A stretch of DNA of 64,000 nt from Phycisphaerae bacterium (GTDB taxonomy: Bacteria; Planctomycetota; Phycisphaerae; Phycisphaerales; SM1A02), in NCBI GenBank assembly GCA_016795035.1, contig JAEUIT010000039.1:1-64000 (forward strand), written 5' to 3'. The position numbers and the translations under genes were made by a program. Below, piece after piece: positions 1-64,000 of the stretch (its first letter is position 1; the number at the start of each line of letters is the position of its first letter). The notes under the pieces were generated by a model that saw nothing but the letters and a program-made list of their open reading frames with translations, did not search any database and was not told the origin of the DNA.

Positions 1-162
1 ATTCGGGGGAGGATGCAACTCAGAGTCCTCCCCCACGTCGCGTGGGGGAGGTGGCATCGCGCAGCGATGACGGAGGGGGACGTCGCGCGGCGCACCAGCC
101 CCCACCACCATCGCTTCGCGATGGTCCCCCTCCCCCGAATCGAGGATTCGGGGGAGGATGCA
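1..162. repeat. GC-rich double-hairpin repeats, two copies face to face
   Basis: The first copy has a perfect hairpin with arms 27-37 (CCTCCCCCACG) and 41-51, then a second small hairpin CATCGC-gca-GCGATG at 55-69, then CGGAGGGGG at 71-79. A second copy lies in the opposite orientation at about 95-157, with arms 129-141 (CCTCCCCCGAATC) and 145-157, next to CCATCGC-ttc-GCGATGG-like arms. A 17-bp direct repeat starts at 1 and again at 146. The same architecture returns at 46599-46650. I see no gene in 1-248. The block lies downstream of the minus-strand protease gene that ends at 249. Confidence 0.75.
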
Positions 163-248
163 GTGCGCCCTCCGCGTTGCAGGCGCGCGACGCCGGAGGG
201 GAGCACCGCCCTCCCTCTCCATTCTCCCCTCTCTATTCTCTCTCCCCC

Positions 249-3200
249 CTACCTCGCCTTCACCGGCGTCGGCGGCACCGGCGGCACGTCGCGCGGATCC
301 TTCGTGATCAACTCCTGAAGATGCCCGATCGCCGCGTCGAGCTGCGCGTCGTCGCCGAAGAACGTCGCGTGCGGCAAGTTGTCGACCGTGATGTCGGGCT
401 CGACGCCACGACCTTCGATCAGCCACGCGCCGGTCTCGTCAAACACGCCGAACTCGCCGGCGGACGCGATGCCGCCGTCGACGAGTCGATTGCTGCTACT
501 CAGCCAGATCTCGCCGCCCCACGTGCGCGTCCCGATGACTTTGCCCAGCCCGAGCCGACGGAAGCCTTCGGTGAACGCTTCGCCGTCCGACGCCGTGCCT
601 TCATCGCAGAGCACCACCATGTGGCCGCGGAAGGCGAACTGCATGTTCCATAGCGGGCTTCGACCAACCGACTGATTCCAGAACATCCACGCCTTGCGGA
701 TCAAGCGGCCGAGGACCCAGCTGTCGATGTTGCCGCCGTCGTTCGAGCGGACGTCGAGGATCAGGCCGCGCCGCGCGAACACCGGGTAGTAGTCGCGCAC
801 GAAATCGGCGAAGTCGCCCGCGCCCATCGCACGAAGGTGCACATAGCCGATCTCCCCGTTGCCGCGCTCGTCGACACGACGGCGCCGCTCGACCTCCCAG
901 CCTCGGTAGCGGAGATCGGCAAAGGCCCCTTGCGGGATCGGGGTCGCGATGACGTCGCGTTCCTCGCCCTTCGCCGACTTCACGCGAAGGAGCGTCTGGC
1001 GCCCCGCCTTCGCCCGCAGCAACGCGGAGAGGTCCGGCGCGCTCAACGTTGCAACGCCGTCGATCGCGAGGATCGTGTCGCCGACGGCGACGTCGACGCC
1101 AGGGACCGCAAGCGGCGGTCGCGCCCACGGCTCGTCGGGATCGAACGCGGGAATCGCGGTCACGACGTAGCCGCCGGCCGCCTGGTCGCGGCGGAAATCC
1201 GCGCCGAGCGATGCCGGCTCGATCTTCTCGATGCCGCGCCGGGCGTCGCCGCGCACGAAATGGTGCAACGCGGAGAGCTCTCCGGTCATCTCCTGAAGGA
1301 CGTCGTTCAGCTCGTCGCGGCTGCGCACGCGGTTCACCCACGGCTCGTACTTCGCGCGCACGGCCTTCCAGTCCGCGCCGTGCATCTTGGCGTCATAGAA
1401 GTAGTCGCGAAGCATGCGCCACGCATCGACGAGCATCTGGCGCCACTCGTCGCGCGGGCTGGTCGCAAAGACGATCGCGCCGAAGTCGATGCCGTCGCGG
1501 CCACCCTTCTCACCCTTCTCGCCGGCGGGCTGCGGCGCCGCGTCGATGATCTGCCATGATTCGCCGCGGCGGACGAGAATCTTCTTTCGATCGCGCGAGA
1601 GCTGCGCGCTGCGCACGCCCGCCATCACCGCTTTGGGCTCGGGCTTCTCGTTGTCGATCGCCATGCCGAAGAGCGTGCCGCCTTCGCCGCGCTTGGTGGG
1701 CGTCGGGTCGGACGCGATCCAGAAGAGCGCCTTGCCCGTCGAGAGGACCGGCGACCCGTCAAGGTTCGACGGCGGCATCGGCACTTCGAAGAGCCGTGAC
1801 GAGAGGCCGTCAAACACGATCTCGACCTTCGTGGGCTCGGGCTTCTTTTCGGGCTTGGCGTCCGACGCAGCGTCGGGCTTGGCGTCCGCAGTCTCCGCGG
1901 GCTTCTCGGCGTGCTTTTCGATTGGCTTCTCGGTGGGCTTCTCGGTGGGCTTCTCGGTGGGTTCCTTCGGCTTGTCCTTCTCCGTTGCAGCCGCCGGCTT
2001 CGTGAGTTCGTCGTTCGGGCGGAACGGCCAGCGTTCGCCGGGCGTGAGCGAGAGCGCGAAGAGCTTGCCCGTTCGCGCGAAGAACGGCTCCGGCGCGCGC
2101 GGCCCCCACGGACTGTCGACCGACGAATCGAAGAAGCGATCCGAGCGGAACCACAGCCACTTGCCGTCGGGCGACCAGCTCGGCGCCATGCTGTCGTAGC
2201 GATCGGTGGTGACGGCGCGCGTCGCGCCGTCGCCGCGCGACCAGACCTTCACCTGTCGATTGAGATTCGCGGCCGGCGCGACGTAGGCGAGCCATGCGCT
2301 GTCGTCCGACCACGCGAGATCGCCGATGTCCTCGATCCCGTTCTCCTCGACGAGCCGGCTCGTGCCGTTCGTTCGGTCGAACACCCATAGGCGCAGCCGC
2401 TTGTCGGTGTGCGCGATCTGCGTGCCGTCGGGTGACGCGAGCGCCTGCCAGCGCATCGTCGCGCCGTCGTTCGTGAGACGGGTCGGCGACCCTACGCCGT
2501 TCGCGGGCAGAAGCACCAGCTCGAGCTCGCCCCACTCGTCAGAGAATGCGACGACCGTGCTTTCGTCGAGAAAGGTTGCCGCGCGATAGCGGATGCCCGG
2601 GCGCGGATCGAGGTCGACGGTGCGCCCATCCTTCGCAGGGACGACGAACACGCGACCGCGCACCGTGGCGACAACCTTCGCGCCGTCGGGCGACACGTTG
2701 ACCGACGACATCTCGCGCGACGGGTCGACGATCCAGCGCTCGCGCGTCTGGTCGAAGTCGGAGTCGAGCGCGATCGGAATCGTCGAGGTCGCTCCGGCTG
2801 CAACGTCGAGTCGCTTGAGGTCGGGACCGAGCTGGTAGACGACCGTCGAGCCGTCGAGCGCGGCGCCGCCGATGTCGAACGAATCTTCCTTCGAGACCTG
2901 CCGAAGGTCCGTGCCGTCGGGCTTCATCGACCACACGTTCATGCGGCCGCTGCGGTCGCTGAGGAAGTACACGCGGCCGTCGCCGCCCGACATGTTGGTC
3001 ATCGGCGCCTTGCTGGTGCCGTCGTAGTCCTTCGTGAGGGGCGTGGCCTCGGCACCGCGCGTGCCGAGCGCCGGCAACGTGAATCGCCACAACTGCTGCG
3101 CGGTGCCGCCCACGTAGCGGTCCGTGTGGCTGCCCTGAAACTCTAGACGCGTGAAGACGAGCGTCTCCGGGTCGATGAAGGCGGCGTCGGCGCATTGGGC

Positions 3201-3650
3201 GAGCGGCAACATGGAGCGCTCGCCGCTCGCGAGATCGATGCGAACGACGCGGGCGGCGCCGATCGGTGACCCGTTGTCGCTTGCAACGAGGAGCGAACCG
3301 TTAGGCCCCCAACCGACCCACACGAGGCCGGTCGCACCGAACGTCCGCCGCGTGGGGAGACCGCCGGACATCGGCATCGTGTACACCTCGCGCGCCCCCT
3401 CGTAGCTCGCCATGAAGGCGAGCGTCGAGCCGTCGGGGGAGATCGAGGGCATGCGCTCCTCGCCGGGGTGGGTCGTGAGACGGGTCGCCCGCCCGCCTGC
3501 AACGGGGACGCGCCAGAGGTCGCCCTCGGCCACGAAGACGACGGTGTCGCCGCGGACGCTCGGCATGCGGGCGTAGCCCTGCGTGTCGGCGGGATCGGCG
3601 GAAAGGGCTGCAACGACGAGTGTGGCGAGGGAGGCGACGTGCATAGTCAT
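249..3650 (-). CDS. Tricorn-like S41 serine protease, secreted
   Basis: A 1133-aa protein resembling tricorn core protease, which in the known family degrades peptides. The N-terminus (MTMHVASLATLVVAALSA) looks like a signal peptide, so it probably acts outside the cytoplasm. Residues about 30-550 hold beta-propeller (PD40/WD-like) repeats such as SPDGSTLAFM. A Lys/Glu/Pro repeat linker (EKPTEKPTEKPTEKP) spans about 557-617. A PDZ-like stretch (VGDTILAIDG) lies near 850. The C-terminal S41 domain has His in LSALHHFVRGD near 795 and the probable nucleophile Ser in GTASDGEAF near 1020. The longer reading frame back to 3848 lacks a signal sequence and would overlap the divergent gene at 3737, so the ATG at 3650 was chosen. 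It is transcribed away from that gene. Confidence 0.88.
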   Translation of the reverse strand: MTMHVASLATLVVAALSADPADTQGYARMPSVRGDTVVFVAEGDLWRVPVAGGRATRLTTHPGEERMPSISPDGSTLAFMASYEGAREVYTMPMSGGLPTRRTFGATGLVWVGWGPNGSLLVASDNGSPIGAARVVRIDLASGERSMLPLAQCADAAFIDPETLVFTRLEFQGSHTDRYVGGTAQQLWRFTLPALGTRGAEATPLTKDYDGTSKAPMTNMSGGDGRVYFLSDRSGRMNVWSMKPDGTDLRQVSKEDSFDIGGAALDGSTVVYQLGPDLKRLDVAAGATSTIPIALDSDFDQTRERWIVDPSREMSSVNVSPDGAKVVATVRGRVFVVPAKDGRTVDLDPRPGIRYRAATFLDESTVVAFSDEWGELELVLLPANGVGSPTRLTNDGATMRWQALASPDGTQIAHTDKRLRLWVFDRTNGTSRLVEENGIEDIGDLAWSDDSAWLAYVAPAANLNRQVKVWSRGDGATRAVTTDRYDSMAPSWSPDGKWLWFRSDRFFDSSVDSPWGPRAPEPFFARTGKLFALSLTPGERWPFRPNDELTKPAAATEKDKPKEPTEKPTEKPTEKPIEKHAEKPAETADAKPDAASDAKPEKKPEPTKVEIVFDGLSSRLFEVPMPPSNLDGSPVLSTGKALFWIASDPTPTKRGEGGTLFGMAIDNEKPEPKAVMAGVRSAQLSRDRKKILVRRGESWQIIDAAPQPAGEKGEKGGRDGIDFGAIVFATSPRDEWRQMLVDAWRMLRDYFYDAKMHGADWKAVRAKYEPWVNRVRSRDELNDVLQEMTGELSALHHFVRGDARRGIEKIEPASLGADFRRDQAAGGYVVTAIPAFDPDEPWARPPLAVPGVDVAVGDTILAIDGVATLSAPDLSALLRAKAGRQTLLRVKSAKGEERDVIATPIPQGAFADLRYRGWEVERRRRVDERGNGEIGYVHLRAMGAGDFADFVRDYYPVFARRGLILDVRSNDGGNIDSWVLGRLIRKAWMFWNQSVGRSPLWNMQFAFRGHMVVLCDEGTASDGEAFTEGFRRLGLGKVIGTRTWGGEIWLSSSNRLVDGGIASAGEFGVFDETGAWLIEGRGVEPDITVDNLPHATFFGDDAQLDAAIGHLQELITKDPRDVPPVPPTPVKAR

Positions 3651-3736
3651 TCTGTATTGCAACGCGGAGAAGGCGGAAACCCGAAATCCGTGGCGTAGCC
3701 TATCGACCGCCGTGATGGTCGCCGTACGCTGAGGCC

Positions 3737-5080
3737 ATGCCGATCGCCCAATGGTCGATGCTCGCGTTCGTGCTGGCGCTGCCGCTTGCCGGAACCGCCG
3801 AAGCGCAGTCACCGGCCCCGCCCGGTCGCAGGGAGTTGAGCCCCGCAAAGCGTCTCGAGACGGCGCGACGGATGCTTCAGGAGGCGACGCTGAGTCGCGA
3901 CCTCTTGGTCCGCGCCCTCGGTTCCGTCGACAAAGACCTGATCGGGTTCATCGTCGACCCCGTCTTCAAGGAGTACGCGGAGGCCGTGGAGATCGCTCGC
4001 GAGAACGCGATCGCGCGGCTCTATGCCGTGAACGGCGAGGACGTCGAACTTCGGCCGGTGACCGGGCAGACGCTCGTCGACGTGGCGAAGGAGCTGTCGC
4101 AGGCCTATGTCGCCGCAACGGATCGCGCCCTTCGAGAGCTCGGCGAGTCTGGGGTCCAGATCGGGCGCGATTCCAAGATCCTCGAGGCGGACGCGCTGCG
4201 CGTGCTTGTCGCCTATCGCTATCAATCTCGATTGCGCGGCGTTCACGACGACGCGTCGCCCGGCTACGACGTGCTACTCGACTTCAACGCGGCGCGACAG
4301 GACGATGCCCGCATTCGCGACGCCGCAACCCGCGCCGAGGCCGATGCCGCGGCACACGAGGCGCTCTCCGTTGCGACGCAGGAGTTCCGCACCCGCGGCG
4401 TGGAGATCGGCCGCGCTATCGTCGAGAGCGCTGGACGCAACCTCGCCTTCTCGCGCACCGCATGGAACGGCGAGCCCGAACCCCCCGAGTTCACCGCGGC
4501 AATCCGGAAAGCGCGCGAGACGATGGAGGCCTGGGTTCGCGCGACCGATGCCTTTGCCGACGCGGCCGAGCGCTTCCTGCAGGCGAGCGGCGACCCGATC
4601 GCGGCCGCGCGATGGCGCCTGCGGGCCCTGCGCGAGACGGCGGCGACCGAGATCGTGGTCGACTCGTGGGGACGGCAGATCGCCACGGCGGCGCAGCTCC
4701 TCGGCGCGGGCCCCAACGAGTTGGCCGCGATATCAACTGCAACGGACGACGCGGATCTGCAACGCGTGCAGAACGCGAAAGCGACGCTCGCCGCCTATCG
4801 ACGCTGGCTCGCGGACGTGCGCGCGGACGGCAAGAATCCGAATGGCGAGGATCCGTCTGACGCGCTCATTCGAGCGTTGCTCGCGCAGTCGGCCTACGAA
4901 AAGGTCGCGAGAGATCGGGCGCTCGCGTGCCTGCGCTCGTCGCTTGTGCGCGAGGCGATCGCGTCGATGCCGGCGCCCGATGAATCGTACCGCGTGCCAT
5001 GGTGGATCGATCAATGGCGTCAGCGACAGGCGCAAGGGGCGGAGGACCAGCCGGAGACGCCGAAGGAGCAACCCCGATGA
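3737..5080 (+). CDS. Secreted protein of unknown function, family A, copy 1
   Basis: A 447-aa protein with a clear signal peptide (MPIAQWSMLAFVLALPLAGTAEA, cleavage near residue 24). I do not recognise the family. The mature part looks helical, rich in Ala, Arg, Glu and Asp, without obvious catalytic motifs. It aligns along its length with the protein at 6121-7482: shared stretches include PVFKEYAEAVE versus PIFKEYAAAIG, and SPGYDVLLDFNAARQDD versus SPGYDTLLEYDAARADD. It overlaps the next gene by ATGA at 5077-5080, so the two are probably translated together. GAGG sits just upstream of the ATG. Confidence 0.85.
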   Translation: MPIAQWSMLAFVLALPLAGTAEAQSPAPPGRRELSPAKRLETARRMLQEATLSRDLLVRALGSVDKDLIGFIVDPVFKEYAEAVEIARENAIARLYAVNGEDVELRPVTGQTLVDVAKELSQAYVAATDRALRELGESGVQIGRDSKILEADALRVLVAYRYQSRLRGVHDDASPGYDVLLDFNAARQDDARIRDAATRAEADAAAHEALSVATQEFRTRGVEIGRAIVESAGRNLAFSRTAWNGEPEPPEFTAAIRKARETMEAWVRATDAFADAAERFLQASGDPIAAARWRLRALRETAATEIVVDSWGRQIATAAQLLGAGPNELAAISTATDDADLQRVQNAKATLAAYRRWLADVRADGKNPNGEDPSDALIRALLAQSAYEKVARDRALACLRSSLVREAIASMPAPDESYRVPWWIDQWRQRQAQGAEDQPETPKEQPR

Positions 5081-6114
5081 CCGCATGGACGATCGCCACA
5101 CTCGTCGTTGCAGCTTCGTGCACGCCCGACGGCGGCAACGACAAGCCGACGCGCGCAGAGATTGACCAACTCATATCGGCGCTCGACCGTGCGCTATCCG
5201 GCGAGCGACGCGTCGAAGCCATCCTTCGCCAGCGCATCTGGCAGGGTCCGCAGAATGGGCCGGCGCCAGACATCGCCCGCGACCCGCCGGGTTCTGATCA
5301 GCGATCGATCGTTCGCCTTCTCGGCCCTCGACAACTCGTGCTCGGAGAGTTGCCGCTCGACAACGTGACCGTCGTCTTTGACGACTTCATGTACGTCTAT
5401 CACCCCTCCGAAGCAGAGTCGTATGTGAGTCCGGCGGCGGGATTCTGGCGCGGACCACATCTCACGATGGTGTTGCAGACCTCGACGTTGCCGCTCTTTC
5501 AGACCGACGGCACCTCGCGCGCGTCGCTCGAGGCGATTCGCACCTCGACTCCGATCTCGTTCGAACGGAACGGCACGGAGTGGACTTACCGCTTCTACGA
5601 CAAGGCCGAAGAGGCGGCCGTCGCCGAAGCGGAGAAGCGCGCGGCCGCGAACGGCGAGCCCACGCCCGCGCGGAAGATGACGCCGTGGCCCCGCGAGGTG
5701 ATCGTTGACGTGGGCGACCCGCCGCGCCTCGTTGGCGTCGCGCTCGACATGCCGTTGGATGGCCCGGAGAAGCCGCTCGTCCGAAACGAAACGCGCGTCA
5801 TCGAGTGGCAACAGGTGGGGACGTCCACCTTGCCGCGCCGCGTCCTGACGTCGACCAGCATGGCTGGGGCGGCACCGTATCGCTTGCTCGTCGAGGTTGA
5901 GAATGCCGCGGAGATTCCGCCGGCAGCCGACGACGCCACCGTACATCCGCTTCCCGCAGGGCTCACGTTCGTCAACTCGCCGCGCACCTTCCGCTTCACC
6001 GTCGGCAGTCCGCACATCGTGTACGAAGGCCAGCGCCTCACGCTCGAGGAGCCGCTCTGGGTCCATCCCGGCGAGCGTCTCGGCGAACTCGTGAAGTCGG
6101 CGAAGCCGGAGTGA
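5077..6114 (+). CDS. Secreted or lipid-anchored protein of unknown function, family B, copy 1
   Basis: A 345-aa protein that starts at the ATGA overlap with the preceding stop. This gives a hydrophobic N-terminus (MTAWTIATLVVAASCTPDGG) that could be a signal peptide or weak lipobox (Cys 15). The body contains alternating beta-strand-like segments (VTVVFDDFMYVYHP, GTEWTYRFYDKAEE), which might suit a lipid-carrier-like barrel, but that is a guess. It is paralogous to 7479-8495, and the last 43 residues are almost the same. Only 6 bp separate it from the next family-A gene, so A-B-A'-B' looks like one transcript. Confidence 0.82.
   Translation: MTAWTIATLVVAASCTPDGGNDKPTRAEIDQLISALDRALSGERRVEAILRQRIWQGPQNGPAPDIARDPPGSDQRSIVRLLGPRQLVLGELPLDNVTVVFDDFMYVYHPSEAESYVSPAAGFWRGPHLTMVLQTSTLPLFQTDGTSRASLEAIRTSTPISFERNGTEWTYRFYDKAEEAAVAEAEKRAAANGEPTPARKMTPWPREVIVDVGDPPRLVGVALDMPLDGPEKPLVRNETRVIEWQQVGTSTLPRRVLTSTSMAGAAPYRLLVEVENAAEIPPAADDATVHPLPAGLTFVNSPRTFRFTVGSPHIVYEGQRLTLEEPLWVHPGERLGELVKSAKPE
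5984..6114 (+). repeat. Gene-conversion-like tract, copy 1
   Basis: These 131 bases encode the C-terminus of the first B protein. They match 8365-8495 with a single difference that I can see (GTGTAC versus GTGTTC), and both copies end exactly at the stop codon. The rest of the two genes is much more diverged. Confidence 0.9.
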
Positions 6115-6120
6115 AATCGA

Positions 6121-7482
6121 ATGACGACGTTGAAGCGCCCCACGCATCGAGCGGCCACGATTGCGGCTATCGCGCACCTCGTCCTCGTGCTCGTCAGCGT
6201 CGGCAACGCACACGCACAGAGCGCCGCGCCCGACTCCGCCCAGAGCGGCATCACCCCGTCGCAGCGAATCACGGCGACGATGCCTGCGCTTGATGCCTTG
6301 ACGATGTCGCGCGCTCAGATGGCACGAGCGCTCGGTCCGCTCGACACAGACGTGGCCGCGGCGATCGTCGAGCCGATCTTCAAGGAGTATGCAGCAGCGA
6401 TCGGGTCCGCCCGCGAGGCGGCCCTCGATCGACTCTACCTGCGCCGCGGCAACGACGCCGACGTTCGCGCCGTCACCGGCGCGGAGCTCGTCGACGTTGC
6501 AGCTTCGCTCTCCGCGGCCTACGAGGCTGCAACGCGGAAGGCCTTGCAGGAGCTCGGCGAATCCGCATCGGCCATCGGTCGCTCCCCGGAACTCACGCGG
6601 CAGGACCTCCTCCGCACGCTCGTCGCGAGGTACCTTCAGTTCGCAGTCACGGGCGGCTTCGACAAGCTGTCGCCGGGCTACGACACGCTGCTCGAGTACG
6701 ACGCCGCGCGAGCCGACGACCCCGCCATCGGCACTGCGGCGGCCAAGGCCGACCTCGATGCACAGGCCCGCGCCGCGCTCGAACCTGCGATCGAGGAGTA
6801 CCGCCGACAAGCCGCGTCGCTCGGGGAGATGCTCATGCAGTACTCCGGCGTACTCCTCGCGACGTCGCGGACGAATTGGGATGGCCTTCCGGAACCGCAT
6901 GAGTTCGCCGAGCGACGACGCGCACGTGACGACGCGAGCGCCGTGTGGCGACGGATGAACGACGAGCTCGCCGACGCGTTCGAGCGGCATCTCCTCGTTG
7001 CAGGCGATCCGCTGGCCGCCGCCCGCTGGCGGCTGCGGGTATACGAGATCACGGCGTCGAAGGAGGTTCCAATGTCCTCATGGTTTCGACGCGCGGTCGC
7101 CGTCGCGCACGTCCTTGGACTCGACGCCGAGGAGATCGAGGCGCTTCGCGCGATGGAAGCGTCGTATGCCCCACAGCGTCTCGCGAAGGTTCGAGCATCG
7201 CTTTCGGCCTATCGTCGCTGGTTCGCCGAGCTCAACGGCGATCTCAATGCCGTCGGAAGCGTCGATCCGCCGCAAGCGCTCGAACGAGCCATCGCGGCGC
7301 AGGAGGCGTTCGAAGCGGACGCTCGGGCGCGGATTCTGCAGGCGGTGCGCTCTCGCGGAGTGCGCGACGCGCTCGCATCGCACGTCCCTCCCGCCGTTGA
7401 GGCCGACGCGCCCTACTGGCTTCAGGCATGGCGAGCGCGTATCGCCACGGCCGCACCGAACGTCGAGGAGAAACCGCAATGA
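6121..7482 (+). CDS. Secreted protein of unknown function, family A, copy 2
   Basis: A 453-aa paralogue of the protein at 3737-5080, with a signal peptide running to about residue 33 (LVLVLVSVGNAHAQ). The same landmarks appear in the same order: RALGPLD near residue 65, PIFKEYAAAIG, VTGAELVDVA, LQELGESASAIG and SPGYDTLLEYDAARADD, then a C-terminal helical half with AARWRLRVYEITASKE. No enzyme motif is apparent. The ATG lies 6 bp after the stop of the first B gene, and its own stop overlaps the next ATG (7479-7482). This repeats the A-B coupling of the first cassette. Confidence 0.85.
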   Translation: MTTLKRPTHRAATIAAIAHLVLVLVSVGNAHAQSAAPDSAQSGITPSQRITATMPALDALTMSRAQMARALGPLDTDVAAAIVEPIFKEYAAAIGSAREAALDRLYLRRGNDADVRAVTGAELVDVAASLSAAYEAATRKALQELGESASAIGRSPELTRQDLLRTLVARYLQFAVTGGFDKLSPGYDTLLEYDAARADDPAIGTAAAKADLDAQARAALEPAIEEYRRQAASLGEMLMQYSGVLLATSRTNWDGLPEPHEFAERRRARDDASAVWRRMNDELADAFERHLLVAGDPLAAARWRLRVYEITASKEVPMSSWFRRAVAVAHVLGLDAEEIEALRAMEASYAPQRLAKVRASLSAYRRWFAELNGDLNAVGSVDPPQALERAIAAQEAFEADARARILQAVRSRGVRDALASHVPPAVEADAPYWLQAWRARIATAAPNVEEKPQ

Positions 7483-8495
7483 CATCGCTCGCCGCACTCA
7501 TCGTTGCAGCCTCGATGTTCGCCGTCGACGCGCCTCCGGACGTAACTCCCGACGATCTCTCGAGGCTTTCGGGCGCCATCGCCAAGGCGCTGGCGTCCGA
7601 GCGTCGCGTCGAGAGCGTCGTCGACATCCGATGGTGGGCACCGACGCCGGAGAACCCTGCTCCGGACGTCGCTCGCGATCAGCCCACCGGAACGACCTCC
7701 GCTCTCGTGCGCATCTTGGGGCGGAGACACGCGGTTGTGTGGCCGGAAGGAGCGACGGACATCGAGGTTACCTTCGACGGAGTCGCGTACTCGTACTCGA
7801 CTACGTCGGAACCGAGCCTTCTCGACCTGCGCAATGCCGCCCACGTCGGACACGCACTTCTCTTTCAGACAACGTCGCTTCGGCTCCTTCCGGGAACGGC
7901 GTCGATGGAGGAGGTGGTGCGCACGTCCATTCCTCTCTCGCTTCGTCGAGAGGGCGACATCTGGACGTATCGCTTCGTGAATCGGGCCGAAGCGCTCGAA
8001 CTCGAGGAGACTCGGAAACAACTGGTCGCCGCCGGAGTGGATACAGGCCCACAGACGCAGGCCGCGTTCACGCACGAAGTCGTCGTGGATCTCGGCGATC
8101 CCCCGAGACTCCTCGGCGTCGCGACGGAGTACACGGTGGGCGAAGAGAAGCGCGTCGTTCGTTCCGCGTTCACCGTCACCGAGTGGCACCACGTTGCAGG
8201 CGCCATGACCCCTCGCCGCGTTCTATCGACGTACTTGCGGTCGAATGGCACCACGAGTTCGCAGATCTATGAGTCGCGCGAGATCACAGAGCTTCCCGCG
8301 CTCGGCGCACAAGCGAAGGACACTCGGCCCTTCCCAACCGGAACGCGGGTCTCCAGCAACTCCGGCACCTTCCGCTTCACCGTCGGCAGTCCGCACATCG
8401 TGTTCGAAGGCCAGCGCCTCACGCTCGAGGAGCCGCTCTGGGTCCATCCCGGCGAGCGTCTCGGCGAACTCGTGAAGTCGGCGAAGCCGGAGTGA
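7479..8495 (+). CDS. Secreted protein of unknown function, family B, copy 2
   Basis: A 338-aa paralogue of the protein at 5077-6114, with a signal-like N-terminus (MTSLAALIVAASMFAVDA). It lacks the early Cys that might lipidate copy 1. Shared features include AP-D-VARDQP, a DIEVTFDGVAYSY strand and the identical C-terminal stretch EGQRLTLEEPLWVHPGERLG. The start is set by the ATGA overlap with the upstream family-A gene. It ends 7 bp from the convergent efflux operon. The near-identity at the 3' end, against a diverged body, points to recent conversion between the copies. Confidence 0.82.
   Translation: MTSLAALIVAASMFAVDAPPDVTPDDLSRLSGAIAKALASERRVESVVDIRWWAPTPENPAPDVARDQPTGTTSALVRILGRRHAVVWPEGATDIEVTFDGVAYSYSTTSEPSLLDLRNAAHVGHALLFQTTSLRLLPGTASMEEVVRTSIPLSLRREGDIWTYRFVNRAEALELEETRKQLVAAGVDTGPQTQAAFTHEVVVDLGDPPRLLGVATEYTVGEEKRVVRSAFTVTEWHHVAGAMTPRRVLSTYLRSNGTTSSQIYESREITELPALGAQAKDTRPFPTGTRVSSNSGTFRFTVGSPHIVFEGQRLTLEEPLWVHPGERLGELVKSAKPE
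8365..8495 (+). repeat. Gene-conversion-like tract, copy 2
   Basis: The second copy of the 131-base near-identical tract shared with 5984-6114. The homology block ends precisely at the stop codon of this B gene; beyond it the sequences differ. Confidence 0.9.
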
Positions 8496-8502
8496 ACGAC
8501 GC

Positions 8503-9984
8503 CTACGGCTGCACCGACGCGGGCTGGGGCGCCGCAGCGCTCGGCGTTGCAAGCGCTGGCGCCTCGGCGGTCGTGGTGCCGTTCCACTGGTCGTCCTTGA
8601 GCGTCCATCCGCCGCCCAGCGCCTTGTAGAGGCGCACGACCGCGATGAATTGCTCCGCCTCCGTCTGCGAGAGGAGTCGCTGCGCGGGATAGAGCTTCTG
8701 CTGCGCGTCGAGCACTTCGTAATAGCTGGCCTTGCCAGCCATGTAGCGCTCGGTCGCGACGCTGACCGACTCCTCGTAGGCCGTGACGGTCTTCGCCGCC
8801 TCGACGCGCACGTCCTTGAGTTTCAGCCGCGAGGTGAGCGCATCGGCGACTTCGCGAAGCGCGACGAGCACGGTGCGGTCGTACTGGAGCACCGCCTGCT
8901 CCCACACGGCTTTCGCCTGCGCGATCTGCGCGTTCGTGAGGCCGGCGTCGAAGATCGGGCCGGCGACGTTCGCCGCGATCGACCACGCAATGCCGGTGCT
9001 GGAGATGTCCTCGAGGTCGGGGCTCGCCTGTCCGAAGAAGGACGTGAGCCCGATCTGCGGAAGCTTCAGCGCTTCGGTCGCGCCCACGCGCTCGTTCGCG
9101 GCGCGCACGTTCGCCTCGGCGCCCATGATGTCGGGGCGGCGCTCGAGGAGCTGCGCCGGCACGCCGGCCGGCATGTCAGGCGGCACCGGCTGCTTGTCGA
9201 GCGTTGCACCGCGGGGAATGTCGCGCGGCGGCCGACCGAGCAGCACGTTGATCTGATTCTCCTTGAGCGTGATCGCGAGTTCGGTGCGCGGCACCTGCGC
9301 CGCTTCCTGCGAGAGCGCGGCTTGGCCGCGCGAAACCTCGAGGTTCGACGCCGTGCCGAAGTCGCGCCGCAACGTGAAGATGCGGAGCGTCTCTTCGAAG
9401 GAGATCACCGCCTGCTTGTAGATCGCGAGTTCCTGATCGAGCTGCAGCAGTTCGAAGTAGGCCTGCGCCACTTCGGCGACGAGCCCGAGCCGGATCGCGT
9501 TCTTTGCTTCGACGGTCGCGAGGACGTCCTGCAAGTCCGCCTCGTTCAGGCGGGCGAGACGGCCCCAGATGTCGAACTCCCAGGATGCCGTGAGGAACGC
9601 GCCGAGGGAACCGCGCGTGTCGCCGGCGTTGTATGCGGGCGAGCCGATGAACTCGTTGCGGCCGCCGCTCACGTTGGCGTCGTACCCGATCTGCGGATAG
9701 AGCGCTGCCTTCGACTGCGCGGCGATGGCCCGCGCCTGCTCGATGCGCGAGACTGCAACGCGGAGATCGTAGTTGTTGTCGAGTGCCTCGCGGATCAGGG
9801 AGTGCAGCACCGGATCCTGGAAGACGTCCCACCACGGGAGGTCGGCGATCGACGCCGGGTCGGCGCTCGCGCCGCGAAACTCGCCGGGCAAGTCGACGCT
9901 CGGACGCACGTACTCGGGACCGACCTTACAGCCCGAGACGGCTGCAACGGCGAGCGCGAGGATGAAGAGGCGATTCGCACGCAT
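8503..9984 (-). CDS. RND efflux outer-membrane channel lipoprotein (NodT/OprM type)
   Basis: A 493-aa outer-membrane factor of the TolC/OprM superfamily, the exit duct of a tripartite pump. The N-terminus carries a signal peptide with a convincing lipobox (AVAAVSGC, Cys 19), then the typical KVGPEYVRPSVDLP. The body shows the internal repeat of two similar halves expected for this family, with long helices and Gly/Asn-rich strands (YDANVSGGRNEF). A Pro/Ala-rich tail closes it. It is the last gene of the efflux operon, one base from the stop of the pump gene, so it should be translationally linked to it. Confidence 0.93.
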   Translation of the reverse strand: MRANRLFILALAVAAVSGCKVGPEYVRPSVDLPGEFRGASADPASIADLPWWDVFQDPVLHSLIREALDNNYDLRVAVSRIEQARAIAAQSKAALYPQIGYDANVSGGRNEFIGSPAYNAGDTRGSLGAFLTASWEFDIWGRLARLNEADLQDVLATVEAKNAIRLGLVAEVAQAYFELLQLDQELAIYKQAVISFEETLRIFTLRRDFGTASNLEVSRGQAALSQEAAQVPRTELAITLKENQINVLLGRPPRDIPRGATLDKQPVPPDMPAGVPAQLLERRPDIMGAEANVRAANERVGATEALKLPQIGLTSFFGQASPDLEDISSTGIAWSIAANVAGPIFDAGLTNAQIAQAKAVWEQAVLQYDRTVLVALREVADALTSRLKLKDVRVEAAKTVTAYEESVSVATERYMAGKASYYEVLDAQQKLYPAQRLLSQTEAEQFIAVVRLYKALGGGWTLKDDQWNGTTTAEAPALATPSAAAPQPASVQP

Positions 9985-9985
9985 C

Positions 9986-12900
9986 TCAGTGCCCCTCCTC
10001 TTCGGTCTTGCGCTCCGATTCGGGCAACGCCTCGCGGCGAGCGCCGTTGATGAACTCGACGAAGTAGAACATCGCGGGAATGAGGAAGATCGCCAGCATC
10101 GTTGCGGCCAGCATGCCGCCGATGACCGCGGTGCCGAGCACCTGACGCGAGATGCCGCCGGCGCCCGTCGCGATCGCGAGCGGGACGCAGCCGAGGATGA
10201 ACGCGAAGCTCGTCATCAGGATCGGTCGCAAGCGCAGGCGCGCGCCGTTCAGCGACGCGTCCATGAGCGACTCGCCCTTGTGATGCTCGATGCGCGCGAA
10301 CTCGACGATGAGAATCGCGTTCTTCGCCGCGAGGCCGATCAGCATGACGAGACCGATCTGCGCGTAGACGTTGTTCTCGAGGACGCGCAGCCAAAGCGCG
10401 AGGAACGCGCCGGACACGGCGATCGGCGTGCCCAGCAGCACGCTGAACGGCAGCGACCAGCTCTCGTACTGCGCCGCCATGATGAGGAAGACGAAGAGGA
10501 GCGCGATGCCGAAGATCACCATCGGCGAGACGCCCTCCTGCGCCTGCTTCTCCTGGAAGCTCATGCCGATGTAGTTGTAGCCCATGTCGATCGGCATCGT
10601 CTTCGCGAACGTCTCCTCGAGCGCCTTCATCGCCTGTGCCGAGCTATAGCCCGGCGCCGACGAGCCGTTGAGCTGCGCGCATCGGCGAAGGTTGTAGCGC
10701 ATCGTGAACTCGGGTCCGAGCCGCTTCTCGAACGACGAGAGCGCCGCCAACGGGACAAAGTTGCCGGAGTTGTTGCGCACGAAGAACTGACCGACGTTCT
10801 CGGCCACTGTGCGGAACTCGCCTTCGGCCTGCACATACACCTGCCACTGCCGGCCGAAGCGGTTGAAGTAGTTGATGAAGATGCCGCCCATGAAGGCCTG
10901 CATCGTTTGATAGACGTCCTTCAGCGGCACGCCTTGCTTCAGCGTCTTCGCGCGGTCGACGTCGAAGTAGAGCTGCGGCACGTTCGGCATGAACGTCGTC
11001 GACACGCGCCCGATCTCCGGGCGCTCGCGAATCGCGGCCATGAACTCGTTCGTCTTCTGCGCGAGGTACGGGATGTCGTGGCCGCCGCGATCCTCGAGCA
11101 CGAACGTGAATCCGCCCGACTGGCCGATGCCGGGAATGGCCGGCGGCGGAAACGCGAACGCGATGCCTTCCGGCATCGTTGCGAGCTGGGCGTTGATGCG
11201 ATTGATGATGCCCGCCGCGCTCTCTTCCTTCGACTTGCGCTCCGACCAGTCCTTGAGGCTGATGAAGAACATGCCGCCCGACGTCGAGGACACGCCGGCG
11301 AGGAAGTTGTAGCCCGAGATCGCGCTGCAGTAGGCGACGCCCGGCGTGTCCTGAATGACCTTCGACACCCGCGCGGCGACCGCGTTCGTGCGCTCGAGGC
11401 TCGCGCCGTCGGGAAGGACGAGGCTGCCGTAGATGTAGCCTTGGTCCTCTTCGGGAAGGAAGCTCGTCGGCACGCGCTCGCCGAAGTGCACGGCGCCGTA
11501 GCTCAGGACGCCGAGCATCAGGCCCGCGATGATGAGCTTGCGGATGAGGAAGCGACACATGCCGACGTAGCCGTTGGTCACGCGCCCGAAGACGTTGTTG
11601 AACCCCTTGAAGAAGAGCCCTAGCGGACCGCGCGATTCCTTCTTCGGTCGAAGCAGCATCGCGGAGAGCGCCGGGCTCAACGTGAGCGCGTTGAACGCCG
11701 AGAAGATGACGGAGATCGCGATCGTCACCGCGAACTGCTGATACAGGCGGCCGGTGATGCCGGGAATGAACGCCGTCGGAACGAAGACGGCCGCGAGGAT
11801 GAGCGCGATCGCGATGACCGGTCCGGTCACTTCGCTCATCGCCTTCAGCGTCGCTTCCTTCGGCGAAAGCCCCTTCTCGATGTGATGTTCCACCGCTTCG
11901 ACGACGACGATCGCGTCGTCGACGACGAGGCCGATCGCCAACACGAGGCCGAAGAGCGACAGCGTGTTGATCGAGAAGCCGAGCATCGGGAAGACCGCGA
12001 AGGTCGCCACCAGCGACACCGGCACGGCGATCAGCGGGATCAGCGTCGCACGCCAACCTTGGAGGAAGATGAAGACGACGATGATGACGAGGACGAGCGC
12101 CTCGAACAGCGTCTTCACGATCTCCTTCATGCCCTCGGTGACGGCGAGCGTCGTGTCGAGGCAGATCTCGTACTCAATGCCGTTCGGGAAGGACGCCTTG
12201 AGCTCCTCGAGGCGCTTCTTGACGCCGTCGGCGGCCTGCAACGCGTTCGAGCCGGGCAGCTGATAGAGCGCGACGATCGCCGCAGGCTTGCCGTTGAACG
12301 TCGCGGTCTGAAGGTAGTTCTGCGCGCCGAGCTCGATGCGGGCGACGTCGCGCACGCGGACGACGGAGCCGTCGTTGTTCGCGCGGACGATGATGTCGCC
12401 GAACTCGTCGGCCGTCTGAAGTCGACCCTGCGCGACGACGGTGAGCGTCTGGTCCTGTCCCGGAGGCACCGGCGCGCCGCCGACCTGGCCCGCCGGATTC
12501 ACATTGTTCTGCGACTGGATCGCGGCAACGATCTCCGGCACGGTGATGTTCATCTGCGCGAGGATGTCGGGGCGCACCCACATGCGCATCGCGTACTGGC
12601 CGGCGCCGAAGACGGAGACGCTGCCGATGCCCTTCACCTGCGTGAGCGGGTCGTTGATGTTGATGTACGAGTAGTTCGCGAGCCACGTCGAATCGCGCGA
12701 GCCGTCGGGCGAATAGAGCGCGATCGCCATGAGCGGCGCCGACGTCGACTTCTGCACCGTGACGCCGAAGCTGCGCACCGACTCGGGCAACTGCGAGTTC
12801 GCCTGCGACGAGCGCATCTGCGCGAGGATCTGGTCGATGTTGACGTCGGTGGCGACGTCGAAGTTGACGCGAAGGGTCATCTGACCGTTGTTCGCGTTCA

Positions 12901-13141
12901 ACGAGTACATGTAGTTCATGTTGTCGACGCCGCTCATCTGCTGCTCGATGGGCGTCGCAACCGACTCTTCGACCGTAAGCGCGTCGGCGCCGACGTAGGT
13001 CGTCGAGATCTGGATCTCCGGCGGAACGATGTTGGGGAATTGCGCCGTCGGCAGCGCCAACATGGTGACGCCGCCGATGATCGTCATGAGGATCGCGATC
13101 ACCATCGCGACGATCGGCCGATTCACAAAGAAGCGAGCCAT
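9986..13141 (-). CDS. RND multidrug efflux pump, AcrB/MexB (HAE1) type
   Basis: A 1051-aa inner-membrane proton-drug antiporter of the usual family length. The start MARFFVNRPIVAMVIAILM is the standard first membrane helix. The paired Asp of the proton relay is present in GLVVDDAIVVVEAVEHH near residues 406-408, and the matching Lys in GLAAKNAILIVEFAR near 939. Large periplasmic loops follow TM1 and TM7 as expected. It lies between adaptor and channel genes with spacers of only a few bases. The substrate cannot be told from sequence; hydrophobic or amphiphilic compounds are usual for HAE1 pumps. Confidence 0.96.
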   Translation of the reverse strand: MARFFVNRPIVAMVIAILMTIIGGVTMLALPTAQFPNIVPPEIQISTTYVGADALTVEESVATPIEQQMSGVDNMNYMYSLNANNGQMTLRVNFDVATDVNIDQILAQMRSSQANSQLPESVRSFGVTVQKSTSAPLMAIALYSPDGSRDSTWLANYSYININDPLTQVKGIGSVSVFGAGQYAMRMWVRPDILAQMNITVPEIVAAIQSQNNVNPAGQVGGAPVPPGQDQTLTVVAQGRLQTADEFGDIIVRANNDGSVVRVRDVARIELGAQNYLQTATFNGKPAAIVALYQLPGSNALQAADGVKKRLEELKASFPNGIEYEICLDTTLAVTEGMKEIVKTLFEALVLVIIVVFIFLQGWRATLIPLIAVPVSLVATFAVFPMLGFSINTLSLFGLVLAIGLVVDDAIVVVEAVEHHIEKGLSPKEATLKAMSEVTGPVIAIALILAAVFVPTAFIPGITGRLYQQFAVTIAISVIFSAFNALTLSPALSAMLLRPKKESRGPLGLFFKGFNNVFGRVTNGYVGMCRFLIRKLIIAGLMLGVLSYGAVHFGERVPTSFLPEEDQGYIYGSLVLPDGASLERTNAVAARVSKVIQDTPGVAYCSAISGYNFLAGVSSTSGGMFFISLKDWSERKSKEESAAGIINRINAQLATMPEGIAFAFPPPAIPGIGQSGGFTFVLEDRGGHDIPYLAQKTNEFMAAIRERPEIGRVSTTFMPNVPQLYFDVDRAKTLKQGVPLKDVYQTMQAFMGGIFINYFNRFGRQWQVYVQAEGEFRTVAENVGQFFVRNNSGNFVPLAALSSFEKRLGPEFTMRYNLRRCAQLNGSSAPGYSSAQAMKALEETFAKTMPIDMGYNYIGMSFQEKQAQEGVSPMVIFGIALLFVFLIMAAQYESWSLPFSVLLGTPIAVSGAFLALWLRVLENNVYAQIGLVMLIGLAAKNAILIVEFARIEHHKGESLMDASLNGARLRLRPILMTSFAFILGCVPLAIATGAGGISRQVLGTAVIGGMLAATMLAIFLIPAMFYFVEFINGARREALPESERKTEEEGH

Positions 13142-13144
13142 GCG

Positions 13145-14416
13145 TTAGTTGCCGGACGAGCCGGCTTCCTCCTTGTCGGTCGCCGTCTTCTCCGGTGCCG
13201 CGCTCGGCTCGCCGGCCTTCTTCTTCGTCTTCTTCGCCGGCGCGGGATTCCAAGGCTTCGCGACCGCCTTCATCCCGGGCCGCACCTTGAGCTGGCCTTC
13301 GACGACGATCTCGTCGCCCTCTTCGAGCCCCTTCGCGATGATCCGGTCGGACGCGTTGACCTGCGGCCCAAGCTCGACCTCGCGCACCGCGATCTTGTCG
13401 TCGCTGTCGACGACGTAGACCTGAAACGCCCCCTGCACTTCGGTCAGCGCCCGCTGCGGGACGACGATCGCGTTCTCGAGGCGCTGCGTGATCGCGCGAA
13501 CGCGTGCGTACTGGCCCGGCCGAAGCAGGTTCTCGGAGTTCGGGAACTCACCCGCGATCATGACGGTGCCGGTCTTCGAGTCGACTTGCCGATTCGCCGC
13601 GATCACCGAACCGCGCTTCTCGTAGAGATTGCCGTCGGAGAGCAGCAGTTGCAGCGTGTCCTTGGGGGCGCCGTTCGCGAACGAACTGCCGAGGCGCTTC
13701 GCGGCCTTCAGGAAGTCCTGCTCGCTCACCGGGAAGTAGACGCGAATGGGATCGACCGTCGAGATGGTCGTGAGGACGCCCGAGCCCGGGCCGACGAGGT
13801 CGCCGACCTGCGTCGTCGCGATCGATGCGATGCCGTCGATCGGCGCGGTGATCTTCGTGAAGTCGACGTTGAGCTGCGCGTCCTCGACCTTCGCTTTCGC
13901 GGCGGCGATGTTGGCCTTCGCCGCGTCGACGCCGGCGCGGGCCGCGAGCTGCGCCTGCACGGCGTCATCGAGCTCCTGCTGGCTGATCGCCTTCGTCGCC
14001 GCGAGCGGCGTGTAGCGCTCGACGTCGATGTCGGCCTTGCCGAGGGCCGCCTGCGCTTGGCCGAGCTGCCCTTCCGCTTGGGCGAGTTGCCCCTTCGCCT
14101 GATCGAGCGCCGCGACGAACGGTCGCGGGTCGATCTCGAAGAGGACCTCACCCTTCTTCACGAGCGAGCCGTCGGCGTAGACCTGCCGAAGGAGATAGCC
14201 CTGCACCTTCGCGCGGATCTGCGCGTTCACGGTTCCGTCGAGCGTGCCGAGCCACTCGCTCGGCAACTCCACGTTGCGGGGCGCGATCTCGAGGGTCATC
14301 ACTTCCGGCGGCGGAGGCGGCGGCGCCGGGGGCTTCTTCTCGAAGCGCTCGCACCCGCCCACCGTGCCGAGAATCGCCGCGCCTCCGAGGGCGAGAGCGG
14401 CGAGGGAGAAACGCAT
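13145..14416 (-). CDS. RND efflux periplasmic adaptor (membrane fusion protein)
   Basis: A 423-aa AcrA/MexA-type adaptor. The start at 14416 (MRFSLAALALGGAAILGTVGGC) is preferred over the longer frame to 14473 because GGAAGG lies a few bases upstream and it gives a proper lipoprotein signal (VGGC). A Pro-rich spacer follows, then a lipoyl half-motif (GTVNAQIRAKVQGYL), a coiled-coil hairpin rich in Gln/Ala (residues about 100-170), the second lipoyl half (ITAPIDGIASIATTQVGDLV) and a beta-barrel. A Lys/Ala tail (PAKKTKKKAGEPSAAPEK) is unusual but not alarming. It is the first gene of the three-gene operon. Confidence 0.94.
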   Translation of the reverse strand: MRFSLAALALGGAAILGTVGGCERFEKKPPAPPPPPPEVMTLEIAPRNVELPSEWLGTLDGTVNAQIRAKVQGYLLRQVYADGSLVKKGEVLFEIDPRPFVAALDQAKGQLAQAEGQLGQAQAALGKADIDVERYTPLAATKAISQQELDDAVQAQLAARAGVDAAKANIAAAKAKVEDAQLNVDFTKITAPIDGIASIATTQVGDLVGPGSGVLTTISTVDPIRVYFPVSEQDFLKAAKRLGSSFANGAPKDTLQLLLSDGNLYEKRGSVIAANRQVDSKTGTVMIAGEFPNSENLLRPGQYARVRAITQRLENAIVVPQRALTEVQGAFQVYVVDSDDKIAVREVELGPQVNASDRIIAKGLEEGDEIVVEGQLKVRPGMKAVAKPWNPAPAKKTKKKAGEPSAAPEKTATDKEEAGSSGN

Positions 14417-14503
14417 GAGCCTTCCGACCGCGCGCGAGCGCGGCGGGTTGGCTCCGTAGCCTGTTTCACGCATGCGGCGGATGATACGGGCGATGCCCGA
14501 TCT

Positions 14504-15193
14504 TCATGCGAGCGCCGGATCGGCGACGCCCGCCTCGCGAAACCCCTGCATGCGCAGGATGCAGGCGTCGCAGTGCCCGCACGGCGCCGCACGATCGCCG
14601 GTCAGCACCGGGTCGTAGCAGGTGAGCGTGAGTCCGAAGTCGACGCCGAGGGCGATCCCGCGACGCACGATGTCCCGCTTCGAGAGCGCGGCGAGCGGCG
14701 TGCGGACCCGGATGTCGTGCGACTCGACTCCGCGCTTCGTGCCCAGATTCGCCATCCGCTCGAACGCCTCGATGAACTCGGGACGGCAGTCGGGGTAGCC
14801 CGAGTAGTCGATCGCGTTGACGCCGATGAAGATGTCGTGCGCCCCTAACGTCTCCGCGTAGCCGAGCGCGACGCTGAGGAAGATCGTGTTCCGCGCCGGC
14901 ACGTAGGTGACCGGGATCTCCGCGTTGCCGGCGCCGTCGCCGATCCTGTCCTTGGGGACGGCGATGTCGGCGGTGAGGGCCGACCCGCCGAACACGCGAA
15001 GGTCGAGCGCGATCACCACATGCTTCGCCGCCTGCAACGACGAGGCGACGCGTGCCGCGGCGCGAAGCTCCGCGCGATGGCGCTGCCCGTAGTCGAACGA
15101 GAGCGCGTACGCCTCAAATCCGGCGGCCTTCGCCTCAGCGAGCGCCACCGCCGAATCCATGCCGCCCGAGAGTAGGACCACCGCCTTCGGCAT
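14504..15193 (-). CDS. queC: 7-cyano-7-deazaguanine synthase
   Basis: A 229-aa enzyme that makes preQ0 from 7-carboxy-7-deazaguanine, ammonia and ATP, for queuosine tRNA modification. The PP-loop [10 protein letters not shown] is at residues about 8-17, followed by SFDYGQRH, and [12 protein letters not shown] is also typical. The C-terminal zinc site is complete: Cys in LTCYDP, then C-G-H-C-D-A-C. The start was set at ATG 15193. A GTG at 15208 overlaps the stop of the upstream MoxR gene and could be used instead. No other queuosine gene is visible in this window. Confidence 0.95.
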
Positions 15194-15204
15194 CGATGGG
15201 CTCG

Positions 15205-16170
15205 TCACGCGGGGCTCGGCACCGTCTCGAGCACGCGCTGCATGATGCGCCGAGTCGTCTGCGTGTCTCCGGCATGCATGTACGACTTGCTGATTACGCG
15301 GTGCGCGCACACCGAGAGCACATTCTTCACGATGTCTTCGGGCACGCAGTAGTCGCGCCCGGCCAGCACGGCCGTCGCTCGCGCGGCCTGCGCGAGCGCG
15401 AGCGAACCGCGGGGACTCACGCCCACCTGCAAGTCCTCGTTGTCGCGCGTGGCCTGCGCGAGCGCGATGACGTAGTCGACGAGCGAAGGATCCATGCGGA
15501 CCGCATCGACCACGCCCTGGAGTTGAAGCACGTCCTCGCTCGCCATCACGGGCTGAAGGTCGCGCAGCGCGGTGCGCGCCGGTTGCTTCTGAAGGATGCG
15601 CGACTCGTCGTCGGGCGACGGGTAGCCGAGCGAGATGCGCATGAGGAATCGGTCGAGCTGGTTCTCGGGCAGGAAGTAGGTGCCTTCGAACTCATAGGGA
15701 TTCTGCGTCGCGACGACGATGAACGGCTGCGGCAGGAGGAAGACCTGCCCTTCCGCCGAGACGGTGCCTTCGCTCATCGCCTCGAGCATGGCCGACTGCG
15801 TGCGCGGCGTGGTTCGGTTGATTTCGTCGGCGAGGACGACGTTCGCGAAGATGGGTCCCTTGCGGAACTCGAATCGACCGCTGCCGTCATGCCCCTCGCG
15901 CAGGAAGACGCTCACGCCCGTCACGTCCGACGGAAGGAGGTCGGGCGTGCACTGGATGCGTGCGAAGCCGCATCGAACGCTCTTCGCGAGCGCGTTCGCC
16001 AAGACCGTCTTGCCGACGCCGGGAACGTCCTCGATGAGCACGTGACCGCGGCTCAGGAGGCACACGATCAGCCGATCGACGGCCTGTGCGTTCCCCATGT
16101 AGACACTCGTGATGTTCGCCCGGAGCAGTTGGAGTTGTTCGAGGGCGTCGCGCACGAGTTGGCGGTGCAA
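15205..16170 (-). CDS. MoxR-family AAA+ ATPase
   Basis: A 321-aa ATPase. MoxR proteins act as chaperones that help assemble or activate protein complexes, often with VWA-domain partners. Walker A is PGVGKT at residues 50-55, Walker B is VVLADEINR near 112-120, and sensor residues lie in [14 protein letters not shown]. The C-terminal lid carries [16 protein letters not shown], the usual family signature. No DUF58 or VWA partner lies beside it; the next gene downstream is queC, 11 bp away, so they may share a transcript. Length is normal. Confidence 0.93.
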
Positions 16171-16249
16171 GCAGTGAGAGTCGGGCGGAAGGGGTCGGGT
16201 CGAGCGTCGACGCCCGACTGATCACAATCCCGCATTCTGCTCTTTCTTC

Positions 16250-16278
16250 TTGAGCAGCAACGGGTTCGGGAGTATAGC
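16250..16278 (+). promoter_or_regulatory. Candidate sigma70-type promoter
   Basis: TTGAGC at 16250-16255 and TATAGC at 16273-16278 are separated by 17 bases, close to the housekeeping consensus. The position suits transcription of the zinc-ribbon membrane protein beginning at 16314 or 16344. This is a visual match only; promoters in this group are poorly characterised. Confidence 0.35.
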
Positions 16279-16313
16279 AGTCGGACCTTTCATCCCGTCC
16301 GTCGCGCGGCGAC

Positions 16314-17231
16314 GTGTCGGGGCCGTGCCGGGCGGACCGCCTCGTGGCCGACTTCCACTCTCTTCGAGTCGTTGCTGATCTCCCGTGCGTGCGATGCCGC
16401 TATGACCTGCGCGGCCTCACCGCGGATGCGCGATGCCCCGAGTGCGGCCTCGAGGTGGTCGAGTCGATCGCGGTGCGCGTCGACCCCGTGATCGCCGCGC
16501 TGCCCCCGCTTCCCCGGCCGCGAATCGCCGCGTGGACGCTGCTCTTCTTCGTCCTCTCGATCACCGTTGCAGTCTTGTCGAAGACCCTCGCGTGGGCGGC
16601 GTTGCATGCGAACGAGATCCCCGCCGGCTCCGCTCGGTCCGCGATGATGACTCTCGTTCCGGCCTCGCTCGTCGAACGCTTGGTCGCGGTCGCGCCGACG
16701 GCGGTCGCCGTGTCGATCTCCGCGGTGCTCGGGCTGATCGTGGCGACCGGCACCCGCGGGCTTCCGCGCATCGGACTCGTCCTCGGGCCGCTCGCATGGC
16801 TGGCGGCGTCCTTTCTGCCGCCGTCGTCGCGGTCGCTCGTCGCCGGCGGGATCGCGGCGGCGATCACGCTGCTCGCATTCGCCCCGGTGATCGCCGATCT
16901 CTCGCGTCGCAGCCGGTCGTTGCGATCCCATCCGGCCACGCGGCAGCCGATCGGCCCCGTGGAGTCGGCGATTCTCCTCGGAATCGCGGCGTTCACCTTC
17001 TCCGACACGCTTGAGCCCGTGATCGGCCCCGACGCGACGACCGCGCTTCGCCTTGTGTCGGTCGCCTGCGTGGGGATGACGGTGGTCGGCTTCCTGTATC
17101 TCGCGTGGAACGCGATCGCGATTTGGCTCGCGCTCTCCCGCTGGCAGCCAATCCTCGAGCGAGTGATTGACCGAGGCCCGGTGGCCGCGCCGCCGGCCGC
17201 CCGACCGGCCGCTGACGTCCGAACCGAGTGA
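16314..17231 (+). CDS. Zinc-ribbon multi-pass membrane protein, function unknown
   Basis: Up to 305 aa. Near the N-terminus, C-V-R-C-R-Y-D-L-R-G...C-P-E-C-G forms a four-Cys zinc ribbon (residues about 25-45). After it come at least six hydrophobic segments, such as AAWTLLFFVLSITVAVL, so it is an integral membrane protein with a cytoplasmic zinc knuckle. The ribbon recurs, with different membrane parts, at 43943-44635 and 48722-49072. The start is uncertain: GTG 16314 gives the longest form, GTG 16344 keeps the whole ribbon. Role unknown. Confidence 0.75.
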   Translation: MSGPCRADRLVADFHSLRVVADLPCVRCRYDLRGLTADARCPECGLEVVESIAVRVDPVIAALPPLPRPRIAAWTLLFFVLSITVAVLSKTLAWAALHANEIPAGSARSAMMTLVPASLVERLVAVAPTAVAVSISAVLGLIVATGTRGLPRIGLVLGPLAWLAASFLPPSSRSLVAGGIAAAITLLAFAPVIADLSRRSRSLRSHPATRQPIGPVESAILLGIAAFTFSDTLEPVIGPDATTALRLVSVACVGMTVVGFLYLAWNAIAIWLALSRWQPILERVIDRGPVAAPPAARPAADVRTE

Positions 17232-18028
17232 CGACGAGCGTCGACGGACTCGAGATCGTTCTGCCAAGCTGGCAGCGATCGCGCGATGGCTCGCGCGGCT
17301 GTCAGGCGGTGGGGCGGGCTGGCGGGCGTTGCGCAGTGGTCTGGCCAGGGTGGATCGGCTTCGCGCAGTGGTCTGGCCAGGGTGGATGGAGGCGGTCGCG
17401 CAGTGGTCTGGCCAGGGTGGATGGAGGCGGTCGCGCAGTGGTCTGGCCAGTGTCGGCGACCACCGCGCAGTGGTCTGGCCAGTGTCAACGGCGGGCCCGA
17501 CCGGGTCGGGGCGCGTGCCGGTGGCCTCGTATGGGCCACCGCTCGCGCCGTGGTCTGGCCACTGCCCACCCCCCGCGCAGTGGTCTGGCCACCACCGACC
17601 CCCCGCGCAGTGGTCTGGCCAGTGCCCCCATCGGACATCCCGCCTCGCCCGCTCCCTTCCCTCCCCCGACTTCGAAGAACTCCCGCGACTGGCACAGTCC
17701 TCGCTATGCGGGCGACTCCTCCGCCGCGGCGACCAGGGCTCGATACGAGACCTCGCCTCGCGAAGGAACCCCCGCGAAGGAACGCAGTCCGTCCCCGCAC
17801 TTCAACGCCTGCTTCACCGCTCGACAGAGCGTGGGTCGCAGGATGTGGGCCAGCAGCCTTCCGTGACCGCCCCCGCGGCCGTCGCGATCAGGCTCTCCCC
17901 GTCGCCCGTGCGACCGGGTCTCGCCCGACGTGCCGCGTTCCGACCACACGGGGTCCGGGCATTTCGCCCAATGCAGTCGCGGTTCACCGCTCGCCTTTCA
18001 CCGACTCGAATTCTGGAGATATCCGCCC
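17232..18028. other. Long non-coding region upstream of groEL1
   Basis: Nearly 800 bases without a convincing gene. Open frames here read the same repeat in changing frames and have no protein-like composition. The left half holds the 17-bp repeat array (17331-17621). The right half (17622-18028) is GC-rich with no clear promoter. I looked for a CIRCE operator (TTAGCACTC inverted repeat) before groEL1 and found none. GGAG at about 18015 may serve as the groEL1 ribosome binding site. Confidence 0.6.
17331..17621. repeat. Eight copies of the 17-bp repeat GCGCAGTGGTCTGGCCA
   Basis: Copies begin at 17331, 17363, 17398, 17433, 17465, 17545 (one mismatch), 17575 and 17605. Start-to-start spacing is 30-35 bases except for one 80-base gap. 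Two of the spacers are identical (copies 2-3 and 3-4); the others vary in sequence and are only 13-18 bases. The unit holds the palindrome TGGCCA. The spacing of about three helical turns could suit a protein-binding array. It is not a CRISPR: units and spacers are too short and no cas gene is near. Confidence 0.9.
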
Positions 18029-19717
18029 ATGGCCGTGAAGGAACTCGCCTTCGACACCGACGCTCGCAAGCAACTTCTCGCCGGCGTTGAGAAGCTCGCC
18101 GCCGCCGTGAAGAGCACCCTTGGCCCCCGTGGCCGCAATGCCGTTCTCGACAAGAGTTGGGGCGGCCCGACGGTCACGAAGGACGGCGTCTCGGTCGCCG
18201 AGGAGATCGAACTCCGCAACAAGATCGAGAACATGGGCGCGAAGCTCGTGAAGGAAGCGGCCAGCAAGACGAGCGATGACGCCGGCGACGGCACCACCAC
18301 CGCGACCGTCCTCGCCGAAGCCCTCGTGAAGGCCGGTTCCCGCCGCCTCGCCGCCGGCATCGAGCCCAACGCGCTCGTCCGCGGCATGAAGAAGGCCGTG
18401 GCCGCCGTCGTGAGCGAGATCGCCTCGATGTCGAAGCCCGTCGCCAACGTCTCCGGCGGCATCGGTGCCGTCGCGAGCATCTCCGCGAACAACGACGCGA
18501 CCGTCGGCAAGATCATGGCCGACGCCTTCGAGAAGGTCGGCAAGGATGGCGTGATCACGGTTGAAGAAGGAAAGGGCCTCGAGACCGTCGTCGACGTCGT
18601 CGAAGGCATGCAGTTCGACCGCGGCTACCTCGCGCCGAACTTCGTGACGAACACCGACGAGATGCTCGTCGAGTTCTCGAAGTGCCTCGTCCTCATCCAC
18701 GAGGACAAGATTGATTCGATCACCAAGCTCGTGCCCTTCCTCGAGAAGGTCATGGCTTCGAAGAAGCCGCTCCTCATCATCGCCGAGGACATCACCGGCG
18801 AAGCGCTCTCGACCCTCGTCATCAACAAGCTCCGCGGCGTGCTCAACGTCTGCGCCGTGAAGGCGCCGGGCTACGGCGACCGTCGCAAGGCGATGCTCGA
18901 AGACATCGCGACGCTCACGGGCGGCACCGCGATCATGAAGGATCTCGGCATCGAGCTCGACAAGATCACGATCGCGCAGCTCGGCCAGGCCAAGAAGATC
19001 GAGGTCACCGCCGACAACTGCACCATCATCGAAGGCGCCGGCTCGACCGACGCCATCAAGGGGCGCATCGAGTTCATCCGCAACGAGATCGAGCGCACCG
19101 ACAGCGACTACGACCGCGAGAAGCTCCAGGAGCGCCTCGCGAAGCTCGCCGGCGGCGTGGCGCAAATCAATGTCGGCGCCGCGTCGGAGGCCGAACTCAA
19201 GGAAAAGAAGGCGCGCATCGAAGACGCGCTCCACGCGACCCGCGCGGCCGTCGCCGAAGGCGTCGTCGCGGGTGGCGGCGTTTCATATATCCGCGCGATC
19301 CCGTCGCTCGAGAAGGTTCGCAAGGGCCTCTCGGTCGACGAGCGCCACGGCGTCGATGTCGTCGAAGAGGCGATCCAGGTCCCGCTTCGCACGATCGCCG
19401 AGAACGCGGGCGAGAAGGGAACCGTGGTCGTCGCGAAGGTGCGCGAGATGTCGGGCAATGAAGGCTTCAACGCCCTCACCCTTGAATATGGCGACTTGAT
19501 GAAGCAAGGCGTGATCACGCCGGCGAAGGTCGATCGCACCGCGTTGCAGAACGCCGCGAGCGTTGCGGCACTCATCCTCACCACCGACTGCACCATCGTC
19601 GAAGCCCCGAAGCCGAAGGACGAGAAGGGCGGCCACGATCATGACCACGGCCACGGCATGGGCGGCATGGGTGGCATGGGTGGCATGGGCGGCATGGGCG
19701 GCATGGGCGGGTTCTAA
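18029..19717 (+). CDS. groEL: Chaperonin GroEL, copy 1 (GGM-tailed)
   Basis: A 562-aa Cpn60 subunit that folds proteins in a GroES-capped ring. The ATP-site motif DAGDGTTTATVL is near residue 87, and VVAGGGVSYIR near 413 carries the family GGG motif. The C-terminus is the classical flexible tail, GGMGGMGGM..., preceded by a His/Asp-rich stretch (HDHDHGHG) that could bind metal. Start at ATG 18029: MAVKELAFDTDARKQL matches the family start. It is the first of five chaperone genes in a row. Because it keeps the GGM tail, it is probably the main housekeeping GroEL; this is an inference. Confidence 0.97.
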   Translation: MAVKELAFDTDARKQLLAGVEKLAAAVKSTLGPRGRNAVLDKSWGGPTVTKDGVSVAEEIELRNKIENMGAKLVKEAASKTSDDAGDGTTTATVLAEALVKAGSRRLAAGIEPNALVRGMKKAVAAVVSEIASMSKPVANVSGGIGAVASISANNDATVGKIMADAFEKVGKDGVITVEEGKGLETVVDVVEGMQFDRGYLAPNFVTNTDEMLVEFSKCLVLIHEDKIDSITKLVPFLEKVMASKKPLLIIAEDITGEALSTLVINKLRGVLNVCAVKAPGYGDRRKAMLEDIATLTGGTAIMKDLGIELDKITIAQLGQAKKIEVTADNCTIIEGAGSTDAIKGRIEFIRNEIERTDSDYDREKLQERLAKLAGGVAQINVGAASEAELKEKKARIEDALHATRAAVAEGVVAGGGVSYIRAIPSLEKVRKGLSVDERHGVDVVEEAIQVPLRTIAENAGEKGTVVVAKVREMSGNEGFNALTLEYGDLMKQGVITPAKVDRTALQNAASVAALILTTDCTIVEAPKPKDEKGGHDHDHGHGMGGMGGMGGMGGMGGMGGF

Positions 19718-19719
19718 GT

Positions 19720-19842
19720 AGGAGCAAAGGAGCAAGGATGAAGGATCAAGGGTGAAGACCTTTGAGACTCAGACCTCGCTCCTTCGAAAGCCCTCAACTT
19801 CCGCCACCCCTGATCCTTGATCCAAAATCCTTAATCCTCTGG
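19720..19842. repeat. Heptamer-repeat element E1 between groEL1 and groES
   Basis: The left arm is made of 7- to 8-base units (GGAGCAA, GGATGAA, GGATCAA, GGGTGAA). The right arm holds the reverse complement type (TGATCC, TTGATCC, TTAATCC). The right arm ends in CTCTGGAG, about 8 bases before the groES ATG, so the element may contain the ribosome binding site. Confidence 0.85.
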
Positions 19843-19849
19843 AGTTCAC

Positions 19850-20140
19850 ATGAACGTTCGTCCCCTCGAAGATCGCATTGTCATCAAGCCCCTCGAGCCG
19901 GAAACCAAGACCTCGTCTGGTCTCTACCTTCCCGAGTCCGCGAAGGAACGCCCGATGCAGGGCAAGATCGTCGCCGTCGGCCCGGGCAAGCTCCTCGACA
20001 ACGGCGAGCGCCAGAAGCCCCTCGTCAAGAAGGGCGACACGGTCGTCTACGGCAAGTACTCGGGCACCGAGATCGAGATCAAGAATGTTCCGCACGTGAT
20101 CATCCGCGAGAGCGAACTGCTCGGCGTGATCGAAGCCTGA
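19850..20140 (+). CDS. groES: Co-chaperonin GroES
   Basis: A 96-aa lid of the chaperonin cage, of normal length. It begins MNVRPLEDRIVIKPLEPETKT, has the mobile-loop region SSGLYLPESAKERPMQGKI (residues about 22-40) and ends ESELLGVIEA as usual. It sits between two different groEL genes, an order that differs from the common groES-groEL pair, so it probably caps both rings. The ribosome site GGAG lies at the right edge of heptamer element E1. Confidence 0.97.
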   Translation: MNVRPLEDRIVIKPLEPETKTSSGLYLPESAKERPMQGKIVAVGPGKLLDNGERQKPLVKKGDTVVYGKYSGTEIEIKNVPHVIIRESELLGVIEA

Positions 20141-20147
20141 CGCGCAG

Positions 20148-20252
20148 AGGATCAAGGATCGAGGATCAAGGACTGAGGGTGCATAGATCACCCCTGTTCA
20201 CCTTGGCCGCGCTCCTACCCTCGATCCTCAATCCTTACTCCTAGATCCTCCC
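20148..20252. repeat. Heptamer-repeat element E2 between groES and groEL2
   Basis: The left arm reads GGATCAA, GGATCGA, GGATCAA, GGACTGA from 20149. The right arm reads TCGATCC, TCAATCC, TTACTCC, TAGATCC up to about 20250. The arms can pair into an imperfect stem. The right arm stops only a few bases before the groEL2 ATG at 20255 and leaves no clear ribosome binding site. Confidence 0.88.
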
Positions 20253-20254
20253 CT

Positions 20255-21874
20255 ATGACTACTAAGCAAATGAAGTTCGATACCGCCGCTCATGTCGAGC
20301 TCAAGCGCGGTGTCGACAAGCTCACGCAGGCCGTCGCGATCACGATGGGCCCGACTGGCCACAACGTCGTCGTCCAGAAGAGCTGGGGCGCTCCGACCGT
20401 CACCAAGGACGGCGTCTCGGTCGCGAAGGAAATCGATCTTCCCGATCCCTTCGAGAACATGGGCGCGAAGATGGTCCAGCAGGTCGCGAAGAAGACCGCG
20501 GACGTCGCGGGCGACGGCACCACCGCCGCGACCGTGCTCGCGGGCGCCATCTTCAGCGGCGGCCTGAAGCACGTCGCCGCCGGCGCGAACGCCGTTGCGA
20601 TTCAGCGCGGCATCAACGCCGCTGCGGCCGCCGCGTGCGACGCGATCACCGAGATGGCCACCAAGTGCAAGGGCAAGGCCGACTTCGAGAAGATCGCGAC
20701 CGTCTCCGCCAACCACGACTCCACGATCGGCAAGCTCATCGCCGACGCTATCGATAAGGTCGGTCACGACGGCGTCGTCGAGATCGAGGAAGGCAAGGCG
20801 AGCGAGACCACGCTTGACTATGTCGAGGGCATGGCGTTCGACAAGGGCTTCCTCTCGCCCTACTTCATGACCGACCCGAAGAAGGCCGAGTGCATCCTCG
20901 AGAATCCTCTCATCCTCATCTATGAGAAGAAGATCTCGAACCTCGCCGACCTTCTTCCCCTCCTGAACAAGATCGCGACGGCCAGCAAGCCCTTCCTCAT
21001 CATTGCCGAGGAAGTGGAGAACGAGGCGCTCGCCGCGCTCGTCGTGAATCGCCTCCGCGGCGTGCTGAATGTCTGCGCCGTCAAGGCGCCGGGCTTCGGC
21101 GACCGTCGCAAGGCGATGCTCGGCGACATCGCCGTCCTCACCGGCGGCACGTTCTTCGCCGAGGACATCGGCCGCAACCTCGAGGACATCGAACTCAAGG
21201 AACTCGGCACCGCCAAGAAGGTCGTCATCAACAAGGATGAGACGATCCTCGTCCAGGGCGGCGGCAAGAATAAGGACATCGAAGCGCGGGCTCAGCAGAT
21301 CCGCGCCCAGATGGAGAAGACGACGAGCGATTACGACCGCGAGAAGCTCCAGGAGCGTCTCGCCAAGCTCACCGGCGGCGTGGCCATCATCAGCGTCGGC
21401 GGCATGACCGAGATCGAGATGAAGGAACGCAAGGATCGCGTCGACGACGCGCTCCACGCGACTCGCGCCGCGGCGAAGGAAGGCTACGTCCCCGGCGGCG
21501 GCGTGGCGTTTATCCGAGCGCTCGACGCGGTCGAGGCCGCGCAGAAGAAGGCGAAGGGCGACGAGAAGTTCGGCTACGACATCGTGGCCGAGGCCCTCAC
21601 CTCCTGCTGTGCCCAGATCGCGAAGAACGCCGGCTTCGACGGCGACCTCGTCGTCGAGAAGGTCCGCGACGGCGGCAAGACGCCCGGCTTCGGCTTCAAC
21701 GCCGCGACCGGTCAGTACGAGGATCTCGTCAAGTCCGGCATCATCGACCCGGCGCTCGTCGCGAAGACGGCGCTCACCAACGCCGCAAGCGTGGCGGGCC
21801 TGATGCTCACGACTGACGTGATCATCACCGAGTTGAAGGAAGACGCGAAGCCGGTCGAAGGCAGCGTCAACTAA
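20255..21874 (+). CDS. groEL: Chaperonin GroEL, copy 2 (tail-less paralogue)
   Basis: A 539-aa second Cpn60. The ATPase motifs are intact ([13 protein letters not shown] near residue 85; [11 protein letters not shown] near 412), so it should be active. It lacks the GGM tail and ends [12 protein letters not shown], and many surface positions differ from copy 1, for example [14 protein letters not shown] against GPRGRNAVLDKSWG. Tail-less or divergent GroELs in bacteria often have special client sets; that is family knowledge and not proof here. It follows groES and precedes dnaJ, each junction being filled by a heptamer element. Confidence 0.96.
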
Positions 21875-21880
21875 CGCAGA

Positions 21881-21973
21881 AGGATTCAGGAGTCAGGAGT
21901 GAGGAGTCAGTGGCTGCAGACGCACGCCGTTGCTCGCGCCCTGACTCCTGAATCCTGACTCCTGGATCCTCTG
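21881..21973. repeat. Heptamer-repeat element E3 between groEL2 and dnaJ
   Basis: The left arm reads GGATTCA, GGAGTCA, GGAGTGA, GGAGTCA. The right arm reads TGACTCC, TGAATCC, TGACTCC, TGGATCC. They enclose a short core beginning GTGGCTGCAG. The arms are nearly perfect complements, so a long stem is possible. It begins a few bases after the groEL2 stop and ends 6 bases before the dnaJ ATG. Confidence 0.9.
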
Positions 21974-21979
21974 CCTTCC

Positions 21980-23119
21980 ATGCCTACCCAACGCGACTAC
22001 TACGAGGTGCTTGGCGTCGAGCGGACCGCGTCCGGCGACGAGATCAAGCGCGCGTATCGTCGCTTGGCGATGAAGTGGCATCCCGACCGAAACCCCGGCA
22101 ACACCGAGGCGGAAGTCGAGTTCAAGGCGTGCGCCGAGGCGTACGAGGTCTTGAACGATCCCGAGCGCCGCGCACGCTATGACAAGCATGGGCATGCCGG
22201 ACTTCGACAGACCCCCGGCCACGACTTCCGCTCGATGCATGTCGAGGACATCTTCTCGATGTTCCAAGATATCTTCGGCGGCATGGGCGGCGGCGGAGGC
22301 GGAGGACGCCGCGGCGTCGCGCGCGGCTACGACCTCGAGACCGAAGTCGAACTGACCCTCGAAGAAGTGCTGACCGGCGCCGAGCGCGAGGTCGAATTCA
22401 AGCGCCTCGACGTGTGCCAGACCTGCACGGGCTCGGGCGCGAAGCCCGGCTCGAAGCCCGCGAGCTGCCCGACCTGCGGCGGCCATGGCCAAGTGCAGCA
22501 GACCGGCTTCGGCGGGATGTTCCGGATGGTCACGACGTGCCCGAACTGTCGCGGCCGACGCACGGTGATCACCGACAAGTGCGCCGACTGCCGCGGCCAA
22601 GGCCGCGTGCCGCTTCAGCGCAAGCTCTCGGTCAAGATTCCCGCGGGCATTTCCGACGGCCAAGTCGTACGCATCACCGGAGAGGGCGAGCCTCCGCCAC
22701 CCGAAGTGAGCGCTACAGGTGAAGGCCCGCGCGGCGACCTGCACGTTGTCGTTCGCGTGCGCGACCACGAGCGCTTCGAGCGCGAGGGAACGACGCTTGT
22801 CACTGTGCAGCCCATTGCCTTCGCACAGGCCGCCCTCGGCGCTACGATCCGCCTGAAGACGCTCGACGGCGAGCACGACCTCGTCGTCGAACCGGGCACG
22901 CAACACGGCGACGTCTACCCGATCGCCGGCCAAGGCCTGCCCGACCTTCGCACGAAGAAGCGCGGCGACCTCAATGTCATCATGCAGCTTGTCGTTCCGC
23001 GCAAGCTGACCGAAGCGCAGCGGAAGCTGCTGACCGAATATGCGTCGACCGAGCGGCTCAACGTCAATCGCGACGCACCCAGTCTGTGGAAGAAGGTTAA
23101 GGACACCCTCAGCGGGTGA
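21980..23119 (+). CDS. dnaJ: Chaperone DnaJ (Hsp40)
   Basis: A 379-aa type I Hsp40 that delivers substrates to DnaK and stimulates its ATPase. The J domain has HPDR at about residues 34-37. A Gly-rich linker ([10 protein letters not shown]) is near 95-105. Four zinc-finger repeats follow: [32 protein letters not shown] (residues about 145-215). The C-terminal substrate domain is complete. Its stop overlaps the GTG that may start grpE. dnaK itself is not in the window. Confidence 0.97.
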
Positions 23120-23670
23120 GCAGTGCACACATGCCTGAGATCGATCCGAACGCGAATCCCGACCGAGGCGCCGGTCCCGATGGCGGCAACGCCTGCGAGG
23201 CAAGCGAGGAGCTGGCGGCGCTCATCGAGCGCCTCAGCAACGAGCGCGACGACGCGATCGAGGCTCGCAAGCGAGCGCTTGCGGACTTCGCGAACTTCCA
23301 GCGCCGGGCCTCCGAGAGCGAGCTTCGCGCCCGCGACGGCGGCATTCTCTACGTTGCACGCCTTCTGCTCCCCGTGCTCGATCAGATGGACTTGGCGCTC
23401 GCCCAGAACACCGCGACGCTCACCGTCGAGCAGCTGTTGCAGGCGATCTCGATGGTGCGCGCCGAGATGAACAAGGCTCTCGAGAAGTCCGGGATGGAGC
23501 GCATCGCGCCGAAGCCGGGCGACGAGTTCGATCCCCACTACCACGAGGCCGTGATGCGGCAGCCGCTCGACGGCGTCGGACCGAACCACGTCGCCAACTG
23601 CTTCCAAGCCGGCTATCGCCTCGGCGAGATGACGCTCCGCCCCGCGAAGGTCAGCGTCACCCCCGAGTGA
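23116..23670 (+). CDS. grpE: Nucleotide exchange factor GrpE
   Basis: A 184-aa GrpE, which releases ADP from DnaK. An N-terminal long helix ([33 protein letters not shown]) leads into the family core [12 protein letters not shown] and the beta domain with [13 protein letters not shown] near residue 140. It ends VSVTPE. The GTG at 23116 overlaps the dnaJ stop (GTGA); an ATG at 23131 is an alternative that shortens it by five residues. Confidence 0.94.
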
Positions 23671-23713
23671 CGACGTCGCGTCCCCGCATCGCGTTGCAGC
23701 CGGAGTAGATCCC

Positions 23714-24226
23714 ATGCCAACCTACGAATACGTTTGCCGCGCCTGCGGCCACGAGTTCGAGGAGTTCCAGTCGATCAAGGCGGATCCGATCCAGGTCTGC
23801 CCGAAGTGCCGCAAGCGGCGCGTCGAGCGCAAGATCGGAATCGGCGCGGGCGTCCTCTTCAAGGGCGGCGGCTTCTACGAGACCGACTACCGAAGCGATT
23901 CCTACACGAAGTCGGCGGAAGCCGAGAAGAAGGCGCGCGAGGCGACGTCGGACGCCGCGGCGGGCTCGAAGCCCGACGCCAAGGCCGATGCGAAGTCCGA
24001 CGCGAAGGCCGATCCGAAGTCCAGCCCGAAAACGGACACGAAGACCGACGCGAAGACGGCCCCCGAGAAGTCGCCCGCGCCGGCTGCAACGCCGAGCGGC
24101 GCGAACGAATCGAAGGCGACGCACCGATCGCGCGTGGGGCGAGGCGTGGGCAACATCCTTCAGAATCCGCCCAAGCCGAAGGCGAAAGCTGCCCCCACTC
24201 CGAAGCGCGGCGGCAAGAAGCGCTGA
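23714..24226 (+). CDS. FmdB-type zinc-ribbon protein with long charged tail
   Basis: 170 aa. The first 70 residues match the small FmdB/CxxC_CxxC_SSSS family: MPTYEYVCRACGHEFE with Cys pairs at 8/11 and 29/32, and FKGGGFYETDYRS. FmdB was named as a regulator of formamidase, but the general role is unknown. The remaining ~100 residues are a low-complexity Lys/Asp/Ala/Pro tail (KADAKSDAKADPKSS) with a basic end, longer than usual. It sits 43 bp after grpE in the chaperone cluster, which may mean joint expression. Confidence 0.85.
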   Translation: MPTYEYVCRACGHEFEEFQSIKADPIQVCPKCRKRRVERKIGIGAGVLFKGGGFYETDYRSDSYTKSAEAEKKAREATSDAAAGSKPDAKADAKSDAKADPKSSPKTDTKTDAKTAPEKSPAPAATPSGANESKATHRSRVGRGVGNILQNPPKPKAKAAPTPKRGGKKR

Positions 24227-24338
24227 CAACTTGCGAGCTCCGGCGGGCGCGCACCCGGCCCGGCGACGCGTATGTGCGTGAGGGCCGATCACGTCGATCG
24301 CCCACGTTCATCGACGCCTCACCGCAAAAGGTGCGCTC

Positions 24339-25052
24339 ATGTCGCTCACGAACCCGTTCGCCGCATCGGCCGTCGCTCTCGTCCTCGCGTCGGGCGCCTC
24401 CGCATCGAACCTGCTCTACAACGCCGACTTCGAAATCCCGAGCGGCCTCTCGACCGAATTCGAACTCACGGGCTACGGCCTCGTCGGAGAGTCCGTCGCC
24501 GACGAGTGGTATGTCTTCCACAACACGCAAGGGACGACGCTGACGCGCCTCATCCCGTCAACGATCTCGCCCGGCGGCACGATGCTGCATGTGAAGACGG
24601 ACGGGGCCAGCAACGGCATCGAGCAGGTGCTCGGCGCGTTCGACACGGGGCCCGCGTGCGTCGAGGAAGGCGTGTGGATCTACGTGGAGGACGGCTCCGT
24701 GCTGATCGGCGCGGGCAACGGCGGCCAGACCGGCGCCGACCTCATCCTTGCGGAGAACGACACCTGGACCTACGTGACGGCGTCGAACTCCTTCTGCCCG
24801 GTCAATCTCTTCATCATCTACGCCGCCAGCGCGGGCGGCGCGAGCTTCTATGTTGATAAGGCGTCGGTGGAACCGCTCTCCTGCCAAGGGCCTCCCGGCG
24901 ATCTCAATCTTGACGGCGCGGTCAACGGGGCCGACCTCGCGGCGCTTCTCGGCACATGGGGACCGTGCACGGGCTGCAACGCCGACCTCAACCACGACTC
25001 CATAGTCAACGGTGCCGACCTCGCGATCCTTCTCGCGAACTGGGGCTGCTGA
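24339..25052 (+). CDS. Secreted protein with dockerin-like Ca-binding tail
   Basis: A 237-aa protein with a signal peptide (AVALVLASGASAS, cleavage near residue 23). Residues about 25-180 form a carbohydrate-binding-module-like beta domain (NLLYNADFEIP...) of unknown ligand. The C-terminal 55 residues hold two EF-hand-like dockerin repeats, GDLNLDGAVNGADLAALL and ADLNHDSIVNGADLAILL, each ending in a Trp-Gly. In planctomycetes such tails are common on exported proteins and do not imply a cellulosome. A bidirectional terminator follows. Confidence 0.82.
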   Translation: MSLTNPFAASAVALVLASGASASNLLYNADFEIPSGLSTEFELTGYGLVGESVADEWYVFHNTQGTTLTRLIPSTISPGGTMLHVKTDGASNGIEQVLGAFDTGPACVEEGVWIYVEDGSVLIGAGNGGQTGADLILAENDTWTYVTASNSFCPVNLFIIYAASAGGASFYVDKASVEPLSCQGPPGDLNLDGAVNGADLAALLGTWGPCTGCNADLNHDSIVNGADLAILLANWGC

Positions 25053-25078
25053 CGCCGACCTCCATGCGCATGAAAAAC

Positions 25079-25113
25079 CGCCGCGCCGAGTGGGGGCAGA
25101 CCTCGGCGCGGCG
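25079..25113. terminator. Bidirectional hairpin terminator
   Basis: A perfect 12-bp stem, CGCCGCGCCGAG (25079-25090) and CTCGGCGCGGCG (25102-25113), with an 11-base loop. An A-run (GAAAAACC) flanks the left side, giving a T-run for minus-strand transcripts, and TTCAAT follows on the right. It lies between two convergent genes. Confidence 0.8.
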
Positions 25114-25141
25114 TTCAATCTGAGGAGAGACGTTCGTGCGG

Positions 25142-25678
25142 TCAGCGACGGGTCGGCTCAGGCGCGGCCTTCTCCGAGGCCACGGCGATGTCCGTGGCGC
25201 CGCTTGCCGAATAGATGCGCTTCGCCGCATCGACCTGCTCGCTGTTTAGCGTGTGCACCGAGATGAGAATGCCTCCCTCGGCGAGTCTCGTCTCATACCG
25301 CTTCGCCTCGAACTCGGGAATGCCCAGTCCGATGAGCGTTCCGCCGACGCCGCCGACGGCGGCGCCCACCGCCATACCGCTGAGCGCCGCCATGATGGGG
25401 CCGGCCGCGATGAGCGGACCGACGCCAGGAATGGCGAGCGCGCCGAGCCCGGCGAGAAGACCGAGCGTGGCGCCGATCATGCCGCCGGCGCCCGCGCCGG
25501 TGGCAGCGCCCTCGGGCGCTTTGGTGTGCTTCTCGGTGCCCATGTCGCGCCCACCGGCCGCTGTGTCGCCTCGAAGAATGGAGATGGCGCTCACGGGAAA
25601 TCCGGCCGTCTTGAGTCGGCTGATGATGTCAGCCGCCTGCGTCTCGTCTGAAGCGCTGCAGAAAACTGCGCTAGGCAT
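25142..25678 (-). CDS. Stress-protein-like protein with glycine-zipper core
   Basis: 178 aa. The first ~35 residues (FCSASDETQAADIISRLKTAGF) and the C-terminal part (KRYETRLAEGGILISVHTLN) resemble the general-stress YflT-like fold. Between them lies a strongly Gly/Ala-rich hydrophobic stretch (residues about 60-130: GAGAGGMIGATLGLLAGLG) that could insert in or line up along a membrane. A good AAAGGA site lies 7 bases before the ATG; the next gene upstream has the same site. Function not established; stress-related by resemblance. Confidence 0.7.
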   Translation of the reverse strand: MPSAVFCSASDETQAADIISRLKTAGFPVSAISILRGDTAAGGRDMGTEKHTKAPEGAATGAGAGGMIGATLGLLAGLGALAIPGVGPLIAAGPIMAALSGMAVGAAVGGVGGTLIGLGIPEFEAKRYETRLAEGGILISVHTLNSEQVDAAKRIYSASGATDIAVASEKAAPEPTRR

Positions 25679-25774
25679 TGAACAGTCCTTTCCGTCGGCT
25701 GAGCCGACTAGTGCATCGAGATAGATGAATGAAACCGAAATCGAGACGAGTGGCCCAAGCGAGGTCTCGGGACC

Positions 25775-26203
25775 TCACTTCGCCGTCACCTCAATCTGAT
25801 TCGTGACGTTGGAGGCGCCTGCGAGGCGCATCGCGATCTCCGCAATGCGATCGCGCTCGGCTTCCGAATCGACCGGTCCTCGCAGCGTCACGTGCCCAGC
25901 CGTCGTGATGATCTTGACGTTGGTCGCGTTCATCGACATGCCGGCATCGACGACCTCCTTTCTGATCTTGGAGGTCAGCGTCGTGTCCGACTCGCTGTTG
26001 CCTTGATCAAGCGGGGTCTTCGTCGTGCCGTCACGATCGCGTTCGTTCCGTCCCGAGTTGTCCGGAGCCTGGGCAGTGCTCCCCGCTTGCGGAGCTCGGC
26101 GGTCACAACCAGCGGAGAGCGCGGCGCTGCCAACGCAGAGGGCGATGACGGACAGAGCCTGCATGGTCATGATGTTGCGGCTATAGCTAGATAGGGTTCG
26201 CAC
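25775..26203 (-). CDS. BON-domain lipoprotein
   Basis: 142 aa. It starts at a GTG with AAAGGA seven bases upstream. The signal segment ALSVIALCVGSAALSAGC ends in a lipobox Cys near residue 33. A disordered Asn/Asp/Thr-rich linker follows, then a BON domain (residues about 72-142) with TTAGHVTLRGPVDSEAERDRI, the family's central strand and turn. BON domains bind membranes, as in the osmotic-stress protein OsmY. It reads in the same direction as the stress-like gene downstream, 96 bp away, so they may be co-regulated. Confidence 0.85.
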   Translation of the reverse strand: MRTLSSYSRNIMTMQALSVIALCVGSAALSAGCDRRAPQAGSTAQAPDNSGRNERDRDGTTKTPLDQGNSESDTTLTSKIRKEVVDAGMSMNATNVKIITTAGHVTLRGPVDSEAERDRIAEIAMRLAGASNVTNQIEVTAK

Positions 26204-26361
26204 GGTCAGTTCCTTTCACGGCACGTGGCCGATACGACATAGAGTTGCCCGAGACGAACCAAACGACCATAGGGCAGTTCGCTCATTCAAAGTTCACGCA
26301 GCGCACGCATTAGGGCAACCGCTCGAACCCGCGTTGGCGTGCGAGTCGCGATAGTGCTCAC

Positions 26362-26640
26362 ATGCACGATTCACCTGATCATCGCGAGACGAGAACGTCA
26401 CGACGTCCGGAGCAGCTTGCTGCGGCGCTCACGCGCGAGTCACGCTTCTCGCGCATCCTTCCTGCGAGTCCGCTGGCGCTTCTCATCCTTTCCCTGTTGG
26501 CGCCGATTGCATGTGAGAGCAGCAATCGCGACGAGCCGATCGGAAAGACGACGACCGTCGAGAAGCGGACCGTCGAAACGCCAGACGGCACCGCGACCGT
26601 CACCGAGACCACGGAGAAAGAAACGAAGATCGTCCGCTGA
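26362..26640 (+). CDS. Small envelope protein with Thr/Glu-rich tail, copy 1
   Basis: 92 aa. After a basic N-terminus, one hydrophobic segment (LALLILSLLAPIAC) ends in Cys 51, which might be a lipid anchor although the lipobox is weak. The rest is a short charged tail (KTTTVEKRTVETPDGT...TEKET). The next gene encodes a similar tail, so the two look like diverged duplicates. I do not recognise the family. The start could be an internal codon nearer the hydrophobic segment. Confidence 0.55.
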   Translation: MHDSPDHRETRTSRRPEQLAAALTRESRFSRILPASPLALLILSLLAPIACESSNRDEPIGKTTTVEKRTVETPDGTATVTETTEKETKIVR

Positions 26641-26698
26641 GGCACCGCCTCGCGCGTCGACACAACGGAAGCCAACGCGGCAACCTGGAGATCTCACT

Positions 26699-26902
26699 AT
26701 GCAAACGAAACAAGCCACGCGTCTCTCGCTCGTCCTTCTCGCCGGCCTCTTCGGCGCCGCATGCGCGGCAACGTGCCTCACCGCATGCGACCGAACGGTC
26801 AGCTCCGAGAAGACGACGAAGACCACAACGTCGGAAACGCCCGAAGGGACGAAGGAAACGACCGAGACCAAGGAAAAGAAGGTCGAAGTCAAGCCGAAGT
26901 GA
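26699..26902 (+). CDS. Small lipoprotein with Thr/Glu-rich tail, copy 2
   Basis: 67 aa. The signal peptide MQTKQATRLSLVLLAGLFGAACAATCLTAC offers two possible lipobox cysteines (residues 25-30). The mature part is about 37 residues, almost all Thr, Glu, Lys and Ser, including TSETPEGTKETTETKEK. This echoes VETPDGTATVTETTEKET in the upstream gene. GGAG lies about 9 bases before the ATG. It ends 15 bp from the convergent glucan synthase gene. It resembles short osmotic-type lipoproteins in style only. Confidence 0.6.
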   Translation: MQTKQATRLSLVLLAGLFGAACAATCLTACDRTVSSEKTTKTTTSETPEGTKETTETKEKKVEVKPK

Positions 26903-26917
26903 TGCGCTCCGCGGCGT

Positions 26918-29900
26918 TCACGCCACGTCGACGACCACGGCGTGCGGCGCGCGATCGTCCGTGAGCGTCACCGTCAGGCTGGGCTGGTCCACGCCGTCGA
27001 CGGAGACCCGAACGACGTTCGCGCCGGGGCCGGTTCGTCGCACGTCGATGGTGTACGTCGTCTCGCGAAAGCGATAGCGCGCCCGAAATCCGCTCCACCC
27101 GGCGGGCATGCGCGGGGCGACGCGCAGTCGGTCGACCTCGACGCGCACGCCGAGGAGCGACTCGCTGAGGAGGCGGTACATCACGCCCGCCGATCCCGTG
27201 TACCACGTCCAGCCGCCTCGCCCTGTGTGCGGCGCCACGGTGTAGATGTCGGCCGCAAGCACGTACGGCTCGACTCGATAGGTTGCAATCGCGTCCGGCG
27301 ACATTCCTAGGGTGACGGGGTTCACGAGCGCGAGAAGCTCCCACGCGAGGTCCGCGTCGCCGAGCGCCGCGCAGGCCATCAGCGTCCATAGCGCCGCATG
27401 GTTGTACTGCCCGCCGTTCTCGCGAACGCCCGGAACGTATCCCTTGATATATCCAGGGTCGGAGCGGCCGCGGTCAAATGGCGGGTCGAGCAGGCGAATC
27501 CGCCGACCGGCACGATCCCCGGCGCCGACGAGCCGCTCGATCGCGTGGTCCATCGCGCTGCGTGCCCGTTCCGGCGCCGACGCGCCGGAGAGGACGGCCC
27601 AGCTCTGCGCCACCGCATCGATCTGGCACTCGTCGTTGCCGCGAGACCCGAGCGGCTCGCCGTCGTCGAAGTAGGCCCGCCGATACCAATCGCCGTCCCA
27701 TCCGTGCATCTCCACGTTGCGGCGCAGCGTCTCCGCATGCTCGTGACACCGCCGGGCGGTGTCCTCGTCGCCGCGCTTCCGCGCGAGCGCTTCGAAGTCG
27801 GCAAGCACGCGCACGAGGAAGAACGCAAGCCATACGCTCTCGCCCTTGCCGCGGGCGCCCACCAGGTTCATGCCGTCATTCCAGTCGCCCGAGCCCATGA
27901 GCGGCAGCCCATGCTCGCCCGTGCGCAGACCATGGTCGATCGCGGCGACGCAATGCTCGTAGAGCGAGCCCGATCGCTCGGAGCGCTGCGGAAGATCAAA
28001 ATAGGAATCCTCCTCCGGCCGCAGCGGCCGTCCCTTGAGATAGGGGGCCTCGACGTCAAGCACGCCGGTGTCCCCCGTCGTGGCGACGTACCGGCACACC
28101 GCGGCGGGCAACCAAAGATAGTCGTCGGAGATGCGCGTCCGCACGCCCCGACCGATCGGCGGGTGCCACCAATGCTGCACGTCGCCCTCCTCGAACTGAT
28201 GCGCGGCGCACCGCACGAGGTGCTCGCGACAGAGAAGAGGTTCCGCGTGCAGGAGCGCCATGACATCCTGAAGCTGATCGCGGAATCCGAAGGCGCCTCC
28301 AGACTGGTAGAACCCCGTCCGCCCCCAGAGACGGCACGAGATCGTCTGGTAGAGCAGCCATCCGTTGGCCATCACGTCGACGGCCGGGTCGGGCGTCTCG
28401 AACTCGAGGGCACCCAGCGTGCGCGTCCACTGCGCGGCGACCGCCTCGAACGCACGCTGCGCGCCGGACACGCTACGAAACCGTCGCATGAGACGCCGCG
28501 CCTCGTCCTCACTCGCGGCGACCCCGAGGACGAACACGACCTCACGCTCCTCGCCGTCCTCAAGCTCGATCGGCGCCTGCATCGCCGCACAAGGATCGAA
28601 GCCCGCACCGAGCCGTCCGGAGAGCCGCACCCGTCGCAGCGCCGCGGGCTGCCCGCTCTCTCCGTTGCGGCCGAGGAACTCGGTCCGGTCCCCCGTGACG
28701 GTGCGCACGGGTTCGCTGCAGTCGACAAAGACAAGCCGATCTGCGAACTCCGCGCTGTACGGATTGCGCGCGAAGATCGCGCCGGTCGTCGGATCGAGCT
28801 CCGTCGCCACGTGCATCAGCGTCTTCGCGCGAAGGTCCCCGAGCACAAGCTCCCAGTAGCCGGTGACGGAAAGCCGCCGCGGTCGTCCGGAGGCGTTGAC
28901 GACTCGAAGCCGAGCAACCTTGACCGGCGCGTCGGCTGCAACGTAGAGCCGGAGCTCGGTCGATATCCCCTCGCACGTGTGCTCGAACGCGCTATAGCCG
29001 AATCCGTGGCGGATCGTGAACGAGGCGGCGCCCGCGTTTGCGGCGTGCCCACGGCCGGACGGGAGCGGCGTGGGCGTCCAGACGCGTGCGGTCTCCTCGT
29101 CGCGAAGGTAGATCGCCTCGCCGCTGACGTCCGAAACCGGATCGTTCCTCCAAGGCGTGAGCCGAAACTCGTGGCTGTTGCCCCACCATGTATAGGAACC
29201 GCCGCTCTCCGAGACGAGCGTCCCGAACTGGGCGTTCGCGATCACGTTCGACCACGGCGCCGGCGTGCGCGCTCCGTGTTGAAGCCGGACCACGTACTCG
29301 CGACCGTCGGATCGGAACCCACCGAGGCCGTTGAAGAAGCGAAGCGCTTCCGTCGGCGGTTCCTCGGCTCGCGGAGCCTCGCGCCGCGAGCGTGACGGCT
29401 GCAACGCGGGGATGAACGACTCCGTCCTGTCGCGACGAGCCGCTTGCTCCTCGAGCGTTCCGGCTTCGTCGAAGAGAACGACCCGCGCGACCGTCTGCAG
29501 CAGGGCGCGATCCTCGTCCGACATCTGCTCCCCGCGCCGCACGAAGATGCCGCCCGGCTTGTCGAGGAGCGCCGCCTCCGTGCTCGCGCCGACGACATCC
29601 ACGATCATCTGTTGCAGTACGTGGTGGTACACCGAGCTGTCCTCGTTCCATATGACGAGGTCGACCGGCAGCCCGCGCATGCGCCAGTACGCATGCGCCT
29701 TCACCGCCTGCCGCATCAGTTCGAGCCGCTCCGCGTCGCGAATTCGCACGAGCACGATCGGGATGTCGCCGGAGATGCCGTAGCTCCAGAGGCCCGACTG
29801 GCCGCGGCGATTGCGCGTGAGCACGCTCGGCTTGGCACGCCGAAGCCCGGAGGCGAACACGATCGACCCAGCGAGTTGCTCGTAACACTCCGCTTCCTGC

Positions 29901-32900
29901 TCCGTCACGTTAAGTTGGCGCAAGAGGATCTGGCTATGCGTCGTCGCGAGATCGAAGATGCGGTCGGCGAGGCGCGGGTCGCAGTATCGCTCGGTCATGG
30001 CTTCGACCGCCGCGCGCGTCTCGGCGATGCCCGTGACGAAGTCGACGATCACCGATTCGTTCGGTGCAAGTCGCGCCGTATGCCGGATCGCGACGATCGG
30101 ATCGAGCACCGCGCCGCTCGAGTCGGAGAGCGGCCCGATCGCGTCAAGCGCGGACGGCCTCGACGCGTCGCGGCCTCGGCCGAGGAAGAGGCCGCGGTCC
30201 GTCTCGAATGATGGCGCGCCCACCGTGGTCCCGCGCACGGACAGGAGATGCATCAGCCAGGGCGGCCGCTCTTCGGCGGATCGCGGACGGCGCGTGCACA
30301 GGATTGCCTGCCGTCGGCGGACGAGCTCGGTCTGCACGAAGAGGTTACTGAAGGCGCGATGCGCGGCGTCTTGGCCAGCCGGCGCGAGCACGATCTCCGC
30401 ATAGCTCGTGAACTCGATCGTGCGCGTCGTGTCGGACCGATTGGTGATCGTCACGCGCCGAAGTTCGACGTCGTCCTCCGGTGACACGCTGATCTCGGCG
30501 TGCGTCTCGATCCGACTCTCGACGCGACGGAACTCCGCTCTCGCTTGGGTGAAGATCGCCTCGTAGCGGCCACTCGGCCTCGCGCCCGGTTGCCACGACG
30601 TCGACCACGTCTCGCCAGACTCGATATCGCGGAGATAGCAGAAGGTGCCCCAGCAGTCGCGCGTGGCATCCTCCTGCCAGCGCGTGATCTCGATGTCGCG
30701 CCAGCGGCTGTAGCCGCCGCCGGAGTTGGTGACGACGACGTGATAGCGCCCGTTCGAGAGGAGCCCCACCTCGGGCGGTCCGCCGACGGGATCGTCGAAG
30801 ATCCGCATCGACCCTTCCGCCGCGTCGGCGATGGGGCGCGTCGCGCTGGCCTCGGCCGCGTGCGGAAAAATAGGTGAGAGCGCGCGCGGCACGCGTTCCT
30901 GGAGGAGATGGACGCTCGCGCGGAGCGCCGGATCCGCGTTGAATCGACGTTGCATCGGCCGATCGAGGAGCGCGTAGTCAAACGCGAGCAGGCTCATGCC
31001 CTGGTGGTGCGCCATGAACTGCCGCACCACGACGTGCGTCGCACGGCGCGGAAGTCGCGACGGCGTGAAGTCGATCGCCTCATACAGACCGCAGGCGCCT
31101 TGCGCGCCAAGCTCCGAGAGCCGAGCGAAGTTTCGGCAGGCGGCGTCGGGATCGACCATCAGTGCGAGCGCCGTCGCGTACGGCGCGACGACGATGTCGT
31201 CGGCAAGTCCACGTTTCAGCCCGAGGCCGGGCACGCCGAACGCGCGGTACTGGTAGTTGAGATGGGCGTCCGTTGCGAAATACCCCGACTCCGACATTCC
31301 CCACGGCACGTCTCGGCGTCGCGCATACGTAATCTGGCGCTGCACCACCGCGCGATAGGTGTGGTCGAGCAGCGTCCCCGGGAACGACGGCATCACGAGG
31401 AGCGGCATGAGGTACTCGAACATCGAGCCGCTCCAGCTGAGGAGCGCGGGCTCGCTGCCGGTGGTCGTCAGGAGTCGGCCAAGCGCGAACCAGCTCTCCT
31501 GGCCGACTTGGCCGCGCGCGATCGCGACGAAGGACGCAAACCGCGCCTCCGACGCGAGCAGGTCGTAGAACGCGGCATCGAGCCGATGCTCGTTCACGCC
31601 ATATCCAATGGCGAAGAGCTCGCGCTCCGGGTCGAAGAGGAACGTGAAGTCCATCTCCCCCGCCTCCTCGCACCGCGCGGCGGCTTGCGTGAGCTGCGAG
31701 ATCCGCGCGGTGGCCGCGCGTGCAGACGCCAGCACGCGCTCGCGCACGCATGTCGCCCAGGCGCACTCGACCGCGCCTCCGGCCCCGGGCGCCGGCGCGA
31801 CCGCGAGCGTTTCCGATTCGGCGAGCATCGCAAGTTCGCGCAGCGTGACCGCGCGCTCCGCCCCGCGGTCGAGCCGTGCGAGAATCGCGCGATAGGCCTC
31901 GGTGCGCGGCTCTTCCGGCGCGTCGGCCTCGTCGGCCGCAACGGGGAGCCCGGCGATCGACGTCCACGACGTCAACGACTGCAGGTCGTCGCGGTGGTCC
32001 GCACAGGCGCGCGCGAGCGCGGTCGCCCACCAGATTGCGTCGGCCCCGACGTCGGGAATCCGCTCGATCTCGAACGCGAGCGCCACGCTTCGCTGCGCCA
32101 TGCGACCGAGACGCTCGAGGGCACCACGCGTGGTCGTCGACTCGTGCATGAGATCGGCGCTCAGTCGCGCGAGGCGTGCGATCAGGTCCGCCGTCGTGCG
32201 ATCGGGGCGAATCTCGTCGAGCAGCACCTCGACCGTCGCGCGGAGTCCGCCGAAGAGCCGCGCCGGAACGATGGGCGCGTCGATGAGGCCGAGCAGTCCC
32301 GACTTGAGAATGTGCAGATGCCCCGCGAAGTTCCCGCTGTCGACGGTCGAAACATAGAACGGCGGCATCGGACGCAGGGAGCGCGTGTCGTACCAGTTGT
32401 AGAGGTGGCCGCGGTGCCGATCGAGACCCGCGACCGTGTCGAGCGTGTTGGATATGCGTTGCAGCATCCGGCCGCGACTGACATATCCAAAGTCCGCGGC
32501 GGCGAGATCGGAGAGAAGCGCGAGCCCGATGTTCGTCGGGCTGGTCCGCGAGGCGACCGGGACCGGACGGTCGGTCTGCACGTTGTCCGGCGGAAGCCAG
32601 TGCTCCTCCGCGTTGACGTACCGCTCGAAGTAGCTCCACGTGCGCCGGCTCAGCCGTTCGAGCATGGCTCGCTGCGAGGCCGAGAACACGAACCGCTCGG
32701 GCATCCGAGGCCGACTGATCCACCACGCCGCCACCGGCGCGAGGAACCACGGCGCGAGGAACGGCATGGCCCACGGCAGCGACTCGGGCCGCACGAAGAG
32801 GCACGCGGCTGCAACGCCGAGCGCGAGCGCCGGCGCGCACCACATCGCGCGAAGGTATCCCGAAAGCTGGTCCCGCGCCCGACGCTCGATGTCGCCTGCG

Positions 32901-35668
32901 GTCGTCCACTCGAGGAGGTGCCGACGCGTCACGAACATCCGCACCAGGGTTTTCGTCAGCGCGGAGAGATTGATCCATGCGTCATGCGGGAGGACGACGA
33001 GCGCCAAGAGCCCCTGCAGCAGCCGATGGCCGAGCGTCGCGCCGGCCGCCCTCGCTCGCGCCCGCACGGGCAGCTCGGCCGCGGGAGTCACGACGTCGCC
33101 GACGAAGCCAAGCGCCGAGGCGATCGCAAGCGTGGCGAGCACGACGATCGTGGCGGCGGGCGCAAGCGACGGCACGCCGATCCAGGCTGCAACGAGGAGT
33201 GCGACCATCGCGATCGGAACCACGCTGCGCCGAAGGTTGTCGAGGATCTTCCACCGCGAGAGCGTCGAGATCGGATTGCGCACCCAGCGCGACGCGCGCG
33301 ACGGGACATACGGAAGAAGCCACCAAAGGATCTGCCAATCGCCGCGCACCCAGCGCTCGCGCCGGCTGGCGTCGTCGAGGTAGCGGGAAGGAAAGTCCTC
33401 GTACAGCTCGACGTCGCTCAGAAGCCCGGAGCGCGCATACGTGCTCTCGAGCAGATCGTGGCTCAGGATCGTGTCGTCGGGGAACGCCCCGCACGTCGCG
33501 ACGAAGGCGTCGATGCCATAGATGCCCTTTCCTATGAAAGTGCCTTCATCGAAGAGATCCTGATAGACGTCCGACACCATGCGCGTGTACGGGTCGATGC
33601 CGGCATCTCCGCACGCGAGGCGCACGAAGTGCGACCGTTGCGAGCTCGGCAAGCTCACGCCGACGCGCGGCTGCACGATTCCGTAGCCGGCAACCACGCG
33701 AGCGCGCGAGCCGTCGGCGTCGGCGCGCACGACCGGGCGATTAAGCGGATGGGCCATCGTCTCGACCATGCGTCGCGCCGCATCGCGCGGGAGCTGCGTG
33801 TCGGTGTCGAGCGTGATGACATAGCGGGCGCGTTGCAGCGCGGCCGTCTCTCCGACGATCGTGGCAAAGAGGTCGTGCGCCGCCGCGCCGCGTAGCCACG
33901 CGTTCAGGTCGTGGATCTTTCCCCGCTTGCGCTCGTGCCCCATCCAATGCCCCTCGCGGGCATTCCATCGGCGCGGGCGGTGAAGCAGCGCGAAGATGTC
34001 GGATCGCGCGGTTCGGTATTTCGCGTTGAGCGCCGCGACGCCGCGCGCCGCGAGCTGCACGAGCTCCGCGTCGACCTCCGACAGCTCGTGCGGGCCGTCG
34101 CGCAGATCGGTGAGGAGCGCGAAGTGAAGCATCGGGTCGCGATTCGCGAGGTACAGCACCTCGAGCGACTCGAGCAAGCGCTCGACTCCCGCGCGATCGA
34201 CGAGCATCGTCGGCACCGCCACGAGAGTTCGGCAGGCTTCGGGTATCCCGCGCCGAAAGTCCATGCGCGGCAACGGACGCGGCGGCACCGACAGCGTGGC
34301 AATCCAGTTGACGATCGCGAAGCTCGCCTGCGAGAGGCATACGACCGCGGGAATCGCGAGAAGCCAGAGCCAGAGCGCTCGAACGTCCTCGACCCCGCCG
34401 ACGCGCCCGAGGAGCACGATGGCGATGGCGACGAGCGCCGCGGCGCTCGACAGATAGATCGCCAGCGAGCGTCGGGCCAAGGCCCGCACGACGGTCGTGC
34501 GAAGCGGCGTACGGACGTGCAGAAGCCGCTCGAGTTCCGTGCGCCCCGCGTCGAGGAGGTGATAGCTGATGTGCGCGTCGCGTCGTTCAGGATCGGCATC
34601 GCCACGGCGCGCGAGCGCGGCGGTCGCGACCTCCACCTCGGTTCGGCCGCTCTGCTTGGCGAGATCCTCGATCGCGTGGCGACAGCGATCGCGCGTCGTG
34701 AAGTCCATCGTCGCGTAGACGCCGGTCGGATCCTGCCGCAGCACGCGCTCGACCGCGCTCTGCGCCTCGACGAAGTCGCGCCAGTCGCTCGAGACGAGCC
34801 GTCGAAGGCTGCCGATGCTGTTGCCCATCGAGACCTGATCGGCGGCGCGCGCCTGTCCGTCGATGCGGACGAGCTGCTCGATCGTCGCGCCCTCCTCGGC
34901 AAGTCTGTGTTGCAGCCAGCTGTGCACGAATGTGAAGTGCGGACTCTGTCCTTGGATATGTCGGGTGAGCTCGGCGAGAAACGCGCCCGAGAGCGTCACG
35001 CGGGCGCGGGCCATGTCGGCCATCGTCACGATGAGATCCGACGGATTCTGCTCAACCGTGCGAAGCATGCGCGCCGCCCACCCGTGCGCGAGATCCTGCT
35101 CGCGCTGCGTGGCGGCGATGCGCGCAGACACGCGGCGCAGGTTCTCGATGAGCGCCAGGCGCAACGCGATCGGCAGCGCCCAGAGCTCGCCGATCGTCAG
35201 GCTCTTCGACGCCTGATACGCCGCGACGAATCCGTTCAGGCTCGGAAGATCGACCCTGCCGTCGACGTGCGCGATGAGTTCGAGCGCGATGGCGTAGACA
35301 CGCGGATGCCCGGCGAGCGCGCCCCTGGCGAGGCGCGGAAGCTCCCTGCTGTACGACGTCGGGAGGTGCCGCCGCGCGGTGCGAATCTGCTCCTCGATGA
35401 GGTAGAAGTTGTCGAGGAGCCACTCCGCCGCGGGGGCGATCGGCTCGTCGCGTTCGACCGCGGCGATGACCAGCTCGTACGCGTCGACGAGCACGCGCTC
35501 GTTCTCGGCGAGCCTCGGTATCAGCCGTTCCGGGCCGCGGCCCTTCGCCAACTCATGCTGCGCGGCGAGCGCGCGCGCATGGCTCTCGAGCTGATCGACG
35601 CTGTAGAGCTCGCCCTGGAGCGGGAGCTCGCGGCCCCGCTCGTGCCGATGCCGACGCCGAGCGAACAC
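26918..35668 (-). CDS. NdvB-like cyclic beta-1,2-glucan synthase
   Basis: About 2916 aa, the largest gene here. Known NdvB proteins polymerise, cyclise and trim beta-1,2-glucan, a periplasmic osmoregulator. The N-terminal part has membrane helices and a GT84 transferase (VITLDTDTQLPRDA near residue 620). A second membrane cluster is near 840-1000, and a glycoamylase-like domain follows near 1400-1600 (GLFDEGxx-type GYGVNEHRLD, MAHHQGMSLLAFDY). Two carbohydrate-binding beta domains lead to a C-terminal GH94 phosphorylase-like domain with GSGDWNDGMNLVG near 2600. The frame stays open to a TTG at 35734, but GTG 35668 leads into the usual LPLQGELYSVDQLE start. Confidence 0.88.
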   Translation of the reverse strand: MFARRRHRHERGRELPLQGELYSVDQLESHARALAAQHELAKGRGPERLIPRLAENERVLVDAYELVIAAVERDEPIAPAAEWLLDNFYLIEEQIRTARRHLPTSYSRELPRLARGALAGHPRVYAIALELIAHVDGRVDLPSLNGFVAAYQASKSLTIGELWALPIALRLALIENLRRVSARIAATQREQDLAHGWAARMLRTVEQNPSDLIVTMADMARARVTLSGAFLAELTRHIQGQSPHFTFVHSWLQHRLAEEGATIEQLVRIDGQARAADQVSMGNSIGSLRRLVSSDWRDFVEAQSAVERVLRQDPTGVYATMDFTTRDRCRHAIEDLAKQSGRTEVEVATAALARRGDADPERRDAHISYHLLDAGRTELERLLHVRTPLRTTVVRALARRSLAIYLSSAAALVAIAIVLLGRVGGVEDVRALWLWLLAIPAVVCLSQASFAIVNWIATLSVPPRPLPRMDFRRGIPEACRTLVAVPTMLVDRAGVERLLESLEVLYLANRDPMLHFALLTDLRDGPHELSEVDAELVQLAARGVAALNAKYRTARSDIFALLHRPRRWNAREGHWMGHERKRGKIHDLNAWLRGAAAHDLFATIVGETAALQRARYVITLDTDTQLPRDAARRMVETMAHPLNRPVVRADADGSRARVVAGYGIVQPRVGVSLPSSQRSHFVRLACGDAGIDPYTRMVSDVYQDLFDEGTFIGKGIYGIDAFVATCGAFPDDTILSHDLLESTYARSGLLSDVELYEDFPSRYLDDASRRERWVRGDWQILWWLLPYVPSRASRWVRNPISTLSRWKILDNLRRSVVPIAMVALLVAAWIGVPSLAPAATIVVLATLAIASALGFVGDVVTPAAELPVRARARAAGATLGHRLLQGLLALVVLPHDAWINLSALTKTLVRMFVTRRHLLEWTTAGDIERRARDQLSGYLRAMWCAPALALGVAAACLFVRPESLPWAMPFLAPWFLAPVAAWWISRPRMPERFVFSASQRAMLERLSRRTWSYFERYVNAEEHWLPPDNVQTDRPVPVASRTSPTNIGLALLSDLAAADFGYVSRGRMLQRISNTLDTVAGLDRHRGHLYNWYDTRSLRPMPPFYVSTVDSGNFAGHLHILKSGLLGLIDAPIVPARLFGGLRATVEVLLDEIRPDRTTADLIARLARLSADLMHESTTTRGALERLGRMAQRSVALAFEIERIPDVGADAIWWATALARACADHRDDLQSLTSWTSIAGLPVAADEADAPEEPRTEAYRAILARLDRGAERAVTLRELAMLAESETLAVAPAPGAGGAVECAWATCVRERVLASARAATARISQLTQAAARCEEAGEMDFTFLFDPERELFAIGYGVNEHRLDAAFYDLLASEARFASFVAIARGQVGQESWFALGRLLTTTGSEPALLSWSGSMFEYLMPLLVMPSFPGTLLDHTYRAVVQRQITYARRRDVPWGMSESGYFATDAHLNYQYRAFGVPGLGLKRGLADDIVVAPYATALALMVDPDAACRNFARLSELGAQGACGLYEAIDFTPSRLPRRATHVVVRQFMAHHQGMSLLAFDYALLDRPMQRRFNADPALRASVHLLQERVPRALSPIFPHAAEASATRPIADAAEGSMRIFDDPVGGPPEVGLLSNGRYHVVVTNSGGGYSRWRDIEITRWQEDATRDCWGTFCYLRDIESGETWSTSWQPGARPSGRYEAIFTQARAEFRRVESRIETHAEISVSPEDDVELRRVTITNRSDTTRTIEFTSYAEIVLAPAGQDAAHRAFSNLFVQTELVRRRQAILCTRRPRSAEERPPWLMHLLSVRGTTVGAPSFETDRGLFLGRGRDASRPSALDAIGPLSDSSGAVLDPIVAIRHTARLAPNESVIVDFVTGIAETRAAVEAMTERYCDPRLADRIFDLATTHSQILLRQLNVTEQEAECYEQLAGSIVFASGLRRAKPSVLTRNRRGQSGLWSYGISGDIPIVLVRIRDAERLELMRQAVKAHAYWRMRGLPVDLVIWNEDSSVYHHVLQQMIVDVVGASTEAALLDKPGGIFVRRGEQMSDEDRALLQTVARVVLFDEAGTLEEQAARRDRTESFIPALQPSRSRREAPRAEEPPTEALRFFNGLGGFRSDGREYVVRLQHGARTPAPWSNVIANAQFGTLVSESGGSYTWWGNSHEFRLTPWRNDPVSDVSGEAIYLRDEETARVWTPTPLPSGRGHAANAGAASFTIRHGFGYSAFEHTCEGISTELRLYVAADAPVKVARLRVVNASGRPRRLSVTGYWELVLGDLRAKTLMHVATELDPTTGAIFARNPYSAEFADRLVFVDCSEPVRTVTGDRTEFLGRNGESGQPAALRRVRLSGRLGAGFDPCAAMQAPIELEDGEEREVVFVLGVAASEDEARRLMRRFRSVSGAQRAFEAVAAQWTRTLGALEFETPDPAVDVMANGWLLYQTISCRLWGRTGFYQSGGAFGFRDQLQDVMALLHAEPLLCREHLVRCAAHQFEEGDVQHWWHPPIGRGVRTRISDDYLWLPAAVCRYVATTGDTGVLDVEAPYLKGRPLRPEEDSYFDLPQRSERSGSLYEHCVAAIDHGLRTGEHGLPLMGSGDWNDGMNLVGARGKGESVWLAFFLVRVLADFEALARKRGDEDTARRCHEHAETLRRNVEMHGWDGDWYRRAYFDDGEPLGSRGNDECQIDAVAQSWAVLSGASAPERARSAMDHAIERLVGAGDRAGRRIRLLDPPFDRGRSDPGYIKGYVPGVRENGGQYNHAALWTLMACAALGDADLAWELLALVNPVTLGMSPDAIATYRVEPYVLAADIYTVAPHTGRGGWTWYTGSAGVMYRLLSESLLGVRVEVDRLRVAPRMPAGWSGFRARYRFRETTYTIDVRRTGPGANVVRVSVDGVDQPSLTVTLTDDRAPHAVVVDVA

Positions 35669-35883
35669 GCTCCACCACGAACTAGAGCTCGATCGCGAAT
35701 GATGATCTGCGATGGAGCACGTTCCTCGCGGCAAGGAACGTCCGAGCGAAGTGCGTCGAAGCGGCGATGCCGCATCACTTGTACGCGCGTCGGCCTTGGG
35801 TCACGCGCGAAAAACTGGAGTTCGTCGTGAATGGGCCGCTTCGGCGCACATGTCGCGCCGAACCCGACGCACTGCATGTCCTG

Positions 35884-37281
35884 TTAGCCGGTCCAGCCGC
35901 CGATGAGGATGCCGAGGTCGGCGGCGTCGGTCGTTCCGTCGGCGTTGAGATCCGCGAGCGCCGTGGACCACGAGCCGATGAGGAGACCGAGATCGGTCGC
36001 GTCGACGCGCGCGTCGTGATTCAAGTCGCCGCTCGGCAGCGGAAGCCCGAGCGCCGCGGCGGCGTCGATGCGACCGGCCCCGAGCGCGCCCGGGTACTTC
36101 GGATTCGCGAGCGCGATGTTCGCGGCCGTCGCGGCCAGCGTGGCGACCGTGGCCTCGCCGTTCGTGCCTGCGTGGCTCATGACGAGCGCGGCCACGCCGC
36201 TCAGCACGGCGGCGGAGGTGCTCGTTCCGCTCGCGCCGGCGTATCCGCCGCCGGGGAATGTGCTGATGACATCGATGCCCGGCGCGCAGAGCGTGACGAA
36301 CTCGCCGCAGTTCGACCAGACGGCCTTGACGTCGGAGGCGTCGGTCGCAGCGACGGCGCACACGCCGCTCATCTCGGACGGAAACGTCCCCTGCCCCACG
36401 TTGCCGCCGTTGCCGGCTGAAACGACGACAAGGATGCCTTCGGCGAGCAGCGAGTCGATGACCGGCTCGAGCAGCCCGATGTCCTCCACGTTGCCGAAGC
36501 TCAAGTTGACCACGTCCGCGCCGGCGTCGCGGGCGGCGAGCAGCGCCGACGCGACGGCGAAGGCGGAGCCGTGTCCGTCGCTGTCGATCGCGCGGATCGG
36601 CAAGAGGGTCGCGTGCGGTGCGATCGTCGCGACGATTCCGCTCACGAAGGTGCCGTGCCCAGACATCTCGTCGGCGACGCCATCGCCGTCGTCGTCGAGT
36701 CCGTTGCCGAGGTCGCCCAGGCCGGCGCCGTCTCCGACGAAATCGAGGCCCGGCAACGTGGAGATGCCGGCGAAGTGCGGATGCGACAGATCGAGCCCGG
36801 TGTCGATGCATGCAACGACGACACCGTCGCCGAGCGCCACGTCGTGCGCTTCCGGAAGGCGAATGCGCTCCCAGAGGTACTGGGCGTCGAACGCGGTCTT
36901 GTCGGAGGCGAAGAAGAAGCTCTGCGTCTGGCCTTCGACGGTCTCGCCCGACTCGTTGAACTCGGCCTCCTCGACGCCCGTCTGCGCCATGAGTGCCGCG
37001 ACCAAGTCCGCCTCGCAGATCGGATCCGGCGCGGAGAGGAGATAGAGCCCTTCGCTCGGAATCGAGAGCGCGAGCGTCACGCCGGGAAACTGCCGCGACA
37101 CGGCTGCGAGCACGGCGTCGATCGACGCGTTCGAGTGGAGCTCGACCACGACCTGGTCGGGGAGCGCGCCCTGCGGAAGGCATGGGGTGCCGCCACCGCC
37201 GCCGAACGCGTTGCACGACGCGACGAGTCCGAGAGATCCCGCGACGACACGCCACAGACCGATGCGTGAGTGATGGCTCAT
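35884..37281 (-). CDS. Subtilisin-like protease with dockerin-like tail
   Basis: A 465-aa S8 protease, exported: the N-terminus VVAGSLGLVASCNAFGGGGG has a possible lipobox Cys. The catalytic triad is visible: Asp in ACIDTGLDLSHPHF near residue 160, His in MSGHGTFVSGIVA near 209, Ser in SGTSTSAAVLSG near 354. The last 50 residues hold two dockerin-like repeats (GDLNHDARVDATDLGLLIG, ADLNADGTTDAADLGILIG). GGAAGGAAG precedes the ATG. It is the last gene of an operon behind the CHAT protease (34-bp gap), so the CHAT gene, 214-aa gene and sigma factor probably form one regulatory unit with it. Its substrate is unknown. Confidence 0.92.
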   Translation of the reverse strand: MSHHSRIGLWRVVAGSLGLVASCNAFGGGGGTPCLPQGALPDQVVVELHSNASIDAVLAAVSRQFPGVTLALSIPSEGLYLLSAPDPICEADLVAALMAQTGVEEAEFNESGETVEGQTQSFFFASDKTAFDAQYLWERIRLPEAHDVALGDGVVVACIDTGLDLSHPHFAGISTLPGLDFVGDGAGLGDLGNGLDDDGDGVADEMSGHGTFVSGIVATIAPHATLLPIRAIDSDGHGSAFAVASALLAARDAGADVVNLSFGNVEDIGLLEPVIDSLLAEGILVVVSAGNGGNVGQGTFPSEMSGVCAVAATDASDVKAVWSNCGEFVTLCAPGIDVISTFPGGGYAGASGTSTSAAVLSGVAALVMSHAGTNGEATVATLAATAANIALANPKYPGALGAGRIDAAAALGLPLPSGDLNHDARVDATDLGLLIGSWSTALADLNADGTTDAADLGILIGGWTG

Positions 37282-37315
37282 ACTCGTGCTTCCTTCCCAG
37301 TGAACTTCGGACAAC

Positions 37316-40213
37316 TCAGCGTGCAACGACGGAGGCGACCGTGCCGAAGGCGCCCCACTGGCTCGCATGCGGGCGACGCTCGCGTGTCGCACGCATGGCG
37401 GTGCGGAGCGCCGCGGCGACGTCGCGCCCGCTCCAACGAGCTCCGTCGGCCCGCGACGACGCTCGTGCGTCCAACTCCGCGTGCATCGCGCTCATGAGAT
37501 CCGCGGTCGCCTCATCGTGCGTCGGCCACGCGCTCATGACAAGCGCTTTCGCGCCGGCGACGAAGAAACCCTGCTCGAGCCCAACGAGTTCGTCGCCACC
37601 GCCGACCGCGACGCGTCCGGTATCGCAGCCGCTCACGACGACGATCGTTCCGGGAATGCGCCACGCATGCAGGTCCGTCACCGTCAGCCATCCGTCGGCG
37701 AGACGAATGCCTGATCGCAGCGGACTGTCGTGCAGGAATCGACCGTGCGTAGCCATGTGGAGAATCGCGGCATTGGCCGCTTCTCGACGAACCGTATCCA
37801 TCGACGCGCGCTCCCTGCAAAGGATGCAGGCGCCACGGTCCATCGCCGCGATGGCGTCGATTTCCCCGGCAATCGCCGGCGCATTCGCGTCGGCCACGCC
37901 GACGAGCACGCGTCGGCCGCTGGAGTTCGCGCTGCCGGCATGGCCCAAGGCGTGCACGACCGCGAGGCTCGGCGCGGTGGCCACGTCGGCCGCGAGGCCG
38001 ATCGGCTCCCTCCGCGTTGCAGCCGTCTGCGGGGCGAGGAGGTGCATCGGCAGCGCGTGCAGCGGGCCTGCCGGCACGAACTGCACCGCCCCCGCCCCAT
38101 CGAGCAGGTCGGCGATCGGCGCGAGGAGCGTGTCCGCAAGCGCCGCGAGCGACGACTCGACGTCGCGCTCGATGCGTGCCGCGCGTGTTCCCGTGGCCAT
38201 GAGTCCACGTTGCAAGTGGAACCGCACCTGCTCGGTCGATTCGGTCACGTCGTCGACGTCGCCGAGATCCGCGCCGCGCACTTCGCCCCCTCGCGACGCC
38301 ACGGCGAGAAGCCTCGCGCCTGCAACGTGGAACACGACGATCGGGACGGGCTGCGACACCAGCAAGTCCACGACCTCCGGCCCGACCGGCGGCGCGAGCG
38401 GCGAACCTGCACGCCAACGGGCGTCGGCACGAACCGAGAGCAAGCGCTGCCGGTCCTCGATCGCGACCATGGCCGACCGCCAGGCGTCGCTTGTGGCGAT
38501 CGCGGGCTGGCGATCGAGCTCGCTGAGAAGGACGTTGGCCTCGTGGCGAAGCGCGATTGCCTCGCGCGAGAGATCGGCGGCGGCTCCCTCGGAGAGGTCG
38601 AGAAGCGCTTCGGCGGGCACCGACCCGAGGATTGCCTCGAAGAGCCCGCGACTCCGGACGCGCTCGCTCACGACGAGCGACTCCCGCAGCGCGGCGGGGC
38701 TGCCGTCGCGCACGAGCTCGCGCGTCAGGTCGGCCGCGGCGCCCACGTTCGCCGCGCCGTAGGCGACCCGCGCGCCGCCCGACCGGAACGTGCCTCGCAC
38801 GCGCTCCACGCGATCGAGCGACGCCCGCAGGAGCGAGCGTGCGTCGTCGGACTTCCCGCGGGCAAGCTCGATCTTGGCTGCAACGTGGAGCGCGTCGGCC
38901 TCGAGCGGGCGGACAAGGTGCGTCTCGGCGATCGCGAGGACCGGCGTCGCCGCATCGGACGCGCCGGCCACGTCGCCGAGCGCGATCAGCGCGTCGGCGA
39001 GGCGCAGCCGCGCGACGGCGGCTTCCACCGGCCTTGCCGCGAGCAACGAGACCGCACGCTCGAGATCTTGCCGCGCCGCAACCAAGTCGCCGCGGGCGAT
39101 CGAGAGCTCGCCCCGGATCGCGCACAGCGTGCCTTCGGCGCTCGTGTCCCCCGCGGCGAGCGCCGAGTCGGCGAGGAGCGCGTGGGCATCGTCGAAGCGC
39201 TGCAATCGCCCAAGCGCCCGCGCGAGGCCGAAGCGGGCACGGAGCGCCTCGAGCGTGAGCCCGGCACGCTCGAGCGCTTCGAGCGCCTCGCGATACTCGA
39301 CGAGCGATTCGCGCAGGAGCCCCGACTGCGCCAGCGCGTCGGCCTCCTCCGCCTGGAGCCGCGCGGCGTCGCCTTCGGCGCGAATGGAGAGGTGGCGCTG
39401 CCGAACTTCCTCGAAGAGTTCGATGGCCTCGGCGAGCCGACCTTGCCGCGCGAGAAGGTCGGCGAGATTGCCGTCGACGATCGACTTGGCGACGTGCGCG
39501 TCGGTGGCATTGAGCCCCTGTCGCGCCTCGCGGAACGCCGACTCCGCCTCACGGAATCGCTGGAGGTCGAGGAGCGCCTCTGCGAGATTGCTCATGAGCT
39601 GCGCGCGGCCCACGGGATCGTCGCCCCATGCCTCGAGCGCCGCGCGGATGTGCTCGATGGCACGCTCGGGCTGCCGTCGCATGCGCTCGATGACGCCGAG
39701 GTTCGCGCGGGCGCGGGCGACGAGCGGCCGCGCGCCCCGCGCCTCGAAGATCGCGAGGCTCCGTTCGCCGACGACGGCCGCGTCGTCGAGCTTGCCCTGC
39801 CGTGCGAGCGCGTGCATGCGCCCCATGCCGACGCGACCGGGCAACACGTCGAAGTCGGTGCCCGGATGCGCCGCGACCTCCGCGTCGGCCGCGTCGAAGC
39901 TCGAGGCGGCGCCAGCCAATTCCGTCGCGTACATCTGGGCGACGCCATGCGCGAGAAGCGCCGCGACCGTGCCCTTCGCGGCGTTCAGTTCGCGGGCGGC
40001 CGCAGCCAATGTCGCGGCGTCGTTCGCGGCGCGGCGCGGATCGTTCAGGGCCCGCCGATGCAATTCCTCGGCGGCGCGGACGAGCGCGTCGTCCTGCATC
40101 GCGCGATCTTCTCCGCGCGCGCGGGCGCGCTCGGCCAGCGTGCGCGCGTCACAGCCCGCGGCCAGAGCCTCGCTCAACGTTGCACACGCGTCGTCGGGGC
40201 TTTCGGAACTCAT
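37316..40213 (-). CDS. TPR-repeat CHAT-domain protein (caspase-like protease)
   Basis: 965 aa. Residues about 40-560 are tetratricopeptide repeats, likely a sensing or scaffold part. The C-terminal third (about 640-965) is a CHAT domain, a relative of caspases and separase. The catalytic dyad is present: His in HMATHGRF near residue 820, Cys in VVVSGCDTG near 861. The supporting signatures LHALPMHLLAP and GLEQGFFVAGAKALVMSAW are complete. There is no signal peptide, so it should act in the cytoplasm. It lies 17 bp after the 214-aa gene. Some CHAT-TPR proteins act in defence or cell-death systems, but which proteins this one cuts is not visible. Confidence 0.93.
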   Translation of the reverse strand: MSSESPDDACATLSEALAAGCDARTLAERARARGEDRAMQDDALVRAAEELHRRALNDPRRAANDAATLAAAARELNAAKGTVAALLAHGVAQMYATELAGAASSFDAADAEVAAHPGTDFDVLPGRVGMGRMHALARQGKLDDAAVVGERSLAIFEARGARPLVARARANLGVIERMRRQPERAIEHIRAALEAWGDDPVGRAQLMSNLAEALLDLQRFREAESAFREARQGLNATDAHVAKSIVDGNLADLLARQGRLAEAIELFEEVRQRHLSIRAEGDAARLQAEEADALAQSGLLRESLVEYREALEALERAGLTLEALRARFGLARALGRLQRFDDAHALLADSALAAGDTSAEGTLCAIRGELSIARGDLVAARQDLERAVSLLAARPVEAAVARLRLADALIALGDVAGASDAATPVLAIAETHLVRPLEADALHVAAKIELARGKSDDARSLLRASLDRVERVRGTFRSGGARVAYGAANVGAAADLTRELVRDGSPAALRESLVVSERVRSRGLFEAILGSVPAEALLDLSEGAAADLSREAIALRHEANVLLSELDRQPAIATSDAWRSAMVAIEDRQRLLSVRADARWRAGSPLAPPVGPEVVDLLVSQPVPIVVFHVAGARLLAVASRGGEVRGADLGDVDDVTESTEQVRFHLQRGLMATGTRAARIERDVESSLAALADTLLAPIADLLDGAGAVQFVPAGPLHALPMHLLAPQTAATRREPIGLAADVATAPSLAVVHALGHAGSANSSGRRVLVGVADANAPAIAGEIDAIAAMDRGACILCRERASMDTVRREAANAAILHMATHGRFLHDSPLRSGIRLADGWLTVTDLHAWRIPGTIVVVSGCDTGRVAVGGGDELVGLEQGFFVAGAKALVMSAWPTHDEATADLMSAMHAELDARASSRADGARWSGRDVAAALRTAMRATRERRPHASQWGAFGTVASVVAR

Positions 40214-40230
40214 GCACGACTCTCATCGAC

Positions 40231-40875
40231 TCAACGTTGCTTGAGGACGACGTCTCGAACCACGAGTGGACGATCGTCGCCCGGGCGCTCGATGACGAAC
40301 GCGATGCGCGCCGCGTTCGTCGTGAACGCGAAGCCGCCGTCGTCGGCGATGGCGATCGTCGTGAGCGGCGCGCCGGTGTCGAGGTCGACCACGTGCAACG
40401 CGAAGGCGTCGGACTCGGGCTCGTGCGTCAGCTGGCCGCGGACGCGGAGGTCGTGCTCGCCCGTCGGTTCGGCTTGGAGGTCGAGCCACGCTTCGCGCGG
40501 CTCGTCGTCGTCGCCCGCGGAAGCGCCGTGAAACGTGCGGACGGGCGCGGCGGTGCTGCGCAGCCCCGCGAGCGCGAGGGCCGGATCCGGCTGCGTCTCA
40601 GAGAGGAGCAGCGCTCGCGCCGAGCGAAGGACGTTCTCGAGCCACTCGGCCAGTCGGGCCGAGATCGGCTGGCGCTCGGGCTGCGTGCGGGCCGCAAGCA
40701 GTCCGCTCGCCCATTCGTGGAGCGACGCAGGCGGCTCCTCGAGCGGCAGCTCCCGGAGGACGCCCACGATTCCGCGGATCCGCTCGCGCTCGCCCGGAGC
40801 GGCCTCGGCGGCGGCGCCAAGGATCGACTCGATGGCCGCATCGATTCGCCCGGCGATGTCTCGTTCATCTGGCAT
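40231..40875 (-). CDS. Uncharacterised 214-aa protein of the sigma-CHAT operon
   Basis: 214 aa, no signal peptide, no membrane segment. I do not recognise the family. The N-terminal ~100 residues look helical and acidic (ERDIAGRIDAAIESILGAAAEAAPGERERIRGIVG). The C-terminal ~100 look like a beta sandwich (EAWLDLQAEPTGEHDLRVRGQL, HVVDLDTGAPLTTIAIADDGGF). The ATG at 40875 was preferred over the frame to 41025, which would read Arg/Pro-rich spacer sequence. Its place between ECF sigma factor and CHAT protease suggests an anti-sigma, adaptor or protease-substrate role; all of these are guesses. Confidence 0.75.
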   Translation of the reverse strand: MPDERDIAGRIDAAIESILGAAAEAAPGERERIRGIVGVLRELPLEEPPASLHEWASGLLAARTQPERQPISARLAEWLENVLRSARALLLSETQPDPALALAGLRSTAAPVRTFHGASAGDDDEPREAWLDLQAEPTGEHDLRVRGQLTHEPESDAFALHVVDLDTGAPLTTIAIADDGGFAFTTNAARIAFVIERPGDDRPLVVRDVVLKQR

Positions 40876-41037
40876 CCGGCACACTCCGTTCGCGGATCGC
40901 AATCCCACCCGTCGGTCGGACGGCGGCCGGGCCAAACCCGGCCGGACCGTCGGTCGGCGGGGCCGAGACGACGCGGTCCGGTGGAAAGTGCGGGCTGGCC
41001 GCTCGCTGATACGGCGAATCTGCAAAGCCTGCAGCGG

Positions 41038-41718
41038 TCATGGGTCGGCCTTCGTTCGGTCGGCCCCCGCCGGGCGGAACGACGGCCCGAGAAGCTCAAG
41101 AAGCTGCTGGAGGCATCGCGCGCGCTTCGGTCCGATGCTGCCGACCGGCATCTCGAGTTGTCGGCTGATGGCTGCGTAGGGAACGTCGTCGTCCCGGACG
41201 AGCGCCATCAGGAGGTCGCGACAGCGCGGCTCGAGTTTCGCGAGCGCCTCGCTCACGAGCTGCGCCTCCTCCATGCGCGCGACGAACGCGTCGTCTTCCG
41301 CGTTGCAGGCGGACGTGTCAATCGTGTCGGCGCTCGCCGCGCCGGCGCTGCGGCGCCGGTGGCGCGTCGCAAGGCGGATCGCGATGCGCCGCGTCGTCGT
41401 GATGAGCCACCGCGGCAACGCCGGTTCGTGCCGCAAGAGCGGCAGTTGGCGAAGCAACCCCATCCAGACTTCCTGGAAGACGTCGTCGGTGATCTCGTCC
41501 GGCACGCCGAGTCGCCGGATCACGCTGTAGACGAGCCGCTCATACCGCGCGACGAGCGTGCGCCATGCGGCATCGCTTCCGTCGCAGCACGCGCGGATGA
41601 GATCGCCGTCGCTCGGTGACGCCGCGCTCGCGCTTCCCGCGCAGGGGATCGTCGATGGGCGCTTCGAGTGGTTCGCTCCGGAGGGCACGGAAGGCCGCGG
41701 AGGGTCGACCGAGGTCAT
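41038..41718 (-). CDS. ECF-type RNA polymerase sigma factor
   Basis: 226 aa. Region 2 is WRTLVARYERLVYSVIRRLGVPDEITDDVFQEVWMGLLRQLP-like, including DVFQEVW near residue 85 (key D-x-x-Q-E-x-W). Region 4 has LEPRCRDLLMALVRDDDVPYAAISRQLEMPVGSIGPKRARCLQQL, a classic helix-turn-helix for the -35 element (residues about 160-210). No membrane anti-sigma gene follows. The next gene is the 214-aa protein, then the CHAT protease and a subtilase. It probably drives this operon or related envelope genes. The N-terminal ~40 residues look disordered, so the true start may be further in. Confidence 0.9.
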   Translation of the reverse strand: MTSVDPPRPSVPSGANHSKRPSTIPCAGSASAASPSDGDLIRACCDGSDAAWRTLVARYERLVYSVIRRLGVPDEITDDVFQEVWMGLLRQLPLLRHEPALPRWLITTTRRIAIRLATRHRRRSAGAASADTIDTSACNAEDDAFVARMEEAQLVSEALAKLEPRCRDLLMALVRDDDVPYAAISRQLEMPVGSIGPKRARCLQQLLELLGPSFRPAGADRTKADP

Positions 41719-41886
41719 GGCTCGTACGGTACCGCGAGACGCCGAGGACGCACGAATGGGAAGATTCCAGAGGTCCGCGCAGGTACCGGACGCCCCTGCA
41801 CGAATTGCAGGGCGCCGATCGAGCGCCCAAGAATGGGCGGCGGGTCGCTGCCCGCGTCCCTCACGGCTGCAACGTGGAGATGCGCG

Positions 41887-42591
41887 TCACGAGCCGCGCG
41901 GGGGAGCGAACTGCGGGGGCATCACGGGATTCGGGGCGCTCGGCGCCAGCGCGCCCCTATCGATGAGCCGCTTGCGGATCTCCGGAAGATGCTCCGCGAG
42001 GTACTGCGCCATCGGACGGTCCTCGTCCTTCCAGTCGTACTGTCGGGCTTCGTCGAGGGCCGCTTCCGGCGTCCATCCCTGATACAGCATGCGAAACGCG
42101 GCGACCACGCCGCCGGTCCGCTGGGTGCCGGCCGAGCAATGCACGAGCGTGATGACGCCCGTGCGATCCGCCTCGATGAGCGCGGCGACGGCGTCGGTGT
42201 ACACGCCCACGTCGCCGGTGCCGTCGCCGATCAGCGGGAAGTTGCTGATGGCAACGTTGAGTTCCTTCGCGACCTCGTACTCCTTCACGCGACCGGGATC
42301 GTCCTCGTCGAGCTGGTTCAGGTCGAGGATGTGCTGGATGCCGCGCGACGAGAGCACCGGTCCCACGACGTATTCGGACAACTGGCCGCTGCGGTAGATC
42401 GTCGCCGTCACAGGTCCAAGCCGCTTCGCGACGATGCGGTCGCGCAGCACGCCGAACCACAGCCCCACGCACGCGCCGATGACCGCCGCGACGATCGCCG
42501 CATTGCGCAGGAACCGCCCGAGGTGAAAGCCGCGCTCGCGGCCTGCGGCAGCAGCAACGGTGGAGGCGGGTGAGACGTCGACCGAGCTCAT
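41887..42591 (-). CDS. Membrane-anchored dual-specificity or Tyr phosphatase
   Basis: A 234-aa protein. One membrane helix lies near the N-terminus (NAAIVAAVIGACVGLWFG, residues about 30-48), then a catalytic domain whose signature HCSAGTQRTG (C-x5-R, near residue 150) is intact. The general acid is likely in DGTGDVGVY upstream. It resembles planctomycete protein-tyrosine and dual-specificity phosphatases; the substrate is unknown. The ATG overlaps the stop of the upstream gene as TGATG, so translation is coupled. A small perfect stem (CCCTGCA-cgaat-TGCAGGG, 41794-41812) lies downstream, possibly a terminator or operator. Confidence 0.86.
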   Translation of the reverse strand: MSSVDVSPASTVAAAAGRERGFHLGRFLRNAAIVAAVIGACVGLWFGVLRDRIVAKRLGPVTATIYRSGQLSEYVVGPVLSSRGIQHILDLNQLDEDDPGRVKEYEVAKELNVAISNFPLIGDGTGDVGVYTDAVAALIEADRTGVITLVHCSAGTQRTGGVVAAFRMLYQGWTPEAALDEARQYDWKDEDRPMAQYLAEHLPEIRKRLIDRGALAPSAPNPVMPPQFAPPRGS

Positions 42592-43862
42592 CAGCCGAGT
42601 GTACCGGTGGGCCGGTCGATCAATTCGTAGCGAAAGACGAGGATGGTCGGGATCGGCGGATAGCGAAGCGTGATGCGATAGCCGACGAAATCCTCGAGCG
42701 CGCACCCGAGTCGCTCGGCGGTGAAGAGCGCGAGTCGACGGGAGCCCGCAAGTTCGGAGGCCTCGAAGTCCTCGCGATCGTCGCCCGTGCGCTTCGTCTC
42801 GAGCTCGACGAGGGCCTCGCTCAAGGGCAGTTCGCCGCGGTCACGGCCGCAGGTCGGATAGGTCGGCGCGCCCGGCATCTGGCTATAGAGATGCACGGTC
42901 GGCGGCATCGCCTCGGTCAGCTCGCGATGCACGAAAAGGTCGTGCTGCGAGAACTCGGCGGGCGTGTTGAGCGACGCGAGCAATTCCCCGTATCGATCGT
43001 GCTCCGTGCGATAGCGGCACACGTCGGCGCGATTGATCCAACCGGTGACGCACGTGACGCTGCCGGTCTTGCCGACGGGGCCTTCGGGGATCTCGTAGCG
43101 CGTGAGGCGATCGCTGCCTTCGGCAACGCGGAGCACCGGCTCCGGCGTGGAGCAGAAGCGGCGGACCAACGGCGCGCGATCCGGCTGCGTGCTCGGATCG
43201 AGCGGCTCGTACGGAAGGCGCGACGCCGACGAGCCGTCGTCGAGATATCGCTGCACGGTGGCGACGGCCCAAGGGACGTCGGAGCGCAAGCGACGGAAGT
43301 CGACGAGACCGCTCACCGTCGCAAGGTCGAGCGTGTCCGGCTGCTCGCGCGACGGGGCGATGAAGTGCGCGGAGATGCGAGCGCGCGTCTGCACGCCCCA
43401 GATCGCGCTATTGCCTTGGAACGCCTTCTTCCGGAGCGCCTCCTCGGACTGCTGCTTGCGCTCGCCCTGCCGCTCGCCGATCATCATCACGAACGTGTCA
43501 CGGTCGCCGCAGTGCGTCTCGATCATGCGCTCGAACGCGTCGAACGCTTCGCGCATCTCCTCGACTCGCTGCGACGACGCGCCCGCCTTGGTGAACTGGC
43601 GCACGACGATGTTGATGCCCGGCCGGCCCGGAATCAGGACCGCCGAGGCCATCGGGTCCTCGTCGCACACGACGCGCGAGAGCTTCCACGCGAGACTCTT
43701 GTCGAGCCCGAACTCGCGAGACATCTCCTGCGGCCTCGTGGGATCGGCGTCCATCGACGTGATGAGCGAGGCGAGCGAAGAACGGAACGCCTGCAACGTC
43801 GAGCGCAGGTCGTTCTCAAACGAGGGTGCTGCGTGCCGCATGTCTTGGTGCACGGTGGTCAT
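42591..43862 (-). CDS. Uncharacterised protein with helix-turn-helix-like N-terminus
   Basis: 423 aa, soluble. I do not recognise the family. Residues about 48-68 (MSREFGLDKSLAWKLSRVV) look like a helix-turn-helix, so a DNA-binding role is possible. The rest is mixed alpha/beta with scattered Cys and His (HCGDRDTF, CVTGWINRADVC, YPTCGRDRG) that do not make an obvious metal site. It ends in TGATG, which also starts the phosphatase. Their coupling suggests a regulator or substrate-handling partner of the phosphatase. Confidence 0.7.
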   Translation of the reverse strand: MTTVHQDMRHAAPSFENDLRSTLQAFRSSLASLITSMDADPTRPQEMSREFGLDKSLAWKLSRVVCDEDPMASAVLIPGRPGINIVVRQFTKAGASSQRVEEMREAFDAFERMIETHCGDRDTFVMMIGERQGERKQQSEEALRKKAFQGNSAIWGVQTRARISAHFIAPSREQPDTLDLATVSGLVDFRRLRSDVPWAVATVQRYLDDGSSASRLPYEPLDPSTQPDRAPLVRRFCSTPEPVLRVAEGSDRLTRYEIPEGPVGKTGSVTCVTGWINRADVCRYRTEHDRYGELLASLNTPAEFSQHDLFVHRELTEAMPPTVHLYSQMPGAPTYPTCGRDRGELPLSEALVELETKRTGDDREDFEASELAGSRRLALFTAERLGCALEDFVGYRITLRYPPIPTILVFRYELIDRPTGTLG

Positions 43863-43942
43863 CTATGGTGAGCGTGCGTCGGCAACGTGGAGTGGCGACT
43901 CTCACGTCCTCGTTGCCGCCGGATTTCCTCTCTCGCGACACT

Positions 43943-44635
43943 TTACTGGCTCGGTCGCACGCGTTGCACGGCCGATCCGCACTCCGAACATCGACCGTCC
44001 AGCGGCAACGCCGCTCCAATTGGATACGCGCACGATGGGCAAAGCCCCTGCCGGCGTCGCAGCACTCGCTCGACCGCGCGCGGCAACACCGCAAGAAGCG
44101 CGAGGAACGCGCCCCAAAATAAGGCGTCCACCCAAAGCCCGAGCGGACGAATCGTCACCGGAACCCGTACGACGCCGCGGCGGACGTCGAATACGACCAA
44201 ACCCGTGCGGATCAGGGTCGGCGAAGTGCCCGCGACCCACTCGCTGCCTTCGACACACGAAAGCGGCCACCCGGCCCGCACGCGAAGGGCGCGTCCTGTG
44301 CCTTCGGGCGACCGGTCGACGCGTCCGTCGGCGCCGTAGCGCCAGAAGACGTAACGCGTCGTCTCCTCGCCGATTCGGGTGTCCACGAAGCTTCGGCCAT
44401 CGGAGCGCCAGGAGAACTCGAGCCCTTCGACCGCCATGAGCCTCGCGGCGTCGTCGGGGAGGTTTGCGCTCAGCCAACGCAGGTCCGCTCGAAGATCGAT
44501 CCGCTTCGAAAACGGCACGGCGACGTCGGGCAAGAACACCCTGAACCACGCCAGGACGAGGGAGAGCATCGCTCCCGCCGCGAGGAAGCCCACCAACGGA
44601 AGTCCGCGTTTCAGCCAGCGCATCCGTGACGCCAC
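43943..44635 (-). CDS. Zinc-ribbon membrane protein, function unknown
   Basis: 230 aa. One N-terminal membrane helix (GLPLVGFLAAGAMLSLVLAWF), a ~130-residue probable extracytoplasmic domain, a second helix (LWVDALFWGAFLALLAVLP), then a C-terminal zinc ribbon C-P-S-C-A-Y...C-S-E-C-G (residues about 200-225). It shares the ribbon with 16314-17231 and 48722-49072, but the order is reversed compared with the first. Role unknown. Confidence 0.75.
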   Translation of the reverse strand: MASRMRWLKRGLPLVGFLAAGAMLSLVLAWFRVFLPDVAVPFSKRIDLRADLRWLSANLPDDAARLMAVEGLEFSWRSDGRSFVDTRIGEETTRYVFWRYGADGRVDRSPEGTGRALRVRAGWPLSCVEGSEWVAGTSPTLIRTGLVVFDVRRGVVRVPVTIRPLGLWVDALFWGAFLALLAVLPRAVERVLRRRQGLCPSCAYPIGAALPLDGRCSECGSAVQRVRPSQ

Positions 44636-44753
44636 CTTCGCTCATTCGCAATACGAAGGCGGCGGTTGCGAGCATCACGAAGGTGTGCCCGCAACCGCCG
44701 TCAATCTTCCCATCGTCCGCGACGACGATCGTCGCTATACGCACCTCGGGCGA

Positions 44754-46478
<1,725 letters not shown>

Positions 46479-46507
46479 GGTAGTGGGAGGGGGGGGTTGG
46501 CCGAAGA

Positions 46508-46541
46508 GAGGATCAAGGATCGAGGATCAAGGATCGAGGGT
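46508..46541. repeat. Heptamer-repeat element E7 (single arm)
   Basis: Units GGATCAA, GGATCGA, GGATCAA, GGATCGA then GGG, upstream of the acyl-CoA mutase gene. I see no matching right arm, so this copy is half an element or a degraded one. Confidence 0.75.
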
Positions 46542-46598
46542 GGTTGGGGTGGTGCTCGCCGATGATGCAAACGCCGTTTGTGGGAGCGACGCGACACC

Positions 46599-46650
46599 CC
46601 TTCCCCCGCCAAGGCGGGGGAAGGTGCCCGCGCAGCGGGCGGATGGGGGG
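46599..46650. repeat. GC-rich double-hairpin repeat
   Basis: The first stem is CCTTCCCCCGCC (46599-46610) with GGCGGGGGAAGG (46613-46624). The second is GCCCGC-gca-GCGGGC (46626-46640), followed by GGATGGGGGG. Apart from arm sequences this is the same design as at 27-80. It lies in the 286-bp gap between divergent genes. Confidence 0.8.
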
Positions 46651-46764
46651 GTTGGTCCTGGGCCGGGGCGGCGCACTGGCCGGGCCAGTGAGCGGCGACG
46701 GATGATGGTTGTGGGCGCTGCGGGCGACGAATATGCGCTGACCTTCACTTCCAAGGACCCGGCC

Positions 46765-47178
46765 ATGAACACTCGACGAGTTCACAACCGACTCAAGACC
46801 GCATCGATTTGCCTACTGATGTGCGCCGCCGGGTGCGCCACGGGTCGGGTACGGGTGCAGGTGACCAATGCGGAGACCGGTGCCCCCATCGAGGCGGGAA
46901 CCGTCGTTCGCGTGAGCGAAGCGGTAATGCTGTTCAAGGGTCCCGATCGGATGGGAACCGTCGAGAACGACGGCGTCGTGTCGATACTCCTCTCAGGGGG
47001 CGTCTGGAACGTCGAGTTCTATCGAGACGCAGCGGCCATGAAGGCCGGGCAACGCCTCGGCACCGTCGGTGTAGGCGTTCCGAACGGCCGTCCGGCAATC
47101 GAACGCGACTTCGAACAAGACATGCCAGGTGCTGGGGAGCGTTGGAGGGTGTCCGTTCGAAACGTGGGTCCGGCGTGA
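46765..47178 (+). CDS. Small lipoprotein, possible carboxypeptidase-regulatory-like fold
   Basis: 137 aa. The signal and lipobox are clear (ASICLLMCAAGCATG, Cys 23). The mature domain begins VRVQVTNAETGAPIEAGTVVRV, the pattern of small Ig-like or carboxypeptidase-regulatory domains that decorate lipoproteins. No catalytic motif. Start ATG 46765 was chosen because it begins the signal; the frame stays open to 46357 without similarity to anything sensible. The next gene starts 17 bp after its stop. Confidence 0.72.
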   Translation: MNTRRVHNRLKTASICLLMCAAGCATGRVRVQVTNAETGAPIEAGTVVRVSEAVMLFKGPDRMGTVENDGVVSILLSGGVWNVEFYRDAAAMKAGQRLGTVGVGVPNGRPAIERDFEQDMPGAGERWRVSVRNVGPA

Positions 47179-47194
47179 GAGATCGCTTTCGTGG

Positions 47195-47875
47195 ATGTCG
47201 AAGCGAAAGTCGTGGAGATCTCTGACCGACACTGCCGCCGCATCACCTTCTTGGACGCGACAAAGAACGTTGAGCCTCTTCGTCGCGCTTGTGCTGAGTT
47301 GCTCAGCATGTGGTCCCGTCACTCCCATTGAGTTTCCGACCAGAGAAGAGAGCTGGGTACTCGGCGCAAATGCCGATGCGTTTGAGATCGCCAGCCTCTA
47401 TCGGAATTGCTCGCGCAGAGGGCACGTGTGCTCGGACGCGCTTCGCTATCGCTTGTCTGAGACGCGAGAGAGTTCCGAGGCACGCGAGGTGCTTTTGGCC
47501 GCGGAACGGATGTTCTATGAGAGTCTCCTGTCCTCGCCTCCATGCGGAAGTTTGGACGTCGTCCGAGGCACGATAGTGGTCGTCAGTGCGGGAACTTGCG
47601 ACGGGGTGGCGGGCGCACTCGAGACATTGGATCGAGTGCTGCTTTTCGCGGCCGCCGTCGACTGGCATTCGTGCACGGAGAACCTTGAGTTTCTAGAAGA
47701 GTTCCCCCCTACCGACCACCCCATCGGCGTGGATGCGGTCCAACACGCGCCGTCGATCGAACAACTTGACGAGTCCTTTCAGGCGCTAGCGTCGCTGGCT
47801 CAAGAAGGCCATCGATCCGCGGCCCAATCGGCGAAACGAGTCGACGAGCTTCGATCGAGACTCAAGGTCAAGTAA
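47195..47875 (+). CDS. Putative lipoprotein, function unknown
   Basis: 226 aa if it starts at ATG 47195 (longer frame from 47129). The membrane-export segment RTLSLFVALVLSCSAC ends in a lipobox-like Cys near residue 40. The rest has six to seven Cys (NCSRRGHVC, SPPCGS, GTCDG, WHSCTEN) that could form disulfides, and a helical C-terminus. No family recognised. The local base composition seems less GC-rich than the neighbours, which may indicate a recent arrival or low constraint. It follows the small lipoprotein closely. Confidence 0.6.
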   Translation: MSKRKSWRSLTDTAAASPSWTRQRTLSLFVALVLSCSACGPVTPIEFPTREESWVLGANADAFEIASLYRNCSRRGHVCSDALRYRLSETRESSEAREVLLAAERMFYESLLSSPPCGSLDVVRGTIVVVSAGTCDGVAGALETLDRVLLFAAAVDWHSCTENLEFLEEFPPTDHPIGVDAVQHAPSIEQLDESFQALASLAQEGHRSAAQSAKRVDELRSRLKVK

Positions 47876-47962
47876 CCCCGAGTCAACCAATCCTCCAGGC
47901 CTCAGACACGTTCCGAATGGCCGACCTCGCAGCCGCTACGGTGCGCGTGCCCACACGTCTCG

Positions 47963-48319
47963 CTACTCCCGCGCGCCGATCATGCCGGCGATGAATATGC
48001 CCACGAGAGTCGACGCCGCGACAAGCATGAATGAGAGCATCGCTCCGAGGAATGCCGCCGCCTTACCGTTTCGAGCAAGTATGACGAACGAGATCAGCGG
48101 CAATGCGACGAGCGCGACCACGCCGAGGATGATCACGTTCGACGCGAGCGTGAGTGAGCCTGTGCCCAGGACCGCCGCGAAGCAGATGCCCGCGAGCACG
48201 GCGTACGCGATGTGAAGCAGTTTCCAATACCTGTGTCGGCGCCGGACATCATCAGTGCCCGTCGACGTCGGCGACTGGCGACGACGGCCTGATTCATAGG
48301 AGTTGTGGTCGTTCGCCAC
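47963..48319 (-). CDS. Small three-helix membrane protein
   Basis: 118 aa. A polar, Arg-rich N-terminal ~30 residues (YESGRRRQSPTSTGTDDVRRRHR) is followed by three hydrophobic segments: IAYAVLAGICFAAVLG, VIILGVVALVALPLISFVI and AFLGAMLSFMLVAASTLVGIFIAG. No motif and no known family. It lies in a cluster of small membrane proteins on the minus strand. Confidence 0.6.
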   Translation of the reverse strand: MANDHNSYESGRRRQSPTSTGTDDVRRRHRYWKLLHIAYAVLAGICFAAVLGTGSLTLASNVIILGVVALVALPLISFVILARNGKAAAFLGAMLSFMLVAASTLVGIFIAGMIGARE

Positions 48320-48418
48320 CCACGGGATTCCATACGCGCGAGCAACATGCGAGGCCTGCTTCAGCTCTCGCTCATAGAGGGCAGGAGCGCCCTTGAGCGC
48401 ATCGGCAAGCCAAAGTAG

Positions 48419-48622
48419 TCATTCTACCGTCGCCCGATCCGGCTGCCAGTCTTGGTCTGCCGCCATCGCGAGAAGTATGCCGATCGCGAGCCCCTTCTCG
48501 TCGTACTCGACGAACTCTCGCGCCTGGTCCATGTTCTCGCCGGTGGCCGCGCCCGCCGCGTCGATCATCGTCGTGAGGAGTTCGCTAGCGACGTCCGACT
48601 CGAGGTTCGCGCGCTGGTCCAT
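48419..48622 (-). CDS. Small acidic protein, hypothetical
   Basis: 67 aa, acidic, soluble, with predicted helices (SELLTTMIDAAGAATGENMDQAREFVEYDEKGLAIGILLAMAAD). No family recognised. It is supported only by its protein-like composition and its position in line with neighbouring minus-strand genes. Gaps to both sides are about 100 bp without other features. Confidence 0.4.
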   Translation of the reverse strand: MDQRANLESDVASELLTTMIDAAGAATGENMDQAREFVEYDEKGLAIGILLAMAADQDWQPDRATVE

Positions 48623-48721
48623 GCGATGAGGTTTCGAGAGAGATGGAGCGGTAGTAAGAGTCAGACCGCCATGACCGAGCCCGCGCTTGAGAGATCCAGC
48701 GAAGGTAACGCGGACATCCCC

Positions 48722-49072
48722 TCACCCGCCCTGATCTGCTGAGAGCTGCTTCCCGCACTCCGGGCACACGCCTCGCGGGTCGCTTCCGCGCAGATCGTAG
48801 CTGCAACGTGGACACTCGCCGCCGCGCCGCAGCGATTCGCGGGCGACGATGCACCAATAGCCTCCGAGCGAACACGTGGCGGCTGCAAGGACGAACACCC
48901 AGGCGAAGAAAACGACCTCGATGCCGTACGTCGGGCGTCCCTCCCCCACGGCGCTGAGCCACGAGGCGCACTCGTCGAGGAAGAGCGTCGCCATCAAAAG
49001 AAAGACCACGAGTGCGATCAAGGTCGCGAGGACGGGAACAAAGAGCGTCGCAGTCGTTCGAACGATTTGCAT
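48722..49072 (-). CDS. Zinc-ribbon two-helix membrane protein
   Basis: 116 aa from ATG 49072 (longer frame to 49114). Two membrane helices (FVPVLATLIALVVFLLMATLF and VVFFAWVFVLAAATCSLGGYW) are followed by a C-terminal zinc ribbon C-P-R-C-S-Y-D-L-R-G...C-P-E-C-G (residues about 90-112). This is the third protein in the window with this ribbon, and the Y-D-L-R-G core equals that of the 16314 protein. Function unknown. Confidence 0.75.
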   Translation of the reverse strand: MQIVRTTATLFVPVLATLIALVVFLLMATLFLDECASWLSAVGEGRPTYGIEVVFFAWVFVLAAATCSLGGYWCIVARESLRRGGECPRCSYDLRGSDPRGVCPECGKQLSADQGG

Positions 49073-49173
49073 AATCGAAGCCCTGCGCGACACCGCCCGC
49101 ACTGAGACGTCCACAGTATGGCAGCGAACCCGCGCTGGTCAGGCCAGTGCCCTTCGAGGCCAGTCCGCCCCGA

Positions 49174-49821
49174 TCACCGCGGATGACGGCGCCGCGAACC
49201 GACGAGCATGGTCGCCGCCGCCAGCGAGAACGCTCCCGGCGCTGGAATGTGGAGGGCGAAGCTCGCCCCGCTCGTGAACTGGATCGGCGTGCCGAGCCCT
49301 TGGTTGAAAGACACGGTTAGGGGCGAGACATACGACTGCGTCGGCAATCCTGGATAGACGAACTGGGCGAGAAGCGTGCGCAGCGTGACCGGATCCACTT
49401 TGCCCTGAAGATTCGGCGCGACGGGGTTGAACCATCCAGCGCCGTTCGGAATGCCGGGCTGATTGAAGCCAGGAGCGCCCCAGCTCGCACCTACGGCCGT
49501 GGTGTTGGAAAAGCCAGGCGAGCCCCCGATGGTGACATAGCTATCGACGACGGGATCGCTGGTGAATGCGGGGCTCCAGCTACCGCCAACGAAATCCGAT
49601 TGATTCCAAGAGCTTTGACCGAGGCCCTGGACGCCGAAGACGCTGAGGACGACATCGTTCGCCGAGTCGAACTGCGCGTAGAGACGGCAGACGAACTTGC
49701 CGTTCATCCAGCCACCGTCGACCACCAGTTCCACAAAGCCCGCAGAAACGCTCGAGGCACAGCATGCGACCGCGATCGCGGCGAATCCCACGGTCGCCAC
49801 CTTCTTCATTCCCTTGTCCAT
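49174..49821 (-). CDS. Secreted protein with PEP-CTERM-like sorting tail
   Basis: 215 aa. Signal peptide KKVATVGFAAIAVACCASSVSA, cleavage near residue 26. The body is beta-rich with Gly/Asn/Trp (SSWNQSDFVGGSWSPAF) and no catalytic motif. The C-terminus PAPGAFSLAAATMLVGSRRR has the three-part form of PEP-CTERM signals: Pro-containing motif, hydrophobic segment, Arg cluster. Such proteins are sorted by an exosortase, not seen here. ATG 49821 was preferred; an ATG at 49809 is possible. Confidence 0.75.
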   Translation of the reverse strand: MDKGMKKVATVGFAAIAVACCASSVSAGFVELVVDGGWMNGKFVCRLYAQFDSANDVVLSVFGVQGLGQSSWNQSDFVGGSWSPAFTSDPVVDSYVTIGGSPGFSNTTAVGASWGAPGFNQPGIPNGAGWFNPVAPNLQGKVDPVTLRTLLAQFVYPGLPTQSYVSPLTVSFNQGLGTPIQFTSGASFALHIPAPGAFSLAAATMLVGSRRRHPR

Positions 49822-49867
49822 GAGACAGGCCCTCCCTCTCCTGTCGGAGGATATCACCAGCACCGCG

Positions 49868-50172
49868 GCAGGCCGCATAGAGCCTCACCGCGTTTCGTCG
49901 CAGCGACTCGAGGAAGAAAGCATTCCTGACGCGGCCAAGCGTGATCACGTCGACGGGCCGATCGAGGATATCCGCCAGACCCTCGCGAAGCCCCATGTAT
50001 GCGCCAAAGAGGTCGGGAGCGCCGTCGGGAACGTCGACGAGCACATGACATCGCGTCGGCTCGGATCGCAATCGTCGCGCGTCGCTGATCCAACTCATTC
50101 AAGAATAGAGACACCGCGTCGTGCGCAGGCGGCGCGGATGCGGTCGACGTTGTTAGAAGCGAGGCCGACCAT
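49868..50172 (-). pseudogene. Decayed minimal nucleotidyltransferase (MntA-like)
   Basis: Reading from the ATG at 50172 gives a typical start (NNVDRIRAACARRGVSILE) interrupted by TGA at 50097-50095. The same frame continues with VGSATRDDCDPSRRDV, the degenerate G-S-x-x-R-x-D signature. A one-base loss around 50046-50049 then shifts it into the frame reading VLVDVPDGAPDLFGAYMGL...RLYAA, the usual C-terminal half. Intact relatives pair with HEPN toxins as antitoxins; no HEPN gene is near. A stop plus a frameshift indicate a dead gene; sequencing error could explain one but hardly both. Confidence 0.75.
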
Positions 50173-50364
50173 GCGAGGAGTCTACGACGCGATGGTGTGC
50201 ACCGGACCCCTGTGAGACCAGTTCTACCGCTCCGTAGCGCCCTCCGGGCGCACACGCGGTCTTTCGAAACGGGAGTTCCGGTATCTACGGACGCGCACAA
50301 GCCAACTGCGATCCCTATGACTTCTCGGCGTTGCGTTTCGACCCCGCGTTGCAACACTGCCCAC

Positions 50365-51156
50365 ATGCCGGACCGCGAACACGTCACGGGGGACTCGGCC
50401 TCGCCGGCAGCGGCGAAAGCGGGCGCCCCCACGGAGGTCGCCCCCGACCGCCGACCGCTTCGGTCGCGTCGGTCGCAGGTCGTTCAGCGCCTCGCGCATC
50501 GGCTCGCGAGCGCGGGGGTTCGGGCCAACGCGATCTCGGCCTCCAGCATGCTGGCCGCGGCCGTTGCGGCGGCGGCGATGGTCGCGACGCGCTTCGCCAC
50601 CGGTAGCGAGGACAGCACCTGGGCCGATCGCGCGCTCTGGCTCGCGGCCGCGGCTGGGATTCAAGTGCGCCTTCTCGCCAACCTTCTTGACGGGCTCGTG
50701 GCGGTCGAGGGACATCAGCGCACGCCGACGGGCGAACTTTGGAACGAAGTCCCCGACCGCGTCTCGGACACACTCATCCTTGTCGCGGCGGGCGCGGCGT
50801 GCACCGTCGACGTTGCAGCCGGCGTTGCCCTCGGCACCGTTGCCGCGCTTGTGGCGATGTTCGTCTCGTACGTCCGCGCGGTCGGCAAGTCGCTCACCGG
50901 GACGAGCGACTACTCCGGCCCGATGGCGAAACCGCAGCGTATGGCCGCGCTCACCGTTGCAGCCGTGGCGACGGCGGTCATCCCCCAGTCGCTCGAAACT
51001 CAGCTTGCCATTGGCCAACCGTGGCTCGCACGGCCGATCATCGCGCTCGCGCTTCTAGTGATTACGCTTGGCGGCGCCTGGACCGGCGTTCGACGGCTGC
51101 GCCGGCTCGCCCGCTCGTTGACGTCTTCCTCATCGCGACCTCCCTCACAGCCCTGA
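50365..51156 (+). CDS. CDP-alcohol phosphatidyltransferase family protein
   Basis: 263 aa, several membrane helices (about residues 55-75, 90-110, 140-180, 205-255). The family transfers a phosphatidyl group from CDP-diacylglycerol to an alcohol. The signature is LLDGLVAVEGHQRTPTGELW then NEVPDRVSD: it keeps D-G...G...D...D, but the position normally holding the third Asp is Asn and the usual A-R is A-V. This subfamily pattern may mean an altered metal site. It ends in TGATG overlapping the cdsA start. Together with cdsA and plsC it forms a phospholipid operon; its exact product is unknown. Confidence 0.82.
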   Translation: MPDREHVTGDSASPAAAKAGAPTEVAPDRRPLRSRRSQVVQRLAHRLASAGVRANAISASSMLAAAVAAAAMVATRFATGSEDSTWADRALWLAAAAGIQVRLLANLLDGLVAVEGHQRTPTGELWNEVPDRVSDTLILVAAGAACTVDVAAGVALGTVAALVAMFVSYVRAVGKSLTGTSDYSGPMAKPQRMAALTVAAVATAVIPQSLETQLAIGQPWLARPIIALALLVITLGGAWTGVRRLRRLARSLTSSSSRPPSQP

Positions 51157-52160
51157 TGCTCGCCGCCATCGAACCCACCATCGCCGCCCGCGTCGACCCG
51201 CTCTGGCATCGGTTCGTGTCGCTCGGCGACGTGTTCGACGCGCCGGTCGTGCGCATCGTCGTCGGCGCGACCTTCGCGCTTCTCGCGCTCGCCTTTCTCC
51301 TCACGTGGATCCTCGGGAAGACCGGGCGGCTGCGGCCAGAGACGAAGCTCGACCTCGATCGCCGCAACCGGTCGTGGCTGATCCTCGCGCCGATCCTTGG
51401 CGGGCCGGTCCTGCTCGGGCCGGGCGCGGCGGTCGTCGGCGTGACCATCCTGAGCATCGCGTGCTACCGCGAGTTCGCGCGGGCGACCGGACTCTTTCGC
51501 GAGAAGCTCGCGAGCACGCTCGTGGTGTTAGGCATTCTCGCCATCGGCGTCGCCACGCTCGACGATTGGTACGGCCTCTTCCAGGCGCTGCCAGCGCTCG
51601 TCATCTGCATGATCCTCGCGGTTCCGATCGTGCAGGATCGCCCTGAGCGCTACATCCAGCGCACCGGCCTCGCGATCATGGCGTTCATGATGTTCGGCTA
51701 CGGCCTCGGACATCTCGGCTACTTCGCGAACGATCGCGAGTATCGCTCGATCATCCTTCTCATTCTCTTCTGCGTGCAGCTCAATGACGTCGTGGCGTAC
51801 GTCTGCGGCAAGAGCTTCGGACATCGGAAGCTCGTGCCGAACACGAGCCCGAACAAGACGCTCGGCGGTTCGCTCGGCGCGCTGGTGGTTACGACGACCG
51901 TCGCCGCCGTTCTCGGGCGCATGACCTTCGCCGACACGCCGCTCGACTCGTGGCCACACCTCGTCGCGTTCGGCCTATTGCTCGCGATCGGCGGCCAGCT
52001 CGGCGATCTCGTCGTTTCAAGCATCAAGCGCGACGTGAAGATCAAGGACATGGGCGCGACCTTCCCCGGCCACGGCGGGATCCTCGATCGATTGAACAGC
52101 ACGCTGCTGGTGGCGCCGGCGGTGTTTCATTACGTGCGGTATGTGAGGGGAATCGAATGA
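51156..52160 (+). CDS. cdsA: Phosphatidate cytidylyltransferase
   Basis: 334 aa, about eight membrane helices. It makes CDP-diacylglycerol from phosphatidate and CTP. The C-terminal signature is complete: S-I-K-R-D-V-K-I-K-D then F-P-G-H-G-G-I-L-D-R (residues about 288-312). The ATG at 51156 shares its A with the preceding TGA stop. It thus links the phosphatidyltransferase upstream, which would use its product, to plsC downstream, which makes its substrate. Heptamer element E4 lies between cdsA and plsC. Confidence 0.93.
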   Translation: MLAAIEPTIAARVDPLWHRFVSLGDVFDAPVVRIVVGATFALLALAFLLTWILGKTGRLRPETKLDLDRRNRSWLILAPILGGPVLLGPGAAVVGVTILSIACYREFARATGLFREKLASTLVVLGILAIGVATLDDWYGLFQALPALVICMILAVPIVQDRPERYIQRTGLAIMAFMMFGYGLGHLGYFANDREYRSIILLILFCVQLNDVVAYVCGKSFGHRKLVPNTSPNKTLGGSLGALVVTTTVAAVLGRMTFADTPLDSWPHLVAFGLLLAIGGQLGDLVVSSIKRDVKIKDMGATFPGHGGILDRLNSTLLVAPAVFHYVRYVRGIE

Positions 52161-52163
52161 GAA

Positions 52164-52268
52164 AGGAGCCAGGATTGAGGAGTCAGGAGTCAGGGCGAGA
52201 GAACCGAACGCCTAGTTAGCAACTGCCTGAACACTGCATCTTGACTCCTGAATCCTGACTCCCTCTGC
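52164..52268. repeat. Heptamer-repeat element E4 between cdsA and plsC
   Basis: The left arm reads GGAGCCA, GGATTGA, GGAGTCA, GGAGTCA. The right arm reads TTGACTCC, TGAATCC, TGACTCC. The core (GCGAGAGAACC...) differs from E5 and E6 but starts similarly. It begins four bases after the cdsA stop and ends 12 bases before the plsC ATG. Confidence 0.88.
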
Positions 52269-52280
52269 CGTCTCTTCTGC

Positions 52281-53045
52281 ATGAACCCCTGGTCCCTCAA
52301 ACCCGCCAACGACTCCGGACTCTCGACGCGCGAGCGGACGCTGAGCCTGCATCGCGAGAGCGGACTGCTGCAGTCGATCGGGCACGTCGCATGGTGGTCG
52401 CTCATGCGTGCCTACCTCGCGACGTGGCATCGGATGGAGATCGTCGGGCGCGAGCACCTGCCGACCGAGCCGCCGTTCATCCTCGTCGCGAATCACGCGA
52501 GCCATCTCGACGTCTTCATGCTCGGCGCGTACGTCTCGTGGCGACATCGCGACCGCGTGTTTCCGCTGGCGGCCGGCGACGTCTTCTTCGAGGATCCGTC
52601 GCGCGCCGTCTTCGCGATGGGCCTCCTGAACGCGCTGCCGATCTGGCGCAAGCGCCGCACGCCGGAAGCGCTGAAACTCCTCCGCGAGCGGCTCGTCGTC
52701 GAACGCTGCGCCTACATCCTCTTCCCCGAAGGCGCGCGAAGCCGCGACGGCGGATTGCTGCCATTCAAATCAGGCGTCGGCATGCTCGTCGCGGGCACCG
52801 ACATTCCCGTCGTCCCCTGCTACCTCGAGGGGGCGTTCCGCGCGATGCCGCCGGGCGCGAAGATCCCGCGGCCGTTCAAGCTACGTGTCCACGTTGCAGC
52901 TCCGCGGCGCTTCGAGGGCGCGGCGAACGAACGTAGCGGCTGGGATCAGGTCTGCGAAACGCTGAAGGGCGACGTCGAGAAGCTGGCAGCCGGAATCACG
53001 TCTGGCATCACTTCTGGGCAGCGCCCCAACTCGAGGACGGATTGA
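52281..53045 (+). CDS. plsC: 1-acyl-sn-glycerol-3-phosphate acyltransferase
   Basis: A 254-aa acyltransferase making phosphatidate. Motif I is NHASHLD near residues 72-78 (H-x4-D), and motif III is FPEGARSRDG near 152-161. Motif IV is VVPCYLEG. The last ~15 residues (GITSGQRPNSRTD) read across the 3' end of the convergent DUF2950 gene: the two coding ends overlap by 38 bp. That tail lies outside the enzyme domain and may be recent. Confidence 0.92.
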   Translation: MNPWSLKPANDSGLSTRERTLSLHRESGLLQSIGHVAWWSLMRAYLATWHRMEIVGREHLPTEPPFILVANHASHLDVFMLGAYVSWRHRDRVFPLAAGDVFFEDPSRAVFAMGLLNALPIWRKRRTPEALKLLRERLVVERCAYILFPEGARSRDGGLLPFKSGVGMLVAGTDIPVVPCYLEGAFRAMPPGAKIPRPFKLRVHVAAPRRFEGAANERSGWDQVCETLKGDVEKLAAGITSGITSGQRPNSRTD

Positions 53046-54033
53046 ACTCCGTCATCGCCTCGGCGATCGCCATCGTGTTCGCGCCGAAGTCGGCCTGATA
53101 GATCAAGCCGTTGTCCGACACCATGAACGACATCACGCCGGTGTCGCCGTAGGTCTCGGGCCACGCGAGGAACGCGAAGCCGCCGGTCATGTTCCCGTCG
53201 GCGTCGATGAAGCTGCGGGCGCCGCCCGGCGCCGCAGGACCGCTTCGCGTGAGCACCTTGTAGTAGTAGCCGTGATAGGGCTGGCGACCGCTGATCGACG
53301 CGTCGATGTCGCCCGCAAGCTGGGCCCGCGCCACCGCTTCGCCGACCGGCGAGAAGGGCGGCGCTTCGGAGTCGGGCCAGTAGAGGCCGTCGCGCGTGCC
53401 GGGAGTGCTGCGGACATTCCGCGCGAACTCGCGCACGCCGTCGCCGTTCGGGTCCATCGAGAAGTACGCCCACTGCACGCGATCGAGCGCGGCGCAAATG
53501 CCGATCGCCTCGAGCTCGTTGCGGCCGATGCGCCGCGCGCGGATTTCGTCAGCGCCGGCGGCGGTGTCGAAGATCCAGCGCCCGTCGCGCTCGACGATCG
53601 GCACCGGCAATTCCCATTGCGACTCACCCACCGCGAGGATGCGCTGGCCGGGCCCCGTCTCGATGAGGACGTGCCGCACGTCGTAGGCGGCGGCGAAGCG
53701 CTGGAGGTTGATGTCGTCGCGTGTCGAGTCGCCCGAGGCGAGCGCCGAGGCGTTCGGCCCGAAGATCAGGCGAAGCTCGTCGCCGTTCAACGTTGCAGCC
53801 GCGTCGACCAGGGCGACGACGGCCTCCTCCGGCGATTCAAACGTGTACTGCGTGACGGTCGGGGCCTCGGGCGAGGCTCCAGTCGTCGTTCCGGTCGAGT
53901 GCGTGGACGAAGACGAGCATCCGACGAGGACGGCTGCAACGAGGAGCGAGGTGGAGACGGTTCGGGCGAAGGAGAGCATGGGGAGAGTCCGAGCGAGGCG
54001 AGCGGAAGTTCGACGAGCGAGCGCGAATGACAT
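53008..54033 (-). CDS. DUF2950-family lipoprotein
   Basis: 341 aa. The mature domain has the DUF2950 landmarks PEEAVVALVDAA, GRWIFDTAAGADEIRARRIGRNE, the region with PYHGYYYKVLT, and the closing GVMSFMVSDNGLIYQADFG. Function is not known. A lipobox is visible in LLVAAVLVGCSSSS. The ATG at 54033 overlaps the DUF3300 stop as TGATG; an internal ATG at 53979 gives a more standard signal peptide. DUF3300 and DUF2950 genes are commonly neighbours, which supports a shared envelope role. Confidence 0.9.
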   Translation of the reverse strand: MSFALARRTSARLARTLPMLSFARTVSTSLLVAAVLVGCSSSSTHSTGTTTGASPEAPTVTQYTFESPEEAVVALVDAAATLNGDELRLIFGPNASALASGDSTRDDINLQRFAAAYDVRHVLIETGPGQRILAVGESQWELPVPIVERDGRWIFDTAAGADEIRARRIGRNELEAIGICAALDRVQWAYFSMDPNGDGVREFARNVRSTPGTRDGLYWPDSEAPPFSPVGEAVARAQLAGDIDASISGRQPYHGYYYKVLTRSGPAAPGGARSFIDADGNMTGGFAFLAWPETYGDTGVMSFMVSDNGLIYQADFGANTMAIAEAMTEFNPSSSWGAAQK

Positions 54034-55379
54034 CAGCGGCGTCCGCCGCCGCCGCGGCCACCACCACCGCCGCCGCGCGATCCGCCGCCACCGCCTCCAC
54101 CGCCAAAGGAGCCGCTGGTGCGCGGCGCTGGCTTCGGGGCGGGCTTGTAGGCCGGCGCGCTCGGGCGCGCCGCAGGCACGCTCGGCTTCGCGGCGGGCTT
54201 CGATCCGCCGCCGATACTTTGCTTGCCGCGATTGCCGAAGTCCTTCGAGCCGTTGTCCATATCGAAACCGCCTGGCTTCGATTGGGCCGGTCGCGACTGC
54301 GGAATCGACGACGGCATCGACGGTCGCGACGACGGAAGCGAGGGCTTCGTCGCGGGCATCGTGCTCGGACGATTCGACGGCGCATTCGCGCCGGCAGGGC
54401 GCGTCGACGGCCGCGCGATCGGCGTGTTGTCGGTGCGGCCCGGCACGCGGCCGGCGACGGGCCTCGTGCCTTCGCCCACGCCCTTCCAGTTCGAGAGCCC
54501 CGCATCGGGCCCCCACTGCGACGGGCGAACCTTCGACGCATCGGGCTGCCAACGTCCGCCTTCGCCGCCGGGCCGCGGGCGATTGATGTTGTTGTTCCCG
54601 TTGCCGATGTTGACGTTGCCGCTGCCTATGTTGATGTTGTTGTTGTTATTGATGTTGATGTTCGTGTTGTTGTTGCTCGACCAGTGGCCGTGATAGCCCC
54701 AGCCCGGTCCCCAACACACGTACCCGCCGTGCCAGTCGCAGTCCCAGTTGTTGGCGATGATCGCGCCGACCGCAACGCCCACGCCGAAGCCGATCACGCC
54801 GGCGACGACCGCGTCGCTGCTGTTGTCGACGTAGACGACCTGCGGGTTGTATTGCGGCACATAGATCACCTGCGGCTGCGCCGGCTGGATGACGATCGTG
54901 TCGCCCGACTGCGCGACGACCTGCTGCGGCGTCGACTTCAGCGAGCCGTTGTCCCACGCGCGGCGACGAAGCTCCTGCACCGCCTTCATGAGATCGGTGC
55001 TCTGCGTGATGTAGGCGCGGCCGAGCGCGACGGTCCAATCCGGATAGTCGACGAGCATCTTGAGCGCGTCGGGGACCTGCGCGAGCGTCGCGACCGGCTC
55101 TTCCCAGCCTTGACTCACCGCCTTCTTCGGATCGCCGCCCTTCTTGAGGTAGGCGCCGGCCGCCTGCACTTCGTCGGGATAGACGCTCGCCGCGAGCACG
55201 TTCGCGAGAAGCGGATCGGGATAGAGCGCGATCGGGCCGACGAGCTCTTCGAGATCGGCTTGGCTGAGGCCCGCGCCCTGCGGCGTCTGCACACTCGACT
55301 GTGCGACAACCTCGGCGCTGAGGCAGCCGAGCGTGAAGGTGGCGGCGAGGACGGCGGACGCGACGGATCGGACGAGCAT
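54033..55379 (-). CDS. DUF3300-family secreted protein with Asn and Gly repeats
   Basis: 448 aa. Signal peptide to about residue 26. The DUF3300 domain is at about 40-210 (LVGPIALYPDPLLANVLAAS; GWEEPVATLAQVPDALKML; PQVIYVPQYNPQVVYVD). One hydrophobic Gly/Ala segment follows, then an Asn-rich stretch (NININNNNNINIG) and a long Pro/Ser/Arg/Gly-rich tail ending in Gly/Arg. The repeat tail looks like an extended surface or cell-wall-binding region. First gene of the pair with DUF2950. Confidence 0.9.
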   Translation of the reverse strand: MLVRSVASAVLAATFTLGCLSAEVVAQSSVQTPQGAGLSQADLEELVGPIALYPDPLLANVLAASVYPDEVQAAGAYLKKGGDPKKAVSQGWEEPVATLAQVPDALKMLVDYPDWTVALGRAYITQSTDLMKAVQELRRRAWDNGSLKSTPQQVVAQSGDTIVIQPAQPQVIYVPQYNPQVVYVDNSSDAVVAGVIGFGVGVAVGAIIANNWDCDWHGGYVCWGPGWGYHGHWSSNNNTNININNNNNINIGSGNVNIGNGNNNINRPRPGGEGGRWQPDASKVRPSQWGPDAGLSNWKGVGEGTRPVAGRVPGRTDNTPIARPSTRPAGANAPSNRPSTMPATKPSLPSSRPSMPSSIPQSRPAQSKPGGFDMDNGSKDFGNRGKQSIGGGSKPAAKPSVPAARPSAPAYKPAPKPAPRTSGSFGGGGGGGGSRGGGGGGRGGGGRR

Positions 55380-55465
55380 CGACGGCTCCTGTGGGAGATG
55401 CGGGCGTTCGGACGGGGACTGTACCGGGTGTGGTCCCTTCCCACACGCCGTACGCTCCGCGTCCG

Positions 55466-57487
55466 ATGCCAGTCACGGACGGCGTATCCGTTGTGGTTCC
55501 GACCTACAACGAGGCCGCGAACATCCCGCAGCTCGCCGCGCGCCTCGAGGCCGTGCGCGCCGAACTCCGCGTTGCCGGACGCGACCTCGACGTCTGGCTC
55601 ATGGACGATCGCGGCGGCGACGACACGCCCGCCGTCGTCGCGCGGCTCGACAAGCCCTGGCTCCATCTCGTGGAGCGCACCGGGCCGCGCGGCCTCGGCA
55701 ACGCGGTGATGGACGGCTTCGCGCACGCGACGCAGCCGATCGTCGTCGTGATGGACGCCGACCTCAGCCATCCGCCGGAGGCGATTCCGAAGCTTCTCGC
55801 GGCGCTCGACCACGGTGCGGACATGGCGTTCGGCTCGCGCTACGTGCCGGGCGCGTCGATCGACGCGGGCTGGTCGATGCTGCGACGCCTGAATAGCCTC
55901 GGCGCGACGTGGCTCGCGCGGCCGTTCGTGAAGATGAGCGACCCGATGAGCGGGTTCTTCGCGGTGCGCCGCGACCGGGTGCGCGACGCCGAAGGCATCG
56001 AGGCGCTCGGCTACAAGATCGGGCTCGAGATCGCGGTGAAGGCGCGGGCCGCGCGCATCGACGAGATCCCCATCCACTTCGCCGATCGCACCGCGGGCGA
56101 GAGCAAGCTGTCGTTCCGCACGCAGCTTCAGTACCTCTCGCATCTCTGGCGGCTCGCGCGCTGGCGCTGGCCCGCGATCGGCTGGATCCCCGGCTTCCTG
56201 ATCGCGTGGGCGATTCTCCTCGCGATCGTGCTTGCCGCGTGGGGCTTTCGCGCCGAGCGCGAGCTCACGATCTGCTACATGCCCGCCGCCGATCGATACA
56301 TCGCGCGGGAGAGCGTCTTCACGCCGAATCCCGGCGATCGCGGCAACTGGGTGTACCCGCCCGCGATGATTCTCAGCGTTGCAGCCCTGCCCATCGTGCG
56401 CGACACGATCGGCGAGTGGGCGATGCGCGTCGCGTGGTGCATGGCGCTGACCGGCGCGGTCGTCGCGAGCGCATGGCTCATCGCGCAGGCGCTTCTCCCG
56501 CCAACGCTCTCGCCCGCGAGGCGGAAGGCGGCGATCGCGGCGCTCATCGTTGCAGGCGTCGTCACGCAGACCCATCTCCGCGCTCCGCTCGGATACCTCT
56601 CGCACGATCCGCTGATCCTGCTCGGTCTCGCGGTCGGCTTCGCGGCCGGCGCGGCGCGGCGCGAGGCGCTCGCGGGCATCGGCTTCGGGCTCGCTGCCGC
56701 GCTCAAGGTCGTGCCCGGACTCTTCCTTCCGATCCTCCTCCTGCAACGACGATGGAAGGCCGCCGGCGCGATGGTCGTGGCGGGCGCGCTTCTCACGGTC
56801 GTGCCCGATCTCGTGCGCCCGCCCCGCGATGCACCGTTCCAAGCGGTCGAGTTCGCAGAGATCGCCGCGGGCGCGGGCGACGTCGGCAGCGCCGGCGGCG
56901 GACGCTGGGCGCCGTGGAACGTGCAGGCGCAGAACGCCGCCGCGATCCTCTATCGCCTGACGGTGCCGACGCCGGTGACGAGCGAAACGGACCTCGGCGG
57001 CGACTGGTCGCTCGCGCATCTCTCGGATGGCGCGCGACGACCGCTCACGCTAGCGCTCCTGGGCGCGATCTTCGTCGCGACGTGTTTCGTCGCCTGGCGC
57101 AGCGAGCGCCGCGTGCGCGCACTGACGCTCGAACAGGGCCCCGACGCGAACATCGCGCCCTATCGCCTGCTCGACGTCGGCGCCACCGCGTGCGCGATGC
57201 TGCTACTCGCGCCGCACGCGAGCAAGTACCACTTCGCCGTGACGATCTTCGCGGCGACGGCGTGCTTCCTCGCCGCCTTCTCGCGCTCGCGCTCGATTCC
57301 GATCATCCTCTGCGCGGCCGCGCTCGTCGTCCTCGGCTTGCCGACAGGCCGCGACCTGATCGGCGACCGCGTGACGGATCTCCTCCTGATGTACGGCTCG
57401 GTCGGCGGCTTCGCGCTCGTCGGCTTGGTGGCGTGCGTGGTGGTGGCGGCGAGCGGAAAGGAGTCAGGATTGAGGAGTCAGGAGTGA
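55466..57487 (+). CDS. GT2 glycosyltransferase fused to GT87-like membrane mannosyltransferase
   Basis: 673 aa. Residues 1-235 are a soluble GT2 domain like polyprenol-phosphate mannose synthase: VVVPTYNEAANI, then the metal-binding DADLSHPPE near residue 97, and FADRTAGESKLSF. The rest has 9-10 membrane helices with a GT87/PimE-like pattern (WVYPPAMI, APLGYLSHDPLILLGLAVG, LAAALKVVPGLFL, LAPHASKYHF). Such a fusion could make a lipid-linked sugar and use it on the far side of the membrane. The final ten residues (GKESGLRSQE) and stop come from heptamer element E5, so the original end has been replaced. Confidence 0.86.
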   Translation: MPVTDGVSVVVPTYNEAANIPQLAARLEAVRAELRVAGRDLDVWLMDDRGGDDTPAVVARLDKPWLHLVERTGPRGLGNAVMDGFAHATQPIVVVMDADLSHPPEAIPKLLAALDHGADMAFGSRYVPGASIDAGWSMLRRLNSLGATWLARPFVKMSDPMSGFFAVRRDRVRDAEGIEALGYKIGLEIAVKARAARIDEIPIHFADRTAGESKLSFRTQLQYLSHLWRLARWRWPAIGWIPGFLIAWAILLAIVLAAWGFRAERELTICYMPAADRYIARESVFTPNPGDRGNWVYPPAMILSVAALPIVRDTIGEWAMRVAWCMALTGAVVASAWLIAQALLPPTLSPARRKAAIAALIVAGVVTQTHLRAPLGYLSHDPLILLGLAVGFAAGAARREALAGIGFGLAAALKVVPGLFLPILLLQRRWKAAGAMVVAGALLTVVPDLVRPPRDAPFQAVEFAEIAAGAGDVGSAGGGRWAPWNVQAQNAAAILYRLTVPTPVTSETDLGGDWSLAHLSDGARRPLTLALLGAIFVATCFVAWRSERRVRALTLEQGPDANIAPYRLLDVGATACAMLLLAPHASKYHFAVTIFAATACFLAAFSRSRSIPIILCAAALVVLGLPTGRDLIGDRVTDLLLMYGSVGGFALVGLVACVVVAASGKESGLRSQE

Positions 57488-57553
57488 GTGGGAGAGCGTC
57501 AGAAGCGCGAAGCCAAAGTGCTCTTCCACTGGCCCCCGAATCCTGACGTCCTC
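57459..57553. repeat. Heptamer-repeat element E5, overlapping a gene end
   Basis: The left arm reads GGAGTCA, GGATTGA, GGAGTCA, GGAGTGA, and the last unit supplies the stop codon of the glycosyltransferase gene. The core starts GTGGGAGAGCG and ends CTTCCACTGGC. The right arm GAATCC-TGACGTCC is degraded. Core ends match those of E6. Confidence 0.85.
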
Positions 57554-57561
57554 ATCTTCCG

Positions 57562-57741
57562 TCACTGCACGCCCTCAGCGCGCGGCTTCTCTTCGGCCTT
57601 GCGCGCCACCCACTGCAGCCAGAGCATCTCGTCGAGCCAGCGAAGCCGCTCCGTCGCCGTCCACGTTTCAAACGGGCGTTCGATGTGGCCGTCGAAGTCC
57701 GGATTCGGACTCGTGGGGATGTGATCAGGGCTTTCTGTCAC
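57562..57741 (-). CDS. Small protein overlapping the nucleotidyltransferase gene
   Basis: 59 aa, GTG start at 57741, inside the end of the nucleotidyltransferase gene (17-bp overlap). It contains ERPFETWTATERLRWLDEML, WLQWVARKAEEK, a strong amphipathic Trp-rich helix pair. The pattern "T-x-E-x-R-L-x-W-L-x-E" resembles short proteins I recall beside nucleotidyltransferases of this type, but I cannot name the family. The pair may be a toxin-antitoxin-like module. It ends nine bases from element E5. Confidence 0.6.
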   Translation of the reverse strand: MTESPDHIPTSPNPDFDGHIERPFETWTATERLRWLDEMLWLQWVARKAEEKPRAEGVQ

Positions 57742-58246
57742 GACGAATCAGCTCCTCGAGATCCTCGATGTCGCGACTGTCGACACGCCTCGGAGGTGAG
57801 ACTGAACGCTTCGCGCGCACCAAGTCCTCACGTGACGACACGAGCACCGATACTCCGTCAATCACAAACGAGGTCGCTCGATCCCGTAGTTCCTGGTACT
57901 CAATCGGATAACGCAGGAACACGTCGATTTGAAGCGGTGAATCGGGTGAAATCAGCGTCGCGACCATTGCCCCTTTCTCGTCGATCCAGGCCTGTCGTCG
58001 ACTCGCATCGGCGAGTGCCTCGAGCGGCTCGGGGGCTCGCAAGCGGAGGCAAAGCCGCGCCGCGAGTTCGACCAGTTTCGAGAGATTCGCTTGGTCGAGA
58101 CGTACGCAGAGATCGACATCGGCCGTCGTTCGCTGCACCCCATGCAGGAGGCAGGCGATCCCGCCGACGACGACGAAATCCACGTCGGCGCGGGCAAGCC
58201 CGACGAGGAGCGTCGTGACCGTTCGTTCGACGTTGGGTGCGCTCAT
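57725..58246 (-). CDS. Nucleotidyltransferase-fold protein
   Basis: A 173-aa protein of the polymerase-beta-like nucleotidyltransferase superfamily, near the AbiEii/MNT groups. The catalytic core is VVGGIACLLHGVQRTTADVDLCV (Gly-Gly near residue 28, then D-x-D near 43-45) and a third acidic site in LQIDVFL near 108. Relatives are often antitoxins or toxins that modify proteins or tRNA. It is the first gene of a two-gene cassette with the small protein. The cassette lies between two copies of the heptamer element (E5 and E6). Confidence 0.8.
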   Translation of the reverse strand: MSAPNVERTVTTLLVGLARADVDFVVVGGIACLLHGVQRTTADVDLCVRLDQANLSKLVELAARLCLRLRAPEPLEALADASRRQAWIDEKGAMVATLISPDSPLQIDVFLRYPIEYQELRDRATSFVIDGVSVLVSSREDLVRAKRSVSPPRRVDSRDIEDLEELIRRDRKP

Positions 58247-58283
58247 TGGCGTGTGACCGGCGGTCGTCCTGCCTCCGTTCGAC

Positions 58284-58385
58284 GATCAGGGATCAGGGAT
58301 CAGGGATCACGTGAGAGAGCAAGGGAAGCCCGGTGCCCAATCTGGTTTCCCACTGGCTCCTGACTCCTGGCTCCTGACTCCTCTC
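58284..58385. repeat. Heptamer-repeat element E6
   Basis: The left arm is GGGATCA three times. The core runs from GTGAGAGAGC to TTTCCCACTGGC. The right arm reads CTCC-TGACTCC-TGGCTCC-TGACTCC. It lies between the nucleotidyltransferase start and the 3-hydroxybutyryl-CoA dehydrogenase stop, with the same orientation as E5. Confidence 0.85.
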
Positions 58386-58390
58386 TCTCC

Positions 58391-59257
58391 TCACCCCTTC
58401 TTCCCGTACTCGTACACCCCGCGGCCCGTCTTGTCGCCGAGGCGCCCGGCCTGCACGAGCTGCCGCAGCAAGGGGCACGGGAAGAACTTCGGATTCCCGA
58501 GCTCGCGGTGGAGCACCATCATGATGTCGTGGCACACGTCGAGGCCGATGAAGTCGGCGAGGCGAAGCGGGCCCATCGGGAAGTTGCAGCCGAGGAGCAT
58601 GATCTGATCGATGTCCTCGGGCTTCGCCACGCCGTCCATCCACGCGTAGAACGCCTCGTTGATGAGCGGCATGAGCACGCGGTTCGAGACGAAACCCGCC
58701 CGGTCGTTTGCAGGAACGGGCGTCTTGCCCATTGCCTTCGCGAGGTCGATCGTGCGCGTCGTCGTCTCCTCGCTCGTGGCGATGCCCTTGATCACTTCGA
58801 CGAGCTTCATGATCGGCACCGGATTGAAGAAGTGCATGCCGATCACGCGCGGGGCGTCGGCGCCGACGCAGCTCGCGATGTCGGTGATCGAGATGCTCGA
58901 CGTGTTCGTGGCTAACACCACGTCGGAGCGGAACGTCGCCTGCATCTCGCGGAAGATCTTCTTCTTGAGCTCGACGTTCTCGGTAGCCGCCTCGACGACC
59001 CAGTCCGCGTGCTTCGCGTCGGCCATCGCGGTGACGTAGGTGATCCGACCGAGCGCGGCGTCGGCGTCGGCCTGCGTCATCTTCTGCTTCTCGACCGCGC
59101 GGGCGACCGTCTTCGCGTGATAGGCCTTGGCCTTGTCGAGCGCGGCCTGGCTCACGTCGATCTGGACGGCTGCGATGCCCGACTGCGCGGCGGTAAGGGA
59201 AATGCCGGATCCCATGGTGCCGGCGCCGATGACTGCGATCGTCTTCACGCTCTGCAT
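58391..59257 (-). CDS. 3-hydroxybutyryl-CoA dehydrogenase
   Basis: A 288-aa NAD(P)-dependent enzyme interconverting acetoacetyl-CoA and 3-hydroxybutyryl-CoA. The Rossmann motif G-A-G-T-M-G-S-G is at residues 11-18. The catalytic His region HFFNPVPIMKLVEV is at about 140-153, preceded by NTSSISI. The C-terminal domain has DRAGFVSNRVLMPLINEAF and ends KTGRGVYEYGKKG, all standard. GAGAGG lies about 8 bases before the ATG. It could work with the acyl-CoA mutase 12 kb away in short-chain acyl-CoA metabolism or in polyhydroxybutyrate turnover. Confidence 0.95.
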   Translation of the reverse strand: MQSVKTIAVIGAGTMGSGISLTAAQSGIAAVQIDVSQAALDKAKAYHAKTVARAVEKQKMTQADADAALGRITYVTAMADAKHADWVVEAATENVELKKKIFREMQATFRSDVVLATNTSSISITDIASCVGADAPRVIGMHFFNPVPIMKLVEVIKGIATSEETTTRTIDLAKAMGKTPVPANDRAGFVSNRVLMPLINEAFYAWMDGVAKPEDIDQIMLLGCNFPMGPLRLADFIGLDVCHDIMMVLHRELGNPKFFPCPLLRQLVQAGRLGDKTGRGVYEYGKKG

Positions 59258-59790
59258 GTGTGCTACCTCTCGCCGCCAGAGCCGCCCTCGGTCGAATCTC
59301 GAAGGGCACGCCCCGCGCGGGGCGAGGATGGTACGGGATCAGTGCCCCGCGCTCCGCTCGCGCGGTAGGCGAACACTCCGCTCTCACGCCACGAGCGAAT
59401 GCACGAAGGTCGGAAAAAACGTTTGGGACTCCGCAAGTCTCGCGGTAGTCTCTCGACAGTCGCCCGTTCGGCACCGCTCCTCTGTGTGGGCGGAGCGGTG
59501 CCGGGCGGCGATCATCTCGTGCAACGGACGTGTCGTTCCAGTCGGCCGTCCGCGCGTGGACCCTTCGCGGGGTGTTCCAACGTGCCACAGCAAAGAGCCG
59601 AATCGGGTGGTGGCCTGCGTTCGCGTGCGCTCGCAACGGTGAGTCGCGCGGTCGGCGGTCTCCATCATCGGCACACCTTCAGACTCTTCGCGTTCATGCG
59701 CGACGGCGGCCGTCGCTCGCCGCGCGTGACGCATCCTTGATGCAAGCGTCCTGCTGCCGCAGGCGCTTCGTTTCGTCCGGGGTTCCCCAC
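59258..59790. other. Divergent intergenic region with two hairpins
   Basis: 533 bases between divergent genes. A 16-base perfect palindrome, CGCCCCGCGCGGGGCG, is at 59309-59324. A 12-bp stem (CGGCACCGCTCC at 59469-59480 with GGAGCGGTGCCG at 59492-59503, loop 11) lies further right. Open frames here have no protein character, so the subtilase start was placed at 59791. No clear promoter seen. Confidence 0.6.
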
Positions 59791-61401
59791 ATGTTGAAGA
59801 CCTCTCTTGCCGCAACCCTTCTGGCACCGCTCGGCATCACCACGATCCTCGCCGCAAGCGTCGATCTCGCACAGCCCGACGAGGCGCTCGTCGCGACGCC
59901 CGCGTCGCCGCAGGTGACGCTCGCTCGCTCGCTTGCGCGCCTCGTCCCCGGGGCGGTCGACGGCGTGCAGATCGGTGACACGCCGATGGTCGTGCCGAAC
60001 GAGTTCGTCGTGCAGTTCTCGTCCGACGCGGCGCTCGCGATCCGCGCGCTGAACGTCGGACAGGAAGGCGTCACCGGCTTCGATCCGATTGACGCGATCC
60101 GCGAGACCGTGGCGATCACCGGCTACCGGCCTCTCTTCCCCGGCGCCGACCCGGTGGCCGACCTCGCGAAGGGCCTGCCCGACATGTCGGGCTGGTTCGT
60201 GGTCACGTTCGACGACAGCACCGGCACGCTCGCCGACGCGATCGCCGCATACCGCGCGAATCCGTTCGTCGTCGACGCGCAGGAGATCGGCGTGCATCCG
60301 GTCTACGCGGTGCCGAACGACGCCACGTATCCGTCGCAGTGGCACCTCAATCAGTCGAGCGACAAGGACATCGACGCGCCCGAAGGCTGGGACATCCAGA
60401 ACGGCGCGCCGTCGGTCGTCGTGGCCGTGCTGGACACCGGCGTGCGCTACTACCACAAGGACCTCGGCGGCTCGGCCGCGTCGTCGTCGAATCCGACCGC
60501 GACCGACGGCAACATCTGGATCAACACCGCGGAGAAGAACGGCGTCTCGGGCGTGGACGACGACGGCAACGGCTACGTCGACGACTGGGTCGGCTACGAC
60601 TTCGTCACCGCGCCGGTCGCGACCTGCTGGACCGGTGAGGACTGCAGCGGCGCCGACAACGATCCGCGCGACTTCAACGGACACGGCACGCACTGCGCGG
60701 GCTGCGTCGGCGCGATGAACAACAACGGCTACGCGGTCGCGAGCCCCGCGGGCGGATTCGGGAGCGGCGCCAACACGACGACCGGCGACGGCTCGAAGGT
60801 CATGTGCCTGCGCATCGGCCACTCGGCGAAATATCAGGGCCAGGAAGTCGGCTTCGTGCGCATGGACTCGGCCGCGAGCGCCTTCTACTACGCGGCGAAT
60901 AAGGGCGCGAAGATCGCGAGCTGCTCGTGGGGCTCGTCGAACTCGGGCGGCCTCGGCGCGGCCGTGACGTACTTCATCAACGCCGGCGGTCTCGTCTTCA
61001 AGGCGGCGGGCAACAGCAACAACCAGACCGCCGACTACCTCTGCTCGCGCAGCGACGTCTACTCCGTCGCGGCCACGGACCAGAGCGACAAGAAGGCGAG
61101 CTTCTCGAGCTACGGCACGTGGGTCGACATCTCGGCGCCGGGCGTGTCGATCTACTCGACCTATCACAATCACAGCAACGCCGGCAGCGACTACGTGGCG
61201 GCGCTCAGCGGCACGTCGATGGCGACGCCGGTCGTCGCCGGCGTGGCTGCAACGGTGTGGAGCAAGAATCCGACCTGGACGCGTCTCCAGGTGTGGGACA
61301 AGATCAAGACGACCGCGGACTCGATCGCCGCGCTGAACCCGTCGTACTCGGGCAAGCTCGGCAGCGGTCGCATCAACATGAAGAACGCGCTCTCGCCGTA
61401 A
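59791..61401 (+). CDS. Secreted subtilisin-like serine protease
   Basis: 536 aa. Signal peptide MLKTSLAATLLAPLGITTILAAS. A propeptide-like stretch follows (VPNEFVVQFSSDAALAIRAL). The S8 domain has Asp in VAVLDTGVRYYH near residue 215, His in FNGHGTHCAG near 298, Ser in ALSGTSMATP near 475. An Asp/Gly-rich insert (GVDDDGNGYVDDWVG) lies between Asp and His, common in planctomycete subtilases and possibly a Ca site. There is no dockerin tail here, unlike the first subtilase. Ends at the 61444 terminator. Confidence 0.93.
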   Translation: MLKTSLAATLLAPLGITTILAASVDLAQPDEALVATPASPQVTLARSLARLVPGAVDGVQIGDTPMVVPNEFVVQFSSDAALAIRALNVGQEGVTGFDPIDAIRETVAITGYRPLFPGADPVADLAKGLPDMSGWFVVTFDDSTGTLADAIAAYRANPFVVDAQEIGVHPVYAVPNDATYPSQWHLNQSSDKDIDAPEGWDIQNGAPSVVVAVLDTGVRYYHKDLGGSAASSSNPTATDGNIWINTAEKNGVSGVDDDGNGYVDDWVGYDFVTAPVATCWTGEDCSGADNDPRDFNGHGTHCAGCVGAMNNNGYAVASPAGGFGSGANTTTGDGSKVMCLRIGHSAKYQGQEVGFVRMDSAASAFYYAANKGAKIASCSWGSSNSGGLGAAVTYFINAGGLVFKAAGNSNNQTADYLCSRSDVYSVAATDQSDKKASFSSYGTWVDISAPGVSIYSTYHNHSNAGSDYVAALSGTSMATPVVAGVAATVWSKNPTWTRLQVWDKIKTTADSIAALNPSYSGKLGSGRINMKNALSP

Positions 61402-61443
61402 TCGCATCCGGGTCGAGCCGGGATTCCCGGTTTGGCATCGATC

Positions 61444-61484
61444 GCCTGCGTCGCACACCCACTGCGACGCAGGCGTTTTCGTTT
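61444..61484 (+). terminator. Rho-independent terminator after the subtilase gene
   Basis: Perfect 12-bp stem GCCTGCGTCGCA (61444-61455) and TGCGACGCAGGC (61463-61474) with a 7-base loop, followed by GTTTTCGTTT. It isolates the subtilase gene from the AAA ATPase gene. Confidence 0.9.
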
Positions 61485-61568
61485 CGTGGACGCCGATTCC
61501 CTTGCAACGCGGTGTGTCGTCGCCGGCGACGCGTTGATTTCGGAGCGACCACCCGCGAGACTGGGGCG

Positions 61569-62954
61569 ATGGACGCGATTCCGGCGCACCTGCGCCCGCT
61601 TGCCGACGCACTCGAGTTCTCGCCCGACAACATTCCGTTGCGGCGACATCTCGCGGATCAGCTTCTCGCGAGCGGGCTGGCGGAGGAGGCCGCGCGCCTT
61701 CTCTCGGACGGGCTCCGGCTCGCGCCCGCAAGCGATGCCCTGCAGCTCGGCCTCGCCACCGCGCTCGAGCGGCTTGGGCAGCGCGACCGCGCGAAGGCGA
61801 TCTGCGCGGATCTTGTGCGCCGGCCGGGACAGGGCGGCGCGCACGTCCTGATGGCCCGGCTGCTCGAGAAGGACGGCGCGTTCGGCGACGCGCTCCAGCA
61901 CTACCGCCGCGGCGTCGAACTGGAGCCGTCGTTGATCGATCCCTCGCTCGCCGGACGCCTCGAGAATCAGGTGATCAGCGAGCGCGCCCGCAACGTGGAG
62001 TCGGACGAGGTCGACGAGAACGACGACCTTGACGAGACCGACGACCTCCGAGTCCGCGCGACGATGGCGACCGGCTTCGCGCCGCCGCCGCTCGAACGGC
62101 CGTCGATCGATTTCCGCAGCGTCGGCGGCATGGACGGCGTGAAGGAAGAGATCCGGATGAAGGTGATTCATCCGCTCCAGAACGCGGAGCTCTTCAAGGC
62201 GTACGGCAAGTCGGTGGGCGGCGGCATCCTCCTCTACGGCCCGCCCGGATGCGGCAAGACGCATCTCGCCCGCGCGACCGCCGGCGAAGCGAAGGCGACG
62301 TTCATCGCGCTCGGCCTGCACGACGTACTCGACATGTGGCTCGGCCAAAGCGAGCGCCGTCTGCACGACGTGTTCGCGTACGCGCGGCGGAACGCGCCGT
62401 GCGTCCTCTTCTTCGACGAGGTGGACGCGCTCGCCGCGAGCCGCAACGACCTGCGGCAAAGCGGCGGCCGCAACGTGGTGAATCAATTCCTCAACGAGCT
62501 CGACGGCGTCACCCACTCGAACGATGGCGTGCTCGTCCTCGCCGCGACGAACGCGCCGTGGCACTTGGACGGTGCGTTCCGTCGGCCCGGGCGCTTCGAC
62601 CGCATCATCTTCGTGCCGCCGCCCGACGAGGCCGCGCGGGCCGCGATCCTCTCGATCCTCCTGAAGGGCAAGCCGCTCGGCGACATCGACCTCGCGTCGG
62701 TCGCGAAGAAGACCGACGAGCGATCGGGCGCCGACCTGCGCGCGGTCGTCGATCGCGCCGTCGAGGCGAAGCTGCGCGAAGCGATGAAGTCCGGCGTGCC
62801 CCAGCCCCTCGTGACGAAGGACCTCCTCACCGCCGCGAAGGAGACCCCCACGACCGTGCGGGAATGGTTCGCGACGGCGCGGAACTACGTGCTCCACGCG
62901 AACGAGAGCGGCGCGTACGACGACGTCGCGCGCTATCTCGGGATTCGCCGCTGA
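61569..62954 (+). CDS. AAA+ ATPase with N-terminal TPR-like repeats (Cdc48-like)
   Basis: 461 aa. Residues 1-130 form TPR-like helical repeats. An acidic linker follows (NVESDEVDENDDLDETDD), then a single AAA domain of the Cdc48/FtsH/katanin type. Its marks are the VGGMDGVKEEI entry, Walker A YGPPGCGKTH near residue 223, Walker B CVLFFDEVDAL near 280, and the Arg-finger region RRPGRFDRI near 338. There is no protease domain. It is likely an unfoldase or a remodeller of protein complexes. The following gene, also TPR-containing, starts 9 bp later. Confidence 0.9.
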   Translation: MDAIPAHLRPLADALEFSPDNIPLRRHLADQLLASGLAEEAARLLSDGLRLAPASDALQLGLATALERLGQRDRAKAICADLVRRPGQGGAHVLMARLLEKDGAFGDALQHYRRGVELEPSLIDPSLAGRLENQVISERARNVESDEVDENDDLDETDDLRVRATMATGFAPPPLERPSIDFRSVGGMDGVKEEIRMKVIHPLQNAELFKAYGKSVGGGILLYGPPGCGKTHLARATAGEAKATFIALGLHDVLDMWLGQSERRLHDVFAYARRNAPCVLFFDEVDALAASRNDLRQSGGRNVVNQFLNELDGVTHSNDGVLVLAATNAPWHLDGAFRRPGRFDRIIFVPPPDEAARAAILSILLKGKPLGDIDLASVAKKTDERSGADLRAVVDRAVEAKLREAMKSGVPQPLVTKDLLTAAKETPTTVREWFATARNYVLHANESGAYDDVARYLGIRR

Positions 62955-62963
62955 ACGGAACGC

Positions 62964-64000
62964 ATGTCCGCGATCTCCGACCATCTTCCGGATCGCACCG
63001 CGCGCGGATGGGCGCTTCTGCAGTCACAGCGCGCCGATCTCGCGGAGCGCGAGTTCCGGAGCGCGCTGTCCGACAACCCCGACGACGCCAGCGCGCTCTC
63101 GGGGCTCGCGCTCACGCTCTCGATCCTCGACCGCGACACCGACGCGCGCGAGGCTGCAACGGCGACAATCCGCATCGCGCCCGAACTTCCGCTCGGCCAC
63201 GCGGTGCTCGCGATGGCGGAGCAGGCGCTGCGCCGTCCGAAGATCGCGCTGCCGTCGATCGAGACGGCGATCCGGCTCGATCCGCACAACGCGTGGTACC
63301 GCGGCATCAAGGCGCGCACCCTGATGGATCTCGATCGCCGACAGGAGGCGCTCGACACCGCCGAGCACGGACTCTCGCTCGACCCTGAAGACGGGTTGTG
63401 CCTCAGCGTGCGCAGCATCGCGCTCGTGCGGCTCAATCGCACCGGCGACGCGGTCGAGGGCGCGCGGCGCTCGCTCGCGCTCGAGCCGGAGTCGCCCTAC
63501 GCGCATGCCACGCTCGGCCAGACGCTTCTCATGCAAGGGAAGACGAAGGCCGCGGCCGAGCACTTTCGCGAGGCGCTGCGCCGCAAGCCCGACCTCGAGA
63601 TCGCGCGGCAAGGCCTTCTGCACACGCTGCGGGCTCGGCTCGTCATCTATCGACTTTTCCTCTGGTGGCTGAGTTTCTGCACGCGCATGCCGTCGCGCGT
63701 CGTCACGATCGCGATCGTCGCGATCTTCTTCCTCCCCTCGATCATGCGCGGCGTGTCGGCGGCGTATCCGGCGCTCGGGGATGCGGTCCTCGTCCTGCGC
63801 ATCCTGCTCGCGGTCTTTGTCCTGCTCACCTGGGCCGCGGTTCCGATCTTCAACGGACTTCTGCTCCTGACGCGCGACGGCCGTCTCCTTCTCTCGCGCA
63901 CCGAGCAACTCTGGGCGGCTGCAACGTTGAGCGCGGTGGTGCTCGCGTTCGGCTTCCTCGGCGCGTCGTACCTGCCGAATGTGGGCGACGAGCTGAGTGA
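62964..64000 (+). CDS. TPR membrane protein, cut by the window end
   Basis: At least 345 aa; the stop lies beyond the window. Residues about 10-225 are five to six tetratricopeptide repeats (AEREFRSALSDNPDDASALSGLAL, AVEGARRSLALEPESPYAHATLGQTLL). From about residue 230 three membrane helices follow (VVTIAIVAIFFLPSI, LVLRILLAVFVLLTWAAVPIF, AATLSAVVLAFGFLGASYL). It could anchor the soluble AAA ATPase encoded just upstream. Confidence 0.8.
   Translation, partial: MSAISDHLPDRTARGWALLQSQRADLAEREFRSALSDNPDDASALSGLALTLSILDRDTDAREAATATIRIAPELPLGHAVLAMAEQALRRPKIALPSIETAIRLDPHNAWYRGIKARTLMDLDRRQEALDTAEHGLSLDPEDGLCLSVRSIALVRLNRTGDAVEGARRSLALEPESPYAHATLGQTLLMQGKTKAAAEHFREALRRKPDLEIARQGLLHTLRARLVIYRLFLWWLSFCTRMPSRVVTIAIVAIFFLPSIMRGVSAAYPALGDAVLVLRILLAVFVLLTWAAVPIFNGLLLLTRDGRLLLSRTEQLWAAATLSAVVLAFGFLGASYLPNVGDELS

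Follow-up and report, generated by a model that had tools for sequence, protein, structure and literature searches.

A conserved sigma factor, CHAT protease and subtilase operon in Phycisphaerae and other bacteria as a candidate protease-switched sigma-factor cassette

In this work, we analyzed a four-gene operon lying within 64,000 nucleotides of contig JAEUIT010000039.1 from a Phycisphaerae bacterium (the window, meaning the whole stretch analyzed). On balance, we lean towards the view that it encodes a cytoplasmic, protease-switched sigma-factor cassette, in which a CHAT protease would cut a 214-aa anti-sigma protein and thereby free an ECF sigma factor. The observations behind this reading are the gene content and its conserved order, the intact catalytic residues, the N-terminal anti-sigma homology of the 214-aa family and the joint retention of its linker and sandwich with CHAT. 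The ORF list and the sequence place four genes on the minus strand in the order sigma factor, 214-aa protein, TPR-CHAT protein and subtilase, with gaps of 162, 17 and 34 bp, and so confirm all the open reading frames and gaps of the operon described in a first-pass annotation of the same DNA. The features are as follows:

41038-41718, minus strand: ECF sigma factor, 226 aa (TIGR02937 4e-19, Sigma70_r2 7.7e-12)
40876-41037, minus strand: intergenic gap of 162 bp between the sigma and 214-aa genes, with no assigned gene (ORF list, sequence)
40231-40875, minus strand: 214-aa protein, probable soluble anti-sigma factor (family comparison, AlphaFold, fold match of a relative)
40558-40560, minus strand: codon of R106 in the linker, putative cleavage point (Arg conserved in 36 of 37 homologues)
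37316-40213, minus strand: TPR-CHAT caspase-like protease, 965 aa (Pfam; dyad H823/C863 invariant in 23 of 23)
35884-37281, minus strand: subtilase, 465 aa, apparently exported, with a dockerin-type tail (Pfam; triad D160/H209/S354 invariant in 21 of 21)

The sigma factor, whose gene comes first in every intact related locus, carries region 2 at aa 55-123 and region 4 at about aa 154-209, the latter with a weak Pfam match (r4_2). In the CHAT protein, TPRs at about aa 150-430 precede a CHAT domain at aa 688-956 (Pfam CHAT 2.8e-34, 119 bits against a cut-off of 24), and the dyad typical of CHAT (clan CD) peptidases, H823 and C863, is conserved in all 23 relatives. The subtilase combines a fervidolysin-like propeptide, a Peptidase_S8 domain (3.1e-32) and a dockerin-type tail, and its S8 triad of D160, H209 and S354 is present in 21 of 21 relatives; both sets of catalytic residues are intact, as first annotated. 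The N-terminus of the subtilase is hydrophobic and contains a lipobox-like LVASC, and relatives begin in a similar way; these features support the earlier proposal of an exported enzyme, and the subtilase looks exported on that basis. The annotated dockerin tail is also present (Dockerin_1 scored 25.6 bits; cut-off, 22.9), but it is not distinctive, given at least 54 dockerin matches in the same genome, and was rejected as a specific feature. That genome yielded two cohesin matches, both weak, and exported proteins of this lineage commonly end in a tail of this type. By hydropathy, the sigma factor, the 214-aa protein and the CHAT protein have no strong membrane segment and are therefore probably cytoplasmic; the earlier description of a sigma factor without a membrane anti-sigma was correct.

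The operon is bordered directly downstream by a gene for a 2938-aa cyclic beta-glucan synthase-like protein with GH94 and glucoamylase-like domains (26918-35734, minus strand). Upstream of the sigma gene lie a dual-specificity phosphatase-like gene (41887-42705, minus strand), which is not conserved with the module, and two genes whose products match nothing in Pfam (42591-43862, 423 aa, and 43943-44635, 230 aa, both minus strand). An extension of the operon to the GH94 gene or to the phosphatase gene was rejected because neither is conserved beside the module, and among the related loci none of the window's flanking genes (GH94 glycan enzyme, phosphatase, mutase) travels with it.

When the CHAT protein was searched against 60 related genomes, 22 further loci gave long matches. 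The order sigma factor, gene of about 200 aa and CHAT was kept in all 21 loci whose contig reaches upstream, and the subtilase came last in 20 of the 22 (exceptions, L037 and L042). A second full set lies on another contig of the same genome and belongs to a different orthologous lineage (L035, G000:C47:274000-292000). The two copies pair separately with the two copies of a sister species in all comparable proteins, which indicates that the sets were inherited as units.

Named genomes were also scanned for CHAT, and the neighbourhoods were read by profiles. The same order was found in Chloroflexota (L056, and L057, where no subtilase adjoins), Acidobacteria (L058, L060, L064 and L069), Planctomycetia (L072), the actinobacterium Modestobacter (L099) and the betaproteobacterium Rubrivivax (L109). 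With the order kept in 21 of 21 related loci and in several phyla, the adjacency of these genes is not peculiar to this genome, a possibility that the first-pass annotation had raised against its own reading. The CHAT genes scoring highest against this subfamily all adjoin the 200-aa gene where the contig permits, and lower-scoring ones, many of them cyanobacterial or from Desulfobacterota, lack it with few exceptions, which ties the association to one CHAT subfamily. In four Chloroflexota loci (L071, L088, L089 and L116), an ORF of about 230-270 aa without a convincing Pfam match lies upstream of the anti-sigma-like gene and resembles, by eye, a very divergent sigma factor; in the last three of these loci the anti-sigma genes carry two zinc motifs each.

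The 214-aa protein by itself had no match in Pfam, NCBIfam, PADLOC or PHROGs, and a family was built first. Its previous description as an unknown protein thus holds for the window protein taken alone, but the family resembles a soluble anti-sigma factor. In an alignment of 19 homologues, the N-terminal region shows 'LVAYASGEL', the linker is conserved as 'LVFDSR..LAGFRG', and the C-terminal part is rich in beta structure; the window protein consists of a helical N-terminus (aa 4-94), a flexible linker with R106 and a beta-sandwich (aa 113-210). Among these 19, zf-HC2 was matched in six and CarboxypepD_reg in six, mostly weakly. The zinc motif H-x3/4-C-x2-C, which is typical of anti-sigma factors, occurs in same-operon relatives (L057, L058, L067, L088, L089 and L116), and zf-HC2 exceeded the Pfam cut-off in the last three. 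When the family profile was searched against 294 planctomycete genomes, many matches were confined to the N-terminal 90 or so positions. From 20 such loci, picked by eye and with their neighbours not known beforehand, the gene was recovered in 19, and an ECF sigma gene stood immediately upstream in 16 of these; most of the proteins carry a membrane helix following the match, like classical anti-sigma factors. In the control, 12 loci matched mainly in the sandwich half, the count was 0 of 11. Furthermore, five of 17 weak matches in a PDB profile search were ECF anti-sigma factors (RslA, MucA, RskA and two RseA).

AlphaFold modeled the window protein as four helices followed by the sandwich (pLDDT 69.7 overall, about 90 in the sandwich and about 65 in the helices) and the acidobacterial relative of L058 with a pLDDT of 85.8. 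A fold search with the latter model retrieved ChrR bound to SigE (E 8.9e-4, probability 0.99), in a flexible two-domain alignment with a low global TM-score of 0.25; the window protein's own model retrieved only generic Ig-like sandwiches, none with E below 0.001, and these were set aside. ChrR, a soluble anti-sigma factor of the zinc type that binds SigE of R. sphaeroides, likewise joins a helical anti-sigma domain to a beta domain; its second domain, however, is a cupin sensor, whereas the window family has an Ig/transthyretin-like sandwich and the window protein has no zinc ligands. The ligands H-x3-C-x2-C are missing from the window protein, as from its close relatives, and occur in relatives from other phyla. 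Since the N-terminal motif of the window protein is also degenerate and that part of its model is weak, we attribute an anti-sigma role to it on the strength of its family. In roughly one homologue in four, the first anti-sigma helices are missing although a sigma gene adjoins (for example L034, L050, L054, L060, L064, L069, L072 and L109). As in class I (ZAS-type) anti-sigma factors, the family has a helical N-terminal domain encoded beside an ECF sigma gene, and on these comparisons its members are very probably soluble anti-sigma factors.

The remainder of the protein appears to belong with CHAT. The residue aligned with R106 is Arg in 36 of 37 homologues (the exception is L034), mostly at 17-33% identity to the window protein, and the segment aa 88-108 is the least ordered of the window AlphaFold model (pLDDT < 50). 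Two species of Meiothermus lack a sigma factor in their CHAT cluster and have a GAF-GGDEF-HD protein there instead; in their 200-aa homologues the anti-sigma half is gone, and the linker DSR, the Arg and the sandwich remain. The two halves therefore separate by partner, the N-terminus with the sigma factor and the linker and sandwich with CHAT, which is compatible with a cleavage or docking site. In these two loci (L063 and L068, about 1-7804), one or two sandwich-only homologues are followed by the GAF-GGDEF-HD protein and then by CHAT, with a subtilase in L063; the sigma output seems to have been replaced there by a protein of cyclic-dinucleotide type. Neither the 214-aa protein nor its homologues matched the catalytic domain of a peptidase; of the carboxypeptidase domains, only the regulatory-like sandwich turned up, in homologues.

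From these elements we propose the following sequence of events. At rest, the ECF sigma factor would be held by the N-terminal anti-sigma domain of the 214-aa protein, whose beta-sandwich would dock onto the TPR-CHAT protease. A signal sensed by the TPR part would activate CHAT, which would cleave the flexible linker between the anti-sigma domain and the sandwich, possibly after R106, although this Arg could be structural rather than a cleavage site. The sigma factor would then be freed, or left on a fragment to be cleared by housekeeping proteases, and would transcribe a regulon probably including its own operon, which would yield more exported subtilase. No promoter motif common to the upstream regions of 32 sigma genes stood clearly above shuffles, and autoregulation of the operon is therefore unsupported. 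The first-pass annotation had suggested a link between proteolysis and the sigma factor through the 214-aa protein, and it was right insofar as the three genes belong together and the family carries an anti-sigma domain and a CHAT-associated sandwich.

The same annotation recognized the parts but not the system, and the published literature provides a partial answer. In the type III-E CRISPR system CASP/Craspase, the TPR-CHAT protease Csx29 cuts Csx30, and CASP-sigma is freed (PMC10028731). The window operon shares with it a TPR-CHAT protease, an ECF sigma factor and, by prediction, a sigma-binding intermediary, and its CHAT profile retrieves structures of Csx29 (about 1e-11); it differs in having no CRISPR parts, an intermediary with no detected similarity to Csx30, and an exported subtilase as a near-constant fourth gene. 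The CHAT protein scored 14.6 bits with the curated Csx29 model NF041237 (cut-off 300), no Cas7-11 effector was found among the neighbouring genes examined, and the module recurs as four genes. A protease, a soluble anti-sigma factor and an ECF sigma factor also make up the three-part logic of CalpL/CalpT/CalpS (PMC11417357), where, unlike here, the protease is a SAVED-Lon enzyme activated by cyclic tetra-adenylate and the folds differ from those of the window proteins.

An unlikely but credible alternative is that the 214-aa protein, though an anti-sigma factor, is no substrate of CHAT: its sandwich would dock onto or inhibit the protease and hold it inactive, CHAT would cut some other cell protein after the complex falls apart, and the sigma factor would only set the dose of the operon. 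Synteny and domain evidence are equally compatible with this possibility, the beta-sandwich accompanies CHAT without a sigma factor in Meiothermus, and the CRISPR system provides an example of stable substrate binding to CHAT without activation (PMC10028731). However, it leaves the near-invariant Arg in a disordered linker unexplained, and in the nearest experimental precedents the anti-sigma factor is cleaved (PMC10028731, PMC11417357). We retain cleavage of the 214-aa protein as the preferred reading.

The closest published gene neighbourhood is that of the ECF54 sigma factors, for which CHAT, subtilase and carboxypeptidase neighbours are described and an anti-sigma factor is said to be absent (Casas-Pastor 2021 and an earlier survey, as cited in PMC8999054). 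The window operon has this gene content, although we interpret the 'carboxypeptidase' neighbour as an anti-sigma domain joined to a sandwich of regulatory type. The Modestobacter locus L099 has ECF54-like content and order, and its sigma factor matches the window-type profile at 7e-58. We take Modestobacter to belong to the same family as Geodermatophilus, an ECF54 example; matches were found in two of 40 sampled genomes of that family, one of them weak and at a contig end, which is not strong support for ECF54 there. For ECF54, a mechanism with no anti-sigma factor has been proposed from gene neighbourhood, in which the sigma factor is the direct target of the proteases and is held inactive by degradation (PMC8999054). 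The intact catalytic residues of CHAT and the subtilase would suit such degradation; nevertheless, we consider it improbable for this operon, as the N-terminus of the 214-aa family is homologous to anti-sigma domains and the subtilase, being apparently exported, would not encounter the sigma factor.

Bacterial gasdermins are activated by CHAT proteases. By general analogy with that activation, and with BovA as the best, weak (6.6e-4) PADLOC match of the CHAT protein, a cascade of death or lysis could be envisaged in which CHAT hits many cell proteins, the subtilase acts outside and the sigma factor merely expresses lethal genes, but this is highly improbable, as the conserved set has no gasdermin, toxin or pore gene, its flanking genes are not conserved, the similarity to defence families is weak and one genome retains two copies. 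A reading as a defence system was rejected, the PADLOC matches all being weak. Likewise, beyond the presence of an exported subtilase, nothing was found for the earlier suggestions of cell death or of coupling an internal signal to external proteolysis.

The synteny of sigma factor, CHAT and subtilase is already published in part, for ECF54 (PMC8999054). As far as the open literature was searched, the original ECF papers apart, the anti-sigma reading, the separation of domains by partner, the linker Arg and the range of phyla were not found. On the preferred reading, that of a protease-switched cassette, it is tempting to go further. As a tentative and rather less secure extension, the module might be a counterpart, widespread and independent of CRISPR, of the Craspase signalling arm, in which CHAT would cut the anti-sigma factor at the linker Arg and free the sigma factor, with the exported subtilase as the usual output; it might represent the stock from which CRISPR-linked modules came, and in Meiothermus the sigma output might have been swapped for another partner.

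To our knowledge, CHAT proteases are common in bacteria, but apart from those of CRISPR and gasdermin systems a substrate is known for very few of them. A single operon offers here a candidate substrate, a candidate site and a readout, which makes the function of a stand-alone TPR-CHAT protease directly testable. Altogether, these results challenge the view of ECF54-type sigma factors as lacking an anti-sigma factor and raise the possibility that the Csx29-Csx30-sigma arm has in this module a relative outside CRISPR.
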